Source: Opitutia bacterium (GTDB taxonomy: Bacteria > Verrucomicrobiota > Verrucomicrobiia > Opitutales > Opitutaceae). Taken from it: a DNA stretch of 64,000 bases. The first letter of the stretch is position 1, and each line of letters begins with the position of its first letter. The notes below the pieces were generated by a model. That model searched no databases, was not told the DNA's origin, and saw nothing but the letters and a program-made list of their open reading frames with translations. Where the stretch lies: contig JACPIT010000006.1 of the NCBI GenBank assembly GCA_016187945.1, positions 326,277-390,276 on the forward strand. Direction: 5' to 3'. Positions 1 to 64,000 of this stretch are shown piece after piece. The position numbers were made by a program, and so were the translations under genes.

Positions 1-893
1 TCCGGCAAAATGCACACGAAGCGCCCCTCGTTCGCCACGTAGAGCGGGTCGAGGCCGAGGATCTCGCAGGCGCCGTTCACGAGTTCGCTCACCGGCACTT
101 TCGCAGCGTCGATCGCGAGCGCGAGTTTCGCCGATTCCGCGATCTCCACGAGCGAACTCGCCAGGCCACCGCGCGTGAGATCGCGCAGGCAGTGCACTTC
201 CAAACCGGCCGCGAGCAACGCCTGCACCGGCGCGACGAGCGGCGCGCAATCGCTCTCGATCGCGCTCTCGAAACTGAGATTCGCCCGCGTCGCCATGATC
301 GCCATGCCGTGACGGCCGAGATCGCCACTGAGCACGATGGCGTCGCCCGCGCGCACGCTCGTCGGCGCGATCGTCAGCGGTGTTTCGATCACGCCCACGC
401 CCGCCGTCGTCACGTAGAGCCCGTCGCCTTTGCCGCGTTCGACGACCTTCGTGTCGCCCGTGACGATCGCGACGCCGGCCGCGTCCGCCGCCGCTTTCAT
501 CGACGCCACGATCTGCCGCAGCGTTTCGACAGAAAATCCTTCCTCGAGAATGAACCCCGCGCTCAGCCACAGCGGTCGCGCGCCGCACATGCAGAGGTCG
601 TTCACGGTGCCGTTGACGGCGATCTTGCCGATGTCGCCGCCGGGAAAAAACAGCGGACTCACCACATGCGAGTCGGTCGTGAACGCCAGCCGTCCGCCGC
701 CGGGAAATTTCAACAGCGCGCCGTCGTGCTGCGCGTCGAGCGCGGGGTTCGCGAACGCCGGCCGGAACACCGCGTCGATCAGATCCTGCGTGAGCTTCCC
801 GCCGCCACCGTGGCCGACCGTGATCTCCGTCCGATGTGGCAGCGGCACGGGACAAGTCGTGAAACCGGAGGACGTGGCGCCGGCGAAACTCAT
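1..893 (-). CDS. hypE: HypE, hydrogenase expression/formation protein (3' end cut by window edge)
   Basis: My own reading of the minus strand from the ATG at 891-893 stays open to the window edge, about 297 codons. HypE dehydrates the carbamoyl group on its C-terminal Cys to give the CN ligands of the NiFe-hydrogenase active site. The N-terminus carries [13 protein letters not shown], followed by [18 protein letters not shown], the [18 protein letters not shown] segment and [13 protein letters not shown], all typical of the AIR-synthase-like fold of HypE. The family is about 330-350 aa, so roughly 40 residues, including the catalytic C-terminal PRIC tail, lie outside the window. SelD and ThiL share the fold but lack these signatures. 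Other hyp or hydrogenase genes probably lie to the left. Confidence 0.9.
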
Positions 894-1228
894 GCGGCGA
901 GCGTAGAAACCGCCTCCGAAAACCCGAGCCCGTTTCGTGCGCAGGCCGTGGCGGCTTCTGCGCATCTTTTGAGGGCAACCGTCGCGGCGACCGCGAACGA
1001 GCCGGCGTCATCCGTTTTGTCCAGCCACGGATTGCCCGGATAACACGGATATTGGAGCGCGTGACTTGTCAGCCGTAGCCTTGGCGAAGGCTGGTCCATG
1101 GTATCCGTGCGATCCATGGTCGATTCGCACGTCGGGCGCGGCGCGCCGGACGCATCGCGCGTTGCGTTTTATTTCGGGCCGGAAATTGCCTCGTCTCCGA
1201 CTCATCGCGGGACAAACTGCCGCCCGTG
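894..1228. other. intergenic gap with degenerate repeat remnants
   Basis: No convincing gene lies between hypE and the PEP-CTERM gene. The stretch holds pieces resembling the CACGGAT-type interspersed repeat (around 1027-1050), a CCTTGGCGAAGG palindrome near 1079-1090, and two CCATGG-containing arms between about 1096 and 1122. These look like decayed copies of the intergenic repeats seen elsewhere in the window. Reading frames here have arginine-rich shadow composition. Confidence 0.5.
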
Positions 1229-2059
1229 ATGAAGCATGGGCCACGCACAACCAGGTTGAGCCGGAGCGTCGCGTTGGGCGTTTTCGCCGGCTTGGCGCTC
1301 GCCGGAGCGGCGCAGACCATCGGCCCCGTCAGCACCTACTATCTCGCGGCGGGCGACCAGCAACACGTGCACGCCGTGCAAGGCTCCACGGTCGTGAGCA
1401 CGTTCACGACCGCCAGCGGCGGGCGCGAGTATCCGCTGTTCGTGCTGAACAGCTCCATCGTCACCTCGGGTTCGTCGGGCTCGGAATCGGGGCGCATCTA
1501 CACTCTCGCCGGCGTCGCGGGCAGCACCGTCCTGCCCTTCTCGCTTTCCGGCGGCGCGACGGCTTGGGACGCCGCCACCGACGGCGTCTCCGCCTACCTG
1601 ATGGACTACAGCTTCGGCGTGGTTTACCGCACTGCACTCGATTACTCGGCTCCGGTCGCGTTGTTCGGCGGATTGGGCAACTCGGCGTTTCTCGGAATCA
1701 CGTTCGACGCGAGCAACAACTCGCTCTGGATTTCCGGTTGGAGTTCCAGCGAGGTCCGCAACTACTCGCTCACGGGCACGCTGCTTTCGAGTTTCACCGG
1801 CCCCACTTCGAGCCTGACCTGCCTCGCGCTCGATCCCGCGACCGGCACGCTCTGGATGGGATCGCAAGGACAGCAAGGCGTCTTCTGGGAATACTCGCGC
1901 GCCGGCACGCAGCTCCAAACCGTGACTCTGCCCGCGCTCGCCAGCCAAAACACGCTCGGCGGCGAGTTCGCATTCGCTGCCGTGCCCGAACCGGCGACCT
2001 GGCTGCAACTCCTCGGCGGCCTCGTTCTGCTCGGTCTCGCCGCGCGCCGGCGTCGTTGA
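1229..2059 (+). CDS. PEP-CTERM sorting domain-containing exported protein
   Basis: A 276-aa protein with a basic N-terminus and hydrophobic signal peptide (SVALGVFAGLALAGAAQ, about residues 12-30). Its middle is rich in Ser, Gly and Thr, with repeated SLWISG/TLWMGS-type strands suggestive of a small beta-propeller. The C-terminus reads VPEPATWLQLLGGLVLLGLA followed by RRRR: a PEP motif, a membrane helix and a basic end. That is the signal processed by exosortase EpsH/XrtA-type systems, so the mature protein is probably surface-exposed or bound to exopolysaccharide. A GTG three bases upstream (1226) is an alternative start. No exosortase gene is visible here. The molecular role is unknown. Confidence 0.85.
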   Translation: MKHGPRTTRLSRSVALGVFAGLALAGAAQTIGPVSTYYLAAGDQQHVHAVQGSTVVSTFTTASGGREYPLFVLNSSIVTSGSSGSESGRIYTLAGVAGSTVLPFSLSGGATAWDAATDGVSAYLMDYSFGVVYRTALDYSAPVALFGGLGNSAFLGITFDASNNSLWISGWSSSEVRNYSLTGTLLSSFTGPTSSLTCLALDPATGTLWMGSQGQQGVFWEYSRAGTQLQTVTLPALASQNTLGGEFAFAAVPEPATWLQLLGGLVLLGLAARRRR

Positions 2060-2174
2060 TCGCACGCACGCGCGCGTCGCGTCGCCGAGTAGCGTCCGCC
2101 GACCCGGCATCGCAGCCTCTCCACCGCAATTGGAGCGACGAGCGCCGCACACGTCGCGTTCGTCCGTTTCGATT

Positions 2175-2248
2175 TAACCACGGATTGCACGGACGTCCGG
2201 CGGAGGCTGCGCTGTGTGATCCGTGATCTCCGTGCAATCCGTGGTTAA
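2175..2248. repeat. inverted repeat, CCACGGATTGCACGGA family
   Basis: TTAACCACGGATTGCACGGA at the left is mirrored by TCCGTGCAATCCGTGGTTAA at the right, giving a near-perfect long hairpin with a GC-rich loop. It sits between the PEP-CTERM gene and the converging ThuA-like gene. It could act as a processing or termination structure but has no T-run. Confidence 0.8.
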
Positions 2249-2279
2249 TTCAGACACTCGGACGCGACACGCGCCACAC

Positions 2280-3230
2280 TCACTTCGCGTCTGGCGGCGT
2301 CGGCGGCAGTTGTCGCGCGCCCGGCGCGACGCGCTCGAGATTCGGCGTCACGTCCGCTTCGACGCGCCCGCCGGCCCAATTGAGTCCGGCCGCGATCGTC
2401 GTCTGAAAAAATTCCGAAGCCCACACGTCCTCGCGATGGCCGAGCGAGGTGTAGAACACGCGACCTTTGCCGTGCCTCCGCGCCCACGTGCACGGAAACG
2501 CCGGCCGCCGATACTCGAGTCCCTCCATGCCCGCCGTCTCCATCAGGTGGACGACGTGCAGGTCCGGTGCGAAATCCTTCAGCGAATACCACTCCTCCGC
2601 GAAGCGCGTCGCCGCCGGCAGCGCCTTCAATCCCGGAAACTCCGGCGACACGACGCGAATCTCCGTCGCCTGTTGCGCGCCGTGGCGGATGAACTCGCCG
2701 CCGAGAAACCGCACCCACGGATGCGACGCGGCGCCGTGATTCACCCAGCGACCGGGCTCCGTTTGAAAATTCACCTGTGGCTGCTCGCCCGTGTGGAGGC
2801 AATCCGACGCGCTGTGGCAACCGACGAAGCCCTTCCCCGCCGCGACCGCATCGTAGACCGCGCGGAGCCCCGCTTCACTCATGGGCGGCTGACCGTCGAC
2901 GTTCGGCACGTCGTTCGTGAAGAAGCCGCACGTGTAGAAGAACAGCACGTCGAACTTTGTCAGAAACTCCGGCGTGATCTGCGAGCCGTCCTTCGTGAAT
3001 GTGAACTCGTAGCCGCGCTTCTTGCCGAGTTCGCCGAGAATCTGCTCTGCCCAGCTCGGCTGGCCGTCGACGCGCTTGACGACCGAGTGCTCGAAGTTCG
3101 CCGATTTCGAGAAGAACAGAACGCGCAGCGGACGCATGGCTGCATCACTCGCGCGCCCGACAGAAACGAAAGCAGTCATGACGAGAAGAGCGGCGATCAG
3201 CCGCGAGCAGAGGAACCGGAGGCGATGCAT
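2280..3230 (-). CDS. ThuA-like domain secreted protein
   Basis: A 316-aa protein starting at the ATG at 3228-3230, followed by a clear signal peptide (LRFLCSRLIAALLVMTAFVSVGRA). The frame stays open upstream, but that part reads through an interspersed repeat and is not credible. The body has the ThuA-like, glutamine-amidotransferase-type fold: RVLFFSKSANFEHSVVK near the start, FDVLFFYTCGFF, GKGFVGCHSASDCLHT in the nucleophile-elbow region, then GRVFYTSLGHREDVW and FQTTIAAGLNWAGGR near the end. The family is abundant in Verrucomicrobiota and Planctomycetota, often linked to trehalose or other sugar use, but its enzymatic role is poorly known. No sugar operon accompanies it here. Confidence 0.85.
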   Translation of the reverse strand: MHRLRFLCSRLIAALLVMTAFVSVGRASDAAMRPLRVLFFSKSANFEHSVVKRVDGQPSWAEQILGELGKKRGYEFTFTKDGSQITPEFLTKFDVLFFYTCGFFTNDVPNVDGQPPMSEAGLRAVYDAVAAGKGFVGCHSASDCLHTGEQPQVNFQTEPGRWVNHGAASHPWVRFLGGEFIRHGAQQATEIRVVSPEFPGLKALPAATRFAEEWYSLKDFAPDLHVVHLMETAGMEGLEYRRPAFPCTWARRHGKGRVFYTSLGHREDVWASEFFQTTIAAGLNWAGGRVEADVTPNLERVAPGARQLPPTPPDAK

Positions 3231-3240
3231 TTGGATTTTA

Positions 3241-3505
3241 GTAACCACGAAACACACGAAAGACACGAAAAGAGACCAGACCACGACGCACGCCACTCTG
3301 GGCGAAGCATGTAACTGCGCAAATTGAAGTTCGCGTCCGCAGGAAGACCCGAGGTGGAGCGCATTGACCTCAATGCGCTTCTCGCGAACGAGAACCGAGC
3401 GGCGCGTTGGGGTCAACGCGCACCACCTCCGATTCCATCGATCCGACTCAGAATGAGTCGGCGGGCGGGCGTCTACTTTCGTGTGTTTAGTGTGTTTCGT
3501 GGTTC
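3241..3505. repeat. inverted repeat pair flanking about 200 bp, CCACGAAACACACGAAAGAC family
   Basis: The arm at 3242-3271 (ACCACGAAACACACGAAAGA...) is mirrored at 3477-3505 (...GTGTGTTTCGTGGT). The intervening 200 bp holds no supported gene. It lies between two minus-strand genes, immediately upstream of the ThuA-like start, so it sits in that gene's promoter region. Confidence 0.75.
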
Positions 3506-3511
3506 CCCACC

Positions 3512-4759
3512 TCAGAACGCGCGGCACAGCGCCGCGAGCCGCCGCACGCCTTCGCGCAGGCGTTCCGGCGTGGAGTTCGAGAAATTCAGCCGCAGATGAT
3601 TCTTGCCGCCGTCGCCCGGGAAGAAGTCGCGCCCCGGCACGAACGCCACTTTCTGCCCGATGGCGCGCTCGAGGAGTTTCAGCGCATCGAGTTCAGCCGG
3701 TCCCGTCACCCAGAGGAACATGCCGCCCTCGGGCTTCGTCCACGAGTAGCCGGCGGGCAACTGCTCGCGCAGCGCCGCGTCGAGAATGCCGAAGCGTTCG
3801 CCGTAGGCCGTGCGGATGCGCGCGAGGTGCTCCGGTTGCTTGCCGCTCGTGAGGTAGCCGAACGCCACGCGTTGATCGAAACTCGACGTGTGCAAGTCCG
3901 ACGCCTGCTTGAGAATCAGCATGCGGTTGAACACTTCCGCCGGCGCCACGACCCAGCCGAGCCGGAAACCCGGCGCGATCGTTTTCGAGAACGTGCTCAC
4001 GTAGATTACGCGGTCCGCCGTATCCCAGTGTTTGATGGGCGCAACGTCTTCGCCGCGGTAGCGCAGCTTGCCGTAAGGGTCGTCCTCGATCACCCAGAGG
4101 TTCTCGCGCGCCGCAATCTCCGCGAGTTTCCGGCGCCGCTCGGCGATGAGCGTGATGCCCGTCGGATTTTGAAAACTCGGGATCGTGTAGAGGAACTTCG
4201 GCCGGTGTTTCGCGATCAGCTCGGGCAACGCCTCGGGAATCAGCCCGTGCTCGTCCGTCGGCACGCCGACGAACTTCGCCTCGAACGTCTGGAACGCCTG
4301 GATCGCCGCGAGGTAAGTCGGATTCTCCGTCAGCACGACATCGCCGGCGTCGAGGAAGAGTTTGCCCGCGAGATCGAGCACCTGTTGCGAGCCGTTCGTC
4401 ACGAGCACGTCTTCGCGCTTAGCCGCGATGCCGCGCGCGCCCATCTCGGCGGCGATCCACTCGCGCAACGGCAGGTAGCCCTCGCTCGGGCCGTATTGGA
4501 GCGCCTGGCTGCCTTCGTTCACGAGCACGGCATCGGCCGCCGCGCGGACCTCCGCGACCGGAAACAGCTCCGGTGCCGGCAAACCGCCGGCAAAGGAAAT
4601 CACGTCGGGCTGCGCCGTGACTTTGAGAATCTCGCGGATGGTGGAAGGCCGCATCGTCGCGAGGCGACGCGCGAAGGCATGGAGTGACGCTGACACGGCG
4701 TCATAACAGAGAGTCGCCGGCGCAAAAGCGAGCCGCGAGGCGCAGGTGTTTTCTGTCAT
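3512..4759 (-). CDS. PLP-dependent aminotransferase, class I/II (2-aminoadipate/MocR-like fold)
   Basis: A 415-aa fold-type I aminotransferase. FARRLATMRPSTIREILK followed by DVISFAGGLPAPELFP is the usual opening of the LysN/AadAT-like subgroup. Further features are QYGPSEGYLPLREWIA, IPSFQNPTG (substrate Asn), WVIEDDPYGKLRY (PLP Asp/Tyr), STFSKTIAPGFRLGW (Schiff-base Lys) and LRLNFSN near the C-terminus (carboxylate Arg). Likely substrates are 2-aminoadipate, aromatic or branched-chain amino acids; specificity cannot be told. The start is uncertain: the ATG at 4757-4759 is preferred, and an in-frame ATG farther upstream would add a low-complexity leader. No N-terminal GntR DNA-binding domain is present, so this is not a MocR regulator. 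Confidence 0.88.
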   Translation of the reverse strand: MTENTCASRLAFAPATLCYDAVSASLHAFARRLATMRPSTIREILKVTAQPDVISFAGGLPAPELFPVAEVRAAADAVLVNEGSQALQYGPSEGYLPLREWIAAEMGARGIAAKREDVLVTNGSQQVLDLAGKLFLDAGDVVLTENPTYLAAIQAFQTFEAKFVGVPTDEHGLIPEALPELIAKHRPKFLYTIPSFQNPTGITLIAERRRKLAEIAARENLWVIEDDPYGKLRYRGEDVAPIKHWDTADRVIYVSTFSKTIAPGFRLGWVVAPAEVFNRMLILKQASDLHTSSFDQRVAFGYLTSGKQPEHLARIRTAYGERFGILDAALREQLPAGYSWTKPEGGMFLWVTGPAELDALKLLERAIGQKVAFVPGRDFFPGDGGKNHLRLNFSNSTPERLREGVRRLAALCRAF

Positions 4760-4832
4760 GCGCGACGCCGGTTGGCGGGCGCGGCCACTGCCGCGCCGCG
4801 AGCGTCGCCACATCATCGCCCCGCCATCCCGT

Positions 4833-4857
4833 GGAGGGCCCGCGTCCCCGCGGGCAG
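4833..4857. repeat. short palindrome, GGAGGGCCCGCGTCCCCGCGGGC family
   Basis: A self-complementary GGGCCCGCG/CGCGGGC unit of the same family as 51856-51908, here as a single arm, upstream of the aminotransferase gene. Confidence 0.6.
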
Positions 4858-4938
4858 CGCACGTGATGCAGCGCCCGAGCGTCCACGGCGCGACTCTCTT
4901 GCAGGTGGTCGCCGCCGTCGCTGCTTCCGATGCCGGTG

Positions 4939-5145
4939 GTAGGGCGGGACCGGGACGAGTGCGTTAGCCTCGGCCGCTGGGCCCGCCGCGAGGTCGATTC
5001 AGGGTGGTCGCCTCTGTCCCAGCGGCGACAGAATCGAACTCGCGTTTCAAGTTGCGCCCCGCCCGAGCGCCGCTGGGGACAGCGGCGCCCACCTTCCCGC
5101 GTGGGCAGCATCACGTTCCCGGCGCGCCCAGCGGTCCCGTCCTAC
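4939..5145. repeat. nested inverted repeats between aminotransferase gene and recN
   Basis: An outer pair (GTAGGGCGGGACC at 4939 and GGTCCCGTCCTAC ending 5145) encloses an inner pair (GTGGTCGCCTCTGTCCCAGC near 5004 and GCTGGGGACAGCGGCGCCCA near 5072). This is one interspersed repeat type inserted inside another. The roughly 390-bp gap contains no supported gene. Confidence 0.75.
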
Positions 5146-5153
5146 CCTCGGCT

Positions 5154-6815
5154 CTACTTCCCCAGCAACTCCTCCGCGTGCGCCTGCGCGCTCTTCGCGT
5201 TGCGGTCGCCGAGCATGCGCGCGAGTTCGCCGATGCGCTCCTTGCGATTGTCGTGGATCGGCTCGATCGCCACCGCGGCGCGATCGCCGCTCTGATCCTT
5301 CGTCACCACGAGATGATTTGCCGCCTGCGCCGCGACCTGCGGCAGGTGCGTGACGCAGAGCACCTGATGCTTCTCCGCGATGTCGGCCATCTTCTCGCCG
5401 ACGATGCGGCCGATCTCGCCGCCGACGTTTGCGTCGACCTCGTCGAACACGAGCAGCGGCACGTCGTCGATCGCCGCGAGCACGGTCTTCAACGCCAGCA
5501 TCACGCGTGCGAGTTCGCCGCTCGACGCGATGCGGCTGAGCGGCAGCGGCGCCTCGCCGACGTTGGGCGAAAACAGGAACTCCACGCTCGTGTCGCCGTG
5601 CGGCGCGAGTTCCGGCAGCACCGCAAAGCGCACGCGGAAATCCGCCTTCTTGAAACCGAGTTGGCCGATCACCTTCGCCGCCGCGCGCTCGAGCTGGCTG
5701 CCGGCCTTCTCGCGCGTCGCGCGCAACTCGGCCGCCGCTTTCTTCGCGGCCTTCAGGGCCTCGCCGATCTGTTTCTCGAGCTTCGCGAGCGAGCCTTCGA
5801 CGTCGCTCTGCAGCTCCAACCGCCGCCGCATCTCCTCGCGTGCCGCGGTCACCGCCTCGACCTTGGCGCCGTATTTGCGCTTCAGGTCGAGCCAGGCGTT
5901 CATCTTTTCCGCCAGCAACTCCGCCTGCTCCGCGTCGAAATTCAGCGAGGTCGCCAGCGACGAAAACTCCGCGTCGAGATCGCCCAGCTCCACCGACACC
6001 GATTGCAGCCGGTCCGCCAGCGGCTTGCTGCTCGCGTCGAACGACTCCAGTTGCCGCGCCTCCCGCAACAGCGCCGCGACGCGCCCGAGCAAACCCTCCT
6101 CGCCGCTCAAGCCCGTGCTCAGGCCGCTCGCGAGCTGCACGATCTCCTGCGCGCTTTGCTGACGCATGAAATCCCGCTCGAGCGCCGCGATCGCCTCGTC
6201 GTTGAGTTCCAGCGCATCGAATTTCTTCAGCTGCGCCTTGAGAAAATCGATCTGGTCCGGCGAGAGTTTTTCCGCACCGAGCAACCGCTCGCGCTCGTCC
6301 ACCAGCCCGCGCCACGCGCTGAAGGCCGCCGCGTAGCTCGCGCGCGCCGCTTCGTTTTTCGCGAACAAATCGAGCAGCTCGCGCTGGCAGCCATCCTTGA
6401 GCAAGCGCCGCGGCTCGCCCGGGCCGTGGAAATCGATCCATTGCTCGCCGAGTTCCTGGAGCGCGCTGAGCGTGGCGAGCGAGCCGTTGACGGAAATCTT
6501 CGGCGCCTTCTCGCGCGGCACGCTGCGCTTGAGGATCAACACGCCGTCGTCGCACGGCGGCAGGTTCAGCGCTTCGAGCGCGGCGTCGAGCTTGCGCGAA
6601 TCGGCGAAGAACAACGCCGCCTCCACCTCGCACGCGGCGGCGCCCTGGCGGATGATCGTCTTGTCCGCGCGCGCGCCGGCCAGCAGCGAGAGCGCTCCGA
6701 GCAGGATGCTCTTGCCCGCGCCGGTCTCGCCGGTCACCGCGGTGAATCCGCTCTCGAACTCCAACTCGACTTCTTCGAGCAGCGCGAGGTTGCGGATGCG
6801 GAGCGATTGGAGCAT
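5154..6815 (-). CDS. recN: DNA repair protein RecN
   Basis: A 553-aa SMC-like ATPase, the usual RecN length, acting in double-strand-break repair. The N-terminus MLQSLRIRNLALLEEVELEF is canonical, Walker A is GETGAGKS (about residues 29-36), coiled-coil arms fill the middle, and the C-terminal ATPase half has SSGELARVMLALK (signature) and LLVFDEVDANVGGEIG (Walker B), then QVLCVTHLPQVAA (His switch). The segment usually reading DxHGQHxHQ is WIDFHGPGEPRRLL here. A short gap separates it from the tRNA-Val gene on the other strand. No LexA box was recognised. Confidence 0.95.
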   Translation of the reverse strand: MLQSLRIRNLALLEEVELEFESGFTAVTGETGAGKSILLGALSLLAGARADKTIIRQGAAACEVEAALFFADSRKLDAALEALNLPPCDDGVLILKRSVPREKAPKISVNGSLATLSALQELGEQWIDFHGPGEPRRLLKDGCQRELLDLFAKNEAARASYAAAFSAWRGLVDERERLLGAEKLSPDQIDFLKAQLKKFDALELNDEAIAALERDFMRQQSAQEIVQLASGLSTGLSGEEGLLGRVAALLREARQLESFDASSKPLADRLQSVSVELGDLDAEFSSLATSLNFDAEQAELLAEKMNAWLDLKRKYGAKVEAVTAAREEMRRRLELQSDVEGSLAKLEKQIGEALKAAKKAAAELRATREKAGSQLERAAAKVIGQLGFKKADFRVRFAVLPELAPHGDTSVEFLFSPNVGEAPLPLSRIASSGELARVMLALKTVLAAIDDVPLLVFDEVDANVGGEIGRIVGEKMADIAEKHQVLCVTHLPQVAAQAANHLVVTKDQSGDRAAVAIEPIHDNRKERIGELARMLGDRNAKSAQAHAEELLGK

Positions 6816-6898
6816 GCGGCAGGTGTTTAGCGGTCAGAGAATTGAATGCACGCGAAAACCCCGCGCGCGGCGTGCCGCGGAAACTTTCCAAATAATCC

Positions 6899-6926
6899 TT
6901 GCACGCCCCGGCGCGAATCGTTCACT
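6899..6926 (+). promoter_or_regulatory. possible promoter of tRNA-Val
   Basis: TTGCAC at 6899-6904 with a 16-bp spacer to a weak TTCACT, placing the start about 8 bases before the tRNA. The -35 is good and the -10 poor. Confidence 0.3.
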
Positions 6927-6940
6927 CCTCGCCTTCCGCC

Positions 6941-7017
6941 GGACTCTTAGCTCAGTTGGTTAGAGCACTTCCTTGACATGGAAGGGGTCACTGGTTCGAG
7001 TCCAGTAGAGTCCACCA
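6941..7017 (+). tRNA. tRNA-Val (GAC)
   Basis: A 77-nt cloverleaf. Acceptor stem is GGACTCT/AGAGTCC, D-arm GCTCAGTTGGTTAGAGC, anticodon stem CTTCC/GGAAG with loop TTGACAT (anticodon GAC at 6975-6977), and T-arm ACTGG-TTCGAGT-CCAGT. Discriminator A is followed by an encoded CCA. Confidence 0.97.
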
Positions 7018-7027
7018 TCTCCCCGGC

Positions 7028-7050
7028 GCCCGCACATCGCGGGCTTTTTT
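7028..7050 (+). terminator. intrinsic terminator after tRNA-Val
   Basis: Stem GCCCGC/GCGGGC with a 5-nt loop, followed directly by six T. It lies 10 bases after the tRNA CCA. Confidence 0.85.
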
Positions 7051-7092
7051 GTTGGCCGGAAACGGCGGTGACCGGCACTTTCCGCTCTGCAG

Positions 7093-10000
7093 ATGCCTCT
7101 CCGTCACCTCGTCGCCGGCCTCGCGATCGCGTTGCTACTCACCGGACTCGCGTGCGCCCAAAGCGTCCACGCCGCCCGCGACGGCACCGACCTCCGTCCC
7201 AATCTCGCCGGCCAAATCGCCCGTCCACTGCGCTACCGACCCGACGGCGGCGACTTCGTGATCGTGAACGGCACCGAACGCTTCAACCGCCCGCTCTACG
7301 GCGGCGCGAGCGCGTTCCGCGTCGATGCCGGCGACTGCCCCGAGTTTTCGCTCTACCTTCCCGGGCGCGGCGGCGTGCTGCGCCTCGCGCTCGTGCGCGA
7401 TGGTCAGGCGAAATGGCTCAGCGATGCCGCGCAAATCACCGCGCGCTACCGCGCCGGCACGATGGTCTACGAAATTCGCGACGCTGCACTCGGCGACGGC
7501 ACGCTGACGCTCACCGCGCTCGCACCGAAATCCGCCGAAGCCCTCCTGCTCCGCCTCGAGTTGCGCGACGCACCGCGCGCGGAACTCGCCACGATCTACG
7601 GCGGCCTCACCGGCGAGCGCGCCCGGCGCGACGGCGATCTCGGCACCGAGCCGCAGCCGATCCGCGACTACTTCCGCTTTCAGCCCGAGCACTGTCGCGA
7701 CAACAAGGTCACGCTCGGCGACGCGGCCTTCACAGTGGTCCACGCCAAGCTGGCCGTCGCCGCGCTGTTCCCCGGCAACGCGGACGTCGCCGTAGCCGAC
7801 GCGAGTCGCGACGACCTCGCCGCCCTCTTGGTGCCGGTCGAGCGCGCGATCGCGCTGCCCGTCGGCGCGGCGCGTTTTCTTCTCGAAGAAAACCGCCCCG
7901 CCCACCTCGCGCTGCTGCGCGCCACCGGCATCGACAACGCCGCGCCCCTCGCGCACGACGCTCTGCCCGTCCTTTTCGCCCGCGAACAAGCCGCGCTCCT
8001 CGCCCTCAGTCGCCGCGTGACAATCGAGACGCCCGATCCGTTTCTCGACGCTGCGCTCCCCGCGCTGAACATCGCCGCCGACGCCGTCTGGGACGACCGC
8101 CCAAACGCGTTCCTTCACGGCGCCGTCGCGTGGCGCACGCGCCTCCTCGGCTGGCGCGTCGGCTACGCCGGCGACGCCCTCGGCTGGCCGGAGCGCACGC
8201 GCGCGCACTTCGACGGCTTCGCCGCCCAGCAAAACACCTCACCCGTCCCCGCTGCGCTGCCCGCACCCGAAGCCCCCGCCAATCTCGCGCGCAACGAAAC
8301 CGCGCTGCACTCGAACGGCGATCTGACGAACTCGCACTATGACATGAACGTCGTGGCGCTCGACACGATCTTCCGCCACCTGCGTTGGACGGGCGACCTC
8401 GCTTACGCGCGCAAAATCTGGCCGGTGATCGAGCGTTCGCTCGCGTGGGAGCGCCGGCTTTTCCGCCGCGAGTTCGGCCCCGACAAACTCCCGCTCTACG
8501 AAGCCTACGCGGCGATTTGGGCCAGCGACGACCTCACCTACTCCGGCGGCGGCGCGACGCACGCGACCGCGCTCAACCTCCTCCACCACCGCGAAGCCGC
8601 GCGCCTCGCGCGCTTGCTCCGCGTCGATCCCACGCCCTACGAAACCGAAGCGACGCTCATCGAACGCGGCCTCCAGCAACACCTCTGGCTCGCCCGCGAA
8701 GGCTGGTTCGCCGAGTCCCGCGACTGGCTCGGTCTCCAACGCACGCACCCGAGCGCGGCCGCGTGGACCGTCTATCACGCGCTCGATTCGCAGGCCTGCA
8801 CGCCGCTCCAAGCCTGGCAGCTCGCCCGCTACGCCGACACCGCGCTGCCTCGCTTCCCGCTCACCGGTCGCGGCGTCCCGCCCGGCGCGCACACGATCGC
8901 GACGACGAACTGGATGCCCTACACGTGGTCGCTGAACAACGTCGTCTTCGCCGAGTCGACGCACACTGCCCTCGCGCTTTGGCAAGCCGGCCGCACCGAC
9001 GCCGCGAACCGCCTCTTCCGCGGCGCGCTGCTCGACTCGATGTTCCTCGGCGCCTGCCCCGGCAACGCCGGCATGACGACCGCGCTCGACGTCTACCGCC
9101 GCGAAGCGCAGCGCGATTTCGGCGACGGCATCGGCGCCGCGTCGCGCGCGATCGTCGAGGGGCTTTTCGGCGTCACGCCCGATTTGCTCGCGAGCGAAAT
9201 CGTCGTGCGACCCGGTTTTCCCGCCGACTGGGATCGCGCGCGGCTACGCCATCCGCGATTCGATTTCTTCTTCGAGCGCCGCGGCAATACCGACCGCTAC
9301 ACGTTCGTCGCGCAGTTCGCGAAACCCATCGCGCTGCGTTTCCAAGTCCCCGCGCGCGCCGCCAACGCCCGCGTCACGCTCGACGGTCAACCGGCCGCCT
9401 GGCGCGCGCTCCCCGAGTCGGTCGGCGAACCGCGGATCGAGGTTCTCGCGCCGCGCGCGGACCGCTTCACGGTCGAGATCGAGTGGCGCGGCGCGCCGCC
9501 GCCCGCTCCGCCGGCCGACCGCGCGCTCGCTCGCGACGCCGAACTCGCGTGCGACTTCGGTGCACGCATCGTCGAGTTCGCCGATCCGCAAACCGCGCTC
9601 GCCGACGTGACGATCTCCGGCTCGACGCTGCGCGGCCGCGCCGCCGGGCTCGCCGGCGCGCGCACCGCCTTCGCGCGGCTCGAGCACGGCGCACTCCGCT
9701 GGTGGCAACCGATCGAATTCGAGATCCGCGAGCGCGACACCGTCGCACCGCTCGTTTTCACCACCGATTGGCGCACGCCGATCGCCGCGCCCGAAAAATG
9801 CGAACCGCTCGCGCTCGCGCCGCTGTTCAACGACCGCGTCGCGCAACTCTTCCGCCACGACTACCTCGCGCCGCGCTCGCCCTTCGCCGCGCTCGCACTC
9901 GCGCGCAACGGCTACGGCACGTGGACGCACCCGAACGCCACCTTCGACATCGACGACTCCGGCCTGCGCGCCGTCGCCGCCGCGCACAGCGACCGCCTCG

Positions 10001-10515
10001 TGTTGCCCAACGGCGTGCCGCTCGCCACCCCCGGCGCCGCCGACGCGCCGAACATCGCCTTCGTTTCCCAGTGGCAAAACTTCCCGCGCGAACTCACCGC
10101 GCCGCTCTCCGGTCGCGCGCGTAAAATTTTCCTGCTGCTGGCCGGCTCGACGTGGGCGATGCAGAGCCGCCTCGACAACGGCGAGATCGTCATCGCCTAC
10201 CGCGACGGCACCGCCACGCGCGTGCCGCTCGAAAACCCGACGACGTGGTGGCCGATCGATCAGGACTATTTCGTCGACGACTTCGCGTTCGCCCGCTCCG
10301 GCGCTTTGCCGCTGCGGGTCGACCTGAAGACCGGCGCCGTGCGCGTGCTCGACGCGGATTCGTTTAAGGGCCGCGGCCGCGCGGCGCCGGGCGGAGCCGC
10401 GACCGTGCTCGATCTCGCCCTCGACCCGGAAAGGGAACTCGCGTCCCTCACGATCCGGGCGCTCGCCAACGACGTCGTCATCGGCCTGATGAGCGCGACG
10501 CTCGAGCGTCCATGA
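7093..10515 (+). CDS. DUF4450 domain-containing secreted protein, probable glycoside hydrolase-like
   Basis: A 1140-aa exported protein with a signal peptide (LVAGLAIALLLTGLACA). The segment LRYRPDGGDFVIVNGTERFN and the following RPLYGGASAFRVDAGDCPEF match the opening of DUF4450 proteins, a long Bacteroidota/Verrucomicrobiota family. The middle (about residues 330-700) has helix pairs with conserved Trp and His (HYDMNVVALDTIFRHLRWTG, TTNWMPYTWSLNN) consistent with an (alpha/alpha)6 barrel as in GH78/GH94-like enzymes. Beta-rich accessory regions precede and follow it. It is probably periplasmic or secreted and acts on a plant or algal polysaccharide; no substrate can be assigned. It ends 16 bases before the next gene. 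Confidence 0.8.
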   Translation: MPLRHLVAGLAIALLLTGLACAQSVHAARDGTDLRPNLAGQIARPLRYRPDGGDFVIVNGTERFNRPLYGGASAFRVDAGDCPEFSLYLPGRGGVLRLALVRDGQAKWLSDAAQITARYRAGTMVYEIRDAALGDGTLTLTALAPKSAEALLLRLELRDAPRAELATIYGGLTGERARRDGDLGTEPQPIRDYFRFQPEHCRDNKVTLGDAAFTVVHAKLAVAALFPGNADVAVADASRDDLAALLVPVERAIALPVGAARFLLEENRPAHLALLRATGIDNAAPLAHDALPVLFAREQAALLALSRRVTIETPDPFLDAALPALNIAADAVWDDRPNAFLHGAVAWRTRLLGWRVGYAGDALGWPERTRAHFDGFAAQQNTSPVPAALPAPEAPANLARNETALHSNGDLTNSHYDMNVVALDTIFRHLRWTGDLAYARKIWPVIERSLAWERRLFRREFGPDKLPLYEAYAAIWASDDLTYSGGGATHATALNLLHHREAARLARLLRVDPTPYETEATLIERGLQQHLWLAREGWFAESRDWLGLQRTHPSAAAWTVYHALDSQACTPLQAWQLARYADTALPRFPLTGRGVPPGAHTIATTNWMPYTWSLNNVVFAESTHTALALWQAGRTDAANRLFRGALLDSMFLGACPGNAGMTTALDVYRREAQRDFGDGIGAASRAIVEGLFGVTPDLLASEIVVRPGFPADWDRARLRHPRFDFFFERRGNTDRYTFVAQFAKPIALRFQVPARAANARVTLDGQPAAWRALPESVGEPRIEVLAPRADRFTVEIEWRGAPPPAPPADRALARDAELACDFGARIVEFADPQTALADVTISGSTLRGRAAGLAGARTAFARLEHGALRWWQPIEFEIRERDTVAPLVFTTDWRTPIAAPEKCEPLALAPLFNDRVAQLFRHDYLAPRSPFAALALARNGYGTWTHPNATFDIDDSGLRAVAAAHSDRLVLPNGVPLATPGAADAPNIAFVSQWQNFPRELTAPLSGRARKIFLLLAGSTWAMQSRLDNGEIVIAYRDGTATRVPLENPTTWWPIDQDYFVDDFAFARSGALPLRVDLKTGAVRVLDADSFKGRGRAAPGGAATVLDLALDPERELASLTIRALANDVVIGLMSATLERP

Positions 10516-10531
10516 CCGGACCTTCGCCGCC

Positions 10532-11227
10532 ATGTGCACGCGCTACTCGCTCCACGATCTCCCCGCGTTCCAGCGCCTGCTGAAACGATTCGGCCTGAAG
10601 ATGCCCGCGGAGCTGCGTGCCATCTACAACGCCACGCTCACCACGCGCATGCCCGCGATCGTGAAGCGCAAAGGCGCGGTCGCGCTCGAGCCGCTCGCCT
10701 TCGGGACGTCGCTCCCGCCGAAAGTGCCCGGCGAGAAACCGCTCCTGCTCGCCAACGCCCGCGCCGAGACGCTGCTCGAGCGCGGTGCATTCAAGGACGC
10801 CGCCCAACACCGCCGCTGCCTCGTGCCCGCAGACGGATTCTATGAGTGGGAAAAACAGGGCAAGGCGCGCCTGCCGCACTATTTTCAGCGCCGCGACGGC
10901 GACCCGTTTTTCTTCGCCGGCCTCTGGCGCGCCGAGACTGCGATTTCGCCGCCGGCCTTTGCGATCGTGACGACCACGCCGAACGAACTCGTCGCGCCGC
11001 TCCACGACCGCATGCCCGTGATGCTCAGCGACGACGAGAGCGCGCACGCCTGGCTGGGCGACGCACCGCTGCCCGCCGGCCAACTCGAGGCGCTCTGCAC
11101 GCCGTTCCCCGCCGACGCGATGCGCTCGCACCGCGTCGACCCGCGCATGAACAGCGCGCGCCACGAAGGCCTGGACTGCATCGCGCCGTTCACGCCGCCA
11201 CCGCCCGAGCGCGAGTTGTTCGACTGA
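10532..11227 (+). CDS. SOS response-associated peptidase, HMCES/YedK family
   Basis: A 231-aa SRAP-domain protein that shields abasic sites in single-stranded DNA by forming a thiazolidine crosslink through Cys2. Translation starts MCTRYS, so Cys2 is in place after Met removal. Other family signatures are NATLTTRMPAIV, LLLANARAETL, RRCLVPADGFYEW (catalytic Glu region) and LHDRMPVML (active-site His). The Asn-containing loop after Cys2 is slightly divergent. It sits 16 bases after the DUF4450 gene and may be co-transcribed, though the roles appear unrelated. Confidence 0.92.
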   Translation: MCTRYSLHDLPAFQRLLKRFGLKMPAELRAIYNATLTTRMPAIVKRKGAVALEPLAFGTSLPPKVPGEKPLLLANARAETLLERGAFKDAAQHRRCLVPADGFYEWEKQGKARLPHYFQRRDGDPFFFAGLWRAETAISPPAFAIVTTTPNELVAPLHDRMPVMLSDDESAHAWLGDAPLPAGQLEALCTPFPADAMRSHRVDPRMNSARHEGLDCIAPFTPPPPERELFD

Positions 11228-11235
11228 ATTGGGAA

Positions 11236-11298
11236 GTAGCGCGGTGCTTCAGCCCGCGCTCAGCATTTCCCAGCGCGGGCTAAAGCTCCGCGCCACTC
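11236..11298. repeat. inverted repeat, GTAGCGCGGTGCTTCAGCCC family
   Basis: AGCCCGCGCT...AGCGCGGGCT form the inner stem, with GTAGCGCGG and CCGCGCCACTCC arms outside. It directly precedes a second repeat and fills the gap before the pyr leader. Confidence 0.75.
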
Positions 11299-11320
11299 CC
11301 AGCCCGCGCTCGCCGAAACT

Positions 11321-11395
11321 GTAGGAGCGGCTTTACGCCGCGATCCGAACGCGGCATGCGCCTCGAACCAATCGCGGCATAAAGCCGCTCCTACA
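11321..11395. repeat. inverted repeat, GTAGGAGCGGCTTTACGCCG family
   Basis: GTAGGAGCGGCTTTACGCCGCGA is mirrored by TCGCGGCATAAAGCCGCTCCTAC. Sister copies lie at 49674 (inside a gene) and 54870 (between gatC and gatA). Confidence 0.85.
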
Positions 11396-11524
11396 AAAGC
11401 CGCTCGCGCAAATTTTCAGCCCCTACGCAGCCCTGCGTATTCTCGCCCGCGCCGCGTTCAGCTAGACTGCGCCTCGTCCAACCAAGCCTTGGTCGGCTGA
11501 CCGGACACCACACAACCGGAATTT

Positions 11525-11599
11525 GTCGGCAGGCTACGTGCCGGCAGAACCGCAATCATGCGGCGGGCCGCTTCGCAAGGGGCGGCCCGCCTTATTTTT
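11525..11599 (+). promoter_or_regulatory. candidate pyr operon leader attenuator (two hairpins, second with T-run)
   Basis: Hairpin one is GTCGGCA/TGCCGGC at 11525-11545. Hairpin two has a perfect 10-bp stem GGCGGGCCGC/GCGGCCCGCC (11562-11571 and 11582-11591) followed by TTATTTTT, a textbook intrinsic terminator. It stands immediately in front of pyrR-pyrB-pyrC, where PyrR-dependent attenuation is known in many bacteria. No exact PyrR anti-antiterminator consensus was recognised, so PyrR control is inferred from position. Confidence 0.6.
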
Positions 11600-12247
11600 C
11601 GCCGCAGCGCGCCTGCTGACGCGGAATTTTTCGATTCTCAGCTCGACGCCGCCGCACCCCGGCTGCAAAACCACGTTCTCGTGGGCACACGAAATCTGCA
11701 CGACGCCAAACGCATCCGGGAAGCCATCGAAAGCCTCGCGTCGTCCATCGCGTCTCGCCACCGCGACACCGCCCGCCTCCTGCTGCTCGGCATCGCCAAC
11801 GGCGGCATCGCGCTCGCCGACCGCCTCGCACTCGCGTTGAAGCGCCACGGCGTCACCTGCGGCCGCGGCACGATCGACATTTCGTTCCACCGCGACGACA
11901 TCGGCCGCCACCCGATCCCGAAGGAATTTTCGCCGACGCTCATCCCGCACGACGTGAACGGAGCGACCGTCATCCTGGTCGACGACGTCCTCTACTCCGG
12001 CCGCACCGTGAAAGCCGCGCTCGACGAACTCTTCGACCACGGCCGTCCCGAAACCGTCGAACTCGCCGTCCTCGTCGACCGCGGCGGCCGCCGCCTGCCG
12101 ATGTGCGCCAACTACTGCGCGCTCACCGTCGAAGCCGGCGAAGGCGAAAAGGTCATCGTGCAACTCGACCCGCGCGAGCCTTCGAAGGACGCCGTCCTCG
12201 TCCGTGCTCCCGAGGTGGCGCCAGCCAATCGAAAATCGAAAATCTAA
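11558..12247 (+). CDS. pyrR: PyrR bifunctional pyr regulator / uracil phosphoribosyltransferase
   Basis: The core matches PyrR: LLLLGIANGGIALADRLA, TIDISFHRDDI, VILVDDVLYSGRTVKAALD (PRPP-binding loop), and VELAVLVDRGGRRLPM. PyrR converts uracil and PRPP to UMP and, with UMP bound, promotes attenuation of pyr genes. The family is about 180 aa. The ATG at 11558 would lie inside the terminator hairpin and add a 40-residue leader, so true translation may begin later; GTG at 11681 is in frame but would clip the first strand (HVLV). The last codons read through a short AATCGAAAA repeat that supplies the stop. pyrB follows 17 bases later. Confidence 0.85.
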   Translation: MRRAASQGAARLIFRRSAPADAEFFDSQLDAAAPRLQNHVLVGTRNLHDAKRIREAIESLASSIASRHRDTARLLLLGIANGGIALADRLALALKRHGVTCGRGTIDISFHRDDIGRHPIPKEFSPTLIPHDVNGATVILVDDVLYSGRTVKAALDELFDHGRPETVELAVLVDRGGRRLPMCANYCALTVEAGEGEKVIVQLDPREPSKDAVLVRAPEVAPANRKSKI

Positions 12248-12260
12248 AATCGAAAATTCC
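12228..12260. repeat. AATCGAAAA direct-repeat tract at pyrR/pyrB junction
   Basis: Several tandem near-copies of AATCGAAAATC span the end of pyrR and the gap to pyrB. The pyrR stop codon (TAA) lies inside it. Confidence 0.6.
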
Positions 12261-12264
12261 TCCC

Positions 12265-13209
12265 GTGCCCTGGACGCGAAAACACTTTCTGACCGTCGAA
12301 GATCTCAGCGCCGCTGAGATCGAGCAGGTGCTCGCCACCGCCGGCGCCTTCCGCCGCATCCTCGACCGTCGCGTGAAAAAAGTCCCCGCCCTGCGCGGCA
12401 AGACCATCGTCAACCTCTTCCTCGAACCGAGCACGCGCACCCGCATCTCGTTCGAGATGGCGGCCAAGCTCCTCAGCGCCGAAGTCATCTCGTTCGACGC
12501 CGACCGCTCCAGCACCACCAAGGGCGAAACGCTCAAGGACACCGCGCTCAACATCCAGGCGCTGCACGCCGACATGATCGTGCTGCGCCACTCGGCGAGC
12601 GGCTCGCCGCGCTACCTCAGCGAGCGCCTCGGCATTCCGGTCGTGAACGCCGGCGACGGCGCGCACGAACATCCGACGCAGGCGATGCTCGACGTCTTCA
12701 CGATGCGCCAGCACCTCGGCACCGTGAAGGGCAAGAAGATCGTCATCCTCGGCGACATCCTCTTCAGCCGCGTCGCTCGCTCCGACATCCACGCGCTCAC
12801 CAAGCTCGGCGCGAACGTCACCATCGTCGGCCCGTCCACGCTCGTGCCGCACTGGTTCGAGCCGCTCGGCGTCACCGTCTCGCACAACCTCCGCGAAGCC
12901 CTCGCCGACGCCGATGTCGTGATGCTCCTCCGCATCCAGCATGAGCGGCAGGCGTCCGGTCTTTTCCCGTCGCTCGGCGAATACACCAGCATGTTCGGTC
13001 TCAACCAGGCGCGCGCCGCCTGGATCAAACCCGACGCGATCATCATGCACCCCGGCCCGATCAACCGCGGCGTCGAGATCGACAGCGCCCTCGCCGACTC
13101 CAGCCGCAGCGTGATCCTCCAGCAAGTCACCAACGGCATCGCCGTCCGCATGGCCGTCCTCTACCTCTGCGCCGGCGGCCAACCCGAGCACGTCGCACCG
13201 GTCGAGTAA
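12265..13209 (+). CDS. pyrB: aspartate carbamoyltransferase catalytic subunit
   Basis: A 314-aa ATCase, second step of UMP synthesis (carbamoyl phosphate + aspartate to carbamoyl aspartate). A GTG start at 12265 gives VPWTRKHFLTVEDLS, the normal N-terminus; longer in-frame starts run into pyrR and are arginine-rich noise. Motifs are FLEPSTRTRISFEMA (carbamoyl-phosphate loop), HPTQAMLDVFT, LRIQHERQASGLFPS (the 240s-type loop) and MHPGPINRGVEID. It is in one operon with pyrR and pyrC; no pyrI or pseudo-DHOase neighbour is seen. Regulation is likely through the leader before pyrR. Confidence 0.95.
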   Translation: MPWTRKHFLTVEDLSAAEIEQVLATAGAFRRILDRRVKKVPALRGKTIVNLFLEPSTRTRISFEMAAKLLSAEVISFDADRSSTTKGETLKDTALNIQALHADMIVLRHSASGSPRYLSERLGIPVVNAGDGAHEHPTQAMLDVFTMRQHLGTVKGKKIVILGDILFSRVARSDIHALTKLGANVTIVGPSTLVPHWFEPLGVTVSHNLREALADADVVMLLRIQHERQASGLFPSLGEYTSMFGLNQARAAWIKPDAIIMHPGPINRGVEIDSALADSSRSVILQQVTNGIAVRMAVLYLCAGGQPEHVAPVE

Positions 13210-13343
13210 AAGCTCCAAGCTCCAATCTCCAAGCACCAGAGAATTTCCAATGTCCCAAACAACCCACGTTTTACCGTTCTTCCCGATTAGCTCATTGAAA
13301 GTTGGTATTTCAATGGAGCTTGGAGGTTGGGGCTTGGTGCTTT
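13210..13343. repeat. inverted repeat, AGCTCCAAGCTCCAA family, between pyrB and pyrC
   Basis: The left arm AAGCTCCAAGCTCCAATCTC is mirrored by TGGAGCTTGGAGGTTGGGGC on the right. The second copy lies in front of gatB (56398-56510). The right arm ends 5 bases before the pyrC ATG. Confidence 0.8.
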
Positions 13344-13347
13344 CGTC

Positions 13348-14634
13348 ATGAGTTCACTCTGGATCAAAAACGGCCGAGTGATCGATCCTGCCTCGAAACG
13401 GGACGGCACCGGTGATGTATTCGCAATCGACGGCAGGTTCGTGGACTCGCTCAGCGCGGCCGATAAGAAGCGCGCGAAAGTCATCGACGCCAAGGGCCTC
13501 GTCGTCGCGCCCGGCCTCGTCGACATCCACGTCCATTTCCGCGAGCCCGGCCAGACGCACAAGGAAAACATCCTCACCGGCTCGCGCGCCGCGGCCGCCG
13601 GCGGTTTCACCACCGTCGTCTGCATGCCGAACACTTCCCCGGTGATCGACAACGCCGGCACGCTCCAACTCGTCAACGCCGCCGCGGCCAAGGCCGCCGT
13701 GCGTGTTTACCCGACCGCCTGCATCACCGTCGGCATGCAGGGCAAGCAACTCGCCCCGCACGGCACGCTCAAGACCAACGGCGCCGTTGCCCTCACCGAC
13801 GACGGCCTCTGCATCCAGTCGAACGAACTCATGCGCCGTGCCGTCGAATACGCGAAGATGTTCGATCTCTGCGTGCTCGACCACTGTCAGGACGATTCGC
13901 TCACCGAGAAAGCCGTGATGAACGAAGGCGCCGTCTCCACGCGCCTCGGCCTCAAGGGCTGGCCGCACGCCGCCGAGGACATCATCGTCGCCCGCAACAT
14001 CATCCTCTCCCACTACTCCGGCGCGCACGTTCACATGCAGCACATCAGCTCGGCCTACTCGGTCGAGTTACTCCGCCGTGCGAAAAAGGACGGCGTGCGC
14101 GTCACCGCCGAAGCCACGCCGCACCACATCGCCCTCACCGACGAGGCGCTCGCGACCTACGACACCCATTTCAAGATGAACCCGCCGCTCCGCACCGAAG
14201 CGGACCGCCAGGCCATCATCGCCGGCCTCAAGGACGGCACGCTCGACTGCATCGGCACCGACCACGCCCCGCACTCGCCCGACGAAAAGGACCGCGAGTT
14301 CGACTACGCGCCCAACGGCATCATCGGCCTCGAGACCGCGCTCGCCGTCACGCTCGACGTGCTCGTCGGCGAGGCGCGCTTCAAGCTCCCCTATGTCATC
14401 GACCTGATGACCCGCCGCGCCGCCAACGTGCTCAAGCTCCCCGCCGGCACGCTCGCCGAGGGCGCCAACGCCGACGTCTGCCTCTTCGACCCGACCGAGC
14501 AGTGGATCTACGACGCCACCAAGGGCCAATCGAAGAGCCGCAACTCGCCCTGGCACGGCAAGAAACTCACCGGCCGCGCGAAGACGACGATCGTCGGCGG
14601 CAACGTGGTGTTTGACGACGGCGCGATCGTCTGA
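13348..14634 (+). CDS. pyrC: dihydroorotase
   Basis: A 428-aa class I (multifunctional-type) dihydroorotase that cyclises carbamoyl aspartate to dihydroorotate. Metal ligands are visible in DIHVHFREPG (HxH) and GTDHAPHSPDEK (Asp). VVCMPNTSPVIDN and HMQHISSA are also typical, and the C-terminus LTGRAKTTIVGGNVVFD is standard. The start MSSLWIKNGRVIDP at 13348 was chosen by homology; an upstream in-frame start at 13327 falls inside the repeat. It is third in the pyrR-pyrB-pyrC operon. Confidence 0.95.
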   Translation: MSSLWIKNGRVIDPASKRDGTGDVFAIDGRFVDSLSAADKKRAKVIDAKGLVVAPGLVDIHVHFREPGQTHKENILTGSRAAAAGGFTTVVCMPNTSPVIDNAGTLQLVNAAAAKAAVRVYPTACITVGMQGKQLAPHGTLKTNGAVALTDDGLCIQSNELMRRAVEYAKMFDLCVLDHCQDDSLTEKAVMNEGAVSTRLGLKGWPHAAEDIIVARNIILSHYSGAHVHMQHISSAYSVELLRRAKKDGVRVTAEATPHHIALTDEALATYDTHFKMNPPLRTEADRQAIIAGLKDGTLDCIGTDHAPHSPDEKDREFDYAPNGIIGLETALAVTLDVLVGEARFKLPYVIDLMTRRAANVLKLPAGTLAEGANADVCLFDPTEQWIYDATKGQSKSRNSPWHGKKLTGRAKTTIVGGNVVFDDGAIV

Positions 14635-14671
14635 CCAAAGCGCGAGCTCCGTTTCGCGCCGCGGCCCGAAG

Positions 14672-14696
14672 GTAGGGCGAGTCCCGACGAGCCGCG
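14672..14696. repeat. short palindrome, GTAGGGCGAGTCCCGACGAG family
   Basis: A single hairpin arm of the family also found at 26462 and 40157, downstream of pyrC. Confidence 0.6.
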
Positions 14697-14784
14697 CCCC
14701 GCATCGTCGCGCCGGTCATACGCCCGAAGCACGTCCGACTCGGAGCTTTCCTCGGGCCGGGAAACCGCTTGAGTCAGCCGAACC

Positions 14785-15642
14785 ATGTCTTTCGCGGTCA
14801 GCCAGGAATTCGTCCTCGTGGTCGAGGCAGCGATCGGCGCGCTGTTCCTCGCGCGCGTGCTCGGCGTGCCCGAAATTCGCGCCCGGACGTTCGACCGCAG
14901 CCGGCTCGCCCACTGGGAAATCGCGGGCTTCGAGGTCATTCTCCTCGTTCTCCTGATCTTCCTGATCGGCGCGATCGCCCAAGGAATCGCGCAGCACTAC
15001 TTCGGTGCATGGATCGACGCTTCGGGGGACAAGAAAGCTCGCCAGCTCGTCGTCTGGGGAGTGGCGCTTCACGGCGCCGGCCTGCTCGGCTGGCCGCTGT
15101 TCTGGCTCGGGCGGCGATTTTTCCACATCGACTATGGCGCGCTGCCGCCGCCGAGCGCGACGGTGCGCCGCGAACCGTTGACCAAAGTTTTCGTTCACGC
15201 GATCTCGACGGTCGCGATCGCGCTGCCCGTGCTCGTGCTGTGCAGCGCGGCGTGGACGCTCTTCCTGCAGGCCATCGGACTTCCCGACGAGCCGCAGGAT
15301 TTGCTCGAAATTTTCGGCGGGGTGCACTCGAAGCCGCTGCTCGTCGCGATGCTGTTCGTGGCCTGCGTGCTCGCGCCCGTCTACGAGGAACTGCTTTTCC
15401 GCGGTGCGATTTTCCGCTTCTGCCGTCAGCGCTTCGGTCGCGCCGCCGCGCTGGTCGTGAGCGCCACGCTCTTCGGCGCGATGCATGGAAATTGGGCGGG
15501 GTTCGTTCCGCTCGCGGTGCTGGGCGTCGCGCTCGCGGTGGCTTACGAACGCACGGGCGACATCCGCGTTTCCATGCTCGCACACGGCTTGTTCAACCTG
15601 AACACGCTCGCCATCGTCCTCTCCGGACTGCCGCAAACATGA
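14785..15642 (+). CDS. CPBP family intramembrane metalloprotease
   Basis: A 285-aa polytopic membrane protein. The CPBP (CAAX protease/bacteriocin-processing) motifs are present in order: YEELLFRG (EExxxR, about residue 202), FGAMHGN and HGLFNLN. Hydrophobic segments include FEVILLVLLIFLIGAIAQGI and HAISTVAIALPVLVLCSAAW. Substrates of bacterial CPBP proteases are largely unknown; roles in peptide processing or envelope maintenance are possible. The stop overlaps the thiL start (ATGA), so the two are translationally coupled. Confidence 0.9.
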   Translation: MSFAVSQEFVLVVEAAIGALFLARVLGVPEIRARTFDRSRLAHWEIAGFEVILLVLLIFLIGAIAQGIAQHYFGAWIDASGDKKARQLVVWGVALHGAGLLGWPLFWLGRRFFHIDYGALPPPSATVRREPLTKVFVHAISTVAIALPVLVLCSAAWTLFLQAIGLPDEPQDLLEIFGGVHSKPLLVAMLFVACVLAPVYEELLFRGAIFRFCRQRFGRAAALVVSATLFGAMHGNWAGFVPLAVLGVALAVAYERTGDIRVSMLAHGLFNLNTLAIVLSGLPQT

Positions 15643-16598
15643 ACCCGTTCACGTCGCGTCCCGCCGACTCCGTCGCCGCGCTCGGCGAACGGCTGTTAAT
15701 CGTCGAAATGCGGAAGTGGCTCGGGAAAACGTCGCCGCGCGCGCCGTTCGGCATCGGCGACGATTGCGCGGTCGTGTCGTCGACCGGCAAACCGATGCTC
15801 ATCACCACGGACCCGGTGATTTACGGCGGCCATTTCAACGACTCGATGTCGCCGCGCGAGGCGGCGGCGAAACTCCTGCGCCGCAATCTCAGCGACATTG
15901 CCGCGATGGGCGGCCGTCCGATCGCCGCCGTGCTTTCGCTCGCGCTGCCGGCGCAGACGAGCCTCCGCTGGCTCCGCGCTTTCTACCGCGGCATCGCGGC
16001 GGACGCGCGCCGCTTTCGCGTGAAGATCGTCGGCGGCGACATCACCCAAACCGCGCCCGGCTTCCTCGGCGCATTTCTCACGTTGCACGGCGAAGCCGCC
16101 GCCGCGCGGGTCGTCACCCGGACCGGCGCGCGCGCCGGCGATGCGATCTTCGTCACCGGCACGCTCGGCGGCTCGCTGCTCGGTCATCACTGCAATTTCA
16201 CGCCGCGGCTCGCGGAGGGCGCGTGGCTCGCCAGCCGCGAAGAGATTCGCGCGATGATGGACGTGAGCGATGGGATCGCCAAGGACCTCGGCTCGCTCAC
16301 GCCGCCGGGGCTCGTGCCCGCGCTCGTCGGCGCCGCGATTCCGATCAGCGCCGCCGCGAAGCGCATGGCGCGCCGTTCCGGGCGCGCGCCGCTGGCTCAC
16401 GCGTTGAGCGATGGCGAAGACTACGAGCTGTTGTTCATCGTGAGCGGGCCGAGCGATGCAGAAGAATTCGCTCGCGCGTGGCGCCGGCAATTTCCCCGCG
16501 TGCAACTGACCAAGCTCGGCGTTTTCGTGCCGCGCGGCGAATTGCCGGCCGACGCGCTGCGCCTTGGGGACTATCACGGTTATGAGCATTTCCGCTAA
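15639..16598 (+). CDS. thiL: thiamine-monophosphate kinase
   Basis: A 319-aa ThiL that phosphorylates thiamine phosphate to the diphosphate cofactor. Motifs are FGIGDDCAVV (ATP/Mg Asp pair), MLITTDPVIYGGHF, RNLSDIAAMGGRP, KIVGGDITQT and MMDVSDGIAKDLG, plus DGEDYELLF near the C-terminus. The ATG overlaps the stop of the protease gene by four bases. The 3' end overlaps tsaE. The shared fold makes it a relative of HypE at the other end of the window, but the signatures are distinct. Confidence 0.94.
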   Translation: MNPFTSRPADSVAALGERLLIVEMRKWLGKTSPRAPFGIGDDCAVVSSTGKPMLITTDPVIYGGHFNDSMSPREAAAKLLRRNLSDIAAMGGRPIAAVLSLALPAQTSLRWLRAFYRGIAADARRFRVKIVGGDITQTAPGFLGAFLTLHGEAAAARVVTRTGARAGDAIFVTGTLGGSLLGHHCNFTPRLAEGAWLASREEIRAMMDVSDGIAKDLGSLTPPGLVPALVGAAIPISAAAKRMARRSGRAPLAHALSDGEDYELLFIVSGPSDAEEFARAWRRQFPRVQLTKLGVFVPRGELPADALRLGDYHGYEHFR

Positions 16599-17016
16599 GC
16601 TGCACGCCGGCATCACGACCGAGTCGGCCGAGGCGACGCGCCGGCTCGCGGCGGAGTTTGCCGCCACGCTGCCGCCCGACACCACGCTCGCGCTGCACGG
16701 CGACATGGGCGTGGGCAAGACGACTTTCGTGCAAGGCCTCGCCGAGGGACTCGGTGTGCACGAGCACGTGACGAGCCCGACGTTCGCGATCTACTCCGTC
16801 CATCGCGGCGCGGGTCGCACGCTCGTGCACCTCGACGCGTATCGCCTCGAGAACGCGCACCAGATCGAGGAACTGTTGCTCGATGAGTTTCTCGTCAGCC
16901 CCTGGGTGCTCGCGGTCGAGTGGCCGGAGAAGATCGCTGGCTGGATTCCGGAGAACGCGCTGCACCTCACGCTCTCGATCGTCGACGGAGACCGGCATCA
17001 CTTGCGGCTGCGGTGA
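16582..17016 (+). CDS. tsaE: tRNA threonylcarbamoyladenosine biosynthesis ATPase TsaE
   Basis: A 144-aa P-loop protein that works with TsaB and TsaD in forming t6A37 on ANN-decoding tRNAs. LHGDMGVGKTTFVQGLA (Walker A), VTSPTFAIYSVH, LVHLDAYRLE and LAVEWPEKI are diagnostic. The start at 16582 is preferred: it has a GGGGA sequence 11 bases upstream. A TTG at 16564 is an alternative. The gene overlaps thiL by 17 bases. TrmO, which methylates t6A, lies at 43.7 kb. Confidence 0.94.
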   Translation: MSISAKLHAGITTESAEATRRLAAEFAATLPPDTTLALHGDMGVGKTTFVQGLAEGLGVHEHVTSPTFAIYSVHRGAGRTLVHLDAYRLENAHQIEELLLDEFLVSPWVLAVEWPEKIAGWIPENALHLTLSIVDGDRHHLRLR

Positions 17017-17109
17017 GTAGGGCCGGCTTCAGCCGGTCCAGGAGCAACGACGTTCGCGCGCATTGCTCGAGAACGAGAGTCCAATCGGACCGGCTGAAGC
17101 CGGTCCTAC
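17017..17109. repeat. inverted repeat, GTAGGGCCGGCTTCAGCCGG family
   Basis: GTAGGGCCGGCTTCAGCCGGTCC is mirrored by GGACCGGCTGAAGCCGGTCCTAC. It fills the gap between tsaE and the converging kinase gene; the kinase stop codon (TAG on the minus strand) is part of the right arm. Confidence 0.85.
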
Positions 17110-17603
17110 TTCATCTCCCGCTTCGGTCCGGCGTAGCGGTCGAAGATCGCGCGGTGCCCTTGGAGCGACAGCGTGCCGTCGCGCGTGTAGTAGCCGCGCA
17201 CCCAGTCGAGCAGGCAATCGAGATGCGCGTCCTGCGCTGCCTTCGTCTTCCATTTGTGCGGCTCCCACGCGCGCTCGCGGCACTGTCGCACGCAGTCGGC
17301 TTCGGAGAGATTCAAAAAGATCAGCTCCACCGAACCGTCGAGCACGGCTTCGACGAGATCGCCGTAGCAGCCCTCGATGACCCACGACGCGTTCGCCTCG
17401 CAAAAGGCCCGCACGTCTCGCACCGCGGCATCGGACGCGCGCGGCGCGGCGGGTTTGCCCGGCTCCCACGCGATCGTGTCGAGGTCGAGCACGAGCGCGC
17501 CACACTCGGCGGCGATGCGCCGCGCGAGCGTGGTTTTGCCGGAGCCCGCGTTGCCGATGATCGCGACGCGGCGCGGGGAACTCACCGGCAACAGCTCCGG
17601 CAT
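17106..17603 (-). CDS. AAA/adenylate-kinase-like P-loop protein
   Basis: A 165-aa small P-loop protein: VAIIGNAGSGKTTLARRIA (Walker A, about residues 13-31), LVLDLDTIAWEPG, WVIEGCYGDLVEAVL, LIFLNLS and a C-terminal RDGTLSLQGHRAIFD. It resembles shikimate-kinase/AAA family proteins annotated as topology modulators or nucleotide kinases. The physiological substrate is unknown. The stop codon is supplied by the neighbouring palindromic repeat. Confidence 0.8.
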   Translation of the reverse strand: MPELLPVSSPRRVAIIGNAGSGKTTLARRIAAECGALVLDLDTIAWEPGKPAAPRASDAAVRDVRAFCEANASWVIEGCYGDLVEAVLDGSVELIFLNLSEADCVRQCRERAWEPHKWKTKAAQDAHLDCLLDWVRGYYTRDGTLSLQGHRAIFDRYAGPKREMK

Positions 17604-17697
17604 GGCGGCAGCCGATGGGCGGAGGCTGGTCGGCCCGGCACAGCCTCGTTACCTCGGCTGCTACGCGGGTTCGACCGAGCCTCTTCCACGGTGGAGA

Positions 17698-19812
17698 TCA
17701 AGAACCGGCGGGCGGCTCGGTCTTCGATTGCTCTTCCGCCGGTGCTTCCGGAGCAGGAGCGGACTCAGCAGCCGGTGCCGGTGCTTCGGGAGCGGTCGCC
17801 GGCGACTCCGCCGCAAGGGCGGCTTCCGGAATCGGCGCAGCGTCCGAAGTGGGCGCGTCTTCCGAGGCCGGAGCGGCTTCGCTCGGCGCGACGGCCGGCG
17901 CTTCGGTCGCGGAAGCCTCAGATACGGATGCGGCGGCGGACGTTTCAGCAGCCGGTGCTTCGGAGGCGGCGGCGGCGGGAGCCTCCGCGGGCGCGGGAGC
18001 TTCCGGGAAGTCGACCGGGTCGTGCTCTTCGCCGTGCTCGTCGGCCTTCTTGCCGGTTTGCGGCGTCATCGGCGGCGGCGCGAAGAGTTTTCCGTCGGAG
18101 AACTCGGTGACGTAGCCCTCCATGACGAGCCAGCGGAGATCCTGGTTCATCTTGCGCAGCTTGTCGGCCTGCTCGGGCGGCAGCGCGGCGAACGGCGCCT
18201 GCGAGGGCGTCGAGCCTTCGACGGGCGCCGGCGCTGCGGCCAGCGCCGCGACGACGTCGATGCCGAGGAATTTCTGCGGCAGATCCTTCACGTGGATCAT
18301 CGGGTTCTTCTCGATGAAATCGATGAGCGCACCGATCGTCTCGGAGAACACCTGGCCGGGCACGCGGAAGCGGCGTTTCACGGCGCAGACGTAGGAGACG
18401 CCGCGCGAGCCTTTCTTGAAGATCGTGAAGCCCTCGCGGCGCAGGCGGCCGCGGAGAGCGTTGGCGGTGTCGAGCGGGAAGCGGCGCTGGCGCTCCACGT
18501 GCCCCTCGACGGCGCGTTTGATTTCGCCGGGCGGGAGTTTCTCGATGAGCTTGCCGTGGAAGCGGACGTTCTCGACCGCGCGCACGACTTTTTCCTTCGC
18601 GTTCGTGAGCAGGTAGGCGCGCGCGTCGTCGAGCGAATCGAAGCTCGGGCCGGCGGGCGCGGCCTCGGGCGCGAGGGTCGGCGCGGTCTCGGCGGCGGGC
18701 GTCGTGGCAGCTTCAGGAGCCAGCGCGGCGCCTTCGGCGGGAGCCGCGGCGGCGGGCGCGACCGGAGCGGCCGCGGGCTTGGCGAGCTTCGGGTTCCACG
18801 TGAAGCGCGTGGCCTTCTTCATCTTGTCCATCCATTGCTGGACGACTTCCGGCTCGCGGGAGGAGATGATGCTGTCGCGGAATTTCTCGAACGGCATGCG
18901 GCCGAGCCGCGTGGCGTGGTGCTGCTGGAGAATCTGCTGATACTTGTGGTAATTCGGCGGCCCGAGGAGTTCGCCGGTGATGCCGCACTTGTTGATGATC
19001 GGGAAATTGCCCTTCGGCGCCTCGATCTCCACGTCGGCGGTGTCGAAGAAAGTCGCGAGGTGATGCTTCAAAACGTGTTGGATCGCGGCTTCCTCGGTAT
19101 CGAACGGCAGGTGATCCGGCACGGACATGAACATCGGACCGGGCTTTGCTGCCGCGGCTTCGCCCTCGGCGGGCGCGGCGGATTTCTCCGGCGCCTTGCG
19201 TTGGACGACGACGACGAAGCGGTCGTTCTTCTCGAGGACGGCCTTTGTGATCTCGAAGAGCTGGAACGTGCGGCACGAGGCGCGCACGGCTTTCACCATG
19301 GCGGCGAAACCGGTGTCCTCGGGATAGCACGTGCTCGTGAAATACGGGCTGATATACGGGCCGCGCTCCATCGGCGCGCCGCGTTCGCCGCCCCACTCGC
19401 GACGTTCGCCGCCGCGGAAGTCGCGGCGCTCGCCACCGCCCGGACCGCCGCGGAAATCGCGACGCGGTCCGCCGCGGAAACCATCGCCGCGCGGCGGACG
19501 ATCGCCTTGCGGGCCGCCGAAGCGACGCTCGCCTTCGGGAGCCTGCGGAGCGGCCGGGCCGCCTTCGCCGGCGGGAGCGCCAGCGGGCTTGCGGAAGCCG
19601 CGGCGATCGCGCGGTGCGCCACCGGGGCCGCGACCATCGTCGCGCCGCTCGCGGCGCTCGCCACCACGGTCATCGCGATCGCGACGTCCGCCGGGGCCGG
19701 CGGGTTTAACTTCGGTCCATTGGGTGCCGAAGGTGAAGCTCTGCAACTGCGACAGGTCGATCTTGTTCAAACCGTCGTCGTTGCTCTCGGGGGCAGGCTT
19801 TTGGTCGTCCAT
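17698..19812 (-). CDS. RGG/RDD-rich probable RNA-binding protein, function unknown
   Basis: A 704-aa protein starting at the ATG at 19810-19812 (MDDQKPAPESNDDGLNKIDL). Residues about 40-150 are a disordered Arg-Gly-Asp-rich tract (GGRRDRDDRGGERRERR, then FRGGP-type repeats). A folded core follows: YISPYFTSTCYPEDTGFAAM, FDTEEAAIQHVLKHHL, NKCGITGELLGPPNYHKYQQ and WVE-type helices. After a Pro-Ala linker comes a second conserved block (LRGRLRREGFTIFKKGSRGV, LPQKFLGIDV, LRWLVMEGYVTEFSDGKLFA). The final 100 residues are Ala-Glu-Pro-rich. I do not recognise a named family. The composition suggests nucleic-acid binding. A lineage-specific RNA chaperone is one idea, unproven. Confidence 0.75.
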   Translation of the reverse strand: MDDQKPAPESNDDGLNKIDLSQLQSFTFGTQWTEVKPAGPGGRRDRDDRGGERRERRDDGRGPGGAPRDRRGFRKPAGAPAGEGGPAAPQAPEGERRFGGPQGDRPPRGDGFRGGPRRDFRGGPGGGERRDFRGGERREWGGERGAPMERGPYISPYFTSTCYPEDTGFAAMVKAVRASCRTFQLFEITKAVLEKNDRFVVVVQRKAPEKSAAPAEGEAAAAKPGPMFMSVPDHLPFDTEEAAIQHVLKHHLATFFDTADVEIEAPKGNFPIINKCGITGELLGPPNYHKYQQILQQHHATRLGRMPFEKFRDSIISSREPEVVQQWMDKMKKATRFTWNPKLAKPAAAPVAPAAAAPAEGAALAPEAATTPAAETAPTLAPEAAPAGPSFDSLDDARAYLLTNAKEKVVRAVENVRFHGKLIEKLPPGEIKRAVEGHVERQRRFPLDTANALRGRLRREGFTIFKKGSRGVSYVCAVKRRFRVPGQVFSETIGALIDFIEKNPMIHVKDLPQKFLGIDVVAALAAAPAPVEGSTPSQAPFAALPPEQADKLRKMNQDLRWLVMEGYVTEFSDGKLFAPPPMTPQTGKKADEHGEEHDPVDFPEAPAPAEAPAAAASEAPAAETSAAASVSEASATEAPAVAPSEAAPASEDAPTSDAAPIPEAALAAESPATAPEAPAPAAESAPAPEAPAEEQSKTEPPAGS

Positions 19813-19945
19813 GAAGGGCGGGAAACGGGAGTGGTTACCCGGTAGGAGTCGGTTTACTTGCTTGGTGTTCCGCGAGCTACAGTCGTGCCACGCAGAAGCC
19901 GAAGTGTCCGGGTGCAGAAAGTTCAACGCAAGCGCATTTCAGTGC

Positions 19946-19975
19946 TTTACAAGGTTCAGGCGATTTACCTAATTC
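19946..19975 (+). promoter_or_regulatory. probable promoter of tRNA-Leu
   Basis: TTTACA (19946-19951), an 18-bp spacer and TAATTC (19970-19975), about 20 bases before the tRNA 5' end. The region is AT-richer than its surroundings. Confidence 0.45.
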
Positions 19976-19996
19976 GCCCTTCCTTCACTGGAAATC

Positions 19997-20078
19997 GCTC
20001 AGGTGGTGGAATTGGTAGACACACACGTTTGAGGTGCGTGTGCCGTAAGGCGTGGGGGTTCGAGTCCCCCCCTGAGCA
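19997..20078 (+). tRNA. tRNA-Leu (GAG)
   Basis: Acceptor stem GCTCAGG/CCTGAGC, D-loop GGAATTGGTAGAC, anticodon stem CACGT/GCGTG with loop TTGAGGT (anticodon GAG), long variable arm (type II), and T-arm GGGGG-TTCGAGT-CCCCC. CCA is not encoded: the discriminator A is followed by CTCC. Confidence 0.95.
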
Positions 20079-20235
20079 CTCCGCCGCGAAATGAATTTTC
20101 GGGCGGGTTTTCACTCGCGGAATCGGTTACGGCGCCCCCGCGAGCGCCGATTTTCCGCCGCAATGTTGCCAGTATCCACTGGCAACAGCCTTTTGACACG
20201 AGGGCGCTGGCACGGCTCCGATCGCGGGCCGCTGA

Positions 20236-20514
20236 ATGACTCGCGTCCACCTAATCGAGAGCGCCCGCGAACCGCGCCACCAACACGTCGGCATCGCGTC
20301 CGACCTGAATATCCGCGTCCGGGATCACAAATCCGGCCGATCGCTTCACACTGCGAAACACCGTCCTTGGAATCCCGTCGCTTACTTCGCGTTTGCAGAC
20401 GAGAAAACCGCCTTCGGCTTCGAGCGTTATCTCAAAACCGGTTCCGGTAAGGCCTCTCTCCACAAACGACTGTTACGACCACCTCGGCACAGCACTGACG
20501 CGCCGCACGTTTGA
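20236..20514 (+). CDS. GIY-YIG-like domain protein with substituted active-site tyrosines
   Basis: A 92-aa protein aligned by eye to small stand-alone GIY-YIG proteins: SGRSLHTAKHRPWNPVAYFA, FADEKTAFGFERYLKTGSG and the helix SDLNIRVRDH are conserved, including the metal-binding Glu in FERYL. The GIY position reads VHL and the YIG position HVG, so both motif tyrosines are replaced (Val-His and His). It may be inactive or in decay. It lies 40 bases before cysE. Small relatives are sometimes repair or mobile-element nucleases; no mobile element is seen here. Confidence 0.7.
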   Translation: MTRVHLIESAREPRHQHVGIASDLNIRVRDHKSGRSLHTAKHRPWNPVAYFAFADEKTAFGFERYLKTGSGKASLHKRLLRPPRHSTDAPHV

Positions 20515-20553
20515 CCCCGCGCGGTTTACGCGAATCCTCGTTGGCACCGCGCC

Positions 20554-21480
20554 ATGCAGCCGAACGCCCTCGCCCAAGCCTTGCTCGAGTCCTACGCCCG
20601 CGACGGCGGCATCAATCACCTCGACGGCCCCAATCTCCCGTCGCAGGACACGGTCGCCGAAATCGCCCGCGATTTCATGCACGTCCTGTTCCCCGGTTAC
20701 TTCGAAGCGCGCTCGCTCAAGCAGGCCGACGTCGAGGCGTGGCTGACGCAGCACCTCGCCAAGATCACCCGCAGTCTCCGCGCCGAGATCGAAAAATCCC
20801 TGCGCTTCGCCGGCGCCAACGGCGACGCCGCCGCTCGCGCCGAACGCGCCACCGCCACCACCCTCGCGAAGCTGCCCGAGATTCGCCGCATCATCCAGAC
20901 CGACGTCAACGCGGCCTACACGGGCGATCCGGCCGCGCGCAGTTTCGAGGAAATCATCCTCGCCTACCCGTCCGTGCTCGTCGTCTCGCTCCAGCGCATC
21001 GCGCACGTCCTCTACGGCGAAGGCGTGCCGCTGCTCCCGCGCATGATCACCGAGTTCGCGCACGAGCGCACCGGCGTCGACATCCATCCCGGCGCGACCA
21101 TCGGCACGCATTTCTTCATCGACCATGGCACCGGCGTCGTCATCGGCGAGACCGCCGTCATCGGCAATCACGTCAAAATCTACCAAGGCGTCACGCTCGG
21201 CGCGAAGTCCTTCGAGGTCGACGCCCAAGGCCAACCGATCAAAGGCGTAAAACGCCACCCGGAGATCGGCGACCACGTCACGATCTACGCGCACGCGACG
21301 ATCCTCGGCGGCACGACGCACATCGGCGCACACTCGGTCGTCGGCGCCAACGTCTGGCTGCTCGACTCTATCCCGGCGAACAGCATCGCCTACTATCAGG
21401 ACACGAACCTCATCGTGCGCCCGCGCCGCCCGAAGGAAGCCGTGCTCGGCGGCATCGAGGATTTCGATTGGACGATCTGA
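20554..21480 (+). CDS. cysE: serine O-acetyltransferase
   Basis: A 308-aa SAT of the longer EpsC-like type, making O-acetylserine for cysteine synthesis. The N-terminal helical half includes RIIQTDVNAAYTGDPA. The C-terminal left-handed beta-helix has TEFAHERTGVDIHPGA, FFIDHGTGVVIGETAVIG (catalytic His/Asp), KIYQGVTLGAKSF and HPEIGDHVTIYAHATILGG. It ends DFDWTI; Ile is the usual C-terminal residue by which SAT docks into the CysK active site. cysK lies convergently 170 bases away, fitting a cysteine synthase complex. Confidence 0.95.
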   Translation: MQPNALAQALLESYARDGGINHLDGPNLPSQDTVAEIARDFMHVLFPGYFEARSLKQADVEAWLTQHLAKITRSLRAEIEKSLRFAGANGDAAARAERATATTLAKLPEIRRIIQTDVNAAYTGDPAARSFEEIILAYPSVLVVSLQRIAHVLYGEGVPLLPRMITEFAHERTGVDIHPGATIGTHFFIDHGTGVVIGETAVIGNHVKIYQGVTLGAKSFEVDAQGQPIKGVKRHPEIGDHVTIYAHATILGGTTHIGAHSVVGANVWLLDSIPANSIAYYQDTNLIVRPRRPKEAVLGGIEDFDWTI

Positions 21481-21487
21481 GCGCCGT

Positions 21488-21572
21488 GTAGCAGCCGACG
21501 TGAGGAGGCTGTTTTCCGTCGATCGTCATCGCGCACGCGACGCACGATCAGCCTCCTCACGTCGGCTGCTAC
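21488..21572. repeat. inverted repeat, GTAGCAGCCGACGTGAGGAG family
   Basis: GTAGCAGCCGACGTGAGGAGGCT is mirrored by AGCCTCCTCACGTCGGCTGCTAC. It lies between the convergent cysE and cysK. Sister copies are at 23228 and 32393. Confidence 0.88.
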
Positions 21573-21582
21573 GGACAGCCTG

Positions 21583-21611
21583 CAAACAAAAGCGCCGACC
21601 TCAGTCGGCGC
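21583..21611 (-). terminator. intrinsic terminator of cysK
   Basis: On the minus strand, stem GCGCCGAC/GTCGGCGC with a TGAG loop, followed by TTTTGTTTG. It lies 40 bases after the cysK stop. Confidence 0.88.
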
Positions 21612-21652
21612 CGATCTGTAGAGAAAACGAAAAGCGCTGCGTTCCGCTCAGC

Positions 21653-22603
21653 TCAGCTCGTCACTTCCTGTCGTGCCTTTTCGGCCAGTGCGGTCGAAAT
21701 GTAGCGCTCGCCAAAGCTCGGAGCGACCGTGACGATCGTCTTGCCCGCGAACTCAGGGCGCTTCGCGAGTTGGAGCGCGGCCCAGATGTTCGCGCCGGTC
21801 GAGATGCCGCCGAGAATGCCTTCCTTCAGCGCCGCTTCGCGCGAAGTGTTGAACGCGTCGTCGTCGCTCACCGTGATCACTTCGTCGATGATCGCACGAT
21901 TCAGCACCTTCGGCACGAAGCCCGCGCCGATGCCCTGGATCTTGTGCTTACCGGGCTGTCCGCCGGAAATGACCGGACTCGTGACCGGCTCGACCGCGAC
22001 GGTGTGCAACTTCGTGCGCGATTTGATCACCTCGGAAACGCCCGTGATCGTGCCGCCGGTTCCGACGCCCGCGACGAACGCGTCGATCTTGCCGCCGGTG
22101 GCTGCCCAAATTTCCTCGGCGGTCGTGCGACGATGCACTTCGGGATTCGCCGGGTTCTCGAATTGCTGCGGCATGAAACCCTTGTCGCCCTGCTGCGCGA
22201 GAATCTCGGTCGCCTTCGCGATGGCGCCCTTCATGCCTTCCGCGCCCGGCGTGAGCACGATCTCGGCACCGAGCATCCGCAGCAGCACGCGGCGTTCGAC
22301 CGACATCGTTTCCGGCATCGTGAGGATCAATTTGTAGCCGCGCTGCGCGGCGACGAACGCCAACGCGATGCCCGTGTTGCCCGAGGTGGGCTCGACGATG
22401 ATCGTGCCCGGCTTGATCTTCCCGTCGCGCTCGCCGGCCTCGATCATCGCGCGGCCGATGCGGTCCTTCACGCTCGCCAGCGGATTGAAGAACTCCGCCT
22501 TCACGTAGACCGTCCCCGGCAGGCCGGCAGACAGGCGGTTGAGCTTGATCAGCGGGGTGTTTCCAACGGTGGCGACGATGTCGCTAAAGGCGAGTGAGGA
22601 CAT
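21653..22603 (-). CDS. cysK: cysteine synthase A (O-acetylserine sulfhydrylase)
   Basis: A 316-aa PLP enzyme. Start [20 protein letters not shown] at 22601-22603 was chosen over an upstream in-frame start. [16 protein letters not shown] contains the PLP Lys, [13 protein letters not shown] is the substrate loop, [14 protein letters not shown] binds the PLP phosphate, and [12 protein letters not shown] is the C-terminal Ser motif. It is last in the minus-strand sulfate assimilation block, next to an Rrf2 regulator. In Bacillus, CysK acts as corepressor of the Rrf2-family protein CymR, and this adjacency hints at a similar pairing. Confidence 0.95.
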
Positions 22604-22677
22604 GACCTTTAAGCAAGCGAGGCTCACGAAAGCGTCAAACGCTTATTCGGTGCGCTGCGGCGGGGATCGGCTCGGGA

Positions 22678-22747
22678 GTAGGGCCGGTCTGTGACCGGCC
22701 TGAACGCATTTCCGCTCCCGTTTGGGCCAGTCGGAGACTGGCCCTAC
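22678..22747. repeat. inverted repeat, GTAGGGCCGGTCTGTGACCG family
   Basis: GTAGGGCCGGTCTGTGACCGGCC is mirrored imperfectly by GGGCCAGTCGGAGACTGGCCCTAC. It abuts the rrf2 stop codon. Confidence 0.82.
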
Positions 22748-23161
22748 TTAGATGTAATACATCTCGACTTCGACCTTCGCGGCCATCGCTTCGAGCGTGT
22801 AGGCACGCGCGCGCGTCACGGCGGCCGCGCGAATGTCGTTCCAAATCTGCTTCATCTTGCGGCCGGATTTGCCGTCGAAGTTGCCGCTCAGTTCCATCAG
22901 GTCGCCTTCGATCGCCTGCACGATGTCGAAGAGCGTGATCTGGTCTGGCGCGCGCGCGAGGAGGAAGCCGCCCTGCACACCGCGGCGGCTGACGACGAGC
23001 TTCGCGTTCTTCAGTTCACCGAGAATCTGGGCCAGGAAGTTCGCGGGCACGGACTCGACCTGAGCCAGGTCGTCGATGCGCACCGGCTCGCCGCCGTCGT
23101 AGTGGCGGGCGAGTTCGCTCAAAATGCGACAAGAGTAGTCGAGTTTGACCGGGATCTTCAC
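22748..23161 (-). CDS. Rrf2 family transcriptional regulator (CymR-like)
   Basis: A 137-aa winged-helix regulator starting with GTG at 23161 (VKIPVKLDYSCRILSELA, the usual Rrf2 N-terminus). A longer frame to 23224 enters a repeat. SVPANFLAQILGELKNAKLV is the recognition helix region, and SRRGVQGGFLLAR and ITLFDIVQAIEGD are family landmarks. The three Cys of Fe-S Rrf2 proteins (IscR, NsrR) are missing from the loop after ELSGNF; the only Cys is near the N-terminus. That matches CymR-type sulfur regulators. Between cysN and cysK, it probably senses cysteine status and controls the cluster. Confidence 0.88.
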   Translation of the reverse strand: MKIPVKLDYSCRILSELARHYDGGEPVRIDDLAQVESVPANFLAQILGELKNAKLVVSRRGVQGGFLLARAPDQITLFDIVQAIEGDLMELSGNFDGKSGRKMKQIWNDIRAAAVTRARAYTLEAMAAKVEVEMYYI

Positions 23162-23227
23162 GTGCGAGGCAACGTAGCGGCGCTCGCGCGCGACGAGCAA
23201 ACTTTTTGGCGCCGTGTCTCCCACCGC

Positions 23228-23291
23228 GTAGCCGCCGACGTGAGGAGGCTGGCGAACACGGCGACCCCAGCCTCCTCACGTCGGCGGCTAC
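23228..23291. repeat. inverted repeat, GTAGCCGCCGACGTGAGGAG family
   Basis: GTAGCCGCCGACGTGAGGAGGCTGG is mirrored by CCAGCCTCCTCACGTCGGCGGCTAC. It lies between cysN and rrf2. Confidence 0.88.
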
Positions 23292-23318
23292 GGAGAGATG
23301 CCGTGCTACGCATGCTGC

Positions 23319-24680
23319 TCAGATCGTGTAGTCGGCGAACTCGGCGCGCACCGCTTCGGATGGCGCGTGGAGCATGCCGGCGCCGAGCGTGGCATGCGTG
23401 TCGGGGTCGATGAGGATGAACGAACCGGTAAGCCGATTGCTTGCGTAGCCGTCGAAGAAAACCGGCTTCGCGGTGCGCAACCGCACTTCGCCGAGATCGT
23501 TCAACACGAATTCCGTCGGCGCCTCACGCAGCTCGAGCGTCTCGAGATCGAGGCGGTGCGTGAGTTCGGTGACGATCACGGGCGTGGTCGCGGTCGTGTG
23601 TTTGAGGAGCAGCTTGCGGCCGCGCTGAAGGGCGCGCGGATTCATCCAGCAGAGCTGCGCGCGGAGATCGGTGCTGCCGCCGGGCAACGCATCGGTGCGC
23701 ACGATCATCGAGCCACGCGAGACGTCGACGTCGTGTTCGAGCACGAGCGTGACCGATTGCGGCGCGAACGCCTCCAGCAGGTCGCCGTCGAGCGTGTGGA
23801 TGCGCTTCACGCGCGTCGTCACGCCAGCGGGGAGGACGAGCACCTTGTCGTCGACGCGGACGATGCCGCCGGCGATCTGGCCGCTTACGCCGCGGAAGTC
23901 GTGCAGCGACGCGTCGCCGGGACGATTCGGGCGATTGACCCACTGCACGGGGAAGCGGAACTGCTCGAGATTTTGGTCGCTGCCGATGTGCACGGTCTCG
24001 AGGTGCGAGAGCAGCGTCGGGCCGGGATACCACGGCATGTGTGGCGACGGCGTGACGACGTTATCGCCGTTGAGCGCGCTCAGCGGGATGAACTTCACGT
24101 CGCGAATGCCGAGGCGTGGAAGAAACTTTTCGAACTCGTCGCGGATTTCGTTGAAGCGCGCTTCGCTCCAGTCGACGAGGTCCATCTTGTTCACCGCGAC
24201 GACCAAGTGCGGGATGCGCAGCAGTCCGGCGATCGCGGCGTGTCGGCGGCTCTGCTCGATGACGCCGGCGCGTGCGTCCACGAGCACGATCGAGAGGTTC
24301 GCCGTGCTGGCGCCGGTGACCATGTTGCGCGTGTATTGGACGTGGCCGGGCGTGTCGGCCACGATGAAGCGGCGGCGCGGCGTCGCGAAATAGCGATAGG
24401 CGACGTCGATCGTGATGCCTTGCTCACGCTCGGCGCGGAGGCCGTCGGTAAGGTTGGCGAGATTGACGCGGCCGCCGCCGGTGAGATCGGCGGAGCGCTC
24501 GAGCGCCTCGACCTGGTCGTCCATCAGCGACTTCGAGTCGTAGAGGAGACGGCCAATGAGCGTGGACTTGCCGTCGTCGACCGAGCCGCAGGTGTTGAAG
24601 CGGAGCAGGTCGATCGCGGGCTGATTGGGTAGCGCCGGTCTTTGACCGGCCACTGAGGAGGCGAGAACGTCGGAAACCAT
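23319..24680 (-). CDS. cysN: sulfate adenylyltransferase subunit 1 (GTPase)
   Basis: A 453-aa EF-Tu-like GTPase that drives APS formation with CysD. G-motifs are FNTCGSVDDGKSTLIGRLL (G1), ADTPGHVQYTRNM (G3) and VAVNKMDLVDW (G4). Beta-barrel domains II and III follow (FRFPVQWVNRP; FILIDPDTHATLGAG). There is no C-terminal CysC kinase domain. Residues about 10-18 (AGQRPALPN) are encoded by a single arm of the GTAGCGCCGGTC repeat (24629-24650), so the N-terminus has absorbed a repeat. It starts 43 bases after cysD. Confidence 0.94.
   Translation of the reverse strand: MVSDVLASSVAGQRPALPNQPAIDLLRFNTCGSVDDGKSTLIGRLLYDSKSLMDDQVEALERSADLTGGGRVNLANLTDGLRAEREQGITIDVAYRYFATPRRRFIVADTPGHVQYTRNMVTGASTANLSIVLVDARAGVIEQSRRHAAIAGLLRIPHLVVAVNKMDLVDWSEARFNEIRDEFEKFLPRLGIRDVKFIPLSALNGDNVVTPSPHMPWYPGPTLLSHLETVHIGSDQNLEQFRFPVQWVNRPNRPGDASLHDFRGVSGQIAGGIVRVDDKVLVLPAGVTTRVKRIHTLDGDLLEAFAPQSVTLVLEHDVDVSRGSMIVRTDALPGGSTDLRAQLCWMNPRALQRGRKLLLKHTTATTPVIVTELTHRLDLETLELREAPTEFVLNDLGEVRLRTAKPVFFDGYASNRLTGSFILIDPDTHATLGAGMLHAPSEAVRAEFADYTI
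24629..24650. repeat. single repeat arm inside the cysN 5' end
   Basis: GTAGCGCCGGTCTTTGACCG matches the family at 25661-25738 and 38697. It lies in the coding region for CysN residues about 10-18. Confidence 0.75.
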
Positions 24681-24723
24681 CGAGAGAGTGAGTGCGGGTC
24701 GTGAAGGGCGCGCGCGGCGCGGT

Positions 24724-25626
24724 TTAGAAATAGCCGGCCTTCTTGCGGTCTTCCATCGCGGCCTCGGAGGCGCGGTCGTCGGCGCGCGAGCCGCGCTCGG
24801 TGACGCGCGCGGCGGCGACTTCGGCGATGATGTCGTCGACGTGGTCGGCCGGCGATTCGATCATGCCGGTGGAGATGATATCGCCAATGGTGCGGACGCG
24901 GACGCGCAGCTCCTCCACCCGTTCACCGGGCTGAGGGGGCAACAAGTCCGTGACCGGCAACCATTGGCCGCCACGACGCACACAACTACGACGATGGCTG
25001 AAATAGATGCTCGGCACCTCGAGCTTCTCGCGTCGGATGTATTCCCAGACGTCGAGCTCGGTCCAGTTGCTGAGCGGAAACACGCGCATGTTTTCGCCGG
25101 GGCTGAGGCGCGCGTTGTAGAGGTTCCAGAGCTCCGGACGCTGGTTCTTCGGATCCCACTGGCCGAACTGGTCGCGGTAACTGAAGAAGCGCTCCTTCGC
25201 GCGCGCCTTCTCCTCGTCGCGGCGCGCGCCGCCGATCAAGCAGTCGAAGCGGAACTCCTCCACCGCCGCGAGCAGCGTGGGAATCTGCAGGCGATTGCGG
25301 CTGATCTCGCCCTTCGCGGGCGTGGCGATGCCCTTGGCGATCGCGTCCTCGACTTTGCGGACGATGAGGCGCGCCTCGAGTTGCGCGGCGCGGTGGTCGC
25401 GGAATTCGTTCAGCTCCGGGAAATGGTGGCCGGTGTCGACGTTCAGCAACGGCATCGGCAGCTCCGAGGGGCGGAACGCCTTTTCAGCGAGACGCAGCAG
25501 GCAGATCGAGTCCTTGCCGCCGGAAAACAAAATCGCCGGACGGTCGAACTCGCCCGCGACTTCGCGCATGACGTGGATCGCTTCGGTCTCGAGCCAGTCG
25601 AGATGATCGAGGTGGTAGGAACTCAT
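24724..25626 (-). CDS. cysD: sulfate adenylyltransferase subunit 2
   Basis: A 300-aa PP-loop ATP pyrophosphatase-fold subunit forming APS from sulfate and ATP. Start MSSYHLDHLDWLETEAIHVM at 25624-25626. Motifs are ILFSGGKDSICLLRLA (PP-loop), PLLNVDTGHHFPE, FDCLIGGARRDEEKARAKER and FPLSNWTELDVWEYI, ending with DDRASEAAMEDRKKAGYF, the usual CysD tail. It is followed by cysN and preceded by cysH across a palindromic repeat. Confidence 0.96.
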   Translation of the reverse strand: MSSYHLDHLDWLETEAIHVMREVAGEFDRPAILFSGGKDSICLLRLAEKAFRPSELPMPLLNVDTGHHFPELNEFRDHRAAQLEARLIVRKVEDAIAKGIATPAKGEISRNRLQIPTLLAAVEEFRFDCLIGGARRDEEKARAKERFFSYRDQFGQWDPKNQRPELWNLYNARLSPGENMRVFPLSNWTELDVWEYIRREKLEVPSIYFSHRRSCVRRGGQWLPVTDLLPPQPGERVEELRVRVRTIGDIISTGMIESPADHVDDIIAEVAAARVTERGSRADDRASEAAMEDRKKAGYF

Positions 25627-25660
25627 GAAATCAGGAAAAATTCTCCGCCGCGCGCGACCC

Positions 25661-25738
25661 GTAGCGCCGGTTTGCAACCGGCGGAACGACGCGCGAAAGT
25701 GCCAGCGACGTTCGCCGCCGGTCGAAGACCGGCGCTAC
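25661..25738. repeat. inverted repeat, GTAGCGCCGGTTTGCAACCG family
   Basis: GTAGCGCCGGTTTGCAACCGGCG is mirrored by CGCCGGTCGAAGACCGGCGCTAC. It lies between cysH and cysD. Confidence 0.85.
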
Positions 25739-25764
25739 GGATGAGACGTTGATCGCGTGGGATT

Positions 25765-26451
25765 TCATTTCGTCGCGACCTCCGCGCCGACTTCCGCGAG
25801 CGCGCGTTTGCCCCAGGCGGCGTGCAGGCCGCACTCGCGTTTCTGGTCGCCCTTCGCCGGGTCGTAGTAATCGAACTCGTTCGGCAGGTCGTGCTCCTTG
25901 AGGTAAACCTCGAGCTGCGCGTCGTCCCAATAAAAGAACGGGCTGACTTTCAGCGTCTGGAAATTCTCGTCCCACGCCACGAGGTCGAGCGCGGCGCGGT
26001 TCGCCGTCTGATCGCGCCGCAGCGCGGTGAGCCACACGGTCGGCGCGAGTTCGCGCATGCCGCGCTGGAACGGCTCGAGCTTCATCTGCGCGCTGAACGC
26101 CTTCATCGCGGGCTCGTCGTTCGGGTCCGGCACCGGACCGTGAATCGCCTCGCGGTGGGCGACGGTGACGCGCGGGAGAAACGCATGGATGTTCAGTTTC
26201 AACTTCGCGCGCAGCTCCTCGGCGTGGCGGTAGGTCGCCGGACGGTTGTAGCCGTGGTCGACCCAGAGCACGCGGATGTCGGGCTGGATTTGCGTCGCGA
26301 GATGGAGAATCGCCGCCTCATACGGGCGGAAATTCGTCGACACGATCGCGCGGCCGGCGCCGTGCTGGATGGCCCAGCGCGCGATTTCGAGCGGCGTGCG
26401 CGTGCGAAGCTCGGCGTTCCACTGCGCGATTTGTTCGGAAGAAAAGGACAT
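25765..26451 (-). CDS. cysH: phosphoadenylyl-sulfate reductase (CysH)
   Basis: A 228-aa PP-loop reductase making sulfite. Start MSFSSEQIAQWNAEL at 26449-26451. IVSTNFRPYEAAILHLA aligns with the nucleotide loop, followed by VLWVDHGYNRPATYRH, and KRECGLHAAWG is the catalytic ECGLH motif near the C-terminus. The paired Cys motifs (CC...CxxC) that bind the 4Fe-4S cluster of APS reductases are absent, so the substrate is expected to be PAPS. That requires an APS kinase (CysC), which is not in this window. The N-terminal loop (STNF in place of SSSFG) is somewhat divergent. Confidence 0.9.
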   Translation of the reverse strand: MSFSSEQIAQWNAELRTRTPLEIARWAIQHGAGRAIVSTNFRPYEAAILHLATQIQPDIRVLWVDHGYNRPATYRHAEELRAKLKLNIHAFLPRVTVAHREAIHGPVPDPNDEPAMKAFSAQMKLEPFQRGMRELAPTVWLTALRRDQTANRAALDLVAWDENFQTLKVSPFFYWDDAQLEVYLKEHDLPNEFDYYDPAKGDQKRECGLHAAWGKRALAEVGAEVATK

Positions 26452-26461
26452 GATTAACGAT

Positions 26462-26515
26462 GGTAGGGCGAACCGTCCCGGTGAGCCGCGGTTCGGCGGG
26501 ACGCCTCGCCCCACC
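26462..26515. repeat. inverted repeat, GTAGGGCGAACCGTCCCGGT family
   Basis: GTAGGGCGAACCGTCCCG...CGGGACGCCTCGCCCCAC forms a hairpin in the cysI-cysH gap. Confidence 0.75.
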
Positions 26516-26518
26516 TGA

Positions 26519-28237
26519 TTAGTGAGTGGGGGCAGGCGTGGCGGCAGCCGCGGCGTCGATTTCGGGAAACACGACGCGCGCGGTGAACGGGCCGAAGCGT
26601 TCGCCGGGCAGGCGCTCGTCGCGCCAGCGGCGCAGCACGGGCGCGATTTCCTTCATGAGATCCTCGCGTTTCACGCTGGCGCGATATTCGCGGTTGAGGG
26701 CGAGCGAGGCGCCGTCGCCGCCGAAGTAGACGTTGTATTTGTTCGGCGCGCGACCGACGAAGCCGATCTCGGCCATGTAAGGACGCACGCAGCCGTTCGG
26801 GCAACCGGTCATGCGCACGATGATTTCCTCGTCGGACAAACCGAGCGCGGCGAGTTCGCGCTCCAAGTCGTCGAGCACGCCCGGGATCGCGCGCTCGCTC
26901 TCGGCGAGGCCGAGGCCGCACGTCGGCATCGACGGGCACGCCATCGAGGCGCGGCGGACCACGCTGGTCTGGTTTTCGACCGGAATGCCGTGCTCGGCGA
27001 GCAGCGCCGTGATGTCGTCGCGCACGGCTTCGGGGACGTTCGCGAGGATCAGATTTTGCGACGGCGTGAGGCGCACTTCGACGCGGTGTTTTTCGACGAT
27101 GCGGCGCAGCGCGGTCTTGAGCTGGCGCGTCGCCGTGTCCTTCACGCGACCGGTCTCGACGTAGAGGCCGAGGAACCAGCGGCCGTCGGTCTGACGGTGC
27201 CAGCCGAACGTGTCGCCTTGCTTCGTGAAATGCATCGGCGCCGCGGGCTCGAGGCGGAAACCGGCGCGCTGTTCCACTTGTTCGCGGAACCACGCGGCGC
27301 CTTTTTCCTCGAGCACGTATTTGAGGCGCGCGTGTTTGCGGTTCGTGCGGTCGCCGAAATCGCGGTAGGCCATCAGCACGGCTTTCGCGACGTCGACAAG
27401 ACGCGCGCGCGGGAAGAAGCCGAGCACGTCGGCGACGCGCGGATAGGTTTCCTTGTTGCCGTGCGACATGCCCATGCCGCCGCCGGCGAGGAGATTGTAG
27501 CCGAGCACGCGCGCGGGATTCGCCGGATCGGCGATGGCGACGAAGCCGAGGCAGTTGGTGAAAATATCGACGTCGTTCAGCGGCGGGATGGCGAACGCGG
27601 TCTTGAATTTGCGCGGCAGGTAAGTGCGGCCGTAGAGCGGATCCTCGGCGGGCTGCCGGTTGCCGAGGTCGATCTCGTTTCCGTCGACCCAAATCTGGTG
27701 ATACGACGTCGCGCGCGGCAACAGCTCGCGCGAAACGAGCGCGGAGTCCGCGAGCACTTCGTCGACGAGCGCGGAGGTCGCGGGCGTGGACGGCGCCATG
27801 ACGTTGCGCGCGACGTCGCCGCAGGCCGCGAGCGTGGTGGAGAGCGAGTCGTTGATGGCCTTGAGCAGCGGGCCGAGACCCTTCTTGACGACGCCGTGCC
27901 ACTGGAAGGCTTGGCGCGACGTGAGGCGCAGGGTGTTGTTGCCGTAGCGCGTCGCGAGATCGTCGAACACGAGATACTGCTCGGGGGTCACGACGCCGCC
28001 GGGCAGGCGGTTGCGGACCATGAAAATGTATTCCTTGCCGGTCTTCCGCTTGTCGCGGTCGTCCTGCTGATAGAAACCGTGGAACTTGATAAACTGCTCG
28101 TCATCGTCGGAGAACCTGACGGCCTCGGCGTTGGCGAGAGTGGCGGCGATATCGCCGGCCAGGGTGGGGTCGCGCTGCTTCAGCAGCTCGTTTTTCGAGA
28201 GCGCGGGCGCGGGTGCAATGGCGGGAGCGTCGGACAT
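26519..28237 (-). CDS. cysI: sulfite reductase hemoprotein beta-component
   Basis: A 572-aa siroheme/4Fe-4S sulfite reductase reducing sulfite to sulfide. The duplicated nitrite/sulfite-reductase ferredoxin-like half-domains are visible (IFMVRNRLPGGVVTPEQYL; FGWHRQTDGRWFLGLYVETG). Cluster ligands are SMACPSMPTCGLGLAESER and TGCPNGCVRPYMAEIGFVG. The flavoprotein CysJ is not nearby, so electrons may come from ferredoxin or a distant cysJ. It is first in the minus-strand block cysI-cysH-cysD-cysN-rrf2-cysK and divergent from cobA, which supplies the siroheme precursor. Confidence 0.95.
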   Translation of the reverse strand: MSDAPAIAPAPALSKNELLKQRDPTLAGDIAATLANAEAVRFSDDDEQFIKFHGFYQQDDRDKRKTGKEYIFMVRNRLPGGVVTPEQYLVFDDLATRYGNNTLRLTSRQAFQWHGVVKKGLGPLLKAINDSLSTTLAACGDVARNVMAPSTPATSALVDEVLADSALVSRELLPRATSYHQIWVDGNEIDLGNRQPAEDPLYGRTYLPRKFKTAFAIPPLNDVDIFTNCLGFVAIADPANPARVLGYNLLAGGGMGMSHGNKETYPRVADVLGFFPRARLVDVAKAVLMAYRDFGDRTNRKHARLKYVLEEKGAAWFREQVEQRAGFRLEPAAPMHFTKQGDTFGWHRQTDGRWFLGLYVETGRVKDTATRQLKTALRRIVEKHRVEVRLTPSQNLILANVPEAVRDDITALLAEHGIPVENQTSVVRRASMACPSMPTCGLGLAESERAIPGVLDDLERELAALGLSDEEIIVRMTGCPNGCVRPYMAEIGFVGRAPNKYNVYFGGDGASLALNREYRASVKREDLMKEIAPVLRRWRDERLPGERFGPFTARVVFPEIDAAAAATPAPTH

Positions 28238-28296
28238 GACACAGCCGACGAAAGCGCACGATTGACGGAATGCAAAACGTAATTAAGTCATAGGTC
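28238..28296. promoter_or_regulatory. divergent cysI/cobA promoter region
   Basis: A 59-bp gap with AT-rich AACGTAATTAAGTCATAGG and a partial dyad (CATAGGTCATG...CTAGTCATG). It must hold both promoters and is the likeliest operator site for the Rrf2 regulator of the cluster. No exact consensus is claimed. Confidence 0.4.
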
Positions 28297-29100
28297 ATGT
28301 CCCTAGTCATGTTTCAGTCGTCGAGCGCCGGATTCGTCACTTTTGTCGGTGCCGGCCCGGGCGCAGCCGACCTGATCACGCTGCGCGGCTTGCGGGCGCT
28401 GCAACAGGCGGAGGTGGTGCTGCACGACGACCTCGCGGGACGCGATCTGCTCGAAAACTGCCGGCCGGGGACGGAGTTTGTCTACGTCGGCAAGCGCTCC
28501 GGTTGCCACAGCGCCGCCCAGGAAGAGATCAACTGGCTGCTCGTCGCCCACGCGCGCCGCGGCAAGCGCGTCGTGCGCCTCAAGGGCGGCGATCCGTCCG
28601 TTTTCGGCCGCCTCGGCGAGGAAATCCAGGTGCTGCGCGCCGCCGAAATCGCCTACGAAATCGTCCCCGGCGTGACGGCCGCTTGCGCGGCGGCGGCGGC
28701 GGCCGGCATCAGCCTCACGCAGCGCGGCGTGGCCTCGACGGCGATTTTCACGACCGGACACGAATCGGAGAACAAGGAGCGCGGCCGCTCGGTCGACTGG
28801 TCGGCCCTCGCCCACCCCGGCGCGACGCTGTGCGTCTACATGGGCACGCGCCGGCTCGGCGAAATTGCCCAGCGCCTCGCACGCCAGGGCATCGCGGCCG
28901 ACACGCCGCTGTTGATCGTCAGCTACGCGTCGCGTCCGAATCAGGCGATCCGCGCCGGCACGCTCGCTTCCGCTGCCGCGCTCGCAGCCGAGGCAGAAGA
29001 CACGCCGTCGCTCATCATCATCGGCGAAGCCGCCGCGCAACACCGCGCGAGTTTCGCCGGCACCGGGTCCGTTCGCGAGATTGCCCATGCGTCCCGATAA
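28297..29100 (+). CDS. cobA: uroporphyrinogen-III C-methyltransferase
   Basis: A 267-aa SUMT making precorrin-2 for siroheme. Motifs are FVGAGPGAADLITLRGLRAL, VYVGKRSGCHS, RLKGGDPSVFGRLGEE (SAM-binding) and VPGVTAACAAAAAAGISLT, plus YMGTRRLGEIAQRL. A second ATG at 28309 is an alternative start. It lacks the CysG N-terminal dehydrogenase domain, so precorrin-2 oxidation needs another protein. It is divergent from cysI, and a CbiX chelatase lies just downstream on the other strand. Confidence 0.95.
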   Translation: MSLVMFQSSSAGFVTFVGAGPGAADLITLRGLRALQQAEVVLHDDLAGRDLLENCRPGTEFVYVGKRSGCHSAAQEEINWLLVAHARRGKRVVRLKGGDPSVFGRLGEEIQVLRAAEIAYEIVPGVTAACAAAAAAGISLTQRGVASTAIFTTGHESENKERGRSVDWSALAHPGATLCVYMGTRRLGEIAQRLARQGIAADTPLLIVSYASRPNQAIRAGTLASAAALAAEAEDTPSLIIIGEAAAQHRASFAGTGSVREIAHASR

Positions 29101-29299
29101 GCCGCACAAGCCCTGGCTCCAAGTTTGGCGCGACTGGCTCGACGCCCTGCCGCTGCGCGACGAGCCGGCCGAGCCGGAGTTGCCGGCCGCGTCGTTCGGG
29201 ATCGCGCTCCCGCCTAAAGCGGCGTTGCCGTCCGACCAGCGGTCCAGCGATCGGCCAGAATCTCGATCAGCCGCGGGTGCTCAGCCACCAACGGCGTGA
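29087..29299 (+). CDS. small hypothetical protein overlapping cobA
   Basis: A 70-aa frame starting MRPDKPHKPWLQVWRDWLDA, overlapping the cobA 3' end by 14 bases and running 86 bases into the converging chelatase gene. The first 40 residues have plausible protein composition with three Trp; the rest is read antisense to cbiX. It may be a small coupled protein, or chance. I recognise no family. Confidence 0.3.
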   Translation: MRPDKPHKPWLQVWRDWLDALPLRDEPAEPELPAASFGIALPPKAALPSDQRSSDRPESRSAAGAQPPTA

Positions 29300-30035
29300 G
29301 CCGCGTCCGCAGCCGCGGGTTCGCGGCTTCCGCTTGAGCGCAGATTTTCGCGACGTCGCCGTCGGCGCCCGCGTGGCGACCGGGTAACAGGAACTGCATC
29401 GCAACGGTCACCGTGCCGCCGGTTTCCTGCGCGAGCATTTCGCCGAGCAAGGCACCGTTGAAATCGAACTCCGCGCCGAGCCTCCGCTCCATGCAGCAAC
29501 CGGTCACGCGCGCAGCCGGGCCGAAAATCTGCGCCAGCCGAGACGCGAGCGCGTCGCGCACCGCCGTCACTTCCGGCACTGGACTGCCGTGGTCGACCAG
29601 CGCCACGCGCCAAGGCGCGGGCAAGTCGGCCGCTGCGGCACGCACGTGATCGGCGAGCATTTCCGCGAGTCGCGCGTCCGTCTCGTCGAACAACACCGGC
29701 GCCAGCCGCACGCGCAGGTCGGGCGCGCGGGTCTTCAATTTCGCGACGCGCTGCGGCAGGTATTCGGTAAGCGCGCGGCTCGGGCCGAAGAAGAGCGGCA
29801 CGACGAGAAAATCGCGCGTGCCGCCCGCGAGACGTCGCCCGAGCGCGGGCTCGAAGATTTCCGCAGGGACGCCGCCGAGTTTTTCCGCGACGATGCCCGA
29901 CGAGTGTAGCAACGACACCGCCTCGACGCTCGCGCCGACGCGCGCCGCGAGCGCCGCGGCGAGTCCGCGCAGGCGCAACGTTGCCGCCGGCTCGAGCGAG
30001 CCGTTGTCGAGGAGGAGCGTGCGAGTGTCAGACAT
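29214..30035 (-). CDS. CbiX-type sirohydrochlorin chelatase, two-domain
   Basis: A 273-aa tandem CbiX/SirB-like protein starting MSDTRTLLLDNGSLEPA. It probably inserts Fe2+ into sirohydrochlorin for CysI. The C-terminal half has both expected His: VDHGSPVPEV (His149) and LLPGRHAGADGDVAKI. The N-terminal half has lost both: DNGS in place of HGS, and FFGPSRALTEYLP without His. Activity would therefore depend on the second half. The gene is convergent with cobA. A longer frame upstream enters a repeat and is not credible. Confidence 0.82.
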   Translation of the reverse strand: MSDTRTLLLDNGSLEPAATLRLRGLAAALAARVGASVEAVSLLHSSGIVAEKLGGVPAEIFEPALGRRLAGGTRDFLVVPLFFGPSRALTEYLPQRVAKLKTRAPDLRVRLAPVLFDETDARLAEMLADHVRAAAADLPAPWRVALVDHGSPVPEVTAVRDALASRLAQIFGPAARVTGCCMERRLGAEFDFNGALLGEMLAQETGGTVTVAMQFLLPGRHAGADGDVAKICAQAEAANPRLRTRLTPLVAEHPRLIEILADRWTAGRTATPL

Positions 30036-30057
30036 GCGCTGCCTCTCGGCCTCGGCC

Positions 30058-30126
30058 GTAGCGGCGGTCTGTGACCGCCGACGAACGCGGCGCCGCGACT
30101 TTTCGGCGGTCATAGACCGCCGCTAC
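30058..30126. repeat. inverted repeat, GTAGCGGCGGTCTGTGACCG family
   Basis: GTAGCGGCGGTCTGTGACCGCCG is mirrored by CGGCGGTCATAGACCGCCGCTAC. It lies between pyrD and the chelatase gene. Confidence 0.88.
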
Positions 30127-30158
30127 AGGAGGAGACGACGGCGTTGAGCGGCTTTCGT

Positions 30159-31220
30159 TCACCGCCGATGCCTCACGCCGAGCGAACGTGCGAGATCGCG
30201 CGCGAAGAACGGGCCGCGGTAGATCATGCCAGTGTAGATTTGCACGAGCGTCGCGCCGGCGTCCATTTTCTCGGCGGCGGTTTCCTCGTCGTAGATGCCG
30301 CCGACGCCGATGATCGGCAGCTTCCCGCACGTGGCGCGCGCGATGTAGTTGATGACCTCCGTCGCACGCCGGCGCAGCGGCTTGCCGCTGAGGCCGCCGG
30401 CTTGGTTGACCGAAGCGAAATAGCCCGGGCGCGCGAGCGTGGTGTTGGTCGCGATGATGCCGTCGAGGCCGAGGTCGGCGATGACTCCGAGCGCGTCGTC
30501 GATTTGCGGGAACGACAGGTCGGGCGCAATCTTCAGGAAGAGTGGGCGGCGCGGTTTGCCGGCGAGGAGGCGCGTCTTGTTTTCGGCGACGAGGGCGGCC
30601 AGCAGCGGCTTGAGCCAAGCGGCGTCCTGGAGCTCGCGCAGGCCGGGCGTGTTCGGGCTGCTGACGTTGATCGCCACGTAGTCGGCATGCGCGGCGAGCA
30701 GGCGGAAGCTGCCGAGGTAGTCTTCGGTCGCCAGCTCGAGCGGCGTGACCTTCGTCTTGCCGAGGTTAACGCCGAGCGGGATGCGGCGCTGACCGGGGCC
30801 GGGCAGGCGCATCAGGCGCTCCGCGAGCGCGGCGGCGCCCTCGTTGTTGAAGCCCATGCGGTTGATCACAGCCTCCTCGCTTGGAAAACGGAAAAGCCGC
30901 GGCTTCGGGTTGCCGGGCTGCGCATGCAGCGTGACGGTGCCGATCTCGACGTGGCCGAAGCCCAGCGCGGCGGCGGCGGGCCAGGCTTCGCCGTTCTTGT
31001 CGAAGCCTGCGGCGAGACCGACGGCGTTGGGGAATTTCAGGCCGCAGCACTCGATCGGGCGGTGTGCGGCAGGATCGAGCTGCGCCCATTTTTCGAGCAG
31101 GGCGCAGGCCGGCCGGACCCGGCCGAGCAGCGCCAAGGCGCGGACGACCGACTCGTGAGCGTGCTCCGGGTCTTGGCGGAAAAAGTAGGGTTTCGCGAGT
31201 GCGTCGTAGAACCGTCCCAT
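30159..31220 (-). CDS. pyrD: dihydroorotate dehydrogenase (quinone), class 2
   Basis: A 353-aa FMN enzyme oxidising dihydroorotate with quinone at the membrane. The N-terminal helical extension (MGRFYDALAKPYFFRQDPEH) marks class 2. Other motifs are PNAVGLAAGFDKNGEAWPA, GFGHVEIGTVTLHAQPGNP, NRMGFNNEGA, INVSSPNTPGLRELQ (catalytic Ser region), LFLKIAPDLS, IIATNTTLARP and IIGVGGIYDEETAAEKMDAG. It sits away from the pyrR-pyrB-pyrC operon and next to the siroheme genes. Confidence 0.95.
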   Translation of the reverse strand: MGRFYDALAKPYFFRQDPEHAHESVVRALALLGRVRPACALLEKWAQLDPAAHRPIECCGLKFPNAVGLAAGFDKNGEAWPAAAALGFGHVEIGTVTLHAQPGNPKPRLFRFPSEEAVINRMGFNNEGAAALAERLMRLPGPGQRRIPLGVNLGKTKVTPLELATEDYLGSFRLLAAHADYVAINVSSPNTPGLRELQDAAWLKPLLAALVAENKTRLLAGKPRRPLFLKIAPDLSFPQIDDALGVIADLGLDGIIATNTTLARPGYFASVNQAGGLSGKPLRRRATEVINYIARATCGKLPIIGVGGIYDEETAAEKMDAGATLVQIYTGMIYRGPFFARDLARSLGVRHRR

Positions 31221-31330
31221 TTGGCGCGACCATGGGGTTCTCCCTGTATTGTTTCAAGCGCCACATCTGTCCTCGGCACGAAGCATTTGGCCGGACGTGC
31301 AAATTTTTCCGAAAAAAGGTGTTTCGGTAT

Positions 31331-31359
31331 TTGACACCGTCAACGCCGCGTCATTTTTC
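31331..31359 (+). promoter_or_regulatory. possible promoter of acidic-protein gene
   Basis: A perfect TTGACA at 31331-31336 with 17 bp to a weak TTTTTC, about 22 bases before the ATG at 31381. The surroundings are AT-rich. Confidence 0.35.
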
Positions 31360-31380
31360 CGGACGAAGTCTCAATTTTTT

Positions 31381-32226
31381 ATGGCGAAAGGAACCCCTCA
31401 ACTCGAATGGTGCAACGTCCGCCTCGGCGAAGACCACAACTGGTGGGTCGACGAGGTCAGTGATCCGGTGCACTGGGATGTCGATGCGCTCAGCATCATC
31501 GATCCGCGTCAGGTCGATCATCTCATCGAGGCGATCGAGCCGCTGCGCGAATACGGCTTCGACCCGGACGTGTTCGAGCGCGCCTTCATCGCGTTCCGCA
31601 TCTCCAAGGATCTGGGCAAGGGCCGCGTGAAGCTCCAGCGCACGAAGGAGTCGCTCCTCGAGTCCGATGAGAAGCTTTTCGCCCTCCCCGACATCATCGA
31701 CGAGGAGAACGGCCCCTACGCCGACTTGCTCGACCACCTCACCCGCCTCCGCGTGAAGCTGCTGAACGACCTCTTCGACTTCGAGGAGAAGCTCACCGTC
31801 GACGAGGTCGAGGACCAGATCCGCGAATCGCAGAACAACGATTTCATCGAGGGCAAATCCGTCCACCTCTTCACCGAGCTGACCGCCATCCTCGACTTCA
31901 TGCCCGCCGGCTACGGCGACGACGATGAAGAGGAAGCTCCGGTCGCGGGCAAACGCGCCAAGCGCCGCACGGCGAACGCGGAAGAGGAAGGCGACGACCT
32001 CCCCGAGATCGACGAGGAAGAGGACGAGCGCATGAAAAACGACACCTCGCTCAAGTGGGACGAGGACGAAGAGGAGTCCAAAGACGAAGAAAGCGCCGAG
32101 AAAGGCGAAGGCGACGAGGACGACGAAGACGAGGACGACGGCGCCGAAAAGGACTTCGACGACGAAGACGAGGAAGAAGCCGACGAGGACGACAAGCCCT
32201 CGCGCAAGAGCCGCGGTCGCCGTTGA
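31381..32226 (+). CDS. hypothetical protein with long acidic C-terminal tail
   Basis: A 281-aa protein starting MAKGTPQLEWCNVRLGEDHN. Residues 1-175 form a compact helical domain with many Trp, Asp and Glu (NWWVDEVSDPVHWDVDALSI; LRVKLLNDLFDFEEKLTVDE). From about residue 178 the chain is mostly Asp and Glu, broken by two basic patches (GKRAKRRT and the C-terminal SRKSRGRR). I do not recognise the family. An in-frame extension to 31249 lacks a good start and contains promoter-like sequence. A clear terminator follows. The charge layout suggests binding to a basic partner such as a ribosomal or DNA-binding protein; that is inference. Confidence 0.7.
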   Translation: MAKGTPQLEWCNVRLGEDHNWWVDEVSDPVHWDVDALSIIDPRQVDHLIEAIEPLREYGFDPDVFERAFIAFRISKDLGKGRVKLQRTKESLLESDEKLFALPDIIDEENGPYADLLDHLTRLRVKLLNDLFDFEEKLTVDEVEDQIRESQNNDFIEGKSVHLFTELTAILDFMPAGYGDDDEEEAPVAGKRAKRRTANAEEEGDDLPEIDEEEDERMKNDTSLKWDEDEEESKDEESAEKGEGDEDDEDEDDGAEKDFDDEDEEEADEDDKPSRKSRGRR

Positions 32227-32263
32227 GGCTCCGCCCACCCTCGCACTCGCGAAAAATTCCCGC

Positions 32264-32297
32264 AGCCGACGCCACCCGCGTCGGTTGTTTTGTTTTT
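32264..32297 (+). terminator. intrinsic terminator after acidic-protein gene
   Basis: Stem CCGACGC/GCGTCGG with loop CACCC, followed by TTGTTTTGTTTTT, about 40 bases after the stop codon. Confidence 0.85.
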
Positions 32298-32392
32298 CGG
32301 AGAATACGAGCAACGCGAGGTGGCGACTGCCCGAGTGAGGTCCGCTCCAGTGGCGCGCAAGCGCGGAGCGTCATCAAAGCCCTCGCACCGTC

Positions 32393-32462
32393 GTAGCAGC
32401 CGACGTGAGGAGGCTGTTCTGCGGTCTGCGGCTAGAAACAGCCTCCTCACGTCGGCTGCTAC
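32393..32462. repeat. inverted repeat, GTAGCAGCCGACGTGAGGAG family
   Basis: GTAGCAGCCGACGTGAGGAGGCTGTT is mirrored by AACAGCCTCCTCACGTCGGCTGCTAC. The 316-bp gap between the acidic-protein gene and the export lipoprotein holds a terminator, this repeat, and no supported gene. Confidence 0.9.
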
Positions 32463-32542
32463 CCCACGCACCGCCCTCGATCCGCGCATCGCCGCTCCGG
32501 TGTTGCATCGGCTCGCGCGTTCCCGCAGTAACGTCGCACTTC

Positions 32543-33148
32543 ATGCGCCTTTTCCGTTCGCCGCTGTCTCTCGCCGTGATCGTCGCGCTCGCCGTGTTCA
32601 GTGGCTGCGAAAGCACCTCCTCCTCCGGCCACGGCAACGCGGGCAAAAACCCGAAAGTCGCCGCCTCCGCCAGCGCCGCCCAGCTCCGCCCGGGCGACTC
32701 GCTCACGGTCACGCTCAGCGGCATCCCCGACTCGAGCAACAATCCCGTGCAGATCGACGAAGCCGGCTCGATCAGCCTGCCGTTCCTCGGAGTCATCCCA
32801 GCCGCGGGTCTGAACACCGGAGAACTTTCCAACGCCATCCGCCAGGCCTACCTCGATCGCAAATTCTACACCTCGATCAGCGTCAGCGTCACCGTCACCG
32901 AGCGCTACATCTACATCGGCGGCGAAGTGCAGCGCCCCGGCCGCGTCCCCTGGTCGCCCGACCTGACGCTCGCGAAGGCCGTGCAATCCGCCGGCGGCTT
33001 CACCCTCTACGCCAAGGAAACCAAGGTCACGCTCACGCGCGACCGAAAGGCTTACGACTTCGACGTCCGCCTCGCGCAGCGCCAGCCCGACGAGGATCCG
33101 CTGCTCTTCCCCGGCGACTCGATCCAAGTCCCGCGCTCGGCCTTTTGA
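32543..33148 (+). CDS. polysaccharide export lipoprotein (Wza-like, SLBB domain)
   Basis: A 201-aa outer-membrane lipoprotein: signal peptide with lipobox FSGC (Cys at about residue 21), then LRPGDSLTVTLSGIPDSSNN, the start of the polysaccharide export domain. Next come VQIDEAGSISLPFLGVIPAA and a SLBB-like segment (YIYIGGEVQRPGRVPWSPDLTL), ending LLFPGDSIQVPRSAF. The start was set at the Met preceding the signal peptide; a longer frame upstream overlaps a repeat. No Wzc, Wzy or glycosyltransferase gene follows, so it is an isolated export component. Confidence 0.88.
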   Translation: MRLFRSPLSLAVIVALAVFSGCESTSSSGHGNAGKNPKVAASASAAQLRPGDSLTVTLSGIPDSSNNPVQIDEAGSISLPFLGVIPAAGLNTGELSNAIRQAYLDRKFYTSISVSVTVTERYIYIGGEVQRPGRVPWSPDLTLAKAVQSAGGFTLYAKETKVTLTRDRKAYDFDVRLAQRQPDEDPLLFPGDSIQVPRSAF

Positions 33149-33177
33149 GTTCCACGCTCTCCGCCTCCCCGCGAATC

Positions 33178-33717
33178 ATGCGCCTGCCGCTTTGGGCTCA
33201 CCGCTGGCTGCATCGGCGCAAGCTGTCGCGCCAGGGCCTGAAAGGCTCGTTCCTGCACTCGAAACTCGGCGACCGGCTCCTCGACAAATCGCTCTGGATG
33301 CCGTCGCGCGGCAGCCTCGCGCGCGCGTGGCTGATCGGCATTCCGATCACGACGATTCCCTTCCTCCCCGCGCAATCGCTCATCGCGGGCGTCGCGGGAT
33401 TTTTCGGTCGCGCGAATCTTCTGCTCTGCATCGGTCTGCAATTCATCTCCATGCCGCTGACCGCGCCGGTGCAGCTCTCCGCCTGCTATCTCGTCGGCCG
33501 CGTCGTGCGCGGCGAGTCGCCCTTCGAGGTTTGGGCGCATTTGATGGCGAATCCCAGCGCCGCGTGGTCCAGCGATGCGCTGTTCACGCTCTACCTCGGC
33601 TCGGTGATTCTCGGCCCCCTTGTCGGATTGATCGGTTACGCGGCATTCATGCTGCTCTGGCCGGATCACTTGCCGAGGCTTCCGCACCGGAAGAAACCGC
33701 GGCCAACGTCCTCTTGA
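33178..33717 (+). CDS. DUF2062 domain-containing membrane protein
   Basis: A 179-aa protein with an N-terminal basic stretch, LIGIPITTIPFLPAQSLIAG, LLLCIGLQFISMPLTAPVQL and a C-terminal hydrophobic segment (LGSVILGPLVGLIGYAAFML). The order matches DUF2062 proteins, small membrane proteins of unknown function that are sometimes near glycosyltransferases. It lies 29 bases after the export lipoprotein gene and probably shares its transcript. Confidence 0.8.
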   Translation: MRLPLWAHRWLHRRKLSRQGLKGSFLHSKLGDRLLDKSLWMPSRGSLARAWLIGIPITTIPFLPAQSLIAGVAGFFGRANLLLCIGLQFISMPLTAPVQLSACYLVGRVVRGESPFEVWAHLMANPSAAWSSDALFTLYLGSVILGPLVGLIGYAAFMLLWPDHLPRLPHRKKPRPTSS

Positions 33718-33766
33718 CCCGGCTCTGTCATACGCCTTTCTCGACCCAACCCCCACCCGTTACCCT

Positions 33767-35275
33767 ATGAGCCTGTTCCAAACCAAATCCGTCGCGCTGC
33801 TTCAGGCCGAAGCGTCGGGCGACCAACGCCTCAACAAGACGCTGACCGCCACGAATCTCGTCAGCCTCGGCATCGGCGCGATCATCGGCGCCGGCATCTT
33901 CGTGCTCAGCGGCCAGGCCGCCGCGCAATACGCCGGGCCGGCGATCGCGATCTCGTTTGTGATCTCGGGACTCGGGTGCCTGTTCGCCGGTCTTTGCTAT
34001 GCCGAGTTTGCCGCGATGGTGCCGATCGCCGGCAGCGCCTACACCTACAGCTACGCGACGCTCGGCGAGTTCTTCGCGTGGATCATCGGCTGGGATCTCA
34101 TCCTCGAATATCTCTTCACCGCGCCGACCGTCGCCGTCGGCTGGTCGAGCCACTTCGTGACTTTCCTGAAGGACTTTTGTGGCGTCACCGTGCCGGCGCA
34201 TCTCTGCAACGCGCCGTTCGACGTCGATCTCACGCGAACCGAATACCTCAACCTCGGCCTGTTCCAGCTCCCCTATCATCCCTTTGTCTCGACCGGCGCG
34301 CTCGTGAATTTCCCCGCCGTCGCGATCATCGTCTTCCTCACGATCCTCCTCTACATCGGCATCAAGGAGTCCGCGAATTTCAACAACGTGATGGTGATCA
34401 CCAAGGTCGCCGTGCTTCTCGGTGTGATCGGCTTCGGCCTCTGGTATATCTTCACCCACTTCGCCGCCGCCAAGGCCAACTGGACGCCGTTCATCCCCGC
34501 CAACACGGGCGTCGACGGCCAATACGGCTGGAGCGGCATCCTGCGCGGCGCGGGCGTGATTTTCTTCGCCTACATCGGCTTCGACGCCGTCTCGACCTCC
34601 GCGCAGGAAGCCAAGAACCCGCAACGCGACATGCCGCGCGGCATCATCGGCTCCCTGATCATCTGCACCGTGCTCTTCATCACCATTTCGCTCGTGCTAA
34701 CGGGCATGCAGAAATACACGCAACTGAACAACGCCGCGCCCGTCGTGAACGCGCTCATCAACGCCGGCGCGCCGGCGGCGTTGCGCTTCGTCGTCGAGAT
34801 CGCCGCGATCGCCGGCCTCAGCTCGGTCATCCTCGTCATGCTGATGGGCCAGCCCCGCATCTTTTTCTCGATGGCCAACGACGGCCTGCTCCCGTCCGCG
34901 TTCGCGAAAGTCCATCCGCGTTTCAAGACGCCCTACGTCACCACGATCCTCACGGGCGTGCTCGCCGCCATCATCGGCGGCTGCCTGCCGCTCAGCCTGC
35001 TCGGCGAACTCGTTTCGATCGGCACGCTGCTCGCCTTCGTCATCGTCTGCGCCGCCATCATCGTGCTCCGCTACAAGCAGCCCGATCTGCCGCGTCCCTT
35101 CAAGACGCCGCTCGTGCCGCTCGTGCCGATTCTCGGCATCCTCATCTGCGGCGCGCAAATGGTCGGCCTGCCGCGCGACACTTGGATCCGTCTCCTCGTC
35201 TGGATGGCGATCGGCATCGTAATCTACTTCGGCTACAGCCGCCGCCACTCGAAGCTGAACAACGCCGCGAAGTAA
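33767..35275 (+). CDS. APC family amino acid permease
   Basis: A 502-aa transporter with about 12 membrane helices. LVSLGIGAIIGAGIFVLSGQ is the helix-1 unwound GxG substrate motif, followed by LGCLFAGLCYAEFAAMVPIA and YIGFDAVSTSAQEAKNPQRD, typical of the cationic amino acid transporter (CAT/YfnA-like) branch. LMGQPRIFFSMANDGLLPSA is also standard. Substrate is probably a cationic or neutral amino acid. A paralogue follows directly on the same strand. Confidence 0.9.
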   Translation: MSLFQTKSVALLQAEASGDQRLNKTLTATNLVSLGIGAIIGAGIFVLSGQAAAQYAGPAIAISFVISGLGCLFAGLCYAEFAAMVPIAGSAYTYSYATLGEFFAWIIGWDLILEYLFTAPTVAVGWSSHFVTFLKDFCGVTVPAHLCNAPFDVDLTRTEYLNLGLFQLPYHPFVSTGALVNFPAVAIIVFLTILLYIGIKESANFNNVMVITKVAVLLGVIGFGLWYIFTHFAAAKANWTPFIPANTGVDGQYGWSGILRGAGVIFFAYIGFDAVSTSAQEAKNPQRDMPRGIIGSLIICTVLFITISLVLTGMQKYTQLNNAAPVVNALINAGAPAALRFVVEIAAIAGLSSVILVMLMGQPRIFFSMANDGLLPSAFAKVHPRFKTPYVTTILTGVLAAIIGGCLPLSLLGELVSIGTLLAFVIVCAAIIVLRYKQPDLPRPFKTPLVPLVPILGILICGAQMVGLPRDTWIRLLVWMAIGIVIYFGYSRRHSKLNNAAK

Positions 35276-35294
35276 GCCGCGCCGCACCGACGCC

Positions 35295-36794
35295 ATGAGC
35301 CTCTTCCGGACGAAACCCATCGCCGACCTCCAGAAAGAGGCCGGCGCCGAGCACGGCTACAAACGCACACTCGGCCCCATCAGCCTCATCTCGCTCGGCA
35401 TCGGCTCCGTCGTCGGCGCCGGCATCTTCGTGCAAACCGGCCAGGCGGCCGCGCTCTACGGCGGCCCCGCCATTGCGCTCTCGTTCATCGTCTCGGGCAT
35501 CGCGTGCCTCTTCGCGGGTCTCTGCTACGCGGAACTCGCCGCGATGATCCCGGTCTCCGGCAGCGCCTACACCTACACCTACGGCAGCCTCGGCGAGATT
35601 CTGGCGTGGGTCGTCGGCTGGTGCCTCATTCTCGAATATCTCTTCTCCGGCGCCGCGGTAGCCGTGAGCTGGTCCGGCGCGACGCGCGACATCCTGAACG
35701 AATTTCACCTCGCCCTGCCCGCTTCGCTCGCGAGCGCGCCGCTCGACGTAGATCCGGACCACGTCATCCCGATCAATCTCGGTTTCGTGACGTTCCAACT
35801 TCAAACGCTCAAGGCCACCGGCGCTCTCATCAACATCCCCGCCGTCTTCATTTCGCTCCTGCTGACCTACATTCTCTACATCGGCATCAAGGAGTCCGCC
35901 GGCTTCAACAACCTGATGGTCGTGATCAAAGTCGGCGTGCTCCTCGCGCTCGTCGGCTACGGCATCTACTACTTCCTCGGTCACCCCGACGTGGCGCGCG
36001 CGAACTGGCACCCGTTTCTCCCGAGCAACACCGGCACGTGGGGCGAATACGGCTGGAGCGGCGTCTTCCGCGGCGCCGGCGCGATCTTCTTCGCCTACGT
36101 CGGCTTCGATTGCGTCTCCTCCGCCGCGCAGGAAACGAAAAATCCGCAGCGCGATCTCCCCGTCGGCCTCCTCGGCACGTTGCTCATCGTCTCGTTCCTC
36201 TTCATCTCCGTGTCGCTCGTGCTCACCGGCATGGTCCACTACTCGAAGCTGAACGTCGACGCGCCCTTCATCTACGCGCTCCAGCAAATCCAGGCGCCCG
36301 CCATTTTCCGCTACCTGATCGAAGCCGCCACGCTCGCTGGCCTCACGTCCGTCATCCTCGTCTCGCTGCTCGGCCAACCGCGCATCTTCTACTCGATGGC
36401 CCGCGACGGCCTGCTTCCCGCTTACTTCGCGAAGATCCATCCGAAATACGGCACGCCGCACGTCACGACATGGATCACCGGCATCTCGTGCGCGATCATC
36501 GCCGGTCTCTTCCCGCTCAATCTCCTCGGCGAACTCATCTCGATCGGCACGCTGCTCGCCTTCTCGCTCGTCTGCGCCGGCGTCTGGGTTCTACGCGAGA
36601 CGCGCCCCGATCTGCCGCGCTCGTTCAAGACGCCGCTCGTGCCGCTCGTGCCGCTGCTCGGCATCATCACGTGCGTCTTCCAAATGTTCTCCCTGCCCGC
36701 GATCACCTGGCTGAACCTCACCGTCTGGATGGCCATCGGCTTCGCCGTCTACTTCGGCTACAGCCGCAGACACAGCAAACTCGCGCCGCGCTAA
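35295..36794 (+). CDS. APC family amino acid permease, tandem paralogue
   Basis: A 499-aa transporter beginning 20 bases after the first and clearly homologous to it along its length: ISLGIGSVVGAGIFVQTGQA, IACLFAGLCYAELAAMIPVS, YVGFDCVSSAAQETKNPQRD, LLGQPRIFYSMARDGLLPAY. Both start with the same MSLF-x-TK pattern. The loops between helices 3-4 and 5-6 differ most, which suggests different substrates. A terminator follows, so the pair is probably one transcription unit. Confidence 0.9.
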   Translation: MSLFRTKPIADLQKEAGAEHGYKRTLGPISLISLGIGSVVGAGIFVQTGQAAALYGGPAIALSFIVSGIACLFAGLCYAELAAMIPVSGSAYTYTYGSLGEILAWVVGWCLILEYLFSGAAVAVSWSGATRDILNEFHLALPASLASAPLDVDPDHVIPINLGFVTFQLQTLKATGALINIPAVFISLLLTYILYIGIKESAGFNNLMVVIKVGVLLALVGYGIYYFLGHPDVARANWHPFLPSNTGTWGEYGWSGVFRGAGAIFFAYVGFDCVSSAAQETKNPQRDLPVGLLGTLLIVSFLFISVSLVLTGMVHYSKLNVDAPFIYALQQIQAPAIFRYLIEAATLAGLTSVILVSLLGQPRIFYSMARDGLLPAYFAKIHPKYGTPHVTTWITGISCAIIAGLFPLNLLGELISIGTLLAFSLVCAGVWVLRETRPDLPRSFKTPLVPLVPLLGIITCVFQMFSLPAITWLNLTVWMAIGFAVYFGYSRRHSKLAPR

Positions 36795-36832
36795 CGCGGC
36801 GCGCGCCGCGCGCCTCCTACACCGACCCACTC

Positions 36833-36860
36833 GGCGGCACCGAAAGCGTGCCGCCTTTTT
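36833..36860 (+). terminator. intrinsic terminator after permease pair
   Basis: Stem GGCGGCAC/GTGCCGCC with loop CGAAAGC, followed by five T, 38 bases after the stop codon. Confidence 0.9.
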
Positions 36861-36938
36861 CGCGCCCGCGTCATGGCCGGAAAAACGATTGCACCGGGCC
36901 GACATCGTCGGTTTTCCGTTAAATCACCCCGTTCCGCC

Positions 36939-38624
36939 ATGTTTCGCCCCCGCTGCCTGCCCCGCGCGCTCTGCGCGCTTGTCCTCACGCTTGCCATCTC
37001 GCTTCGCGCCGCTCCCGAGTGGCGCGACGCCCAAGGCACCGCCTTCAAGGCCGATCCCGTCGAGATCCTCGGCCCGTTCGCCGCGTTCAAATCGAGCGCG
37101 ACGAACGGCCGCCTCGTCCTGCTCCGCGGCTTGAACGACGACGATTGCCGGCGCTTCTTCGACGCCACGCGCAACCGTCCGCGGCGCGCCGCGTCGTTCG
37201 CCGATGCGCAAGGCGAAGTGACCCGCGATCTGCCCGGTCACGTGCTGCGCCTCGTCAACGGCCAGCTCGTCCCCGCCGATCTCCGCGGCCAGCCCGAGCC
37301 GCAACTCGTCGTCGCGCTCTACGGCACGCACAACAACGGCGAGTCCTGGCTGATGCTGAACAACTTCACGGCGCTCTACCGTCGCATCACCGCCGTCTAT
37401 CCCGGCGTGGTCGAAGCCGTCTTCCTGGGCTACGGTCACAAGGAGAGCGAACACCGCAACATCGCAGCCGGCGTGTGGATGCCCTGGCTCGTCGCGGACT
37501 TCAGCGCCCAATCCTCCCTGCGCGTGCTCAGCCGTTTCACTCCGTCCGAGGCGGCGAGCGCGGTCGTATTTTCCCGCGATGGCGCGCCGTTGCTCGCCGC
37601 GCGCATCGACGATCTCGCCGGCTGCCGCAAATTCGCCGACGAGCTGACCAATTTGGTCGGCGCCATCAACGAAACGAATCCCCGCACCTGGCCCGACCGC
37701 GCCCACTACGCCGCTGCCACCCGCCCGCTGCTTCACGCCCACGACGATGCCGCCCCCGAACTAATCGGCAATCCCATCCGCCCCGAAGGACTCCGCCCTA
37801 ACGGCATCGAGCGCGTCGCCGCGCACATGACCGTCGACGCGCAGGGCGCCGTCACCGCGGTCGAGCTGTCTCCCGACTCGGTTCTACCGCCGACCTTCCG
37901 CGCACCGCTCGTGGAAACGCTCCGCCGCCACGCCGTCTTTGCTCCCGCCATCCACAACGGCACTCCCGTGGCCAGCACCTTCGACTATGTCGTCACGCCC
38001 GCCGAAAGCGCAGCCAGTGCCGCCGACGTGATGTGGGTGAGTGGCAACCTGCGGCGCGACATCGCGATCGATTCCTGGCTCGTGCTCAGCCCCGTGCCGG
38101 TCGACAAGGAGGACTTCTCCGAAGTGAAGAGCGTCGACCCGCTCACCGGCAAAGTCACTCTCACCTCCTTCGAGGTCACCGCCAACGGCCTGAGCCGGAA
38201 GAAACAGATGAACGCGTTCCACACCGACTGGTTCACCGCCGCCGGAGCCGCGAGCGTGCACCCGGCCGAAAGCGCCACCCAGGAAATCGACGGGAATGCG
38301 ATCAAATGGCGCCGCGTAAAATCGGTCGACGGCTACATCGACCTCCAAGCGCCCCTCAACGCGCGCGACTACTGCATCGGTTACGCCTGGACGGAAATCG
38401 ACGTGCCGGCGGACACCGAAGCCTACCTCGGCATCGGCAGTGACGACGGCCTCAAGATTTGGCTGAACGGCGCCTTGGTGCACGACAAGTGGGTGCGCCG
38501 CCTGAGCCGCCTCGACGACGACGTCGTGCCGCTGAAACTCAAAGCCGGCCGCAATACGCTGCTGATGAAAATCCAAAACGCCATCGGCGACTGGAGTTTC
38601 GTCTACCGCCTGCGCACGCGCTGA
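36939..38624 (+). CDS. secreted protein with TonB-C-like and PA14/galactose-binding-like regions
   Basis: A 561-aa exported protein with signal peptide (LPRALCALVLTLAISLRA). The N-terminal region contains EWRDAQGTAFKADPVEILGP, resembling SHD1-like modules, followed by a thioredoxin-like or unknown region with NNGESWLMLNNFTALYRR. Residues about 285-345 (MTVDAQGAVTAVELSPD...FDYVVTP) resemble a TonB C-terminal domain. The C-terminal 150 residues hold WTEIDVPADTEAYLGIGSDD and GLKIWLNGALVHDKW, a carbohydrate-binding-type jelly-roll segment common in Verrucomicrobiota and Planctomycetota. No catalytic motif was recognised. It is a structural or binding protein of unknown role. Confidence 0.65.
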   Translation: MFRPRCLPRALCALVLTLAISLRAAPEWRDAQGTAFKADPVEILGPFAAFKSSATNGRLVLLRGLNDDDCRRFFDATRNRPRRAASFADAQGEVTRDLPGHVLRLVNGQLVPADLRGQPEPQLVVALYGTHNNGESWLMLNNFTALYRRITAVYPGVVEAVFLGYGHKESEHRNIAAGVWMPWLVADFSAQSSLRVLSRFTPSEAASAVVFSRDGAPLLAARIDDLAGCRKFADELTNLVGAINETNPRTWPDRAHYAAATRPLLHAHDDAAPELIGNPIRPEGLRPNGIERVAAHMTVDAQGAVTAVELSPDSVLPPTFRAPLVETLRRHAVFAPAIHNGTPVASTFDYVVTPAESAASAADVMWVSGNLRRDIAIDSWLVLSPVPVDKEDFSEVKSVDPLTGKVTLTSFEVTANGLSRKKQMNAFHTDWFTAAGAASVHPAESATQEIDGNAIKWRRVKSVDGYIDLQAPLNARDYCIGYAWTEIDVPADTEAYLGIGSDDGLKIWLNGALVHDKWVRRLSRLDDDVVPLKLKAGRNTLLMKIQNAIGDWSFVYRLRTR

Positions 38625-38643
38625 GTTTGCTCGCACTTGGGCC

Positions 38644-39038
38644 GTAGGGCCGGCTTCAGCCGGCCCCCAAATACTCTCGCCCGCACGCCGCAGCAAAGTA
38701 GCGCCGGTCTCCGACCGGCGAGAGAACGCCCATTCGCACGCCCCACAAGCGAACCACCTCGAACCGGGGCCTGTCCAGGTGATCGCCGCTGTCCCAGCGG
38801 CGACGCAGCGCACACCCCCTCAACATCTGCGCACAGAAAAGGCTCCGGCAGGGACGCCGACGCCCACCTGAAATGCGCCGAACCGGGCATTAAGTAGGGC
38901 CGGCTTCAGCCGGCCCCAACAAGCCTCGCTCGCTCGCCGCAATAAAGTAGCGCCGGTCTTCGACCGGCGAGAGCGAAACCCATTCGCACGCGCCGCAGCG
39001 GAACCACCTCGAACCGGGCCGGCTGAAGCCGGCCCTAC
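38644..39038. repeat. tandem array of composite palindromic repeats
   Basis: Two about 125-bp direct units (38644-38771 and 38894-39018) each contain GTAGGGCCGGCTTCAGCCGG, then GTAGCGCCGGTC(T/C)(T/C)CGACCGG, then CGAACCACCTCGAACCGGG-like sequence. Between them lies a third palindrome type (GGTGATCGCCGCTGTCCCAG...GGCAGGGACGCCGACGCCCACC). The array closes with the mirrored arm GGGCCGGCTGAAGCCGGCCC. No gene is supported in this 440-bp gap between the TonB-C-like gene and hemB. Confidence 0.85.
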
Positions 39039-39065
39039 GGCACGCGCCGCGCCACTTCGCGCCGC

Positions 39066-40076
39066 TCAGCCCTTGTAAGCCTTCGCCACGTCCTTCGCGA
39101 AATACGTCAGAATCATGTCCGCGCCCGCGCGTTTGATCGCGAGCAGCGACTCGTGCCGCGTGCGCACGAGATCGAGCCAGCCGAGCCGCGCCGCCGCGTG
39201 GATTTGCGCGTATTCGCCGGAAACCTGATACGCCGCCACGGGCGTCTCCGTGGCGTTGCGCACGTCGCGGATCACATCGAGGTAAGCGCCGGCTGGCTTC
39301 ACCATGACGACGTCCGCGCCCTCCTGCACGTCGAGCTGCATCTCGCGGATGGCTTCGCGGCGGTTGGCGGGGTTCATCTGGTAAGTCGCCTTGCTGAGCA
39401 ACCGCGTGCCCGCGGCCTGCGCGCTGCCGACCGCGTCGCGGAACGGCCCGTAGTAAGCCGAATTGTATTTCACCGAGTAGGCCATGATCGCCGTGTCGGT
39501 GTAGCCCGCGGCGTCGAGCGCCCGGCGGATCGCGCCGACGCGGCCGTCCATCATGTCCGACGGCGCGACGAAATCCACGCCGGCGTCCGCCTGCATGACG
39601 GCCATCTTCGCGAGAATCGCGACGGTGCGATCGTTATCGACGTTGTCCTTTTCGGCGTTGAGCACGCCGTCGTGGCCGTGGCTCGTGTAAGGATCGAGCG
39701 CGACGTCGGTGATGATCGAAAGCTCCGGCACAGCCTGCTTCACCGCGCGCACGGCACGGAGGATGAGCGTCTGCGGGTTCAGCGCCTCGGTGCCGTTCTC
39801 GTCCTTCAGCTTCGAGTCGAGCTTCGGAAACAGCGCCACGGCCGGCACGCCGAGCGCGTAGATTTCCGCGCACTCCTTCACGAGGTCCGCGATGTTCAGG
39901 CGGAACACGCCGGGCATCGACCCGATCTCTTCGGGCGCCAGCGAACCATCGACCACAAACAGCGGCGCGATGAGATCGGCGGGACGCAGAACGGTTTCCT
40001 CGACCATCGCGCGGCGGCTGGCGAAACGGCGCAAGCGGCGCGGACGGTGCGTGAGCACGAGTTTTTCGTTTTGCAT
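39066..40076 (-). CDS. hemB: delta-aminolevulinic acid dehydratase (porphobilinogen synthase)
   Basis: A 336-aa HemB condensing two ALA to porphobilinogen, upstream of both haem and the siroheme made by cobA/cbiX. Motifs are RPADLIAPLFVVDGS, DVALDPYTSHGHDG, DFVAPSDMMDGRVGAIR (Schiff-base region), MAYSVKYNSAYYGPFRDA (catalytic Lys) and VMVKPAGAYLDVIRD. The Cys-rich zinc site (DxCxCxYTxHGHCG) is replaced by Ala/Asp residues, placing this in the Mg-dependent class. No hem neighbours. Confidence 0.96.
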   Translation of the reverse strand: MQNEKLVLTHRPRRLRRFASRRAMVEETVLRPADLIAPLFVVDGSLAPEEIGSMPGVFRLNIADLVKECAEIYALGVPAVALFPKLDSKLKDENGTEALNPQTLILRAVRAVKQAVPELSIITDVALDPYTSHGHDGVLNAEKDNVDNDRTVAILAKMAVMQADAGVDFVAPSDMMDGRVGAIRRALDAAGYTDTAIMAYSVKYNSAYYGPFRDAVGSAQAAGTRLLSKATYQMNPANRREAIREMQLDVQEGADVVMVKPAGAYLDVIRDVRNATETPVAAYQVSGEYAQIHAAARLGWLDLVRTRHESLLAIKRAGADMILTYFAKDVAKAYKG

Positions 40077-40156
40077 GGAGCGCAGACGGTAGCCGCTCCC
40101 CCGCCCTCCGGCTATGGAAATCTTGCCCTTCGCGCCGCGGATTTTGGCCGCTGAAG

Positions 40157-40275
40157 GTAGGGCGAGTCGTCTCGACGAGCCGCTGCACCTCCCGCGAATC
40201 CACGCGAATTTTCGCGAATAGATCGGCGGTCCGCCGCTCTCATCTTCATTCGTGTCGATTCGCGTCCATTCCCGG
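40157..40275. repeat. two interspersed repeats upstream of cysS
   Basis: A GTAGGGCGAGTCGTCTCGACGA palindrome (40157-40182) is followed by an inverted pair: CGCGAATCCACGCGAATTTT near 40194 and ATTCGTGTCGATTCGCGTCC near 40249. They occupy most of the 318-bp hemB-cysS gap, which otherwise holds no gene. Confidence 0.7.
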
Positions 40276-40394
40276 GCAGTCCTCCTCTTAAACCTAAACT
40301 TTCAACTTCAACCCGCGCGCCAGCGCGTTGCGTCACCCCCAACGTCGCGTTTGCCATCCGGCCGGTTTTTCGTTTCCAACTTTCTTTCCGCCAC

Positions 40395-41819
<1,425 letters not shown>

Positions 41820-41914
41820 GCTCAAGACCTCTAACTTGCCATTCGCCGCCTGAAACGACGTGACAAAAACCAAGCCCTGACGCATCCACTCCGGCCGCCT
41901 ACCCTGTTTGAGCC

Positions 41915-43702
41915 ATGAAGCACCTGCACTACGTCGAGATAGAGAACTTCAAGCGCTACGGAAAGAAGCAGCGTATCGATCTCGACCACCCAGCGGTTCT
42001 AATCGGTCCCAACAACTGCGGCAAGACCAGCGTGCTCCAAGCGATCGCGCTATGGTCCATCGGACTGCGAACGTGGAGAGCTGAGTCCGAAAATTCGAAA
42101 GCCGAAAAAAAGACCGGAAGACCACTGAATCGCCTCAGCATTCTTGCCGTTCCAGTGCCCAAGACCCGCCACTTTTGGAACAACTTCAGAGTCTCCGAAA
42201 GACCGCTGGTAATCACTCTAGGCGTCGATGTCAGCGGTCAACCGAAGCCGTTTTCGATGATTTTCCGGCACCACGCCAGTGACGAGTTGGTGTATTGCCA
42301 GCCAGATCCGGATTCGATGCGCGATTACACCGTGTTCGCAGCCGCCGCAGACTTGGAAGTCTCGTTGCTCTATCCGATGTCTGGTATTTCGGCAGATGAG
42401 GCAATTATCCAGCCCAAGCGCATAGACTATTTCATGGGGCGAGGGAGCACCGCCGAGGTGTTGCGCAATATCTGTCTGCAAATCCACCAGACTGCACCTT
42501 CCGATTGGCGAGAGGTGGCGGGCCTCATGCGTCGTTTGTTCCATGTCGAGCTCGGCGCTCCGGTAGAAAACGAGAAAGGCGCGGTCGATCTTGGCTACAG
42601 CCAACCTGGCGCCTCCGGCGAAATGGATCTCAGCCTCTCTGGGCGCGGATTCCAGCAGATGTTGCTCATCTTCGCCCATCTCTTCCTGCACAAAGGCAGC
42701 GTGCTACTCGTAGACGAGCCTGATGCGCACTTGGAAATCCTGCGGCAACAGCAAGTATTCACCCTCCTGCGCGACATAGCTCGGCGCAATCGCTGCCAAG
42801 TCGTGCTTGTGACCCACTCCGAGGTCGTGCTCGCGGAGGCGCTAGAAACCAATCTTACGCTGATTCTCGACGGCAAGCCGGACAATCTCGCGGGTCGGAC
42901 GGAAATCAAAAATGCGCTGAAACACTTCGGTGCCGAACACTATGTCCGCGCCCGGGAAACGGGACACGTGCTTTATGTAGAGGGAAGCACAGACGTGGAC
43001 ATGCTCCGGGCCTTCGCACGGAAGCTCAACCACTCCGCAGCTGAATTGATCGAGGACGGTGCCAAACTCAACGTATACTATCTTCAAGACAACTACCCTG
43101 AAGCAGAGCGCCCCCCGGAAGCAGAGCTAGAACGCGTCGAAGGCGGCTACGGTCTTAAACCGGAGGACCATTTCCATGCGTTGCGACGTATGCTTCCCGC
43201 GTTACGAGGGCTCGTGATTCAAGATAACGATGGGCGCAACCGTTTAGATGGACAATTCGGGGAGCTCAAAAAACTCTACTGGAGACGGTATGAAGCCGAA
43301 AACTACTTCATCACTCCTGAACTGCTCTTGGCAGAAGGCCACAGGGCGCTCTCAGGTGCCGAACTCTTCTCCCACCAACCTGCCGAGGTGCTGCGATCAC
43401 TTCTTTTGACCAAGGTGTTTGACGGTTCCGAGGAGGACATGGCGAACTACGAACGCGCAGACGAATCCACGCGCAAAACGATCTGGCGCGCGCAAACACT
43501 CCAGAGGAAATTGAGCGTGCTGGCCGAAGAGTATTTTCGCGATCTCGCGCGTGCTACAGGCACAGCGATGGCCTTCACCAAAGGCGGCCTACACGATATG
43601 GTCGCGCGCTGCGATGTCGCGGAACTAGATGGCGAGGTTAAGGAAAAATTGGACGCCATCGCAGCGTTGGTCGGCTCCAATGGATCGACCGCCACACATT
43701 GA
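41915..43702 (+). CDS. AAA ATPase with C-terminal TOPRIM-like (OLD family/DUF4435-like) domain
   Basis: A 595-aa ABC-type ATPase. YVEIENFKRYGKKQRIDLDH opens an SMC/RecF-like fold; Walker A is LIGPNNCGKTSVLQA (31-39), the signature LSGRGFQQMLLI (241-248), Walker B VLLVDEPDAHLEI and the His switch VVLVTHSEVVLAEAL. The C-terminal half has GHVLYVEGSTDVDML (TOPRIM Glu356) and LRGLVIQDNDGRNR (Asp437/Asp439), then RRYEAENYFITPELL. This layout is that of OLD-family nucleases used in phage defence (as in Gabija GajA or retron effectors), but no helicase, RT or other partner is adjacent. Codon use is less GC-biased than in neighbouring cysS, suggesting transfer. Confidence 0.82.
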   Translation: MKHLHYVEIENFKRYGKKQRIDLDHPAVLIGPNNCGKTSVLQAIALWSIGLRTWRAESENSKAEKKTGRPLNRLSILAVPVPKTRHFWNNFRVSERPLVITLGVDVSGQPKPFSMIFRHHASDELVYCQPDPDSMRDYTVFAAAADLEVSLLYPMSGISADEAIIQPKRIDYFMGRGSTAEVLRNICLQIHQTAPSDWREVAGLMRRLFHVELGAPVENEKGAVDLGYSQPGASGEMDLSLSGRGFQQMLLIFAHLFLHKGSVLLVDEPDAHLEILRQQQVFTLLRDIARRNRCQVVLVTHSEVVLAEALETNLTLILDGKPDNLAGRTEIKNALKHFGAEHYVRARETGHVLYVEGSTDVDMLRAFARKLNHSAAELIEDGAKLNVYYLQDNYPEAERPPEAELERVEGGYGLKPEDHFHALRRMLPALRGLVIQDNDGRNRLDGQFGELKKLYWRRYEAENYFITPELLLAEGHRALSGAELFSHQPAEVLRSLLLTKVFDGSEEDMANYERADESTRKTIWRAQTLQRKLSVLAEEYFRDLARATGTAMAFTKGGLHDMVARCDVAELDGEVKEKLDAIAALVGSNGSTATH

Positions 43703-43727
43703 CCGCTCCCTCTGGCAGTCCTTTCGC

Positions 43728-44402
43728 CTACACCCGCTGCGCCTCCACCACCTCGATTCTCCCGCCACCGGAGCGCCAGCGGATGTTCCAATCGGCCACC
43801 GTCATGCCATACACCCGATCCGCATCGGCGGCGTGATACGCCGGCTGCAAATCCAGCGCGAGCAATTGCCGCACGAGAGTGGCAACGCCTTCGGGCAATC
43901 GCGCCGCGATCTCCGGCGGAATCATGACGTCATTCGCCGTGCGCACCGCCGGCGCATCCTTTGACCAATCGGAGCGCGCATCACGCTTCGCCTCGCACCA
44001 CGGCAGATACGGTTTCACGTCGTAAACCGGCGTGCCGTCCACCGCGTCGATGCCCGCGACCCGCAGCGCGCCGGGCTCGATCGCGCGCAGTTCGACGAGC
44101 GAGAGCCCAAGGCCGTTCGGTCGCGTGGGCGCACGCGAGGCGAAGACACCGACGCGTTCGTTGCCGCCGAGTCGCGGTGGACGGACCGTCGCAGAGCCGT
44201 CCCACGGCGGGTTGCAGTGAAAACCCGTGATGAGCCACACGTGCGAGAAATCCTCCAGCCCGCGCACGAACTCCGGCGCGGCGAACTCCGGCAAAAACTC
44301 CACCCGCCCCTCCGCCGCCGGCACGAGGCCGGACTGGCGCGGCACGCCGAATTTTTCGGCGAAAGGCGTGCGGAGCACGGCGATGGGTTTGATTTCGGGC
44401 AC
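43728..44402 (-). CDS. trmO: tRNA (N6-threonylcarbamoyladenosine37-N6)-methyltransferase TrmO
   Basis: A 224-aa TsaA/TrmO-fold SAM enzyme adding the methyl group of m6t6A37. GTG start at 44402. Motifs are VLRTPFAEKFGVPRQSGLVP, GLEDFSHVWLITGFH, RVGVFASRAPTRPNGLGLSL, ELRAIEPGALRVAGIDAVDG and TPVYDVKPYLPWCE. The C-terminal part is the usual DNA-binding-like extension of the longer members. It complements TsaE at 16.6 kb. It is convergent with the AAA-TOPRIM gene, 25 bases apart. Confidence 0.92.
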   Translation of the reverse strand: MPEIKPIAVLRTPFAEKFGVPRQSGLVPAAEGRVEFLPEFAAPEFVRGLEDFSHVWLITGFHCNPPWDGSATVRPPRLGGNERVGVFASRAPTRPNGLGLSLVELRAIEPGALRVAGIDAVDGTPVYDVKPYLPWCEAKRDARSDWSKDAPAVRTANDVMIPPEIAARLPEGVATLVRQLLALDLQPAYHAADADRVYGMTVADWNIRWRSGGGRIEVVEAQRV

Positions 44403-44481
44403 GCTGCACTAGCGCGCGAATTTTCCCCTTCACAGCAACACTCGACTGCACGCCGTCGCAGAAATCGTGAAGCCCGTCGCA

Positions 44482-44575
44482 CCCTGTGGGCCAGCGCGCT
44501 CGCGCGCGCCCCTCCGCCCGCACGCCTCATCCGCGCGCGGCATCCCGCGCGCCCAAGGGCGCTGCCCACAGGGCG
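44482..44575. repeat. inverted repeat, CCTGTGGGC...GCCCACAGG family, upstream of thrS
   Basis: CCTGTGGGCCAGCGC is mirrored by GGCGCTGCCCACAGGG, with GC-rich inner dyads. A related copy lies inside gatB (57612-57670). The 325-bp gap between trmO and thrS holds no other supported element. Confidence 0.7.
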
Positions 44576-44727
44576 GGCAATGCGCGCGACCATATTCCCT
44601 CATCGTCGTCGTGCTTCCGCCGCATATGGCGCAAAGCGAAATTCCGTGCGTTGACACCCGACGCGTTTCTCGGCGTGTTTTTCCTTCCGGCCCTCCAATC
44701 GTAAGGAGGACCACAACCACCATCATC

Positions 44728-46665
44728 ATGTCCATGACTCCCCTCGAGGAAATCCGCCACTCGTCGTCGCACGTGCTGGCCACTGCCGTCCTGCGCGTCT
44801 TCCCCGACGCCAAGCTCGATATCGGCCCGCCGACCGACACCGGTTTCTACTACGACATCGACCTCGACCACAAACTCACGATGGACGACCTCGCGCGCCT
44901 CGAGGCGGAGATGAAGAAGGTCATCGACGAGAATCAATCCTTCCAGCGCAAAGAGGTCTCGCGCGAGGAAGCCGAGCAGATCATCCGCTCGCGCGGTCAG
45001 GAGCGCTACAAGCTCGGCCGCCTCGCCGACATTCCCGAGGGCGAAAAAATTTCGTTCTACACGAACGGCGAGTTCGTCGACCTCTGCGCCGGCACCCACG
45101 TCCGCTACACGAAACAGATCAAAGCCTTCAAGCTGCTCTCCATCGCCGGCGCCTACCACCGCGGCGACGAGCGCAACAAGCAGCTCCAGCGCATCTACGG
45201 CACCGCCTTCGCCTCGAAGGAGGAACTCGCCAACTACCTCACGCAGCTCGAGCAGGCCAAGCTCCGTGACCACCGCAAGCTCGGCAAGGATCTCAAACTT
45301 TTCCACATCGACGAAGACGTCGGCGCCGGCCTCATCCTCTGGACGCCCGCCGGCTCGATCCTGCGCCAGCAGTTGCAGGACTTCATCGCCACCGAACTCC
45401 GTCGCCAGGGCTACTCGCAGGTCTTCACGCCACACATCGGCCGCCTCTCGCTCTACAAGACCTCCGGCCACTTCCCCTACTACAAGGACTCGCAGTTCCC
45501 GCCCGTCGTCGAACGCGAGTTCCTCGACCAGCTCGTCGCCTCCGGCTGCTCCTGCGCCGAGATGTCGAACCGCATCGAGGCCGTTTCGCAAAAATTCGCC
45601 GAGTCGCTCAACGCCCGCACCGGCGCCGAGACGATCACGAAGGACCGCATCCTCCCCGACGACCAGCTCATCGACGGCTTCCTCCTGAAGCCCATGAACT
45701 GCCCGCACCACGTGAAGATCTACGGCTCGCAACCGCGCAGCTACCGCGATCTCCCGGTGCGCCTCGCCGAGTTCGGCACCGTCTACCGCTGGGAACAATC
45801 CGGCGAGCTCAACGGCATGACCCGCGTCCGCGGCTTCACGCAGGACGACGCGCACTTGTTCTGCACCGAGGAACAAGTGCAGCAGGAAATCCTCGGCTGC
45901 CTCTCGCTCGTGAAGACCGTGCTCACCACGCTCGGCATGAACGAGTATCGCGTCCGAGTCGGCCTCCGCGATCCCGACTCCAACAAATACACCGGCAAAC
46001 CCGAGAACTGGGACAAAGCCGAAAACGCCTGCCGCGAAGCCGCCAAGACGCTCGGCGTCCCCTTCACCGAAGAGCCCGGCGAAGCCGCGTTCTACGGCCC
46101 GAAGATCGACTTCGTCATCAAGGACGTCATCGGCCGCGAGTGGCAGCTCGGCACCGTGCAGGTCGACTACAACCTGCCCGTGCGCTTCGACCTGAACTAC
46201 ATCGGCGCCGACAACCAGGCCCACCGCCCGGTGATGATTCACCGCGCGCCGTTCGGCTCGATGGAGCGCTTCTGCGGCGTGCTCATCGAGCACTTCGCCG
46301 GCGATTTCCCGCTCTGGCTCGCGCCCGAGCAGATCCGCATCGTCCCCATCTCCGACAAAGTGATGGAATTCGCCAAGAGCGCGCTCGCCGAATTCCAAGC
46401 CGCTGATCTCCGCGTCGCACTCGACACGCACTCCGACAAGCTCGGTGCCAAGATCCGCCGCGCCGAATTGGAGAAAGTGCCCTACGTGCTCGTCCTCGGC
46501 CAAAAGGAAGCGGAGCTGCTCAGCGCCTCCGTGCGCAGCCGCGCCAAAGGCGACGAAGGCGTGCACAAAATCACGGACCTCATCTCCCGCTTCAAACAGG
46601 AGGTCGCCACCCGCGCACTCCCGGAAAAGAAGCCCGCCGCACCGGCCGCGACCAAAACCAACTGA
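44728..46665 (+). CDS. thrS: threonyl-tRNA synthetase lacking the TGS domain
   Basis: A 645-aa class II synthetase. The protein begins at the editing domain (EEIRHSSSHVLATAVLRVFP) with no N-terminal TGS domain; the frame upstream of 44728 does not encode one. Catalytic features are LKPMNCPHHVKIY (Zn Cys), MTRVRGFTQDDAHLF (motif 2 region and Zn His), and PVMIHRAPFGSMERF (motif 3 and Zn His). An extra segment of about 60 residues (258-318, including ASGCSCAEMSNRIEAVSQKF) separates YKDSQFP from LKPMNCP, where E. coli ThrRS has about 12. AGGAGG at 44704 is 18 bases from the ATG, unusually far. The C-terminus ends in a Pro-Ala-rich tail. Confidence 0.94.
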   Translation: MSMTPLEEIRHSSSHVLATAVLRVFPDAKLDIGPPTDTGFYYDIDLDHKLTMDDLARLEAEMKKVIDENQSFQRKEVSREEAEQIIRSRGQERYKLGRLADIPEGEKISFYTNGEFVDLCAGTHVRYTKQIKAFKLLSIAGAYHRGDERNKQLQRIYGTAFASKEELANYLTQLEQAKLRDHRKLGKDLKLFHIDEDVGAGLILWTPAGSILRQQLQDFIATELRRQGYSQVFTPHIGRLSLYKTSGHFPYYKDSQFPPVVEREFLDQLVASGCSCAEMSNRIEAVSQKFAESLNARTGAETITKDRILPDDQLIDGFLLKPMNCPHHVKIYGSQPRSYRDLPVRLAEFGTVYRWEQSGELNGMTRVRGFTQDDAHLFCTEEQVQQEILGCLSLVKTVLTTLGMNEYRVRVGLRDPDSNKYTGKPENWDKAENACREAAKTLGVPFTEEPGEAAFYGPKIDFVIKDVIGREWQLGTVQVDYNLPVRFDLNYIGADNQAHRPVMIHRAPFGSMERFCGVLIEHFAGDFPLWLAPEQIRIVPISDKVMEFAKSALAEFQAADLRVALDTHSDKLGAKIRRAELEKVPYVLVLGQKEAELLSASVRSRAKGDEGVHKITDLISRFKQEVATRALPEKKPAAPAATKTN

Positions 46666-46669
46666 TCGA

Positions 46670-46761
46670 AACGCGAAGCTCGCGGAGAACGCGGAGAGCA
46701 AGCCTGTCGGCGCTTGCTCTCTGCTCCGCGATCTCCGCGCTCTCTGCGCCCTCCGCGTTGA
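46670..46761. repeat. inverted repeat, CGCGGAGAACGCGGAGAGCA family
   Basis: GAAGCTCGCGGAGAACGCGG and AGAGCAAGC are mirrored by GCTTGCTCTCTGCTCCGCGA and the following TCTCCGCGCTCTCTGCG. It lies between thrS and the TPR gene. Confidence 0.75.
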
Positions 46762-46871
46762 AAATGGATCAGCGATAAACTTACGGTTCGGACGCGCGCG
46801 CCGAATCGGCTGCAAGCAGGCTCCCACAAACAGCTCCTCCGCTTCCTCCGCGTCCTTCTGTTCAAACTGCC

Positions 46872-47369
46872 ATGTCTGAGCCCACCGACCTCCCCGCCTG
46901 GAAAGAAGAACTCGACGCCATCGTCGGTGCGCGGGCGCACGGCCAGTTCAACCAACTGCTCCCGCGCCTGCAGAACCTCGACCGCCGCCACCCGAACGTC
47001 GCCGAGATCGCCTACCAACTCGCGTGGACCTGCGACACCCTCGGCCGCCACGAGCAAGCCGTCGCGCACTACGAAAAAGCCGTCGCCCTCGGCCTGCCGC
47101 CCAACGAACTCTCGAACGCGCTCATCGGCCTCGGCTCCACGTTCCGCGCGCTCGGCCAGCTCGACCGCTCCGCCGAAGTGCTCCGCTCCGGCAAACTCCA
47201 GTTTCCCGACAACCGCGAATTCGACGTCTTCCTCGCGCTCACGTTGCACGCACAAGGCCAGCACGCCGCCGCGCTCGCCCTCGCCCTCGAAACGCTCGTC
47301 GACACGACCGAAGACCCCGGCCTCACCGCCTACGGCCGTTCGATCCGCCACGCGCTTTCCAAACTATAG
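46872..47369 (+). CDS. tetratricopeptide repeat protein
   Basis: A 165-aa soluble protein with about three TPR units: ARAHGQFNQLLPRLQNLDRR, IAYQLAWTCDTLGRHEQAVA and ALIGLGSTFRALGQLDRSAE, then FLALTLHAQGQHAAALALAL. It resembles the TPR_5-type group of small bacterial proteins of unknown role. No signal peptide. It follows thrS by 200 bases. Confidence 0.8.
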   Translation: MSEPTDLPAWKEELDAIVGARAHGQFNQLLPRLQNLDRRHPNVAEIAYQLAWTCDTLGRHEQAVAHYEKAVALGLPPNELSNALIGLGSTFRALGQLDRSAEVLRSGKLQFPDNREFDVFLALTLHAQGQHAAALALALETLVDTTEDPGLTAYGRSIRHALSKL

Positions 47370-47397
47370 AAATTCAAGCTCGCCGCGCCAGCTGTAG

Positions 47398-47470
47398 CCC
47401 GAGTGCCCTCACCCGGCTGAACACGCCAGCGGAATCCAAAACTCGCGGGGTGAAGACACCCCGCCCACAA
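47398..47470. repeat. hairpins between convergent TPR and Sel1 genes
   Basis: A perfect 8-bp stem GCGGGGTG/CACCCCGC with loop AAGA at 47445-47464 is preceded by a degenerate TGTAGCCCGAGTGCC unit. No T-run. The position between convergent genes suggests a bidirectional barrier. Confidence 0.5.
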
Positions 47471-47522
47471 ATTCCGTGTTTCCGCGATGAGTAATTTGCT
47501 TCTCTCGACTGGCACCCACCCT

Positions 47523-49052
47523 TCACAACGCGGGAAGTCCAGGAAGTGATGGGATTCCTGAGGGGTATAGCCTGCTGATTTCATCGATCATCTCCTGTGC
47601 TGCTTTGCGATTGAAGGTGGTGACGCCATCGCGCCTCAGCGCATCGACCACTATCGCAGCGCTCGCATTGCCGAGTGCTAAGCTGATACTCGCCCAACGT
47701 AACGCAGCCTCCTCGTCCTTGAGCGTCCCCACTCCACGGTAATACATATTTGCCAAAGCCAATTGAGCGTCTGTGTTTCCTTCGCTTGCCGCGATATCGA
47801 ACCAACGAAATGCATCAGCGTATCTATGCTCGTCGAGCGCTACCTGACCCATCATGCAAGCCGAGCGCGATACGGCGCGCAGGTAATACCGAAGCAAAGT
47901 GGTTTCGAGAAAACTACGGCGCGTGGTGATCCTACCTTGGCGCTCGCTGTTCTCACCATAGAACAAAATTTCACCTCTCTCAGTTAGCCGCATAAAGATC
48001 GGTGAAAAGCCTTCTGAAAAGACACGCACTTGCCTCCCAGCCAGTGTGCGCAATCGAAGAACCTCAGCTTGGACCTGAGCAATCGCCCGATCTCGCTCTT
48101 TGAACTCTTCCATTTCGATATCCGCCGCTAATAGCGGATGGCTCTTCGTTTGGGCTGACCTCAGCAATTCGATATCCCTACTGGCAACAGCCAAGTGCTG
48201 CTCTGCTGACGCCAACTCAGCAGTGCTAATTTCGATTCTGCGCTTAATGAGAGCAATTGCGACATTCCGGCTGCCGTAGCCGCCTTGCGCACCGGGGATG
48301 ATTGTTGTTGGACCGACGTTTGGCACTTCCACGACATAAGAGCCCAGCGCGTTAGATCGTCCGGCACGGGCCTTCGTTATTTCTTCGAAAAATTGTGCCG
48401 GATTTTCGGCGAGCAGCTTCTTGATCCGCGCGGACGCTTCCGCATCACCTTCCGAACCGCGTTGCGCTTCAAGAAGCGCTCGCTGCAGGGCGTCCCTTTC
48501 TTGCATCCATCGTTCCGTTGATCTCTGCGACGCATGAAACACCTCTTCGGAAACTTTTATTGCAGCCTCCTCCTCATGGCGACGTTGCGCGGCTGCCGCA
48601 GCTTGTTTGAGAGCGGATGACTTGTTTGCCAGTAGTGGAGACAACCGGATCGCATCGAGATAGTCAGCGAGTAGAACTGCGGCCAATGGATCCCCCGTCT
48701 TGGCAGCCGCTGCGAGTAGTCGTTCTCCCTCTACCTGGTCTTGCGGCAGGATGTCTCCACGAATAAGGGCCGAGCCGAGAAGCACCTGCGCAAAGGTGAT
48801 GTTACTTGAAGCCGCCGCACGCAACATCTTACCTGCCTCTTCTGGATTCGACGAAAGTCGTAGGACGCCGTCTATTCCCTCAGCTACCGGGATAGATCGT
48901 TGTGCGAGTCTTGAAATTTCTTCGGCCGCAAAATTTCGCTCCGCGGCAGAGTCGATTTTCAACAGCAATGCATGTAATGCGTCACTATCCTCATTAGCCA
49001 CGGCCGCTGGAGAAACTATCAGCGCTAGCGCAAACAATAAGGAGCTTTTCAT
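47523..49052 (-). CDS. secreted Sel1-like repeat protein
   Basis: A 509-aa exported protein: signal peptide MKSSLLFALALIVSPAAVAN; Sel1-type repeats near the N-terminus (TFAQVLLGSALIRGD...VEGERLLAAAAKTGD) and again near the C-terminus (AFRWFDIAASEGNTDAQLAL, NMYYRGVGTLKDEEAALRWA). A central coiled-coil stretch lies around residues 255-345 (RRIEISTAELASAEQHLAVA; FKERDRAIAQVQAEVLRLRT). The gene is clearly AT-richer than its neighbours. Function unknown; Sel1 proteins act as scaffolds. It may be a recent acquisition. Confidence 0.72.
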   Translation of the reverse strand: MKSSLLFALALIVSPAAVANEDSDALHALLLKIDSAAERNFAAEEISRLAQRSIPVAEGIDGVLRLSSNPEEAGKMLRAAASSNITFAQVLLGSALIRGDILPQDQVEGERLLAAAAKTGDPLAAVLLADYLDAIRLSPLLANKSSALKQAAAAAQRRHEEEAAIKVSEEVFHASQRSTERWMQERDALQRALLEAQRGSEGDAEASARIKKLLAENPAQFFEEITKARAGRSNALGSYVVEVPNVGPTTIIPGAQGGYGSRNVAIALIKRRIEISTAELASAEQHLAVASRDIELLRSAQTKSHPLLAADIEMEEFKERDRAIAQVQAEVLRLRTLAGRQVRVFSEGFSPIFMRLTERGEILFYGENSERQGRITTRRSFLETTLLRYYLRAVSRSACMMGQVALDEHRYADAFRWFDIAASEGNTDAQLALANMYYRGVGTLKDEEAALRWASISLALGNASAAIVVDALRRDGVTTFNRKAAQEMIDEISRLYPSGIPSLPGLPAL

Positions 49053-49149
49053 TGACTGATGATGGCGAATTCATGTCGGTTCGCACAAGTGACTAAGCGA
49101 ACCATTCTTTGCAGCGTAAGTAGCGGTTTAGACTGGTTCGATTGTCTGT

Positions 49150-49170
49150 AGCTTTTCGCGATGAAAAGCT
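49150..49170 (-). terminator. possible terminator hairpin after hydroxyproline operon
   Basis: A perfect 8-bp stem AGCTTTTC/GAAAAGCT with a 5-nt loop lies 11 bases past the dehydrogenase stop. It has no downstream T-run, so Rho-independent activity is doubtful. Confidence 0.4.
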
Positions 49171-49180
49171 AATCCGTGAC

Positions 49181-50824
49181 CTACGCGATCGGCCCGTCCC
49201 TCCACTCCCCGTTCACCAGCCGCCGCAGCCCGAGCGGATTCGCGTTCTGCAATTCCGGCGGCAGCAACTCGTCCGCGAAACCCTGGTAGCACACCAGCCG
49301 CGCCCAACGCTCGAGCGCGCGCGTGCCGACCGACGTGCTGCGCCCGCCGTCGCTCGTCGCCGGATACGGCCCGCCGTGCACGATCGCGTGACTGACTTCG
49401 AGCCCGGTCGGATAACCGTTCAAGATCACGCGCCCGGCCTTGCTTGCGAGCACGTCCGCCAGCTCCGTCGACGCGGGCTCCTTCGCTTCGGCCGCTCCAG
49501 CGTGCAACGACGCCGTCAGCGAACCTTCGAGCGAGCGCGCGACCTGCAACATCTCCGCGCCGTTCTTGCACCACACCACCAGCGAGCTCGGCCCGAAAAT
49601 TTCCTCCGACAGCGCGTGATTCCCGACGAAGAACTTCGCGTCCGTCTCAAACCACACCGGCGCCGCCGTATTTGTAGGAGCGGCTTTACGCCGCGATTCG
49701 AGCGCGTTGCCGGCCTCGACCCCGTCGCGGCGTTCGCTTCCCCCGATCACCCGCACTCCCGCCGCCGCCGCGCGAGCCTCGACGCCCTTCCAGAAATTCG
49801 CGCAAATCCCCGCCGTGAGCATCACACCGTCGGCCGTCGCTGCGAGTTTCGCCGCGAGCGCCTGCACGAACCGCTCCGCGTCCGCCGAACGCTGGAGCAC
49901 GAGCAAACCCGGATTCGTGCAAAATTGTCCGACGCCGACCGTCGCCGACGCGTGCAAGCCGTCCACGATCGCCGCGCTTCGCTCCGCGATCGCGCCGGGC
50001 AGCAGAAACACCGGATTGATGCTGCCCATCTCCGCGTAGACCGGAATCGGCTCCGGCCGCGCCGCCGCGAGATCCGCGAGCGCACGTCCGCCTTTCAGCG
50101 ATCCAGTAAAACCGACCGCCTTCACCGCCGGATGCTTCACGAGCGCCTGGCCGACGTCGAAGCCCGCATCGAACAGCAGCGAGAACGTGCCCTCGGGCAA
50201 ACCGCAGTCGCGCACCGCGTGCAAAATCAACCGTCCGACGATTTCGCTCGTGCCGGGGTGCGCCGGATGCGCCTTCACGATCACCGGACAACCCGCCGCG
50301 AACGCCGACGCCGCGTCGCCGCCCGCCACCGAGTAGGCGAACGGGAAATTGCTCGAACCGAACACGACAACCGGTCCGATCGCGCGTCGCATCGAGCGGT
50401 GATCGGGGTTCGGCAACGGCTGACGCTGCGGCTGCGCAGTCTCGATCCGCGCGTCGAGCCAATCGCCTTTCTCCGCCGCCTCGCCGTAGAGACGGAGCTG
50501 TCCCGCGGTGCGCGCGACTTCGCCCTTCAAGCGCGCCTCCGGCAAGCCGGTCTCGAGCATCGCGCGCGCGACGAGGTCGTCTGCCTTCTTCTCTAAACTG
50601 TCCGCGATGTGGCGCAGGAACTCGTTGCGCTTCGCGCCCGGCAGTTTCGCCCAGACCGGCGCCGCCTCGGCGGCGAGTTGCACCGCGCGATCGACATCGC
50701 GCGGCTTCGCCGACGCGAAGCCCGGCTCAAGTGCGTCGCCCGTGGCCGGATTGTGCGCCTTGAAGACCGCCCCGCCGGGGCCGCCCGAACCAAAACCGAT
50801 GAGATTGCCGCCGTCGGGTTTCAT
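49181..50824 (-). CDS. alpha-ketoglutarate semialdehyde dehydrogenase (2,5-dioxovalerate dehydrogenase)
   Basis: A 547-aa aldehyde dehydrogenase, last step of hydroxyproline breakdown, yielding 2-oxoglutarate. VVVFGSSNFPFAYSVAGGDA is typical of the KGSADH branch, with VIVKAHPAHPGTSE, VGFTGSLKGGRALADL, PVYAEMGSINPVFLLP (catalytic Glu region) and VGQFCTNPGLLVL (catalytic Cys). The segment [18 protein letters not shown] is encoded by an inserted GTAGGAGCGGC repeat (49674-49735), in frame, in a surface region just before APVWFETDAKFF. Start MKPDGGNLIGF at 50824 was chosen over a longer frame. It is last in the operon. Confidence 0.92.
   Translation of the reverse strand: MKPDGGNLIGFGSGGPGGAVFKAHNPATGDALEPGFASAKPRDVDRAVQLAAEAAPVWAKLPGAKRNEFLRHIADSLEKKADDLVARAMLETGLPEARLKGEVARTAGQLRLYGEAAEKGDWLDARIETAQPQRQPLPNPDHRSMRRAIGPVVVFGSSNFPFAYSVAGGDAASAFAAGCPVIVKAHPAHPGTSEIVGRLILHAVRDCGLPEGTFSLLFDAGFDVGQALVKHPAVKAVGFTGSLKGGRALADLAAARPEPIPVYAEMGSINPVFLLPGAIAERSAAIVDGLHASATVGVGQFCTNPGLLVLQRSADAERFVQALAAKLAATADGVMLTAGICANFWKGVEARAAAAGVRVIGGSERRDGVEAGNALESRRKAAPTNTAAPVWFETDAKFFVGNHALSEEIFGPSSLVVWCKNGAEMLQVARSLEGSLTASLHAGAAEAKEPASTELADVLASKAGRVILNGYPTGLEVSHAIVHGGPYPATSDGGRSTSVGTRALERWARLVCYQGFADELLPPELQNANPLGLRRLVNGEWRDGPIA
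49674..49735. repeat. repeat unit embedded in dehydrogenase gene
   Basis: GTAGGAGCGGCTTTACGCCG plus CGATTCGAGCG, with a decayed mirrored arm (GTCGCGGCGTTCGCTTCC). Same family as 11321 and 54870. It adds about 20 codons without breaking the frame. Confidence 0.75.
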
Positions 50825-50833
50825 GCAAAAGAG

Positions 50834-50951
50834 GAATTGGCCACAAAGAGGCACAAAAATCTGACCGTAGCGAGCATCACGACCGCGCGGCTATAGCCGC
50901 GTCAAAATCCACGATCGCAGTCGGGTTCTTTGCGCCTTTTTGCGGCCATTA
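50834..50951. repeat. inverted repeat, TTGGCCACAAAGAGGCACAA family
   Basis: TTGGCCACAAAGAGGCACAAAA is mirrored by TTTGCGCCTTTTTGCGGCCA. It fills the gap between the two genes; the downstream end provides the stop codon of the DapA-family gene. Confidence 0.75.
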
Positions 50952-51842
50952 GAGTTTGGGTTTCTCCTTCAGCGCTTTCGCCAGCACGGCGCGTGTGAAC
51001 TCCAGATCGGCGCCGGCCAATTCGAGCCGCGGTGGGCGCACGTGCGGCGTGCCGCGTCCGACCTCGGCCTGCACCCATTTGATGAGCTGCACGAATTTCG
51101 GCACCGTATCGAGACGCAGCAGCGGCAGGAACCAGGTGTAGAGCGCCATCGCGCGCGCCTTGTCGCCGCGCGACGCGTAGTCGAACAACGCCACGCTCTC
51201 CGCGGGAAACGCGTTCACCAGCCCCGCAATCCAGCCGACCGCGCCCGCGTAAACGCCCTCGACGATCGCGTCGTCCATGCCCACGAGCACGTCGAGCCGG
51301 CGTCCGCAAACGGCGCGGATCGCGGTGACGCGCCGCACGTCGCCGCTGGATTCCTTCACCGCGTGGAGGTTCGAGTGCTCCGCCGCGAGCTCCGCGATCT
51401 GCTCGGGCAGGAAGTCCGTTTTGTAGGCCGGCGGGTTGTTGTAGAGCATGCACGAGAGCGGCGTCGCCGCGATCACCGCGCCGACGTGCGCCTTCATCTC
51501 GCGCCAGTCGCTCGAGTAAACGTAAGGCGGCAACACCATCAGGCCGCGCGCGCCGGCCGCCTGCGCGGCCTTTGCCATCGCCACCGCCTCGGCGGTCGTG
51601 AGCGACGCGATGCCGAGCGCGACGGGCGCGCGATCGCCGACCGCCGCGACCGCCGTGCGCACGACGTCGATCTTCTCCTCAAACGTCAGCGTCGCCGCCT
51701 CGCCGAGCGAGCCGCAGCACACGATGCCCGTGCAGCCGCTGTCGATCATCCAGCGGCAATGAGCGGCGAGCGCGTCGTGATCGACCGAGAGATCGGACTT
51801 CAGATTGGTCGTGATGGCGGGGATGACACCTTTCCAGTTCAT
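50949..51842 (-). CDS. 1-pyrroline-4-hydroxy-2-carboxylate deaminase (DapA superfamily)
   Basis: A 297-aa class I aldolase-fold protein, start MNWKGVIPAITTNLKSDLSV. GIVCCGSLGEAATLTFEEK corresponds to the GTTGE substrate loop, LMVLPPYVYSSDWREMKAHV and MLYNNPPAYKTDF (Tyr) follow, and LHAVKESSGDVRRV carries the Schiff-base Lys. DapA itself is unlikely given the neighbours: epimerase, D-amino-acid dehydrogenase and KGSADH, the LhpC/HypD context. It converts the dehydrogenase product to alpha-ketoglutarate semialdehyde with release of ammonia. Confidence 0.9.
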   Translation of the reverse strand: MNWKGVIPAITTNLKSDLSVDHDALAAHCRWMIDSGCTGIVCCGSLGEAATLTFEEKIDVVRTAVAAVGDRAPVALGIASLTTAEAVAMAKAAQAAGARGLMVLPPYVYSSDWREMKAHVGAVIAATPLSCMLYNNPPAYKTDFLPEQIAELAAEHSNLHAVKESSGDVRRVTAIRAVCGRRLDVLVGMDDAIVEGVYAGAVGWIAGLVNAFPAESVALFDYASRGDKARAMALYTWFLPLLRLDTVPKFVQLIKWVQAEVGRGTPHVRPPRLELAGADLEFTRAVLAKALKEKPKL

Positions 51843-51855
51843 AGAATGAAAATTC

Positions 51856-51908
51856 GGAGGGCCCGCGTCCTCGCGGGCCGTTGCGGCGCGCGGGGACGCG
51901 CGCCCTCC
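51856..51908. repeat. inverted repeat, GGAGGGCCCGCGTCCTCGCG family
   Basis: GGAGGGCCCGCGTCCTCGCGGG is mirrored by CGCGGGGACGCGCGCCCTCC. It lies between the deaminase and dehydrogenase genes, inside the operon. Confidence 0.82.
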
Positions 51909-51912
51909 AAGT

Positions 51913-53175
51913 TTAGCCAAATCGATCCGGGTTCGTGAGCGACAGGTCCACGCTCGGTTTCTTGCCCGAGAGCAACTCGGCGACGACGTGCCCGGTGATC
52001 GGCGCGAGCGTGATACCGAGCATCGCGTGGCCGCACGCGGCCGTGAGGTTTGCCTGCGCCGCGAAACGCCCGATGTAAGGCATGCCGTCGGGCGACACCG
52101 GTCGGTAGCCGAACCACGGCGCGATGCCGTCGAAGTCCGCCGCACTCATGTCCGGGAAATAGTCCTGCGCCGCCGCCTTGATCTGCTCGATGCGCTCGGC
52201 GCGCACGCGATCGACGTGGCCCGCGATTTCCATCGTGCCGCCGAAACGCAGCGTGTCGCCCATCGGCGTCACCGCCACGCGCCGCTCGGAGAGGATCATT
52301 GGCTTCTTCAGTTTGAAACGCGGCTTCTCGATCGTGAGCGAGTAGCCCTTGCCCGCCTGCATCGGCAGCCGCAACCCGAGCCCGCGGATCGTCTCCGGCG
52401 CCCACGAACCGGTGGCGAGCACGTATTCGTCGGCCGTGAGTTCGCCGGCACTGGTCGAGACGCCGGTGACGCGTCCGCCCTCGCTGCGCCAGCCGTAGAC
52501 GCTCGTGTTCCAATGGAACTTCACACCCTTCTGCTTGAGCAGCGTCACGAGCACCGGAATGAATTTTCGCGGCGAGATGTGCGCATCGATCGGGAAATAG
52601 ACCGCGCCCGCGATTTCCAGGCGCGCGCCAGGCTCGAGCGCAGCGACCTGCTGCGGCGTGAGAATCTTCGCCTCGACGCCGACGGAGTTCGCGAGCGCCG
52701 CGAGGCCTTTCTCGTAGGCGGCGAGTTTCTCGGGCGACTTGCAGAGGTTGAACAAGCCCTGCGCCTCGAACTCGAAGCGGTTGCCCGTCTGCTCCGCGAG
52801 CGCGACGAAGAGCTTGCGGCTCTCCAGGCAATGCTGCGCGAGCACCGGCGCCGCACGGCGTGTGTGCTCCGGCGTGCAACTGCGCGCGAACAGCCAGCCC
52901 CAGCGCATCAGGTCGGGATCGAGCCGCGGTTTGATGTAGAACGGACTGCGCGAACTCAGCATCCACTTCAGCCCTTGCCACACCATGCCCGGCGCCGAGA
53001 TCGGCTCGACGTGGCTCGGCGACACGTAGCCCGCGCTGCCGTGCGCGCAGGAGTCGGCCCCCTCGGCGTTGCGCTCGATGACCGTGACGGCGAATCCCGC
53101 CTTGGCGAGGTAGTGCGCGGTGCAGAGGCCAACGATGCCGCCGCCGCAAACGATGACGCTGCGCGAAGTGCTCAT
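51913..53175 (-). CDS. D-hydroxyproline dehydrogenase, FAD-dependent (DadA-like)
   Basis: A 420-aa DAO-family flavoprotein oxidising cis-4-hydroxy-D-proline. [20 protein letters not shown] is the FAD dinucleotide motif, followed by [53 protein letters not shown] and [20 protein letters not shown] are the C-terminal FAD/substrate regions. The ATG overlaps the epimerase stop by four bases, so the two are coupled. The single-polypeptide form corresponds to the LhpB/HpbD type rather than the heteromeric type. Confidence 0.9.
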
Positions 53176-54107
53176 GTGGTCCGAATACCCCAGCGAAACG
53201 GGTCGGCCGGGTCGAGCAGCAACACGCCCTCGCCGCACACGTGCGCCGTGCCCGTGATCGTCGGGAGAACCTTGTCGCCATCGCGCCGATAGCGTCCGCG
53301 GAACACGCTGCCGACGATGCTCTCCTGCACCCACTCGGCGCCCTCGGCGAGCTTCCCGTCTGCCGCGAGGCACGCGAGCTTCGCGCTCGTGCCGGTGCCG
53401 CACGGCGAACGGTCGTAGGCGCCACCGGGGCAGAGCACAAAATTCCGGCTGTGCACGCCCGTAGTCGGCGACGGCGCGAACAACTCAACGTGATCGACCT
53501 CGGGAAAGCCCTGCGCGTTCACCGCGGTCCGCACGCGCGAGGTGTAGTCGGTCAGTGCGGCGACGTTCGCCAGCTCGAGCCGTTGCCCATGTTCCTCGAC
53601 GAGGAAAAACCAATTGCCGCCCCACGCCACGTCGCCGCGCACGCGTCCGATGCCCGGGACGTCAACGGCCACACCCGCGGCCTGACGGTAGCTCGGCACG
53701 TTGTCGACCGACACGCTGCCGTCCGCCTGCAACGTCGCCGCCACGACGCCGACCGGCGTGTCGATGCGCACGACGCCGGGATTCACGCGACCGAGGTGCG
53801 CCAATGAAACGACGAGCCCCATCGTGCCGTGCCCGCACATGCCGAGCAGTCCGACGTTGTTGAAGAAAATCACGCCCACGTCGCATCCGGGCGCGTGCGG
53901 CTCGACGAGCAGCGCGCCCACGACCACGTCCGAGCCGCGCGGTTCGTTTACGATCGCAGAGCGATAGTGGTCGAAATCGCCGCGAAATCGCACCGCTCGT
54001 CCGGCCAGCGGCCCGCCACCGAGATCCGGCCCGCCCTCGAGCACGAGTCGCGTCGGCTCGCCGCCGGTGTGCGAATCGAGAATCCGAATGCGCGGCGGAG
54101 CGGACAT
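53172..54107 (-). CDS. 4-hydroxyproline 2-epimerase
   Basis: A 311-aa proline racemase family enzyme starting the operon. It interconverts trans-4-hydroxy-L-proline and cis-4-hydroxy-D-proline by a two-base mechanism. Both catalytic Cys are present: [14 protein letters not shown] (about residue 90) and [14 protein letters not shown] (about 236). In trans-3-hydroxyproline dehydratases the first Cys is Ser or Thr, so epimerase is the better call. [16 protein letters not shown] is the standard opening. No transcription factor of the operon is adjacent; PII lies just upstream on the same strand. Confidence 0.92.
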
Positions 54108-54118
54108 GCGGGGGCGAA

Positions 54119-54457
54119 TCAGAGCGCCGAGTCGCCGTGCTGCCCGGTGGTGATGCGAATGGCGTCTTCGAGCGGAACGACGAAAACCCGCCCGTCTCCG
54201 ACTGAACCGGTGCGCGCCGCCTTCAAGATTGCGTCGACCACAGCGTCCTTCTGCTCATCCCCCACGGCGACTTCGAGACGCACTCGCGGGACGAATTCCA
54301 CTTCGTATTCGGTGCCACGAAAGACTTCCGTGTGACCTTTCTGCCGGCCGAATCCCTTCATCTCGTCCACGATCATTCCCTCCACGCCGATGGCGCCGAG
54401 CGCCTCGCGAACGGCGTCCAATTTGAACGGCTTGATCAGCGCGATGATCAGTTTCAT
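54119..54457 (-). CDS. PII nitrogen regulatory protein
   Basis: A 112-aa trimeric signal protein sensing 2-oxoglutarate and [26 protein letters not shown] starts at 54455-54457. The T-loop [20 protein letters not shown] retains the modifiable Tyr, the B-loop region is [16 protein letters not shown], and it ends TGQHGDSAL. GlnB and GlnK cannot be separated by sequence alone, and no amtB is adjacent. It is 11 bases upstream of the epimerase gene on the same strand, so it may head a transcript that includes hydroxyproline catabolism, which releases ammonia and 2-oxoglutarate. Confidence 0.95.
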
Positions 54458-54571
54458 GGGGTGGCGGAGGATTCCCGCCCCTCTCGCGACCCGCAAGCTC
54501 CGAGTGTTCGGTGGACATGACAAGTTTGCGCGTTGCCAGCGCGCGAAGCGCTCTCGCACTCTCGGCGTCGC

Positions 54572-54862
54572 ATGTCCGCCCCGCAGGAGCTCAACATCGA
54601 CTACGTCGCGCAACTCGCGCGGCTCGCGCTCACCCCCGAGGAGAAGGCCAAATTCGCTGCGCAACTCGGCGACGTGCTGCACCACATCGAACGCCTCGCC
54701 GAAGTCGACGTGAGCGGTATCGAGGCGACGGCGCACGCGTTCCCCGTCGAAAACGTCTGGGACGCCGACGTGCCGCGCGCGGGCCTGAGCGTCGCCGACG
54801 CCCTGCGCAACGCACCCACGCAGCGCGAAAACATGATCAGCGTGCCGAAGGTGGTCGAATGA
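54572..54862 (+). CDS. gatC: Asp-tRNA(Asn)/Glu-tRNA(Gln) amidotransferase subunit C
   Basis: A 96-aa GatC. MSAPQELNIDYVAQLARLAL, LTPEEKAKFAAQLGDVLHHI and RAGLSVADALRNAPTQRENM are the canonical segments. GatC wraps around GatA and stabilises the GatAB complex, which amidates mischarged tRNA. It is first of gatC-gatA-gatB; the gene spacing contains interspersed repeats. Confidence 0.95.
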   Translation: MSAPQELNIDYVAQLARLALTPEEKAKFAAQLGDVLHHIERLAEVDVSGIEATAHAFPVENVWDADVPRAGLSVADALRNAPTQRENMISVPKVVE

Positions 54863-54869
54863 CGAAACT

Positions 54870-54927
54870 GTAGGAGCGGCTTTACGCCGCGACCGAACGT
54901 CTATCGCGGCGTAAAGCCGCTCCTACA
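54870..54927. repeat. inverted repeat, GTAGGAGCGGCTTTACGCCG family, between gatC and gatA
   Basis: GTAGGAGCGGCTTTACGCCGCGA is mirrored by TCGCGGCGTAAAGCCGCTCCTAC. It ends 9 bases before the gatA ATG, so the RNA hairpin would sit over the ribosome-binding region. Confidence 0.9.
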
Positions 54928-54936
54928 ATCGAACCG

Positions 54937-56397
54937 ATGTCCACTCCGCTCCATTTTCAGTCCCTCACCGAACTCTCCGCCCGCCTCGAGCGCCGCGAAC
55001 TCTCCGCCGTCGAGCTGATGCAGGCGCTGATCGCGCGCACGAAGGCCCTCGAGCCGCGCGTGCACGCCTTCAACTCCCGCGACGAGGCCGATGCCCTCGC
55101 CCAAGCCGCCGCGTCCGATGCACGACGCGCCGCTGGCCAGTCGCACGGTCCGCTCGACGGCATCCCGATCGGCTTGAAGGACGTGATCGCCGTGCGCGAT
55201 CAGCCGCTCACGGCTTCGAGCAAGATTCTCGAAAACTTCGTCTCGCCCTACGACGCCACCGTCACGCGCAAGCTCAAGGACGCCGGCGCCGTGCTCTGGG
55301 GTCGGCTCGGCTGCGACGAGTTCGCGATGGGCTCGTCCAATGAAAACTCGGCCTTCGGCGCCGTCGCGAATCCCTGGGACCTCACGCGCGTGCCCGGCGG
55401 CTCGTCCGGCGGCAGCGCCGCGGCGCTCGCGTCCGGCGAGGTCATCGCCTCGCTCGGTTCCGACACCGGCGGCTCCATCCGCCAACCGGCCGCGCTCTGC
55501 GGCCTCGTCGGCTTGAAGCCGACCTACGGCCTCGTCTCGCGCTACGGCCTCGTCGCCTACGCATCGTCGCTCGACCAGATCGGTCCGTTCGGCCGCACGA
55601 CGGAGGACGTCGCGCTCGTGCTCCGTGCGATCGCCGGTCACGACCCGCTCGACTCGACGTCGTTCAAGACCGACGCGCCGGACTACCGCGCCGCACTCGC
55701 CGGCCCGGCGCCGCGCCGCCTCGGCATCCCGAAGGAGTATTTCGGCGAAGGCCTCGACCCGGAGATCGCCGCCGCCGTGGAAGCCGCGGTGAAGTTCTAC
55801 CGCGATCGCGGCTGCGAGGTGAAAGAGGTTTCGCTGCCGCACACGCGCTACTGCCTCGACGCCTACTACGTCATCGCGACGGCCGAGGCGTCGTCGAACC
55901 TCGCGCGTTTCGACGGCGTGCGCTATGGCCACCGCTCGAAAGCTGCGACCGACGCGATCGATCTCTACGCCAAGTCGCGCGCGGAAGGTTTCGGCGCCGA
56001 AGTGAAGCGCCGCATCATCCTCGGCACCTACGTGCTCTCGAGCGGTTACTACGACGCCTATTACCTGCGCGCGCAGAAAGTCCGCACGCTGATCCGCCGC
56101 GATTTCCTGAACGCTTTCGCCGAGGTCGACGCGCTGCTCACGCCCACGTCGCCCGTGCCGGCCTTCAAGATCGGCGAGAAGGCCGACCCGCTCGCGATGT
56201 ATCTCCTCGATATCTACACGATCGGCGTGAACCTCGCCGGCCTGCCCGCCGCGAGCGTGCCGTGCGGCTTCACGCGCGCCGGCCTGCCGATCGGCCTGCA
56301 ACTCATCGGCCAGCCCTTCAAGGAAGCCGACCTCCTCGCCCTCGCCCACACCTACGAGCAAGCGCACGAATGGTCACAGCGCCGTCCGGCGCTGTGA
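54937..56397 (+). CDS. gatA: Asp-tRNA(Asn)/Glu-tRNA(Gln) amidotransferase subunit A
   Basis: A 486-aa amidase-signature enzyme releasing ammonia from glutamine. [19 protein letters not shown] carries the catalytic Lys; [19 protein letters not shown] and [20 protein letters not shown] carry the cis-Ser and nucleophile Ser. [20 protein letters not shown] and the C-terminal [14 protein letters not shown] are standard. Length is normal. Confidence 0.97.
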
Positions 56398-56510
56398 AAG
56401 CTCCAACATCCAAGCTCCAACATCCAATGAGTTTTCAAAGATCCACACGACAATTGGGAGTTTGCCGATTGGTGTTTCTCTGGAGCTTGGAGGTTGGAGC
56501 TTGGAGCTTT
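56398..56510. repeat. inverted repeat, AGCTCCAACATCCAAGCTCC family, before gatB
   Basis: AAGCTCCAACATCCAAGCTCC is mirrored by GGAGCTTGGAGGTTGGAGCTTGG. It is the second copy of the element in front of pyrC. The right arm supplies a GGAG about 9 bases before the gatB ATG. Confidence 0.82.
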
Positions 56511-56515
56511 TTCGC

Positions 56516-58021
56516 ATGAGCGATTTCGAAGCAGTCATCGGCCTCGAGGTGCACGTCCAGATCAAGACGGCATCGAAGATGTTCACGCGCGTCGCCACCG
56601 GTTACGGCGAGCCGCCGAACACGCTCACCGACCCCACCGTCCTCGCGCTCCCCGGCGCGCTGCCGGTGCTGAACAAGGCCGCGCTCGACGCCATCATCAA
56701 GACCGGCCTCATGCTCGATTGCGAAATCGCGCACGTCACGCGCTGGGACCGGAAGAACTATTTTTATCCCGACAGCCCGAAGAACTACCAGCTCTCGCAA
56801 TACGACCAGCCCGTCTGCCGCCACGGCGCCGTCGAGATCGAACTGCCCGGCTCCTCGCTCGCCGTCATGGGCGAGCACAAGAAGATCGAGCTGACGCGCA
56901 TCCACCTCGAGGAAGACGTCGGCAAACTCAACCACGAGACCAACGACTCGCTCATCGACTACAACCGCGCCGGCACGCCGTTGATGGAGATCGTCACCGA
57001 GCCCGTCATCCGCTCGGCCGACGAAGCCTTCGCGTTCCTCACCTCGCTGCGCCAATCGCTCATCTACGCCGGCATCTCCGATTGCGACATGGAGAAGGGC
57101 CAGATGCGTTGCGACGCCAACATCTCGATCCGCCGCGTCGGCGAAACGAAGCTCGGCACCAAGGTCGAGCTGAAGAACCTCAACTCCATCTCCTACGTGC
57201 GCGACGGCATTGTCACGGAGATCAAGCGGCAGATCAATGTCGTCACCAGCGGCGGCACGATCGTGCAGGAAACGCGCCTCTACGACGGCGAGACCGGCCG
57301 CAGCGCCTCGATGCGCTCGAAGGAAATGGCGCACGACTACCGCTACTTCCCCGACCCCGACCTGATGCCCGTGCGCATCGACGCCGAGTGGAAGGCCCGC
57401 CTCGTGGCCGAACTCCCCGAAGCTCCCTTCGCGAAGCAGCGTCGCTTCATCGAAGCGTTTACGCTGCCCTACTCCGCCGCGTCCGTGCTCGTCCGCGACC
57501 GCACGCTCGCCGACTTTTTCGAAGCGACGGTGAAACTCGGCGCGAAGCCCGTCGCCGCCGCCAACTGGATCACGAACGACCTGCTGCGCGAACTCACTGC
57601 CGCGAAGGAAACTGTGGGCAGCCCGCTTGCGGGCGCTTCCCCGAGCGCGAGCAAGCTCGCTGACCCACAGCCCAGCGAAAGCAAGATCACGCCCACGCAC
57701 ATCGCCGGCCTCGTCGCTCTCCTCGAGCAAGGCGCGGTGTCGAGCAGTCAGGCGAAGGAGATTTTCGCCGAGATGTTCCAAACCGGCGAGCAAGCCGCCG
57801 CCGTCGCCGACCGCAAAGGCCTCAAGCAATCCTCCGACACCGGCCAGCTCGAAGGCTGGTGCGCCACCGCCATCGCGAACGACGCGAAGACCGCCGACCA
57901 AGTGCGCGGCGGAAACTTGAAGGCGATCAACGCGCTGAAGGGCGCCGTGATGAAACTCTCGGCCGGCAAAGCGAACCCGAAGCTCGTCGACGAGATTTTG
58001 AAGAAGCAACTCGGCGTGTGA
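56516..58021 (+). CDS. gatB: Asp-tRNA(Asn)/Glu-tRNA(Gln) amidotransferase subunit B
   Basis: A 501-aa GatB that activates and transamidates the misacylated aminoacyl end. MSDFEAVIGLEVHVQIKTAS, PGALPVLNKAALDAIIKTGL, RKNYFYPDSPKNYQLSQYDQ and HLEEDVGKLNHE identify the kinase-like core; the C-terminal helical/YqeY tail ends NPKLVDEILKKQLGV. About 20 extra residues (TVGSPLAGASPSASKLADPQ) between the core and tail come from an in-frame palindromic repeat at 57612-57670. The final 90 bp recur at 61420-61509. Upstream in-frame starts fall in a repeat. Confidence 0.96.
   Translation: MSDFEAVIGLEVHVQIKTASKMFTRVATGYGEPPNTLTDPTVLALPGALPVLNKAALDAIIKTGLMLDCEIAHVTRWDRKNYFYPDSPKNYQLSQYDQPVCRHGAVEIELPGSSLAVMGEHKKIELTRIHLEEDVGKLNHETNDSLIDYNRAGTPLMEIVTEPVIRSADEAFAFLTSLRQSLIYAGISDCDMEKGQMRCDANISIRRVGETKLGTKVELKNLNSISYVRDGIVTEIKRQINVVTSGGTIVQETRLYDGETGRSASMRSKEMAHDYRYFPDPDLMPVRIDAEWKARLVAELPEAPFAKQRRFIEAFTLPYSAASVLVRDRTLADFFEATVKLGAKPVAAANWITNDLLRELTAAKETVGSPLAGASPSASKLADPQPSESKITPTHIAGLVALLEQGAVSSSQAKEIFAEMFQTGEQAAAVADRKGLKQSSDTGQLEGWCATAIANDAKTADQVRGGNLKAINALKGAVMKLSAGKANPKLVDEILKKQLGV
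57612..57670. repeat. palindromic repeat inserted in frame in gatB
   Basis: CTGTGGGCAGCCCGCTTGCG...AGCAAGCTCGCTGACCCACAG: the outer arms CTGTGGG/CCCACAG enclose smaller dyads. It is related to the unit at 44482-44575 upstream of thrS. It encodes a linker between GatB core and tail. Confidence 0.8.
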
Positions 58022-58068
58022 GCGGTGGCCAGTTGAAACGTCGCATTTCGGATAGCAAATAGCTTAGG

Positions 58069-58096
58069 TTGACGAATTTTCTGATATCTCTAGCTA
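58069..58096 (+). promoter_or_regulatory. possible promoter of the cassette behind gatB
   Basis: TTGACG (58069-58074), a 16-bp spacer and TAGCTA (58091-58096), in a conspicuously AT-rich 80 bp. Transcription would start within a few bases of the TTG start codon, giving a very short or absent leader. Confidence 0.4.
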
Positions 58097-58105
58097 TTCC
58101 ATCTC

Positions 58106-59089
58106 TTGGCGTTTCAAGGCAAACATCCCTTTTTCGCATTCCTGCAAGGTGCCGCGACTCAGGCAGCGCTTGAAGAATCGGCTCCCGCCGAAAACTATGT
58201 GCTCGACGAGCGCGTCCCCGGCGCGCGTGAGGATGATTTCCTTTCACTGAACGGCTTTGCCGCCGCAGCGCACTCCAAAGATTCGTGGTTCAAGCAGCAT
58301 GTCGATTACACCAAGGCCCGGGTGGCTTTGCCGTCAGTCAGCGCAACCTTCACCAGTATCAATCAGCCAAACTGGCTCGGACTCAGTCCCGATTGGGATG
58401 TGATTCGCATCGAAACTCTATACGGATTGGCTGGGCGCGCCAATGCCAAGGGGTCCCCACTCGGCGAAGCGGAAGTGAACGACTTACTCCGCGACTTCAT
58501 TCGTGCACGTGACTCCGGCACCAGCTTCGACCCGATCAAGACGGCGCAATTGGAAAAGTGGCTCCGCCACGTCAACAGCGGCAGCGATCGCCGTCCCGCC
58601 TTCGTCGCTCCCTTCGCGGAAGTAGAGGACATGTTGAAGCAGCCCGATTGGGCCAATCGACTTCGCGACGCACTTGGCCTCGGGCATATCAGGTCTTGGG
58701 AAGACCCAACCACGAGGGCTGCGATGCCAACCGCTGTCGTGCTGATGCAATACAACCTCATCCGCGTCCATGATGCCCACATTGGTAGGCCTGCGTGGGC
58801 CGCATCTCCCACAGTGCTCGACGATGTGCCGCGCCAGATGCCGAATCCCTGCTTCTTCCCTGCGCCGAAGGCTGTTTCTCTAGAGGGCTACGGATATACG
58901 GTGGACCTCGCCGCCACTGGTGCAACCTATCGGAAGGAATTTCTCCACGGCCATATTGCTTACACTCTCGCCGACGTCCGCCGCGTCGGCGAAGTGACCA
59001 CTGATGCTACCTCGCGCATAGCCGATGCCCGCAAGGACCATCGCGAACTGCTGAAGAGCGACCTCGTTCATTTCGCCGATCTCCCGTGA
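58106..59089 (+). CDS. cassette protein 1, unrecognised (327 aa)
   Basis: A 327-aa protein with a TTG start; an in-frame stop at 58091 and no ATG nearby force this choice. I recognise no family. Visible features are SWFKQHVDYTKARVALPSVS, SPDWDVIRIETLYGLAGRAN, LLRDFIRARDSGTSFDPIKT, WLRHVNSGSDRR and a Gly/Tyr-rich GYGYTVDLAATGATYRKEFL. It is soluble, with no signal peptide or membrane helix. Its stop overlaps the next start (GTGA), so it forms a coupled pair with the TPR protein. It begins 85 bases after gatB, inside the interval bounded by the two gatB 3' ends. A defence or toxin role is possible but has no direct support. Confidence 0.7.
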   Translation: MAFQGKHPFFAFLQGAATQAALEESAPAENYVLDERVPGAREDDFLSLNGFAAAAHSKDSWFKQHVDYTKARVALPSVSATFTSINQPNWLGLSPDWDVIRIETLYGLAGRANAKGSPLGEAEVNDLLRDFIRARDSGTSFDPIKTAQLEKWLRHVNSGSDRRPAFVAPFAEVEDMLKQPDWANRLRDALGLGHIRSWEDPTTRAAMPTAVVLMQYNLIRVHDAHIGRPAWAASPTVLDDVPRQMPNPCFFPAPKAVSLEGYGYTVDLAATGATYRKEFLHGHIAYTLADVRRVGEVTTDATSRIADARKDHRELLKSDLVHFADLP

Positions 59090-61401
59090 ACGAATCCGTC
59101 CAGAAATGGCTCGATGAACTGTCCGCCGCCCCCTCCGAGGCGATTCAGAAGCTCGTGCTCGGATACTCCGGCGTCTCAGCATGGTCGCGGTCCAGCCTGC
59201 GCGAATCGTTCGTCGAAATCTTCCAGACCCACGCCCAGCCGCTGGACGCCGCCGTCGCCGCATGGCTGCAAGAGCGCCTGATGAAACTCCCGCCGGAGAA
59301 GACACCCACGCTCGTCTGGGCCTCGCACCTTCAGGATTTGTTCGGTGCTCTCGCCGGCCTGCCGCTGCCGCAGGTCGCCCGCCTGCTGCGCGACCGGCTG
59401 CGCGACTTCCGCTCGTGGCTGCGCCCGCTGCGGACGGACGAGAGCCTCGATCCCGAAGCCGCCTATCTCGCCGCGCTCGCCTGGGCCGACACCAACCAGC
59501 ACCTGGAAGGCATGTGGCAGGGACTGGCGTTACGCCGCGACCGCGAACCGGCCTACTACACCGACATCGGCCTGCTCGGCCTCCGCAAGACGCGGGACGA
59601 TCGTGGCCAGTTGCCGCCCAAGGCACCGTTCCTCCTGCTCGCCACTCTAATTGACCTCGCCGACACCGGCCTCTCGCAAAAGGACTGGCTCCTCACCACC
59701 CGCGCGCTGCTCGGCGGCTACCACTACAGCTTGGAAACATGGGTGCGCGAGTTCGAGCCGGTGCTGGCGACGAGGCCGAATGCGGAGCGGGGATCAAAGT
59801 GGTTAGGGAAGATTCTTCCCGAATTCGCCATTCGGAAAGTGAACCCATTGCCACGAATTCAAACGCCCACGAAAGCTGATACTGATCGATTCGTCATGGA
59901 AGTGCGTAATGCAGGCCCTTCACGCGTTGGGCTTCCACTTGAGAATTTCCTGACAAGCCAGCGGTCTTACGCCAATGCGAGCTTTGATTCTTATCATTTG
60001 GTTCGCTCCTTTAATCGTCTGGCTGAGGCCGCGCGCTTTCATGATCCTGAATGGGCTGTTGCCCGAGCAGAGGAGGCGTTGGCTTGGGACGAGAACAATG
60101 CTCGCAACTGGACGGTCCTAGCTCGGAGCCTCTGGGCACGCGGCCTTCATAGGAAAAAGGGAAGTAATGTCCGAATTGCCGAAACCGACTGCCGCGCAGC
60201 AATCGACATTCTTTGGGATGCCCGGCTCCGGTTTCCTTGGGACAAGGTCGGACGCAAAGAACTTGGACGTCTACACCGTGACGCGGGCGACTTTGAGACA
60301 GCAGAGGCGATCTACCGCGAGGCGATGACCGAGTTTCCTAATGACGATGCCTGCCGTAACGGTTTGGCGGATATTCTTACCAAGACTAACCGGATTCGAG
60401 AAGCAGAGGCCCTTTATCGGGAGACACGATCGTTGTTTGACCAAGATCCTTATTCGCGAACCGGCCTCGCCGAGATTCTCTTCCATCGCAGCGCCACCAA
60501 TCGCGATATGATCGAACGCGATGAGGCACGTTTAATTTTCCGCGAGGCTGCCCACCTGAATGACCGCTACGCGCGCGGGCGGGTCAACGACTTCGACCAG
60601 CGGTGGGCGAAAGCTGCATTGCATCGCCAGCGTCAAGCCGGTCTCGGACATGAGGAAAATGAAACCATCGAGCTATCGCGAACCTCACCCGAGGAAATGC
60701 GCCCCGCGCAACGTCTCGGACATGCCCTGCTGCTCCAGTGGAAAGCCCGTCGGACGGAATCCGCCGGGGAACGCGAGCGCCTCCTTGCCGAAGCCGAGTC
60801 ACTGCTGAACCTGCCCGACGAGTTGACCGGCGAATGCCACACCGCCTTCGTGGAAGCGCGCGGCTTCCTCCTGCTCGCCCGCGACCGGGCGACCGAAGCC
60901 CGCGCCTACTTCGAGCAGCAACTCGCCGCCTTCACCCGCTCACCGCTCGGACTGCGACTCGGCTTCGCCGAAGCCCGCGCCCGCCTCGGCGAAACCCTCA
61001 GCGACACCGAAGAAGCCGAACTCGCCTCCTTCGGCCCCGAAGGCAGCATCCTGCCCCTCGTCCTGAAAGTCGTCCGCCTGCTCGAGCACACCGCCTCCGA
61101 CGACGAACTCCGAGACTTGCTCCTCGAACTCTACCCCCGCGTCCGCGAACTCGCCGGAATGCCCGCATCTGAATTAGGAGAAGAGGACGAGCCAGCCGAG
61201 CCCACCGCTCCCGCGCGTCAGCCAGAAACTCCCGACACCATGATGGCCCACCTCCTCCTCGCAAACATCTTCCGCCCCGCCGCCATCAATGCCCCCGTCG
61301 ACCTCCAAGCCGCCGATGCCATTCCCCGCATCCGCGCGTCGCTTAAGAAACAACGCGGAGACATCTTCTCTGTCGCCGAAAAGCTCGCGCTGGCAGCGTA
61401 A
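59086..61401 (+). CDS. cassette protein 2, large TPR-like repeat protein (771 aa)
   Basis: A 771-aa protein with a GTG start overlapping the previous stop by four bases. TPR-like helix pairs are evident around residues 320-345 (NRLAEAARFHDPEWAVARAE, EALAWDENNARNWTVLARSL) and 395-460 (LGRLHRDAGDFETAEAIYRE, LADILTKTNRIREAEALYRE). Another set lies near 600-640 (ARGFLLLARDRATEARAYFE). The N-terminal 250 residues are helical and Leu/Arg-rich (LPLPQVARLLRDRLRDFRSW). The central part (about 59.8-60.7 kb) is AT-richer than the ends. No enzymatic motif is seen. It is probably a scaffold or sensor acting with cassette protein 1. Confidence 0.75.
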   Translation: MNESVQKWLDELSAAPSEAIQKLVLGYSGVSAWSRSSLRESFVEIFQTHAQPLDAAVAAWLQERLMKLPPEKTPTLVWASHLQDLFGALAGLPLPQVARLLRDRLRDFRSWLRPLRTDESLDPEAAYLAALAWADTNQHLEGMWQGLALRRDREPAYYTDIGLLGLRKTRDDRGQLPPKAPFLLLATLIDLADTGLSQKDWLLTTRALLGGYHYSLETWVREFEPVLATRPNAERGSKWLGKILPEFAIRKVNPLPRIQTPTKADTDRFVMEVRNAGPSRVGLPLENFLTSQRSYANASFDSYHLVRSFNRLAEAARFHDPEWAVARAEEALAWDENNARNWTVLARSLWARGLHRKKGSNVRIAETDCRAAIDILWDARLRFPWDKVGRKELGRLHRDAGDFETAEAIYREAMTEFPNDDACRNGLADILTKTNRIREAEALYRETRSLFDQDPYSRTGLAEILFHRSATNRDMIERDEARLIFREAAHLNDRYARGRVNDFDQRWAKAALHRQRQAGLGHEENETIELSRTSPEEMRPAQRLGHALLLQWKARRTESAGERERLLAEAESLLNLPDELTGECHTAFVEARGFLLLARDRATEARAYFEQQLAAFTRSPLGLRLGFAEARARLGETLSDTEEAELASFGPEGSILPLVLKVVRLLEHTASDDELRDLLLELYPRVRELAGMPASELGEEDEPAEPTAPARQPETPDTMMAHLLLANIFRPAAINAPVDLQAADAIPRIRASLKKQRGDIFSVAEKLALAA

Positions 61402-61419
61402 GCGCTAACGTTTGCTGAG

Positions 61420-61509
61420 GCGCTCAAGGGCGCCGTGATGAAACTCTCCGCCGGCAAAGCGAACCCGAAGCTGGTGGACGAGATTCTGAAGAAGCAGCTC
61501 GGGGTCTAA
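61420..61509 (+). pseudogene. detached duplicate of the gatB 3' end
   Basis: Ninety bases encoding ALKGAVMKLSAGKANPKLVD and the following EILKKQLGV plus stop, exactly the last 29 residues of GatB. Against 57932-58021 there are nine nucleotide differences, all synonymous (including TGA to TAA). There is no start codon or upstream gatB sequence. It marks the right end of the inserted cassette. Confidence 0.9.
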
Positions 61510-61523
61510 CGGACTGTGTTCTG

Positions 61524-61682
61524 AGGTGGGCGCCGGCGTTCCTGCCGGCGTCGCGAGCGTGGCTCAGGACTCGATTCGCCCGATCGTCACTCATGTTCCC
61601 TCTGTCATTGCGAGGAGCACAGCGACGAAGCAATCGAGCGAACTGGATCGCCACGCCCGACTTCGTCGGGCTCGCGATGACA
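61524..61682. repeat. two interspersed repeats right of the cassette
   Basis: A GGTGGGCGCCGGCGTTCCTG palindrome (61524-61556) is followed by a TGTCATTGCGAGGAGCACAG element (61605-61682) whose mirrored arm ends CGCGATGACA and whose centre holds CGACTTCGTCGGG. No gene is supported between the gatB remnant and the glucoamylase-fold gene. Confidence 0.7.
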
Positions 61683-61705
61683 AACAAAGACAGGATGCCG
61701 CCGAA

Positions 61706-63859
61706 CTACTTCCCGCCTGCTCTCGCGCGTCCCCGAAATGTCCGCACCAGCGCCAGCAGCGCGCAGAGCAGCACCGACCACAGACTCGGTGCGCCTCCTC
61801 CGCCGCCTCCACGAGACGGCGCAGGCGGCGGAGCGGCGTTGACCGTGAGCGTGACCGCGTCGCTCGTGGCGGAGCCTTCGCTGTTCGACACGACGACGTG
61901 GTAGGAGCCGGCGTCGGCGGCCTGCACCGCGGCGAAGGTCAGCGTGTCGCTCGTCGCGCCCGCGAGCGCCGTGCCGCCTTTGAACCACTGGTAGCTGAGC
62001 GGCGCCGTGCCGCTCGCGACGACGCGGAACGATCCAGATTGCCCGACGGTCGCGGCAACGTTCGCGGGCTGCGTGGTGATCGAGATCGTCGCGGGCGTCG
62101 TGACGCCCGCGATGTTCTTCCAGCCGGAAGCGCCGGACGAGTTCGTGGTGCGCATACGCACTTGGTATGCGGTGCCGCTGCGCGCGGTGAAGGTGGCACT
62201 CGTGGCGTTCGCGGGCGTGGTCGCGACGGCGTTAAAAGTCGCGCCGCCGTCGGTCGAGGCTTCGACTTGGAAGCCGGTTTCGAAGTCGGCGCGGTCGGTC
62301 CAGGTAACGGCGATCTGTGTCGCGGACTGGGCGACGGCGACAACGTTGTCAGGCGGCGGCGCGGTGAAGCCGGCGCGTTGCAGGCCGCGTTGGATGATCG
62401 GGCTGCGCAGCATGCGTTGCCAGAGTTCGGCGCTGCGGTGGTTTTCGATCATCAACACGTTCGTGCCGGCGCTGATGCCGATGACGTCGGGATCGAACCA
62501 GCGATTCGCGGTGAGGTTGAAGGCGTCGCAGTAGCCGTAGTCGGACCAGATCGAGGCGCCGTAAGTGTCGTAGAGGTGGCGCAGCGCGGGCACGCAGGCC
62601 TCGGGCGCGAACGGCACCGACCCCATCAACGCAGTCGGCGAGAGCGTGCCGTCGTCGAGCGTGACGGGGCGGCCGGGCGGTGCCCCGCGACCGTCGTAGC
62701 CGGAATAAACGACGCCGTTAATCGTCGCGCCCGGGCCGTCGCAGGCGGTGATGCCGAATTCGCGTTCGCCGTAATTCGCGAACGGGCGCGTGGCGGCGTA
62801 GGCTTGTTGCGCGAGCGTGGCGCGACGGGAGTTCTCGAAGTAGTCGATGCCGCCGCCGTTCGTGCGCAGGTAGGCGTCAGTCATGCCGCGAAAATCGATC
62901 CAGCAATGCGAGTATTGGTGCGTGAACAGCGAGCCGGTCGGGCACCACGCGTAGCTGTAGCCGTAGTGAATGCGCCACGCGTAGGTGGCGGTCCACGTCG
63001 TCCACGAGCCGGAGGGCAACGGGCTGTTCGCGGCGCCGAGGCCGAGGAGGTAGAGCGCCATCGCCTCGTTGTAGCCCGACCAGCCGCTCGCGTGGTAGCC
63101 GCTCTCGGGTTTCCAGTCCATCGCGAGGAGATTGTCGGACCGCAGCATGAAGGCCCAATCGACGCGGCTGACGAGCGTGTCGGCCGCTCGGCGGATCGCG
63201 ACTTCGGTGGCGTCCGCGCCGTCGTAGTAGAGCGCGCAATCGATGACGCCGAGCAGCAAGAGCGCCGTGTCGATCGTGGAGAGTTCGCTGTTCCAGGCGC
63301 GCAGGCCGGTGTTCGCGTCGATGAAGTGGTAGAACCAGCCGCGATAGCCGGAGGTGCCGGTCGCGGCCGGGCCTTGCGGGAGGTTGACGAGGAACTCGAG
63401 CGTCGTGCGCACGCGTTCGCGGGCCGCGGCGCGCGTCATCCAGCCGCGCGAGACGGCGATGTTCGTGCTGCTCAGCCCGAAGCCGACCGCGGCGATGCTG
63501 CACACGTCGAGGTTCGAGGCGCGGTCGGGCACGAGCCCCGTGACCGGGTGCTGCGTCGCCCAGAAATACGCGAAGGTCTGCTGCTCGACGTAGCCGAGGA
63601 AGTCGTCGTCGCTCACGAAGCTCGCGCGGCGTCCGGTCTGGGTCGGCAAAGTGTAGGCGGCGAGCGACACGGCTGAGAGTCCGCAGAAGGTAACGAGGCC
63701 CACCACGCCGCGCCATCCGCGAAATCCCGCCGAAATTTCCGCGAAAACGCCCAAAAATGACAACGTTTGCACCGCCAGCACCGTAGGAAGCCGCCTCGGT
63801 TCGGCAAACTCCAAAGCTGAATTCGGAGCCGCCGCCGGGTCGCGGACAACACGCTTCAC
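61706..63859 (-). CDS. glucoamylase-fold (GH144-like) protein with Fn3, Ig-like and C-terminal sorting segments
   Basis: A 717-aa secreted protein with a GTG start and an N-terminal hydrophobic anchor (residues 27-70). Residues 80-495 match the glucoamylase PF10091/GH144 fold: VEQQTFAYFWATQHPVTGLV, RGWFYHFIDANTGLRAWNSE, LSTIDTALLL, YNEAMALYLLGLGAANSPLP and GISAGTNVLMIENHRSAELW. GH144 members cleave beta-1,2-glucan. Residues about 502-590 look like fibronectin III, 592-673 like an Ig domain (SYQWFKGGTALAGATSDTLT). The end is GGGGGGAPS, a 14-residue hydrophobic helix and a basic tail, resembling GlyGly-type C-terminal sorting signals. Confidence 0.85.
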   Translation of the reverse strand: MKRVVRDPAAAPNSALEFAEPRRLPTVLAVQTLSFLGVFAEISAGFRGWRGVVGLVTFCGLSAVSLAAYTLPTQTGRRASFVSDDDFLGYVEQQTFAYFWATQHPVTGLVPDRASNLDVCSIAAVGFGLSSTNIAVSRGWMTRAAARERVRTTLEFLVNLPQGPAATGTSGYRGWFYHFIDANTGLRAWNSELSTIDTALLLLGVIDCALYYDGADATEVAIRRAADTLVSRVDWAFMLRSDNLLAMDWKPESGYHASGWSGYNEAMALYLLGLGAANSPLPSGSWTTWTATYAWRIHYGYSYAWCPTGSLFTHQYSHCWIDFRGMTDAYLRTNGGGIDYFENSRRATLAQQAYAATRPFANYGEREFGITACDGPGATINGVVYSGYDGRGAPPGRPVTLDDGTLSPTALMGSVPFAPEACVPALRHLYDTYGASIWSDYGYCDAFNLTANRWFDPDVIGISAGTNVLMIENHRSAELWQRMLRSPIIQRGLQRAGFTAPPPDNVVAVAQSATQIAVTWTDRADFETGFQVEASTDGGATFNAVATTPANATSATFTARSGTAYQVRMRTTNSSGASGWKNIAGVTTPATISITTQPANVAATVGQSGSFRVVASGTAPLSYQWFKGGTALAGATSDTLTFAAVQAADAGSYHVVVSNSEGSATSDAVTLTVNAAPPPAPSRGGGGGGAPSLWSVLLCALLALVRTFRGRARAGGK

Positions 63860-63867
63860 ACCAGTAG

Positions 63868-63881
63868 CTAATGATAATTAG
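63868..63881. promoter_or_regulatory. AT-rich inverted repeat between divergent genes
   Basis: CTAAT-GATA-ATTAG, five-base perfect arms, in the 59-bp gap between the glucoamylase-fold gene and the gene starting at 63919. It could be an operator for a regulator encoded by either neighbour. Confidence 0.4.
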
Positions 63882-63918
63882 ACTTTAAGCCGAGCGGAAA
63901 TTTCTCTCGAATTCGGCC

Positions 63919-64000
63919 ATGGCGAGAAAACTACCGGAGTTGGGAGAGAGGTTGGTGGCGGAGGTCGAGGCGGCGTGGACCCGGCCGCAGGAGGCGTGGG
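63919..64000 (+). CDS. 5' end of unidentified gene, cut by window edge
   Basis: From the ATG at 63919, 27 codons are visible: MARKLPELGERLVAEVEAAW then TRPQEAW. Divergent from the glucoamylase-fold gene. Too short to assign. Confidence 0.45.
   Translation, partial: MARKLPELGERLVAEVEAAWTRPQEAW

Follow-up and report, generated by a model that had tools for sequence, protein, structure and literature searches.

A two-gene cassette in the genome of an Opitutia bacterium (Opitutaceae; assembly GCA_016187945.1, contig JACPIT010000006.1) is flanked on both sides by copies of the gatB 3' end, the distal of which appears to be the native end of the resident gene and the proximal of which likely came in with the cassette. 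The window, i.e., the whole stretch of 64,000 nucleotides that was analyzed, thus holds what looks like the trace of a homology-guided insertion, in which a foreign gatB 3' end and the cassette behind it recombined with the resident gatB and left the native end stranded. We put the probability of this reading at about one-half; homology-guided insertion at gene 3' ends is favored over an integrase acting in trans but is not proved. The features of the locus are collected in Table 1.

Table 1. Features of the gatB locus, in window coordinates
Feature	Position	Strand	Description
gatB	56516..58021	+	501 codons plus stop, complete, ending in the proximal tail; GatB_N and GatB_Yqey domains, equivalog NF004012 above cut-off
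3' part of gatB	57419..57931	+	Looks replaced by foreign DNA; excess of sites unique to this genome (G000)
Proximal gatB tail	57932..58021	+	29 codons plus stop; probably arrived with the cassette
AT-rich left spacer	58022..58105	+	Between the gatB stop and gene 1; GC 0.44
Gene 1	58106..59089	+	327 aa, TTG start; family without known domain
Gene 2	59086..61401	+	771 aa, GTG start; all-helical TPR protein with a variable middle
Right spacer	61402..61419	+	18 nt, 56% GC
Distal gatB tail	61420..61509	+	29 codons plus stop; probable native end, now severed from its gene
Intergenic sequence	61510..61705	.	Lies behind gatB in G007; first ~77 nt align with L017 past the gatB stop
Glycoamylase-like gene	61706..63859	-	PF10091, E 1.4e-64; 79.6% DNA identity with L017 7621-9746

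The initial annotation, made from the letters of the window, had reported that the last 90 bp of gatB recur at 61420-61509. A repeat search confirmed this, with 57932-58017 and 61420-61505 forming a direct repeat of 86 nt at 92% identity and a spacing of 3488; the 19 other direct-repeat families listed for the same 8 kb are each 14 to 35 nt long. Both 90-nt tails translate to ALKGAVMKLSAGKANPKLVDEILKKQLGV*, and, as had been claimed, all nine differences between them are synonymous: eight lie in codons, seven at third positions and one at a first position, and the ninth falls within the stop codon (TGA versus TAA). The annotation had argued that a dead duplicate would not have decayed so selectively, and the argument holds. 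Had the two copies started out identical at insertion, with selection afterwards acting on the proximal one only, i.e., under simple duplication, nine synonymous differences out of nine would have a probability of 2e-4 to 9e-4. Used as queries against the genome itself, the last 160 nt of gatB gave two matches, the gatB end and the distal copy, and the whole GatB protein found the same two places only. These queries revealed no second gatB, hence no complete paralogue to which the distal copy could belong.

Relatives of the bacterium show what the site looks like without the cassette. GatB was searched for in twelve other genomes of the genus, with matches in ten and none in two. The distal tail, as a query against the DNA around the ten congener gatB genes, had one match in nine of them, at the gatB end, and none in the tenth (G001) at the threshold used. 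The empty site that the initial annotation had proposed to look for is found in G007, in which a single tail and a short intergenic stretch lead to the glycoamylase-like gene also present in the window. The DNA behind the distal tail aligns with that behind the G007 gatB with a score of 49, which none of 1000 shuffles reached (best, 41), whereas the DNA behind the proximal tail scores only 24, a value matched by 112 of 1000 shuffles. Because the native downstream sequence stands behind the distal tail and not behind the proximal one, we infer that the distal copy is the resident gatB's own end in its own place and that the proximal copy is the likely incomer. The earlier proposal that the gatB 3' end served as a junction carrying a foreign tail, as tRNA 3' ends do for tRNA-targeting islands, is therefore supported. 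An attempt to name the foreign copy from the nine differing tail sites did not identify it and was dropped, as the sites are too few and the ten congeners are split between the two copies.

Other cargo behind gatB had also been anticipated. In G005, a different stretch of 3.5 kb, without a second tail, separates gatB from the same glycoamylase-like gene. By eye, the genes in this stretch (~7434-10997 of locus L018) are porin-like, periplasmic, and chemoreceptor-like, and the last residues of the G005 GatB are unlike those of other congeners. The arrangement seen in the window is not shared by all close relatives, the nine congeners surveyed (of twelve known) being without gene 1.

The part of gatB ahead of the proximal tail also looks foreign, which counts as support for the insertion rather than as proof of it. 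Sites unique to G000 (the genome carrying the window), G007, and G005 number 38, 12, and 11 in 57419-57931 (with the insertion described below left out), compared with 313, 271, and 254 in 51000-57418 and 197, 153, and 142 in 61706-63955, and the resulting excess of G000-only sites has a Fisher p of 2e-4 to 3e-4 versus the flanking regions. Of 301 sliding windows of 440 nt, the five with the highest G000-only share start at 57400-57480 and peak at 0.64; those starting at 52520-52620 reach 0.55-0.60 in the same scan, close to this top value. A similar drop in the gatB 3' part is also seen between G007/G005 and G006/G008, and the G000-only excess could instead stem from another recombination in gatB. 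The same region contains, at 57605-57680, an in-frame insertion of 19 codons, with inverted repeats, that none of the ten aligned congener GatBs has; by eye, it resembles a repetitive palindromic element read through by gatB.

The cassette itself consists of two genes that overlap by 4 nt. The annotation's description of AT-rich flanks is right for the left spacer, which has 44% GC against 64% in gatB, and wrong for the right one. Its remark that no integrase is visible is true for the interval, since both ORFs lack matches to recombinase families and carry neither recombinase nor transfer domains. Gene 1 has no Pfam, NCBIfam, or PADLOC match, and neither gene matches a known defense family in PADLOC up to E 10. 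When about 8000 candidates were scored for each gene, 128 proteins proved to be related to gene 1 and 109 to gene 2 at E 0.001, the cassette's own protein being included in each count. No PDB relative of gene 1 was found by sequence, and its fold model, of modest quality (pLDDT 70.6), matches no PDB entry at E 0.001. Gene 2 contains a TPR_19 match (E 4e-14, residues 399-463), and its model (pLDDT 87.9) matches TPR and other helical-repeat scaffolds in the PDB (best E 2.3e-5). Assignment of a function from structure was dropped, given the lack of a PDB match for the gene 1 model and the scaffold-only matches for gene 2. The mean identity of gene 2 to 27 chosen relatives is 0.74 in the N part, 0.46 in the middle, and 0.65 in the C part, and the middle ranges from 254 to 337 residues in length among 28 aligned proteins of the 109. 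A middle this variable would suit a sensor facing a changing ligand. We predict, solely by association with the cargo of the thiC arrays discussed below, that the cassette is a defense module with a TPR sensor.

The distribution of gene 1 is patchy. In overlapping samples of 387 genomes of the phylum, 273 of the order, and 200 of the family, it was found in a single genome each time, namely, its own; among 85 genomes in the order of a Stagnimonas MAG, it was found in that MAG alone; and among 320 genomes in the order of G553, it was matched in four at E 0.001 and was full-length in two, G553 and G963. Searches of 72,556 plasmid records, 50,697 phage records, and viral contigs gave no gene 1 match, and a phage or plasmid origin of the cassette was rejected on these results. 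Over 579 nt of gene 2, the window is 91% identical in DNA sequence to the Stagnimonas MAG (blastn), although a binning error in the MAG may lie behind this match. The cassette is thus rare in the genomes sampled and likely mobile between phyla. In the MAG (locus L016), gene 1 starts ~300 nt behind a tRNA 3' end that is cut by the contig start, and no second copy of the tRNA end was seen there; similarly, no tail duplication was seen beside the cassette at L015. Homology with these two copies begins at 58096 (L015) and 58181 (L016), and a blastn comparison of the three cassettes gave no common terminal sequences beyond the genes. One further sequence, in G1078 (L057), combines a gene 1-like part with a shortened gene 2-like part (N part, without the TPR part) beside a uracil phosphoribosyltransferase domain; it was set aside as a partial relative, the contig being too short to judge.

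The same geometry recurs at another housekeeping gene, thiC. G963 has a distant relative of the cassette behind its thiC gene, with copies of the thiC end both before gene 1 and after gene 2 that include an exact repeat of 25 nt. The repeat after gene 2 belongs to a 12-residue tail copy, a partial cupin gene (so called from its likeness to the L090 cupin) lies between gene 2 and the thiC tail, and a further thiC tail follows 4 kb on. In the family of G963, thiC was matched in 44 of 49 genomes, several of which have extra tails. We inspected 35 loci (L056 and L090-L123); most have one intact thiC end and no more, and 11 (L056 and L090-L099) have extra or stranded tails. A 60-residue thiC tail used as a query matched 255 of 320 genomes of the order, 56 of them twice or more, with the most matches in G894 (10) and in G828 and G966 (7 each); some of these multiple matches may reflect split contigs, second thiC genes, or contamination. 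On one G966 contig (L090, G966:C51), which contains no complete thiC, six thiC tails alternate over 10 kb with cargo that includes two cupin genes and two 170-aa genes; where the cupin stop meets the thiC tail, the joint is identical in both L090 copies and in G963. Stranded tails also occur on contigs or stretches without thiC in G961, G553, G967, and G1007 (L094-L098), one of them preceding a type ISP restriction-modification gene, and these may mark units inserted away from thiC.

A further 18 loci (L155-L172) were fetched from genomes with several thiC-tail matches. Fifteen of them hold 24 inner thiC fragments among cargo, and the other three contain nothing but a complete thiC or a piece at a contig end. 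Of the 24 fragments, 14, from nine genomes, are preceded by nearly the same sequence, in which AGTTGAATT occurs twice. This conserved stretch of ~50-85 nt, in which AGTTGAA-like motifs are repeated, forms the end of each of the 14 cargo blocks concerned (L155-L171). With up to 7 mismatches allowed, the junction sequence was found nowhere else in the loci examined or in the window, apart from overlapping copies; it is absent from all 18 fragments in L056 and L090-L099, and its pattern has no exact match in viral contigs. Its conservation makes it look like a recombinase site rather than a product of random joining. The fragments start anywhere from codon 398 to codon 644 of thiC, with recurrent starts at codons 412-415 (six genomes) and 494 (four genomes), a spread at odds with a single fixed crossover. 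Of the 14 fragments that follow the common junction sequence, 12 measure 484-765 nt, which is enough for homologous recombination.

The cargo at thiC was compared with protein families. A Pfam scan of 29 larger cargo proteins placed 11 in DNA methyltransferase, restriction-enzyme, or methylase-associated HNH families, including ApaLI-like and AccI-like enzymes and type ISP and C5 methylases; several of the 29 have no Pfam match. None of these 29 larger ORFs, in which alone serine recombinases were sought, has a recombinase domain. Ten of the 29 were also run against PADLOC: five match defense models at E < 1e-50 (Aga_TIR-PNTD1-PNTD2, pAgo_I, Old, PDC-S06, and a type II restriction enzyme), another two give weak matches, and the remaining three give none. 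A TIR protein and short Argonaute pair (PADLOC) occupies 6472-9334 of L158 (G828), between thiC and a thiC fragment. Alignments indicate that tail and cargo move together at thiC as one unit. The stranded tail of G961 and its 280-aa gene align unbroken with G986 (83%, 1054 nt), in which the aligned tail is the end of an intact thiC followed by the same 280-aa gene. Likewise, in G966 a tail and a 170-aa gene align with G1001 (84.6% over 475 nt, up to where the contig ends), and a tail and a DUF2971 gene align with G978 (70.8% over 934 nt), thiC being intact in both of these genomes. By eye, the 280-aa and 170-aa genes are nucleotidyltransferase-like; the latter has no Pfam match.

Homology-guided insertion is supported by the empty site, the native context found behind the distal tail only, the synonymous-only differences, the unusual divergence of gatB at 57419-57931, the scattered occurrence of gene 1, and the recurrence of this geometry at thiC in G963. 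The incoming DNA would have carried a foreign gatB 3' end with the two-gene cassette behind it and would have recombined by homology with the resident gatB, which would have received a new end while its native end was left behind the cassette. The left crossover would lie inside gatB, perhaps near 57419; end joining or a microhomology event would have connected the right end to the resident gene at present codon 473, and natural transformation or another form of DNA uptake would have been the vehicle. The mobile unit would be cargo plus the 3' end of a housekeeping gene, hence would carry homology to the same gene in every relative, and repeated events would give rise to thiC arrays of the kind seen elsewhere. 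As the window lacks the thiC junction sequence, the processes at gatB and thiC may differ, and the two may use different agents.

A recombinase could also have produced the arrangement, by site-specific integration at the gatB tail, with a tyrosine or serine enzyme acting in trans or since lost and a CIME-like attL/attR remnant left in place. We consider this possible but doubtful. Attachment at a 3' end in which the element's copy restores the gene and displaces the native copy is the geometry expected of it, and the conserved sequence with two AGTTGAATT motifs before 14 thiC fragments, the repeated use of codons 412-415 and 494, and the position of the L016 cassette behind a tRNA 3' end all speak for it. 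Tyrosine recombinase domains were found in all 13 genomes tested (8 in the bacterium's own), as in 14 control genomes, tyrosine recombinase genes being common among bacteria at large. None of these domains lies on the window's contig among the 7 of 8 own-genome matches listed, however. The absence of recombinase domains from the 29 thiC-locus cargo proteins scanned, the wide variation of the thiC fragment starts, and the lack of a terminal sequence shared by the window, L015, and L016 cassettes (blastn) also argue against it.

Strict insertion with long target duplication, in which the resident tail would have been copied at insertion and the two copies would then have diverged, we regard as unlikely. 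It would explain an insertion that is absent from G007 and flanked by an 86-nt direct repeat of its target, and the thiC loci are rich in restriction-modification genes, the cargo named for such insertions in the excerpts of the literature available. An unconstrained distal copy would nonetheless have to have kept nine of nine differences synonymous (P 2e-4 to 9e-4), and the gatB sequence ahead of the tail also looks foreign. The synonymous-only pattern would find another explanation if the distal tail were kept by selection for a different role, such as terminator or short peptide, a proposal to which we attach very little weight. An in-frame ATG in the distal copy would yield a 23-residue peptide, and some thiC tails start at an internal ATG and stay open, but the 114 nt of DNA around the distal copy fold no better than shuffles (z -1.0 and -0.1).

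Defense genes cluster and turn over fast, and to our knowledge the movement of cassettes without recombinases is poorly understood. Homology-guided insertion invites a broader and quite tentative proposal, that housekeeping-gene 3' ends are an integrase-free counterpart of integron sites, at which defense cassettes dock by homology and stack. If this is true, cassettes joined to a thiC or gatB end would renew that gene's end in any relative, gene tails would replace attC sites in stacked arrays, and housekeeping-gene ends would be a docking place for the swapping of defense-like genes. The scar, a core gene's 3' end that is either foreign or displaced, could be searched for in any genome and would trace each transfer; the tail would name the donor lineage, and new defense genes could be found beside it. 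The thiC arrays make the question testable, as they provide junctions by the dozen, a conserved junction sequence, and counterparts in other genomes where the cargo follows an intact thiC. An integron in the literal sense was considered and rejected, since the tails do not generally fold in the manner of attC sites (z 0.55, 1.12, -1.01, and -0.12 for the gatB tails); of three thiC ends, one stands out (z -3.4 and -2.0), and the others range from -0.6 to 0.5. Among the PF00589 matches listed, none lies on the window's contig, on G966:C51, or on G963:C113.

Parts of this picture are already described, according to the available excerpts of the papers cited here, as insertion with long target duplication, CIME accretion, and minimal mobile elements; a limited literature search found no paper on thiC or gatB ends in a docking role and none that treats thiC together with both restriction-modification and duplication of a target. 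Insertion with long target duplication (Nobusato et al. 2000; PMC1643837, PMC2749054) is linked in those excerpts to restriction-modification genes. As there, the present insertion is absent from a close relative (G007) and has a long direct repeat of the target (86 nt, 92%) at both ends, and restriction-modification genes are found at the thiC loci. The two copies here, unlike those of such insertions as excerpted, appear to come from different working genes, the copying of the repeat from one target at insertion being disfavored on statistical rather than absolute grounds (P 2e-4 to 9e-4). Further differences are that the target is a gatB or thiC 3' end, that the thiC insertions stack into arrays, and that 14 thiC junctions share a sequence.

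CIMEs and their tandem accretion at gene 3' ends, as excerpted from PMC5704250, likewise involve an element without integration genes between two gene-end copies and stacking at one site. The cargo here lacks integration and transfer genes, and its tails can be equated with att sites by assumption; the fragment starts vary, unlike those of CIMEs, inner fragments reach 765 nt, and no related autonomous element or integrase was found at gatB or thiC, the DNA directly behind gatB having been inspected in ten congeners. Minimal mobile elements (Saunders and Snyder 2002, cited in PMC2649163), as outlined in the portion available, offer the likeness of a slot between conserved genes, as different cassettes occur between gatB and the glycoamylase-like gene, with G007 empty and G000 and G005 carrying different cargo; exchange through both flanks, however, would leave no extra gene tail. 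The ssrA-specific islands of Dehalococcoides, an integration module being reported in 16 of 31 (PMC3146451, in excerpt), target an RNA gene, whereas the target here is a protein gene and no integration module was seen, but they too bring many cargo modules to one single-copy gene. Finally, for the E. coli H47 island, which is without a recombinase, the excerpt of PMC5426353 reports RecA-independent excision between short repeats. The repeats described here are longer and diverged, but H47 resembles our case as a small island that lacks a site-specific recombinase and recombines between direct repeats.
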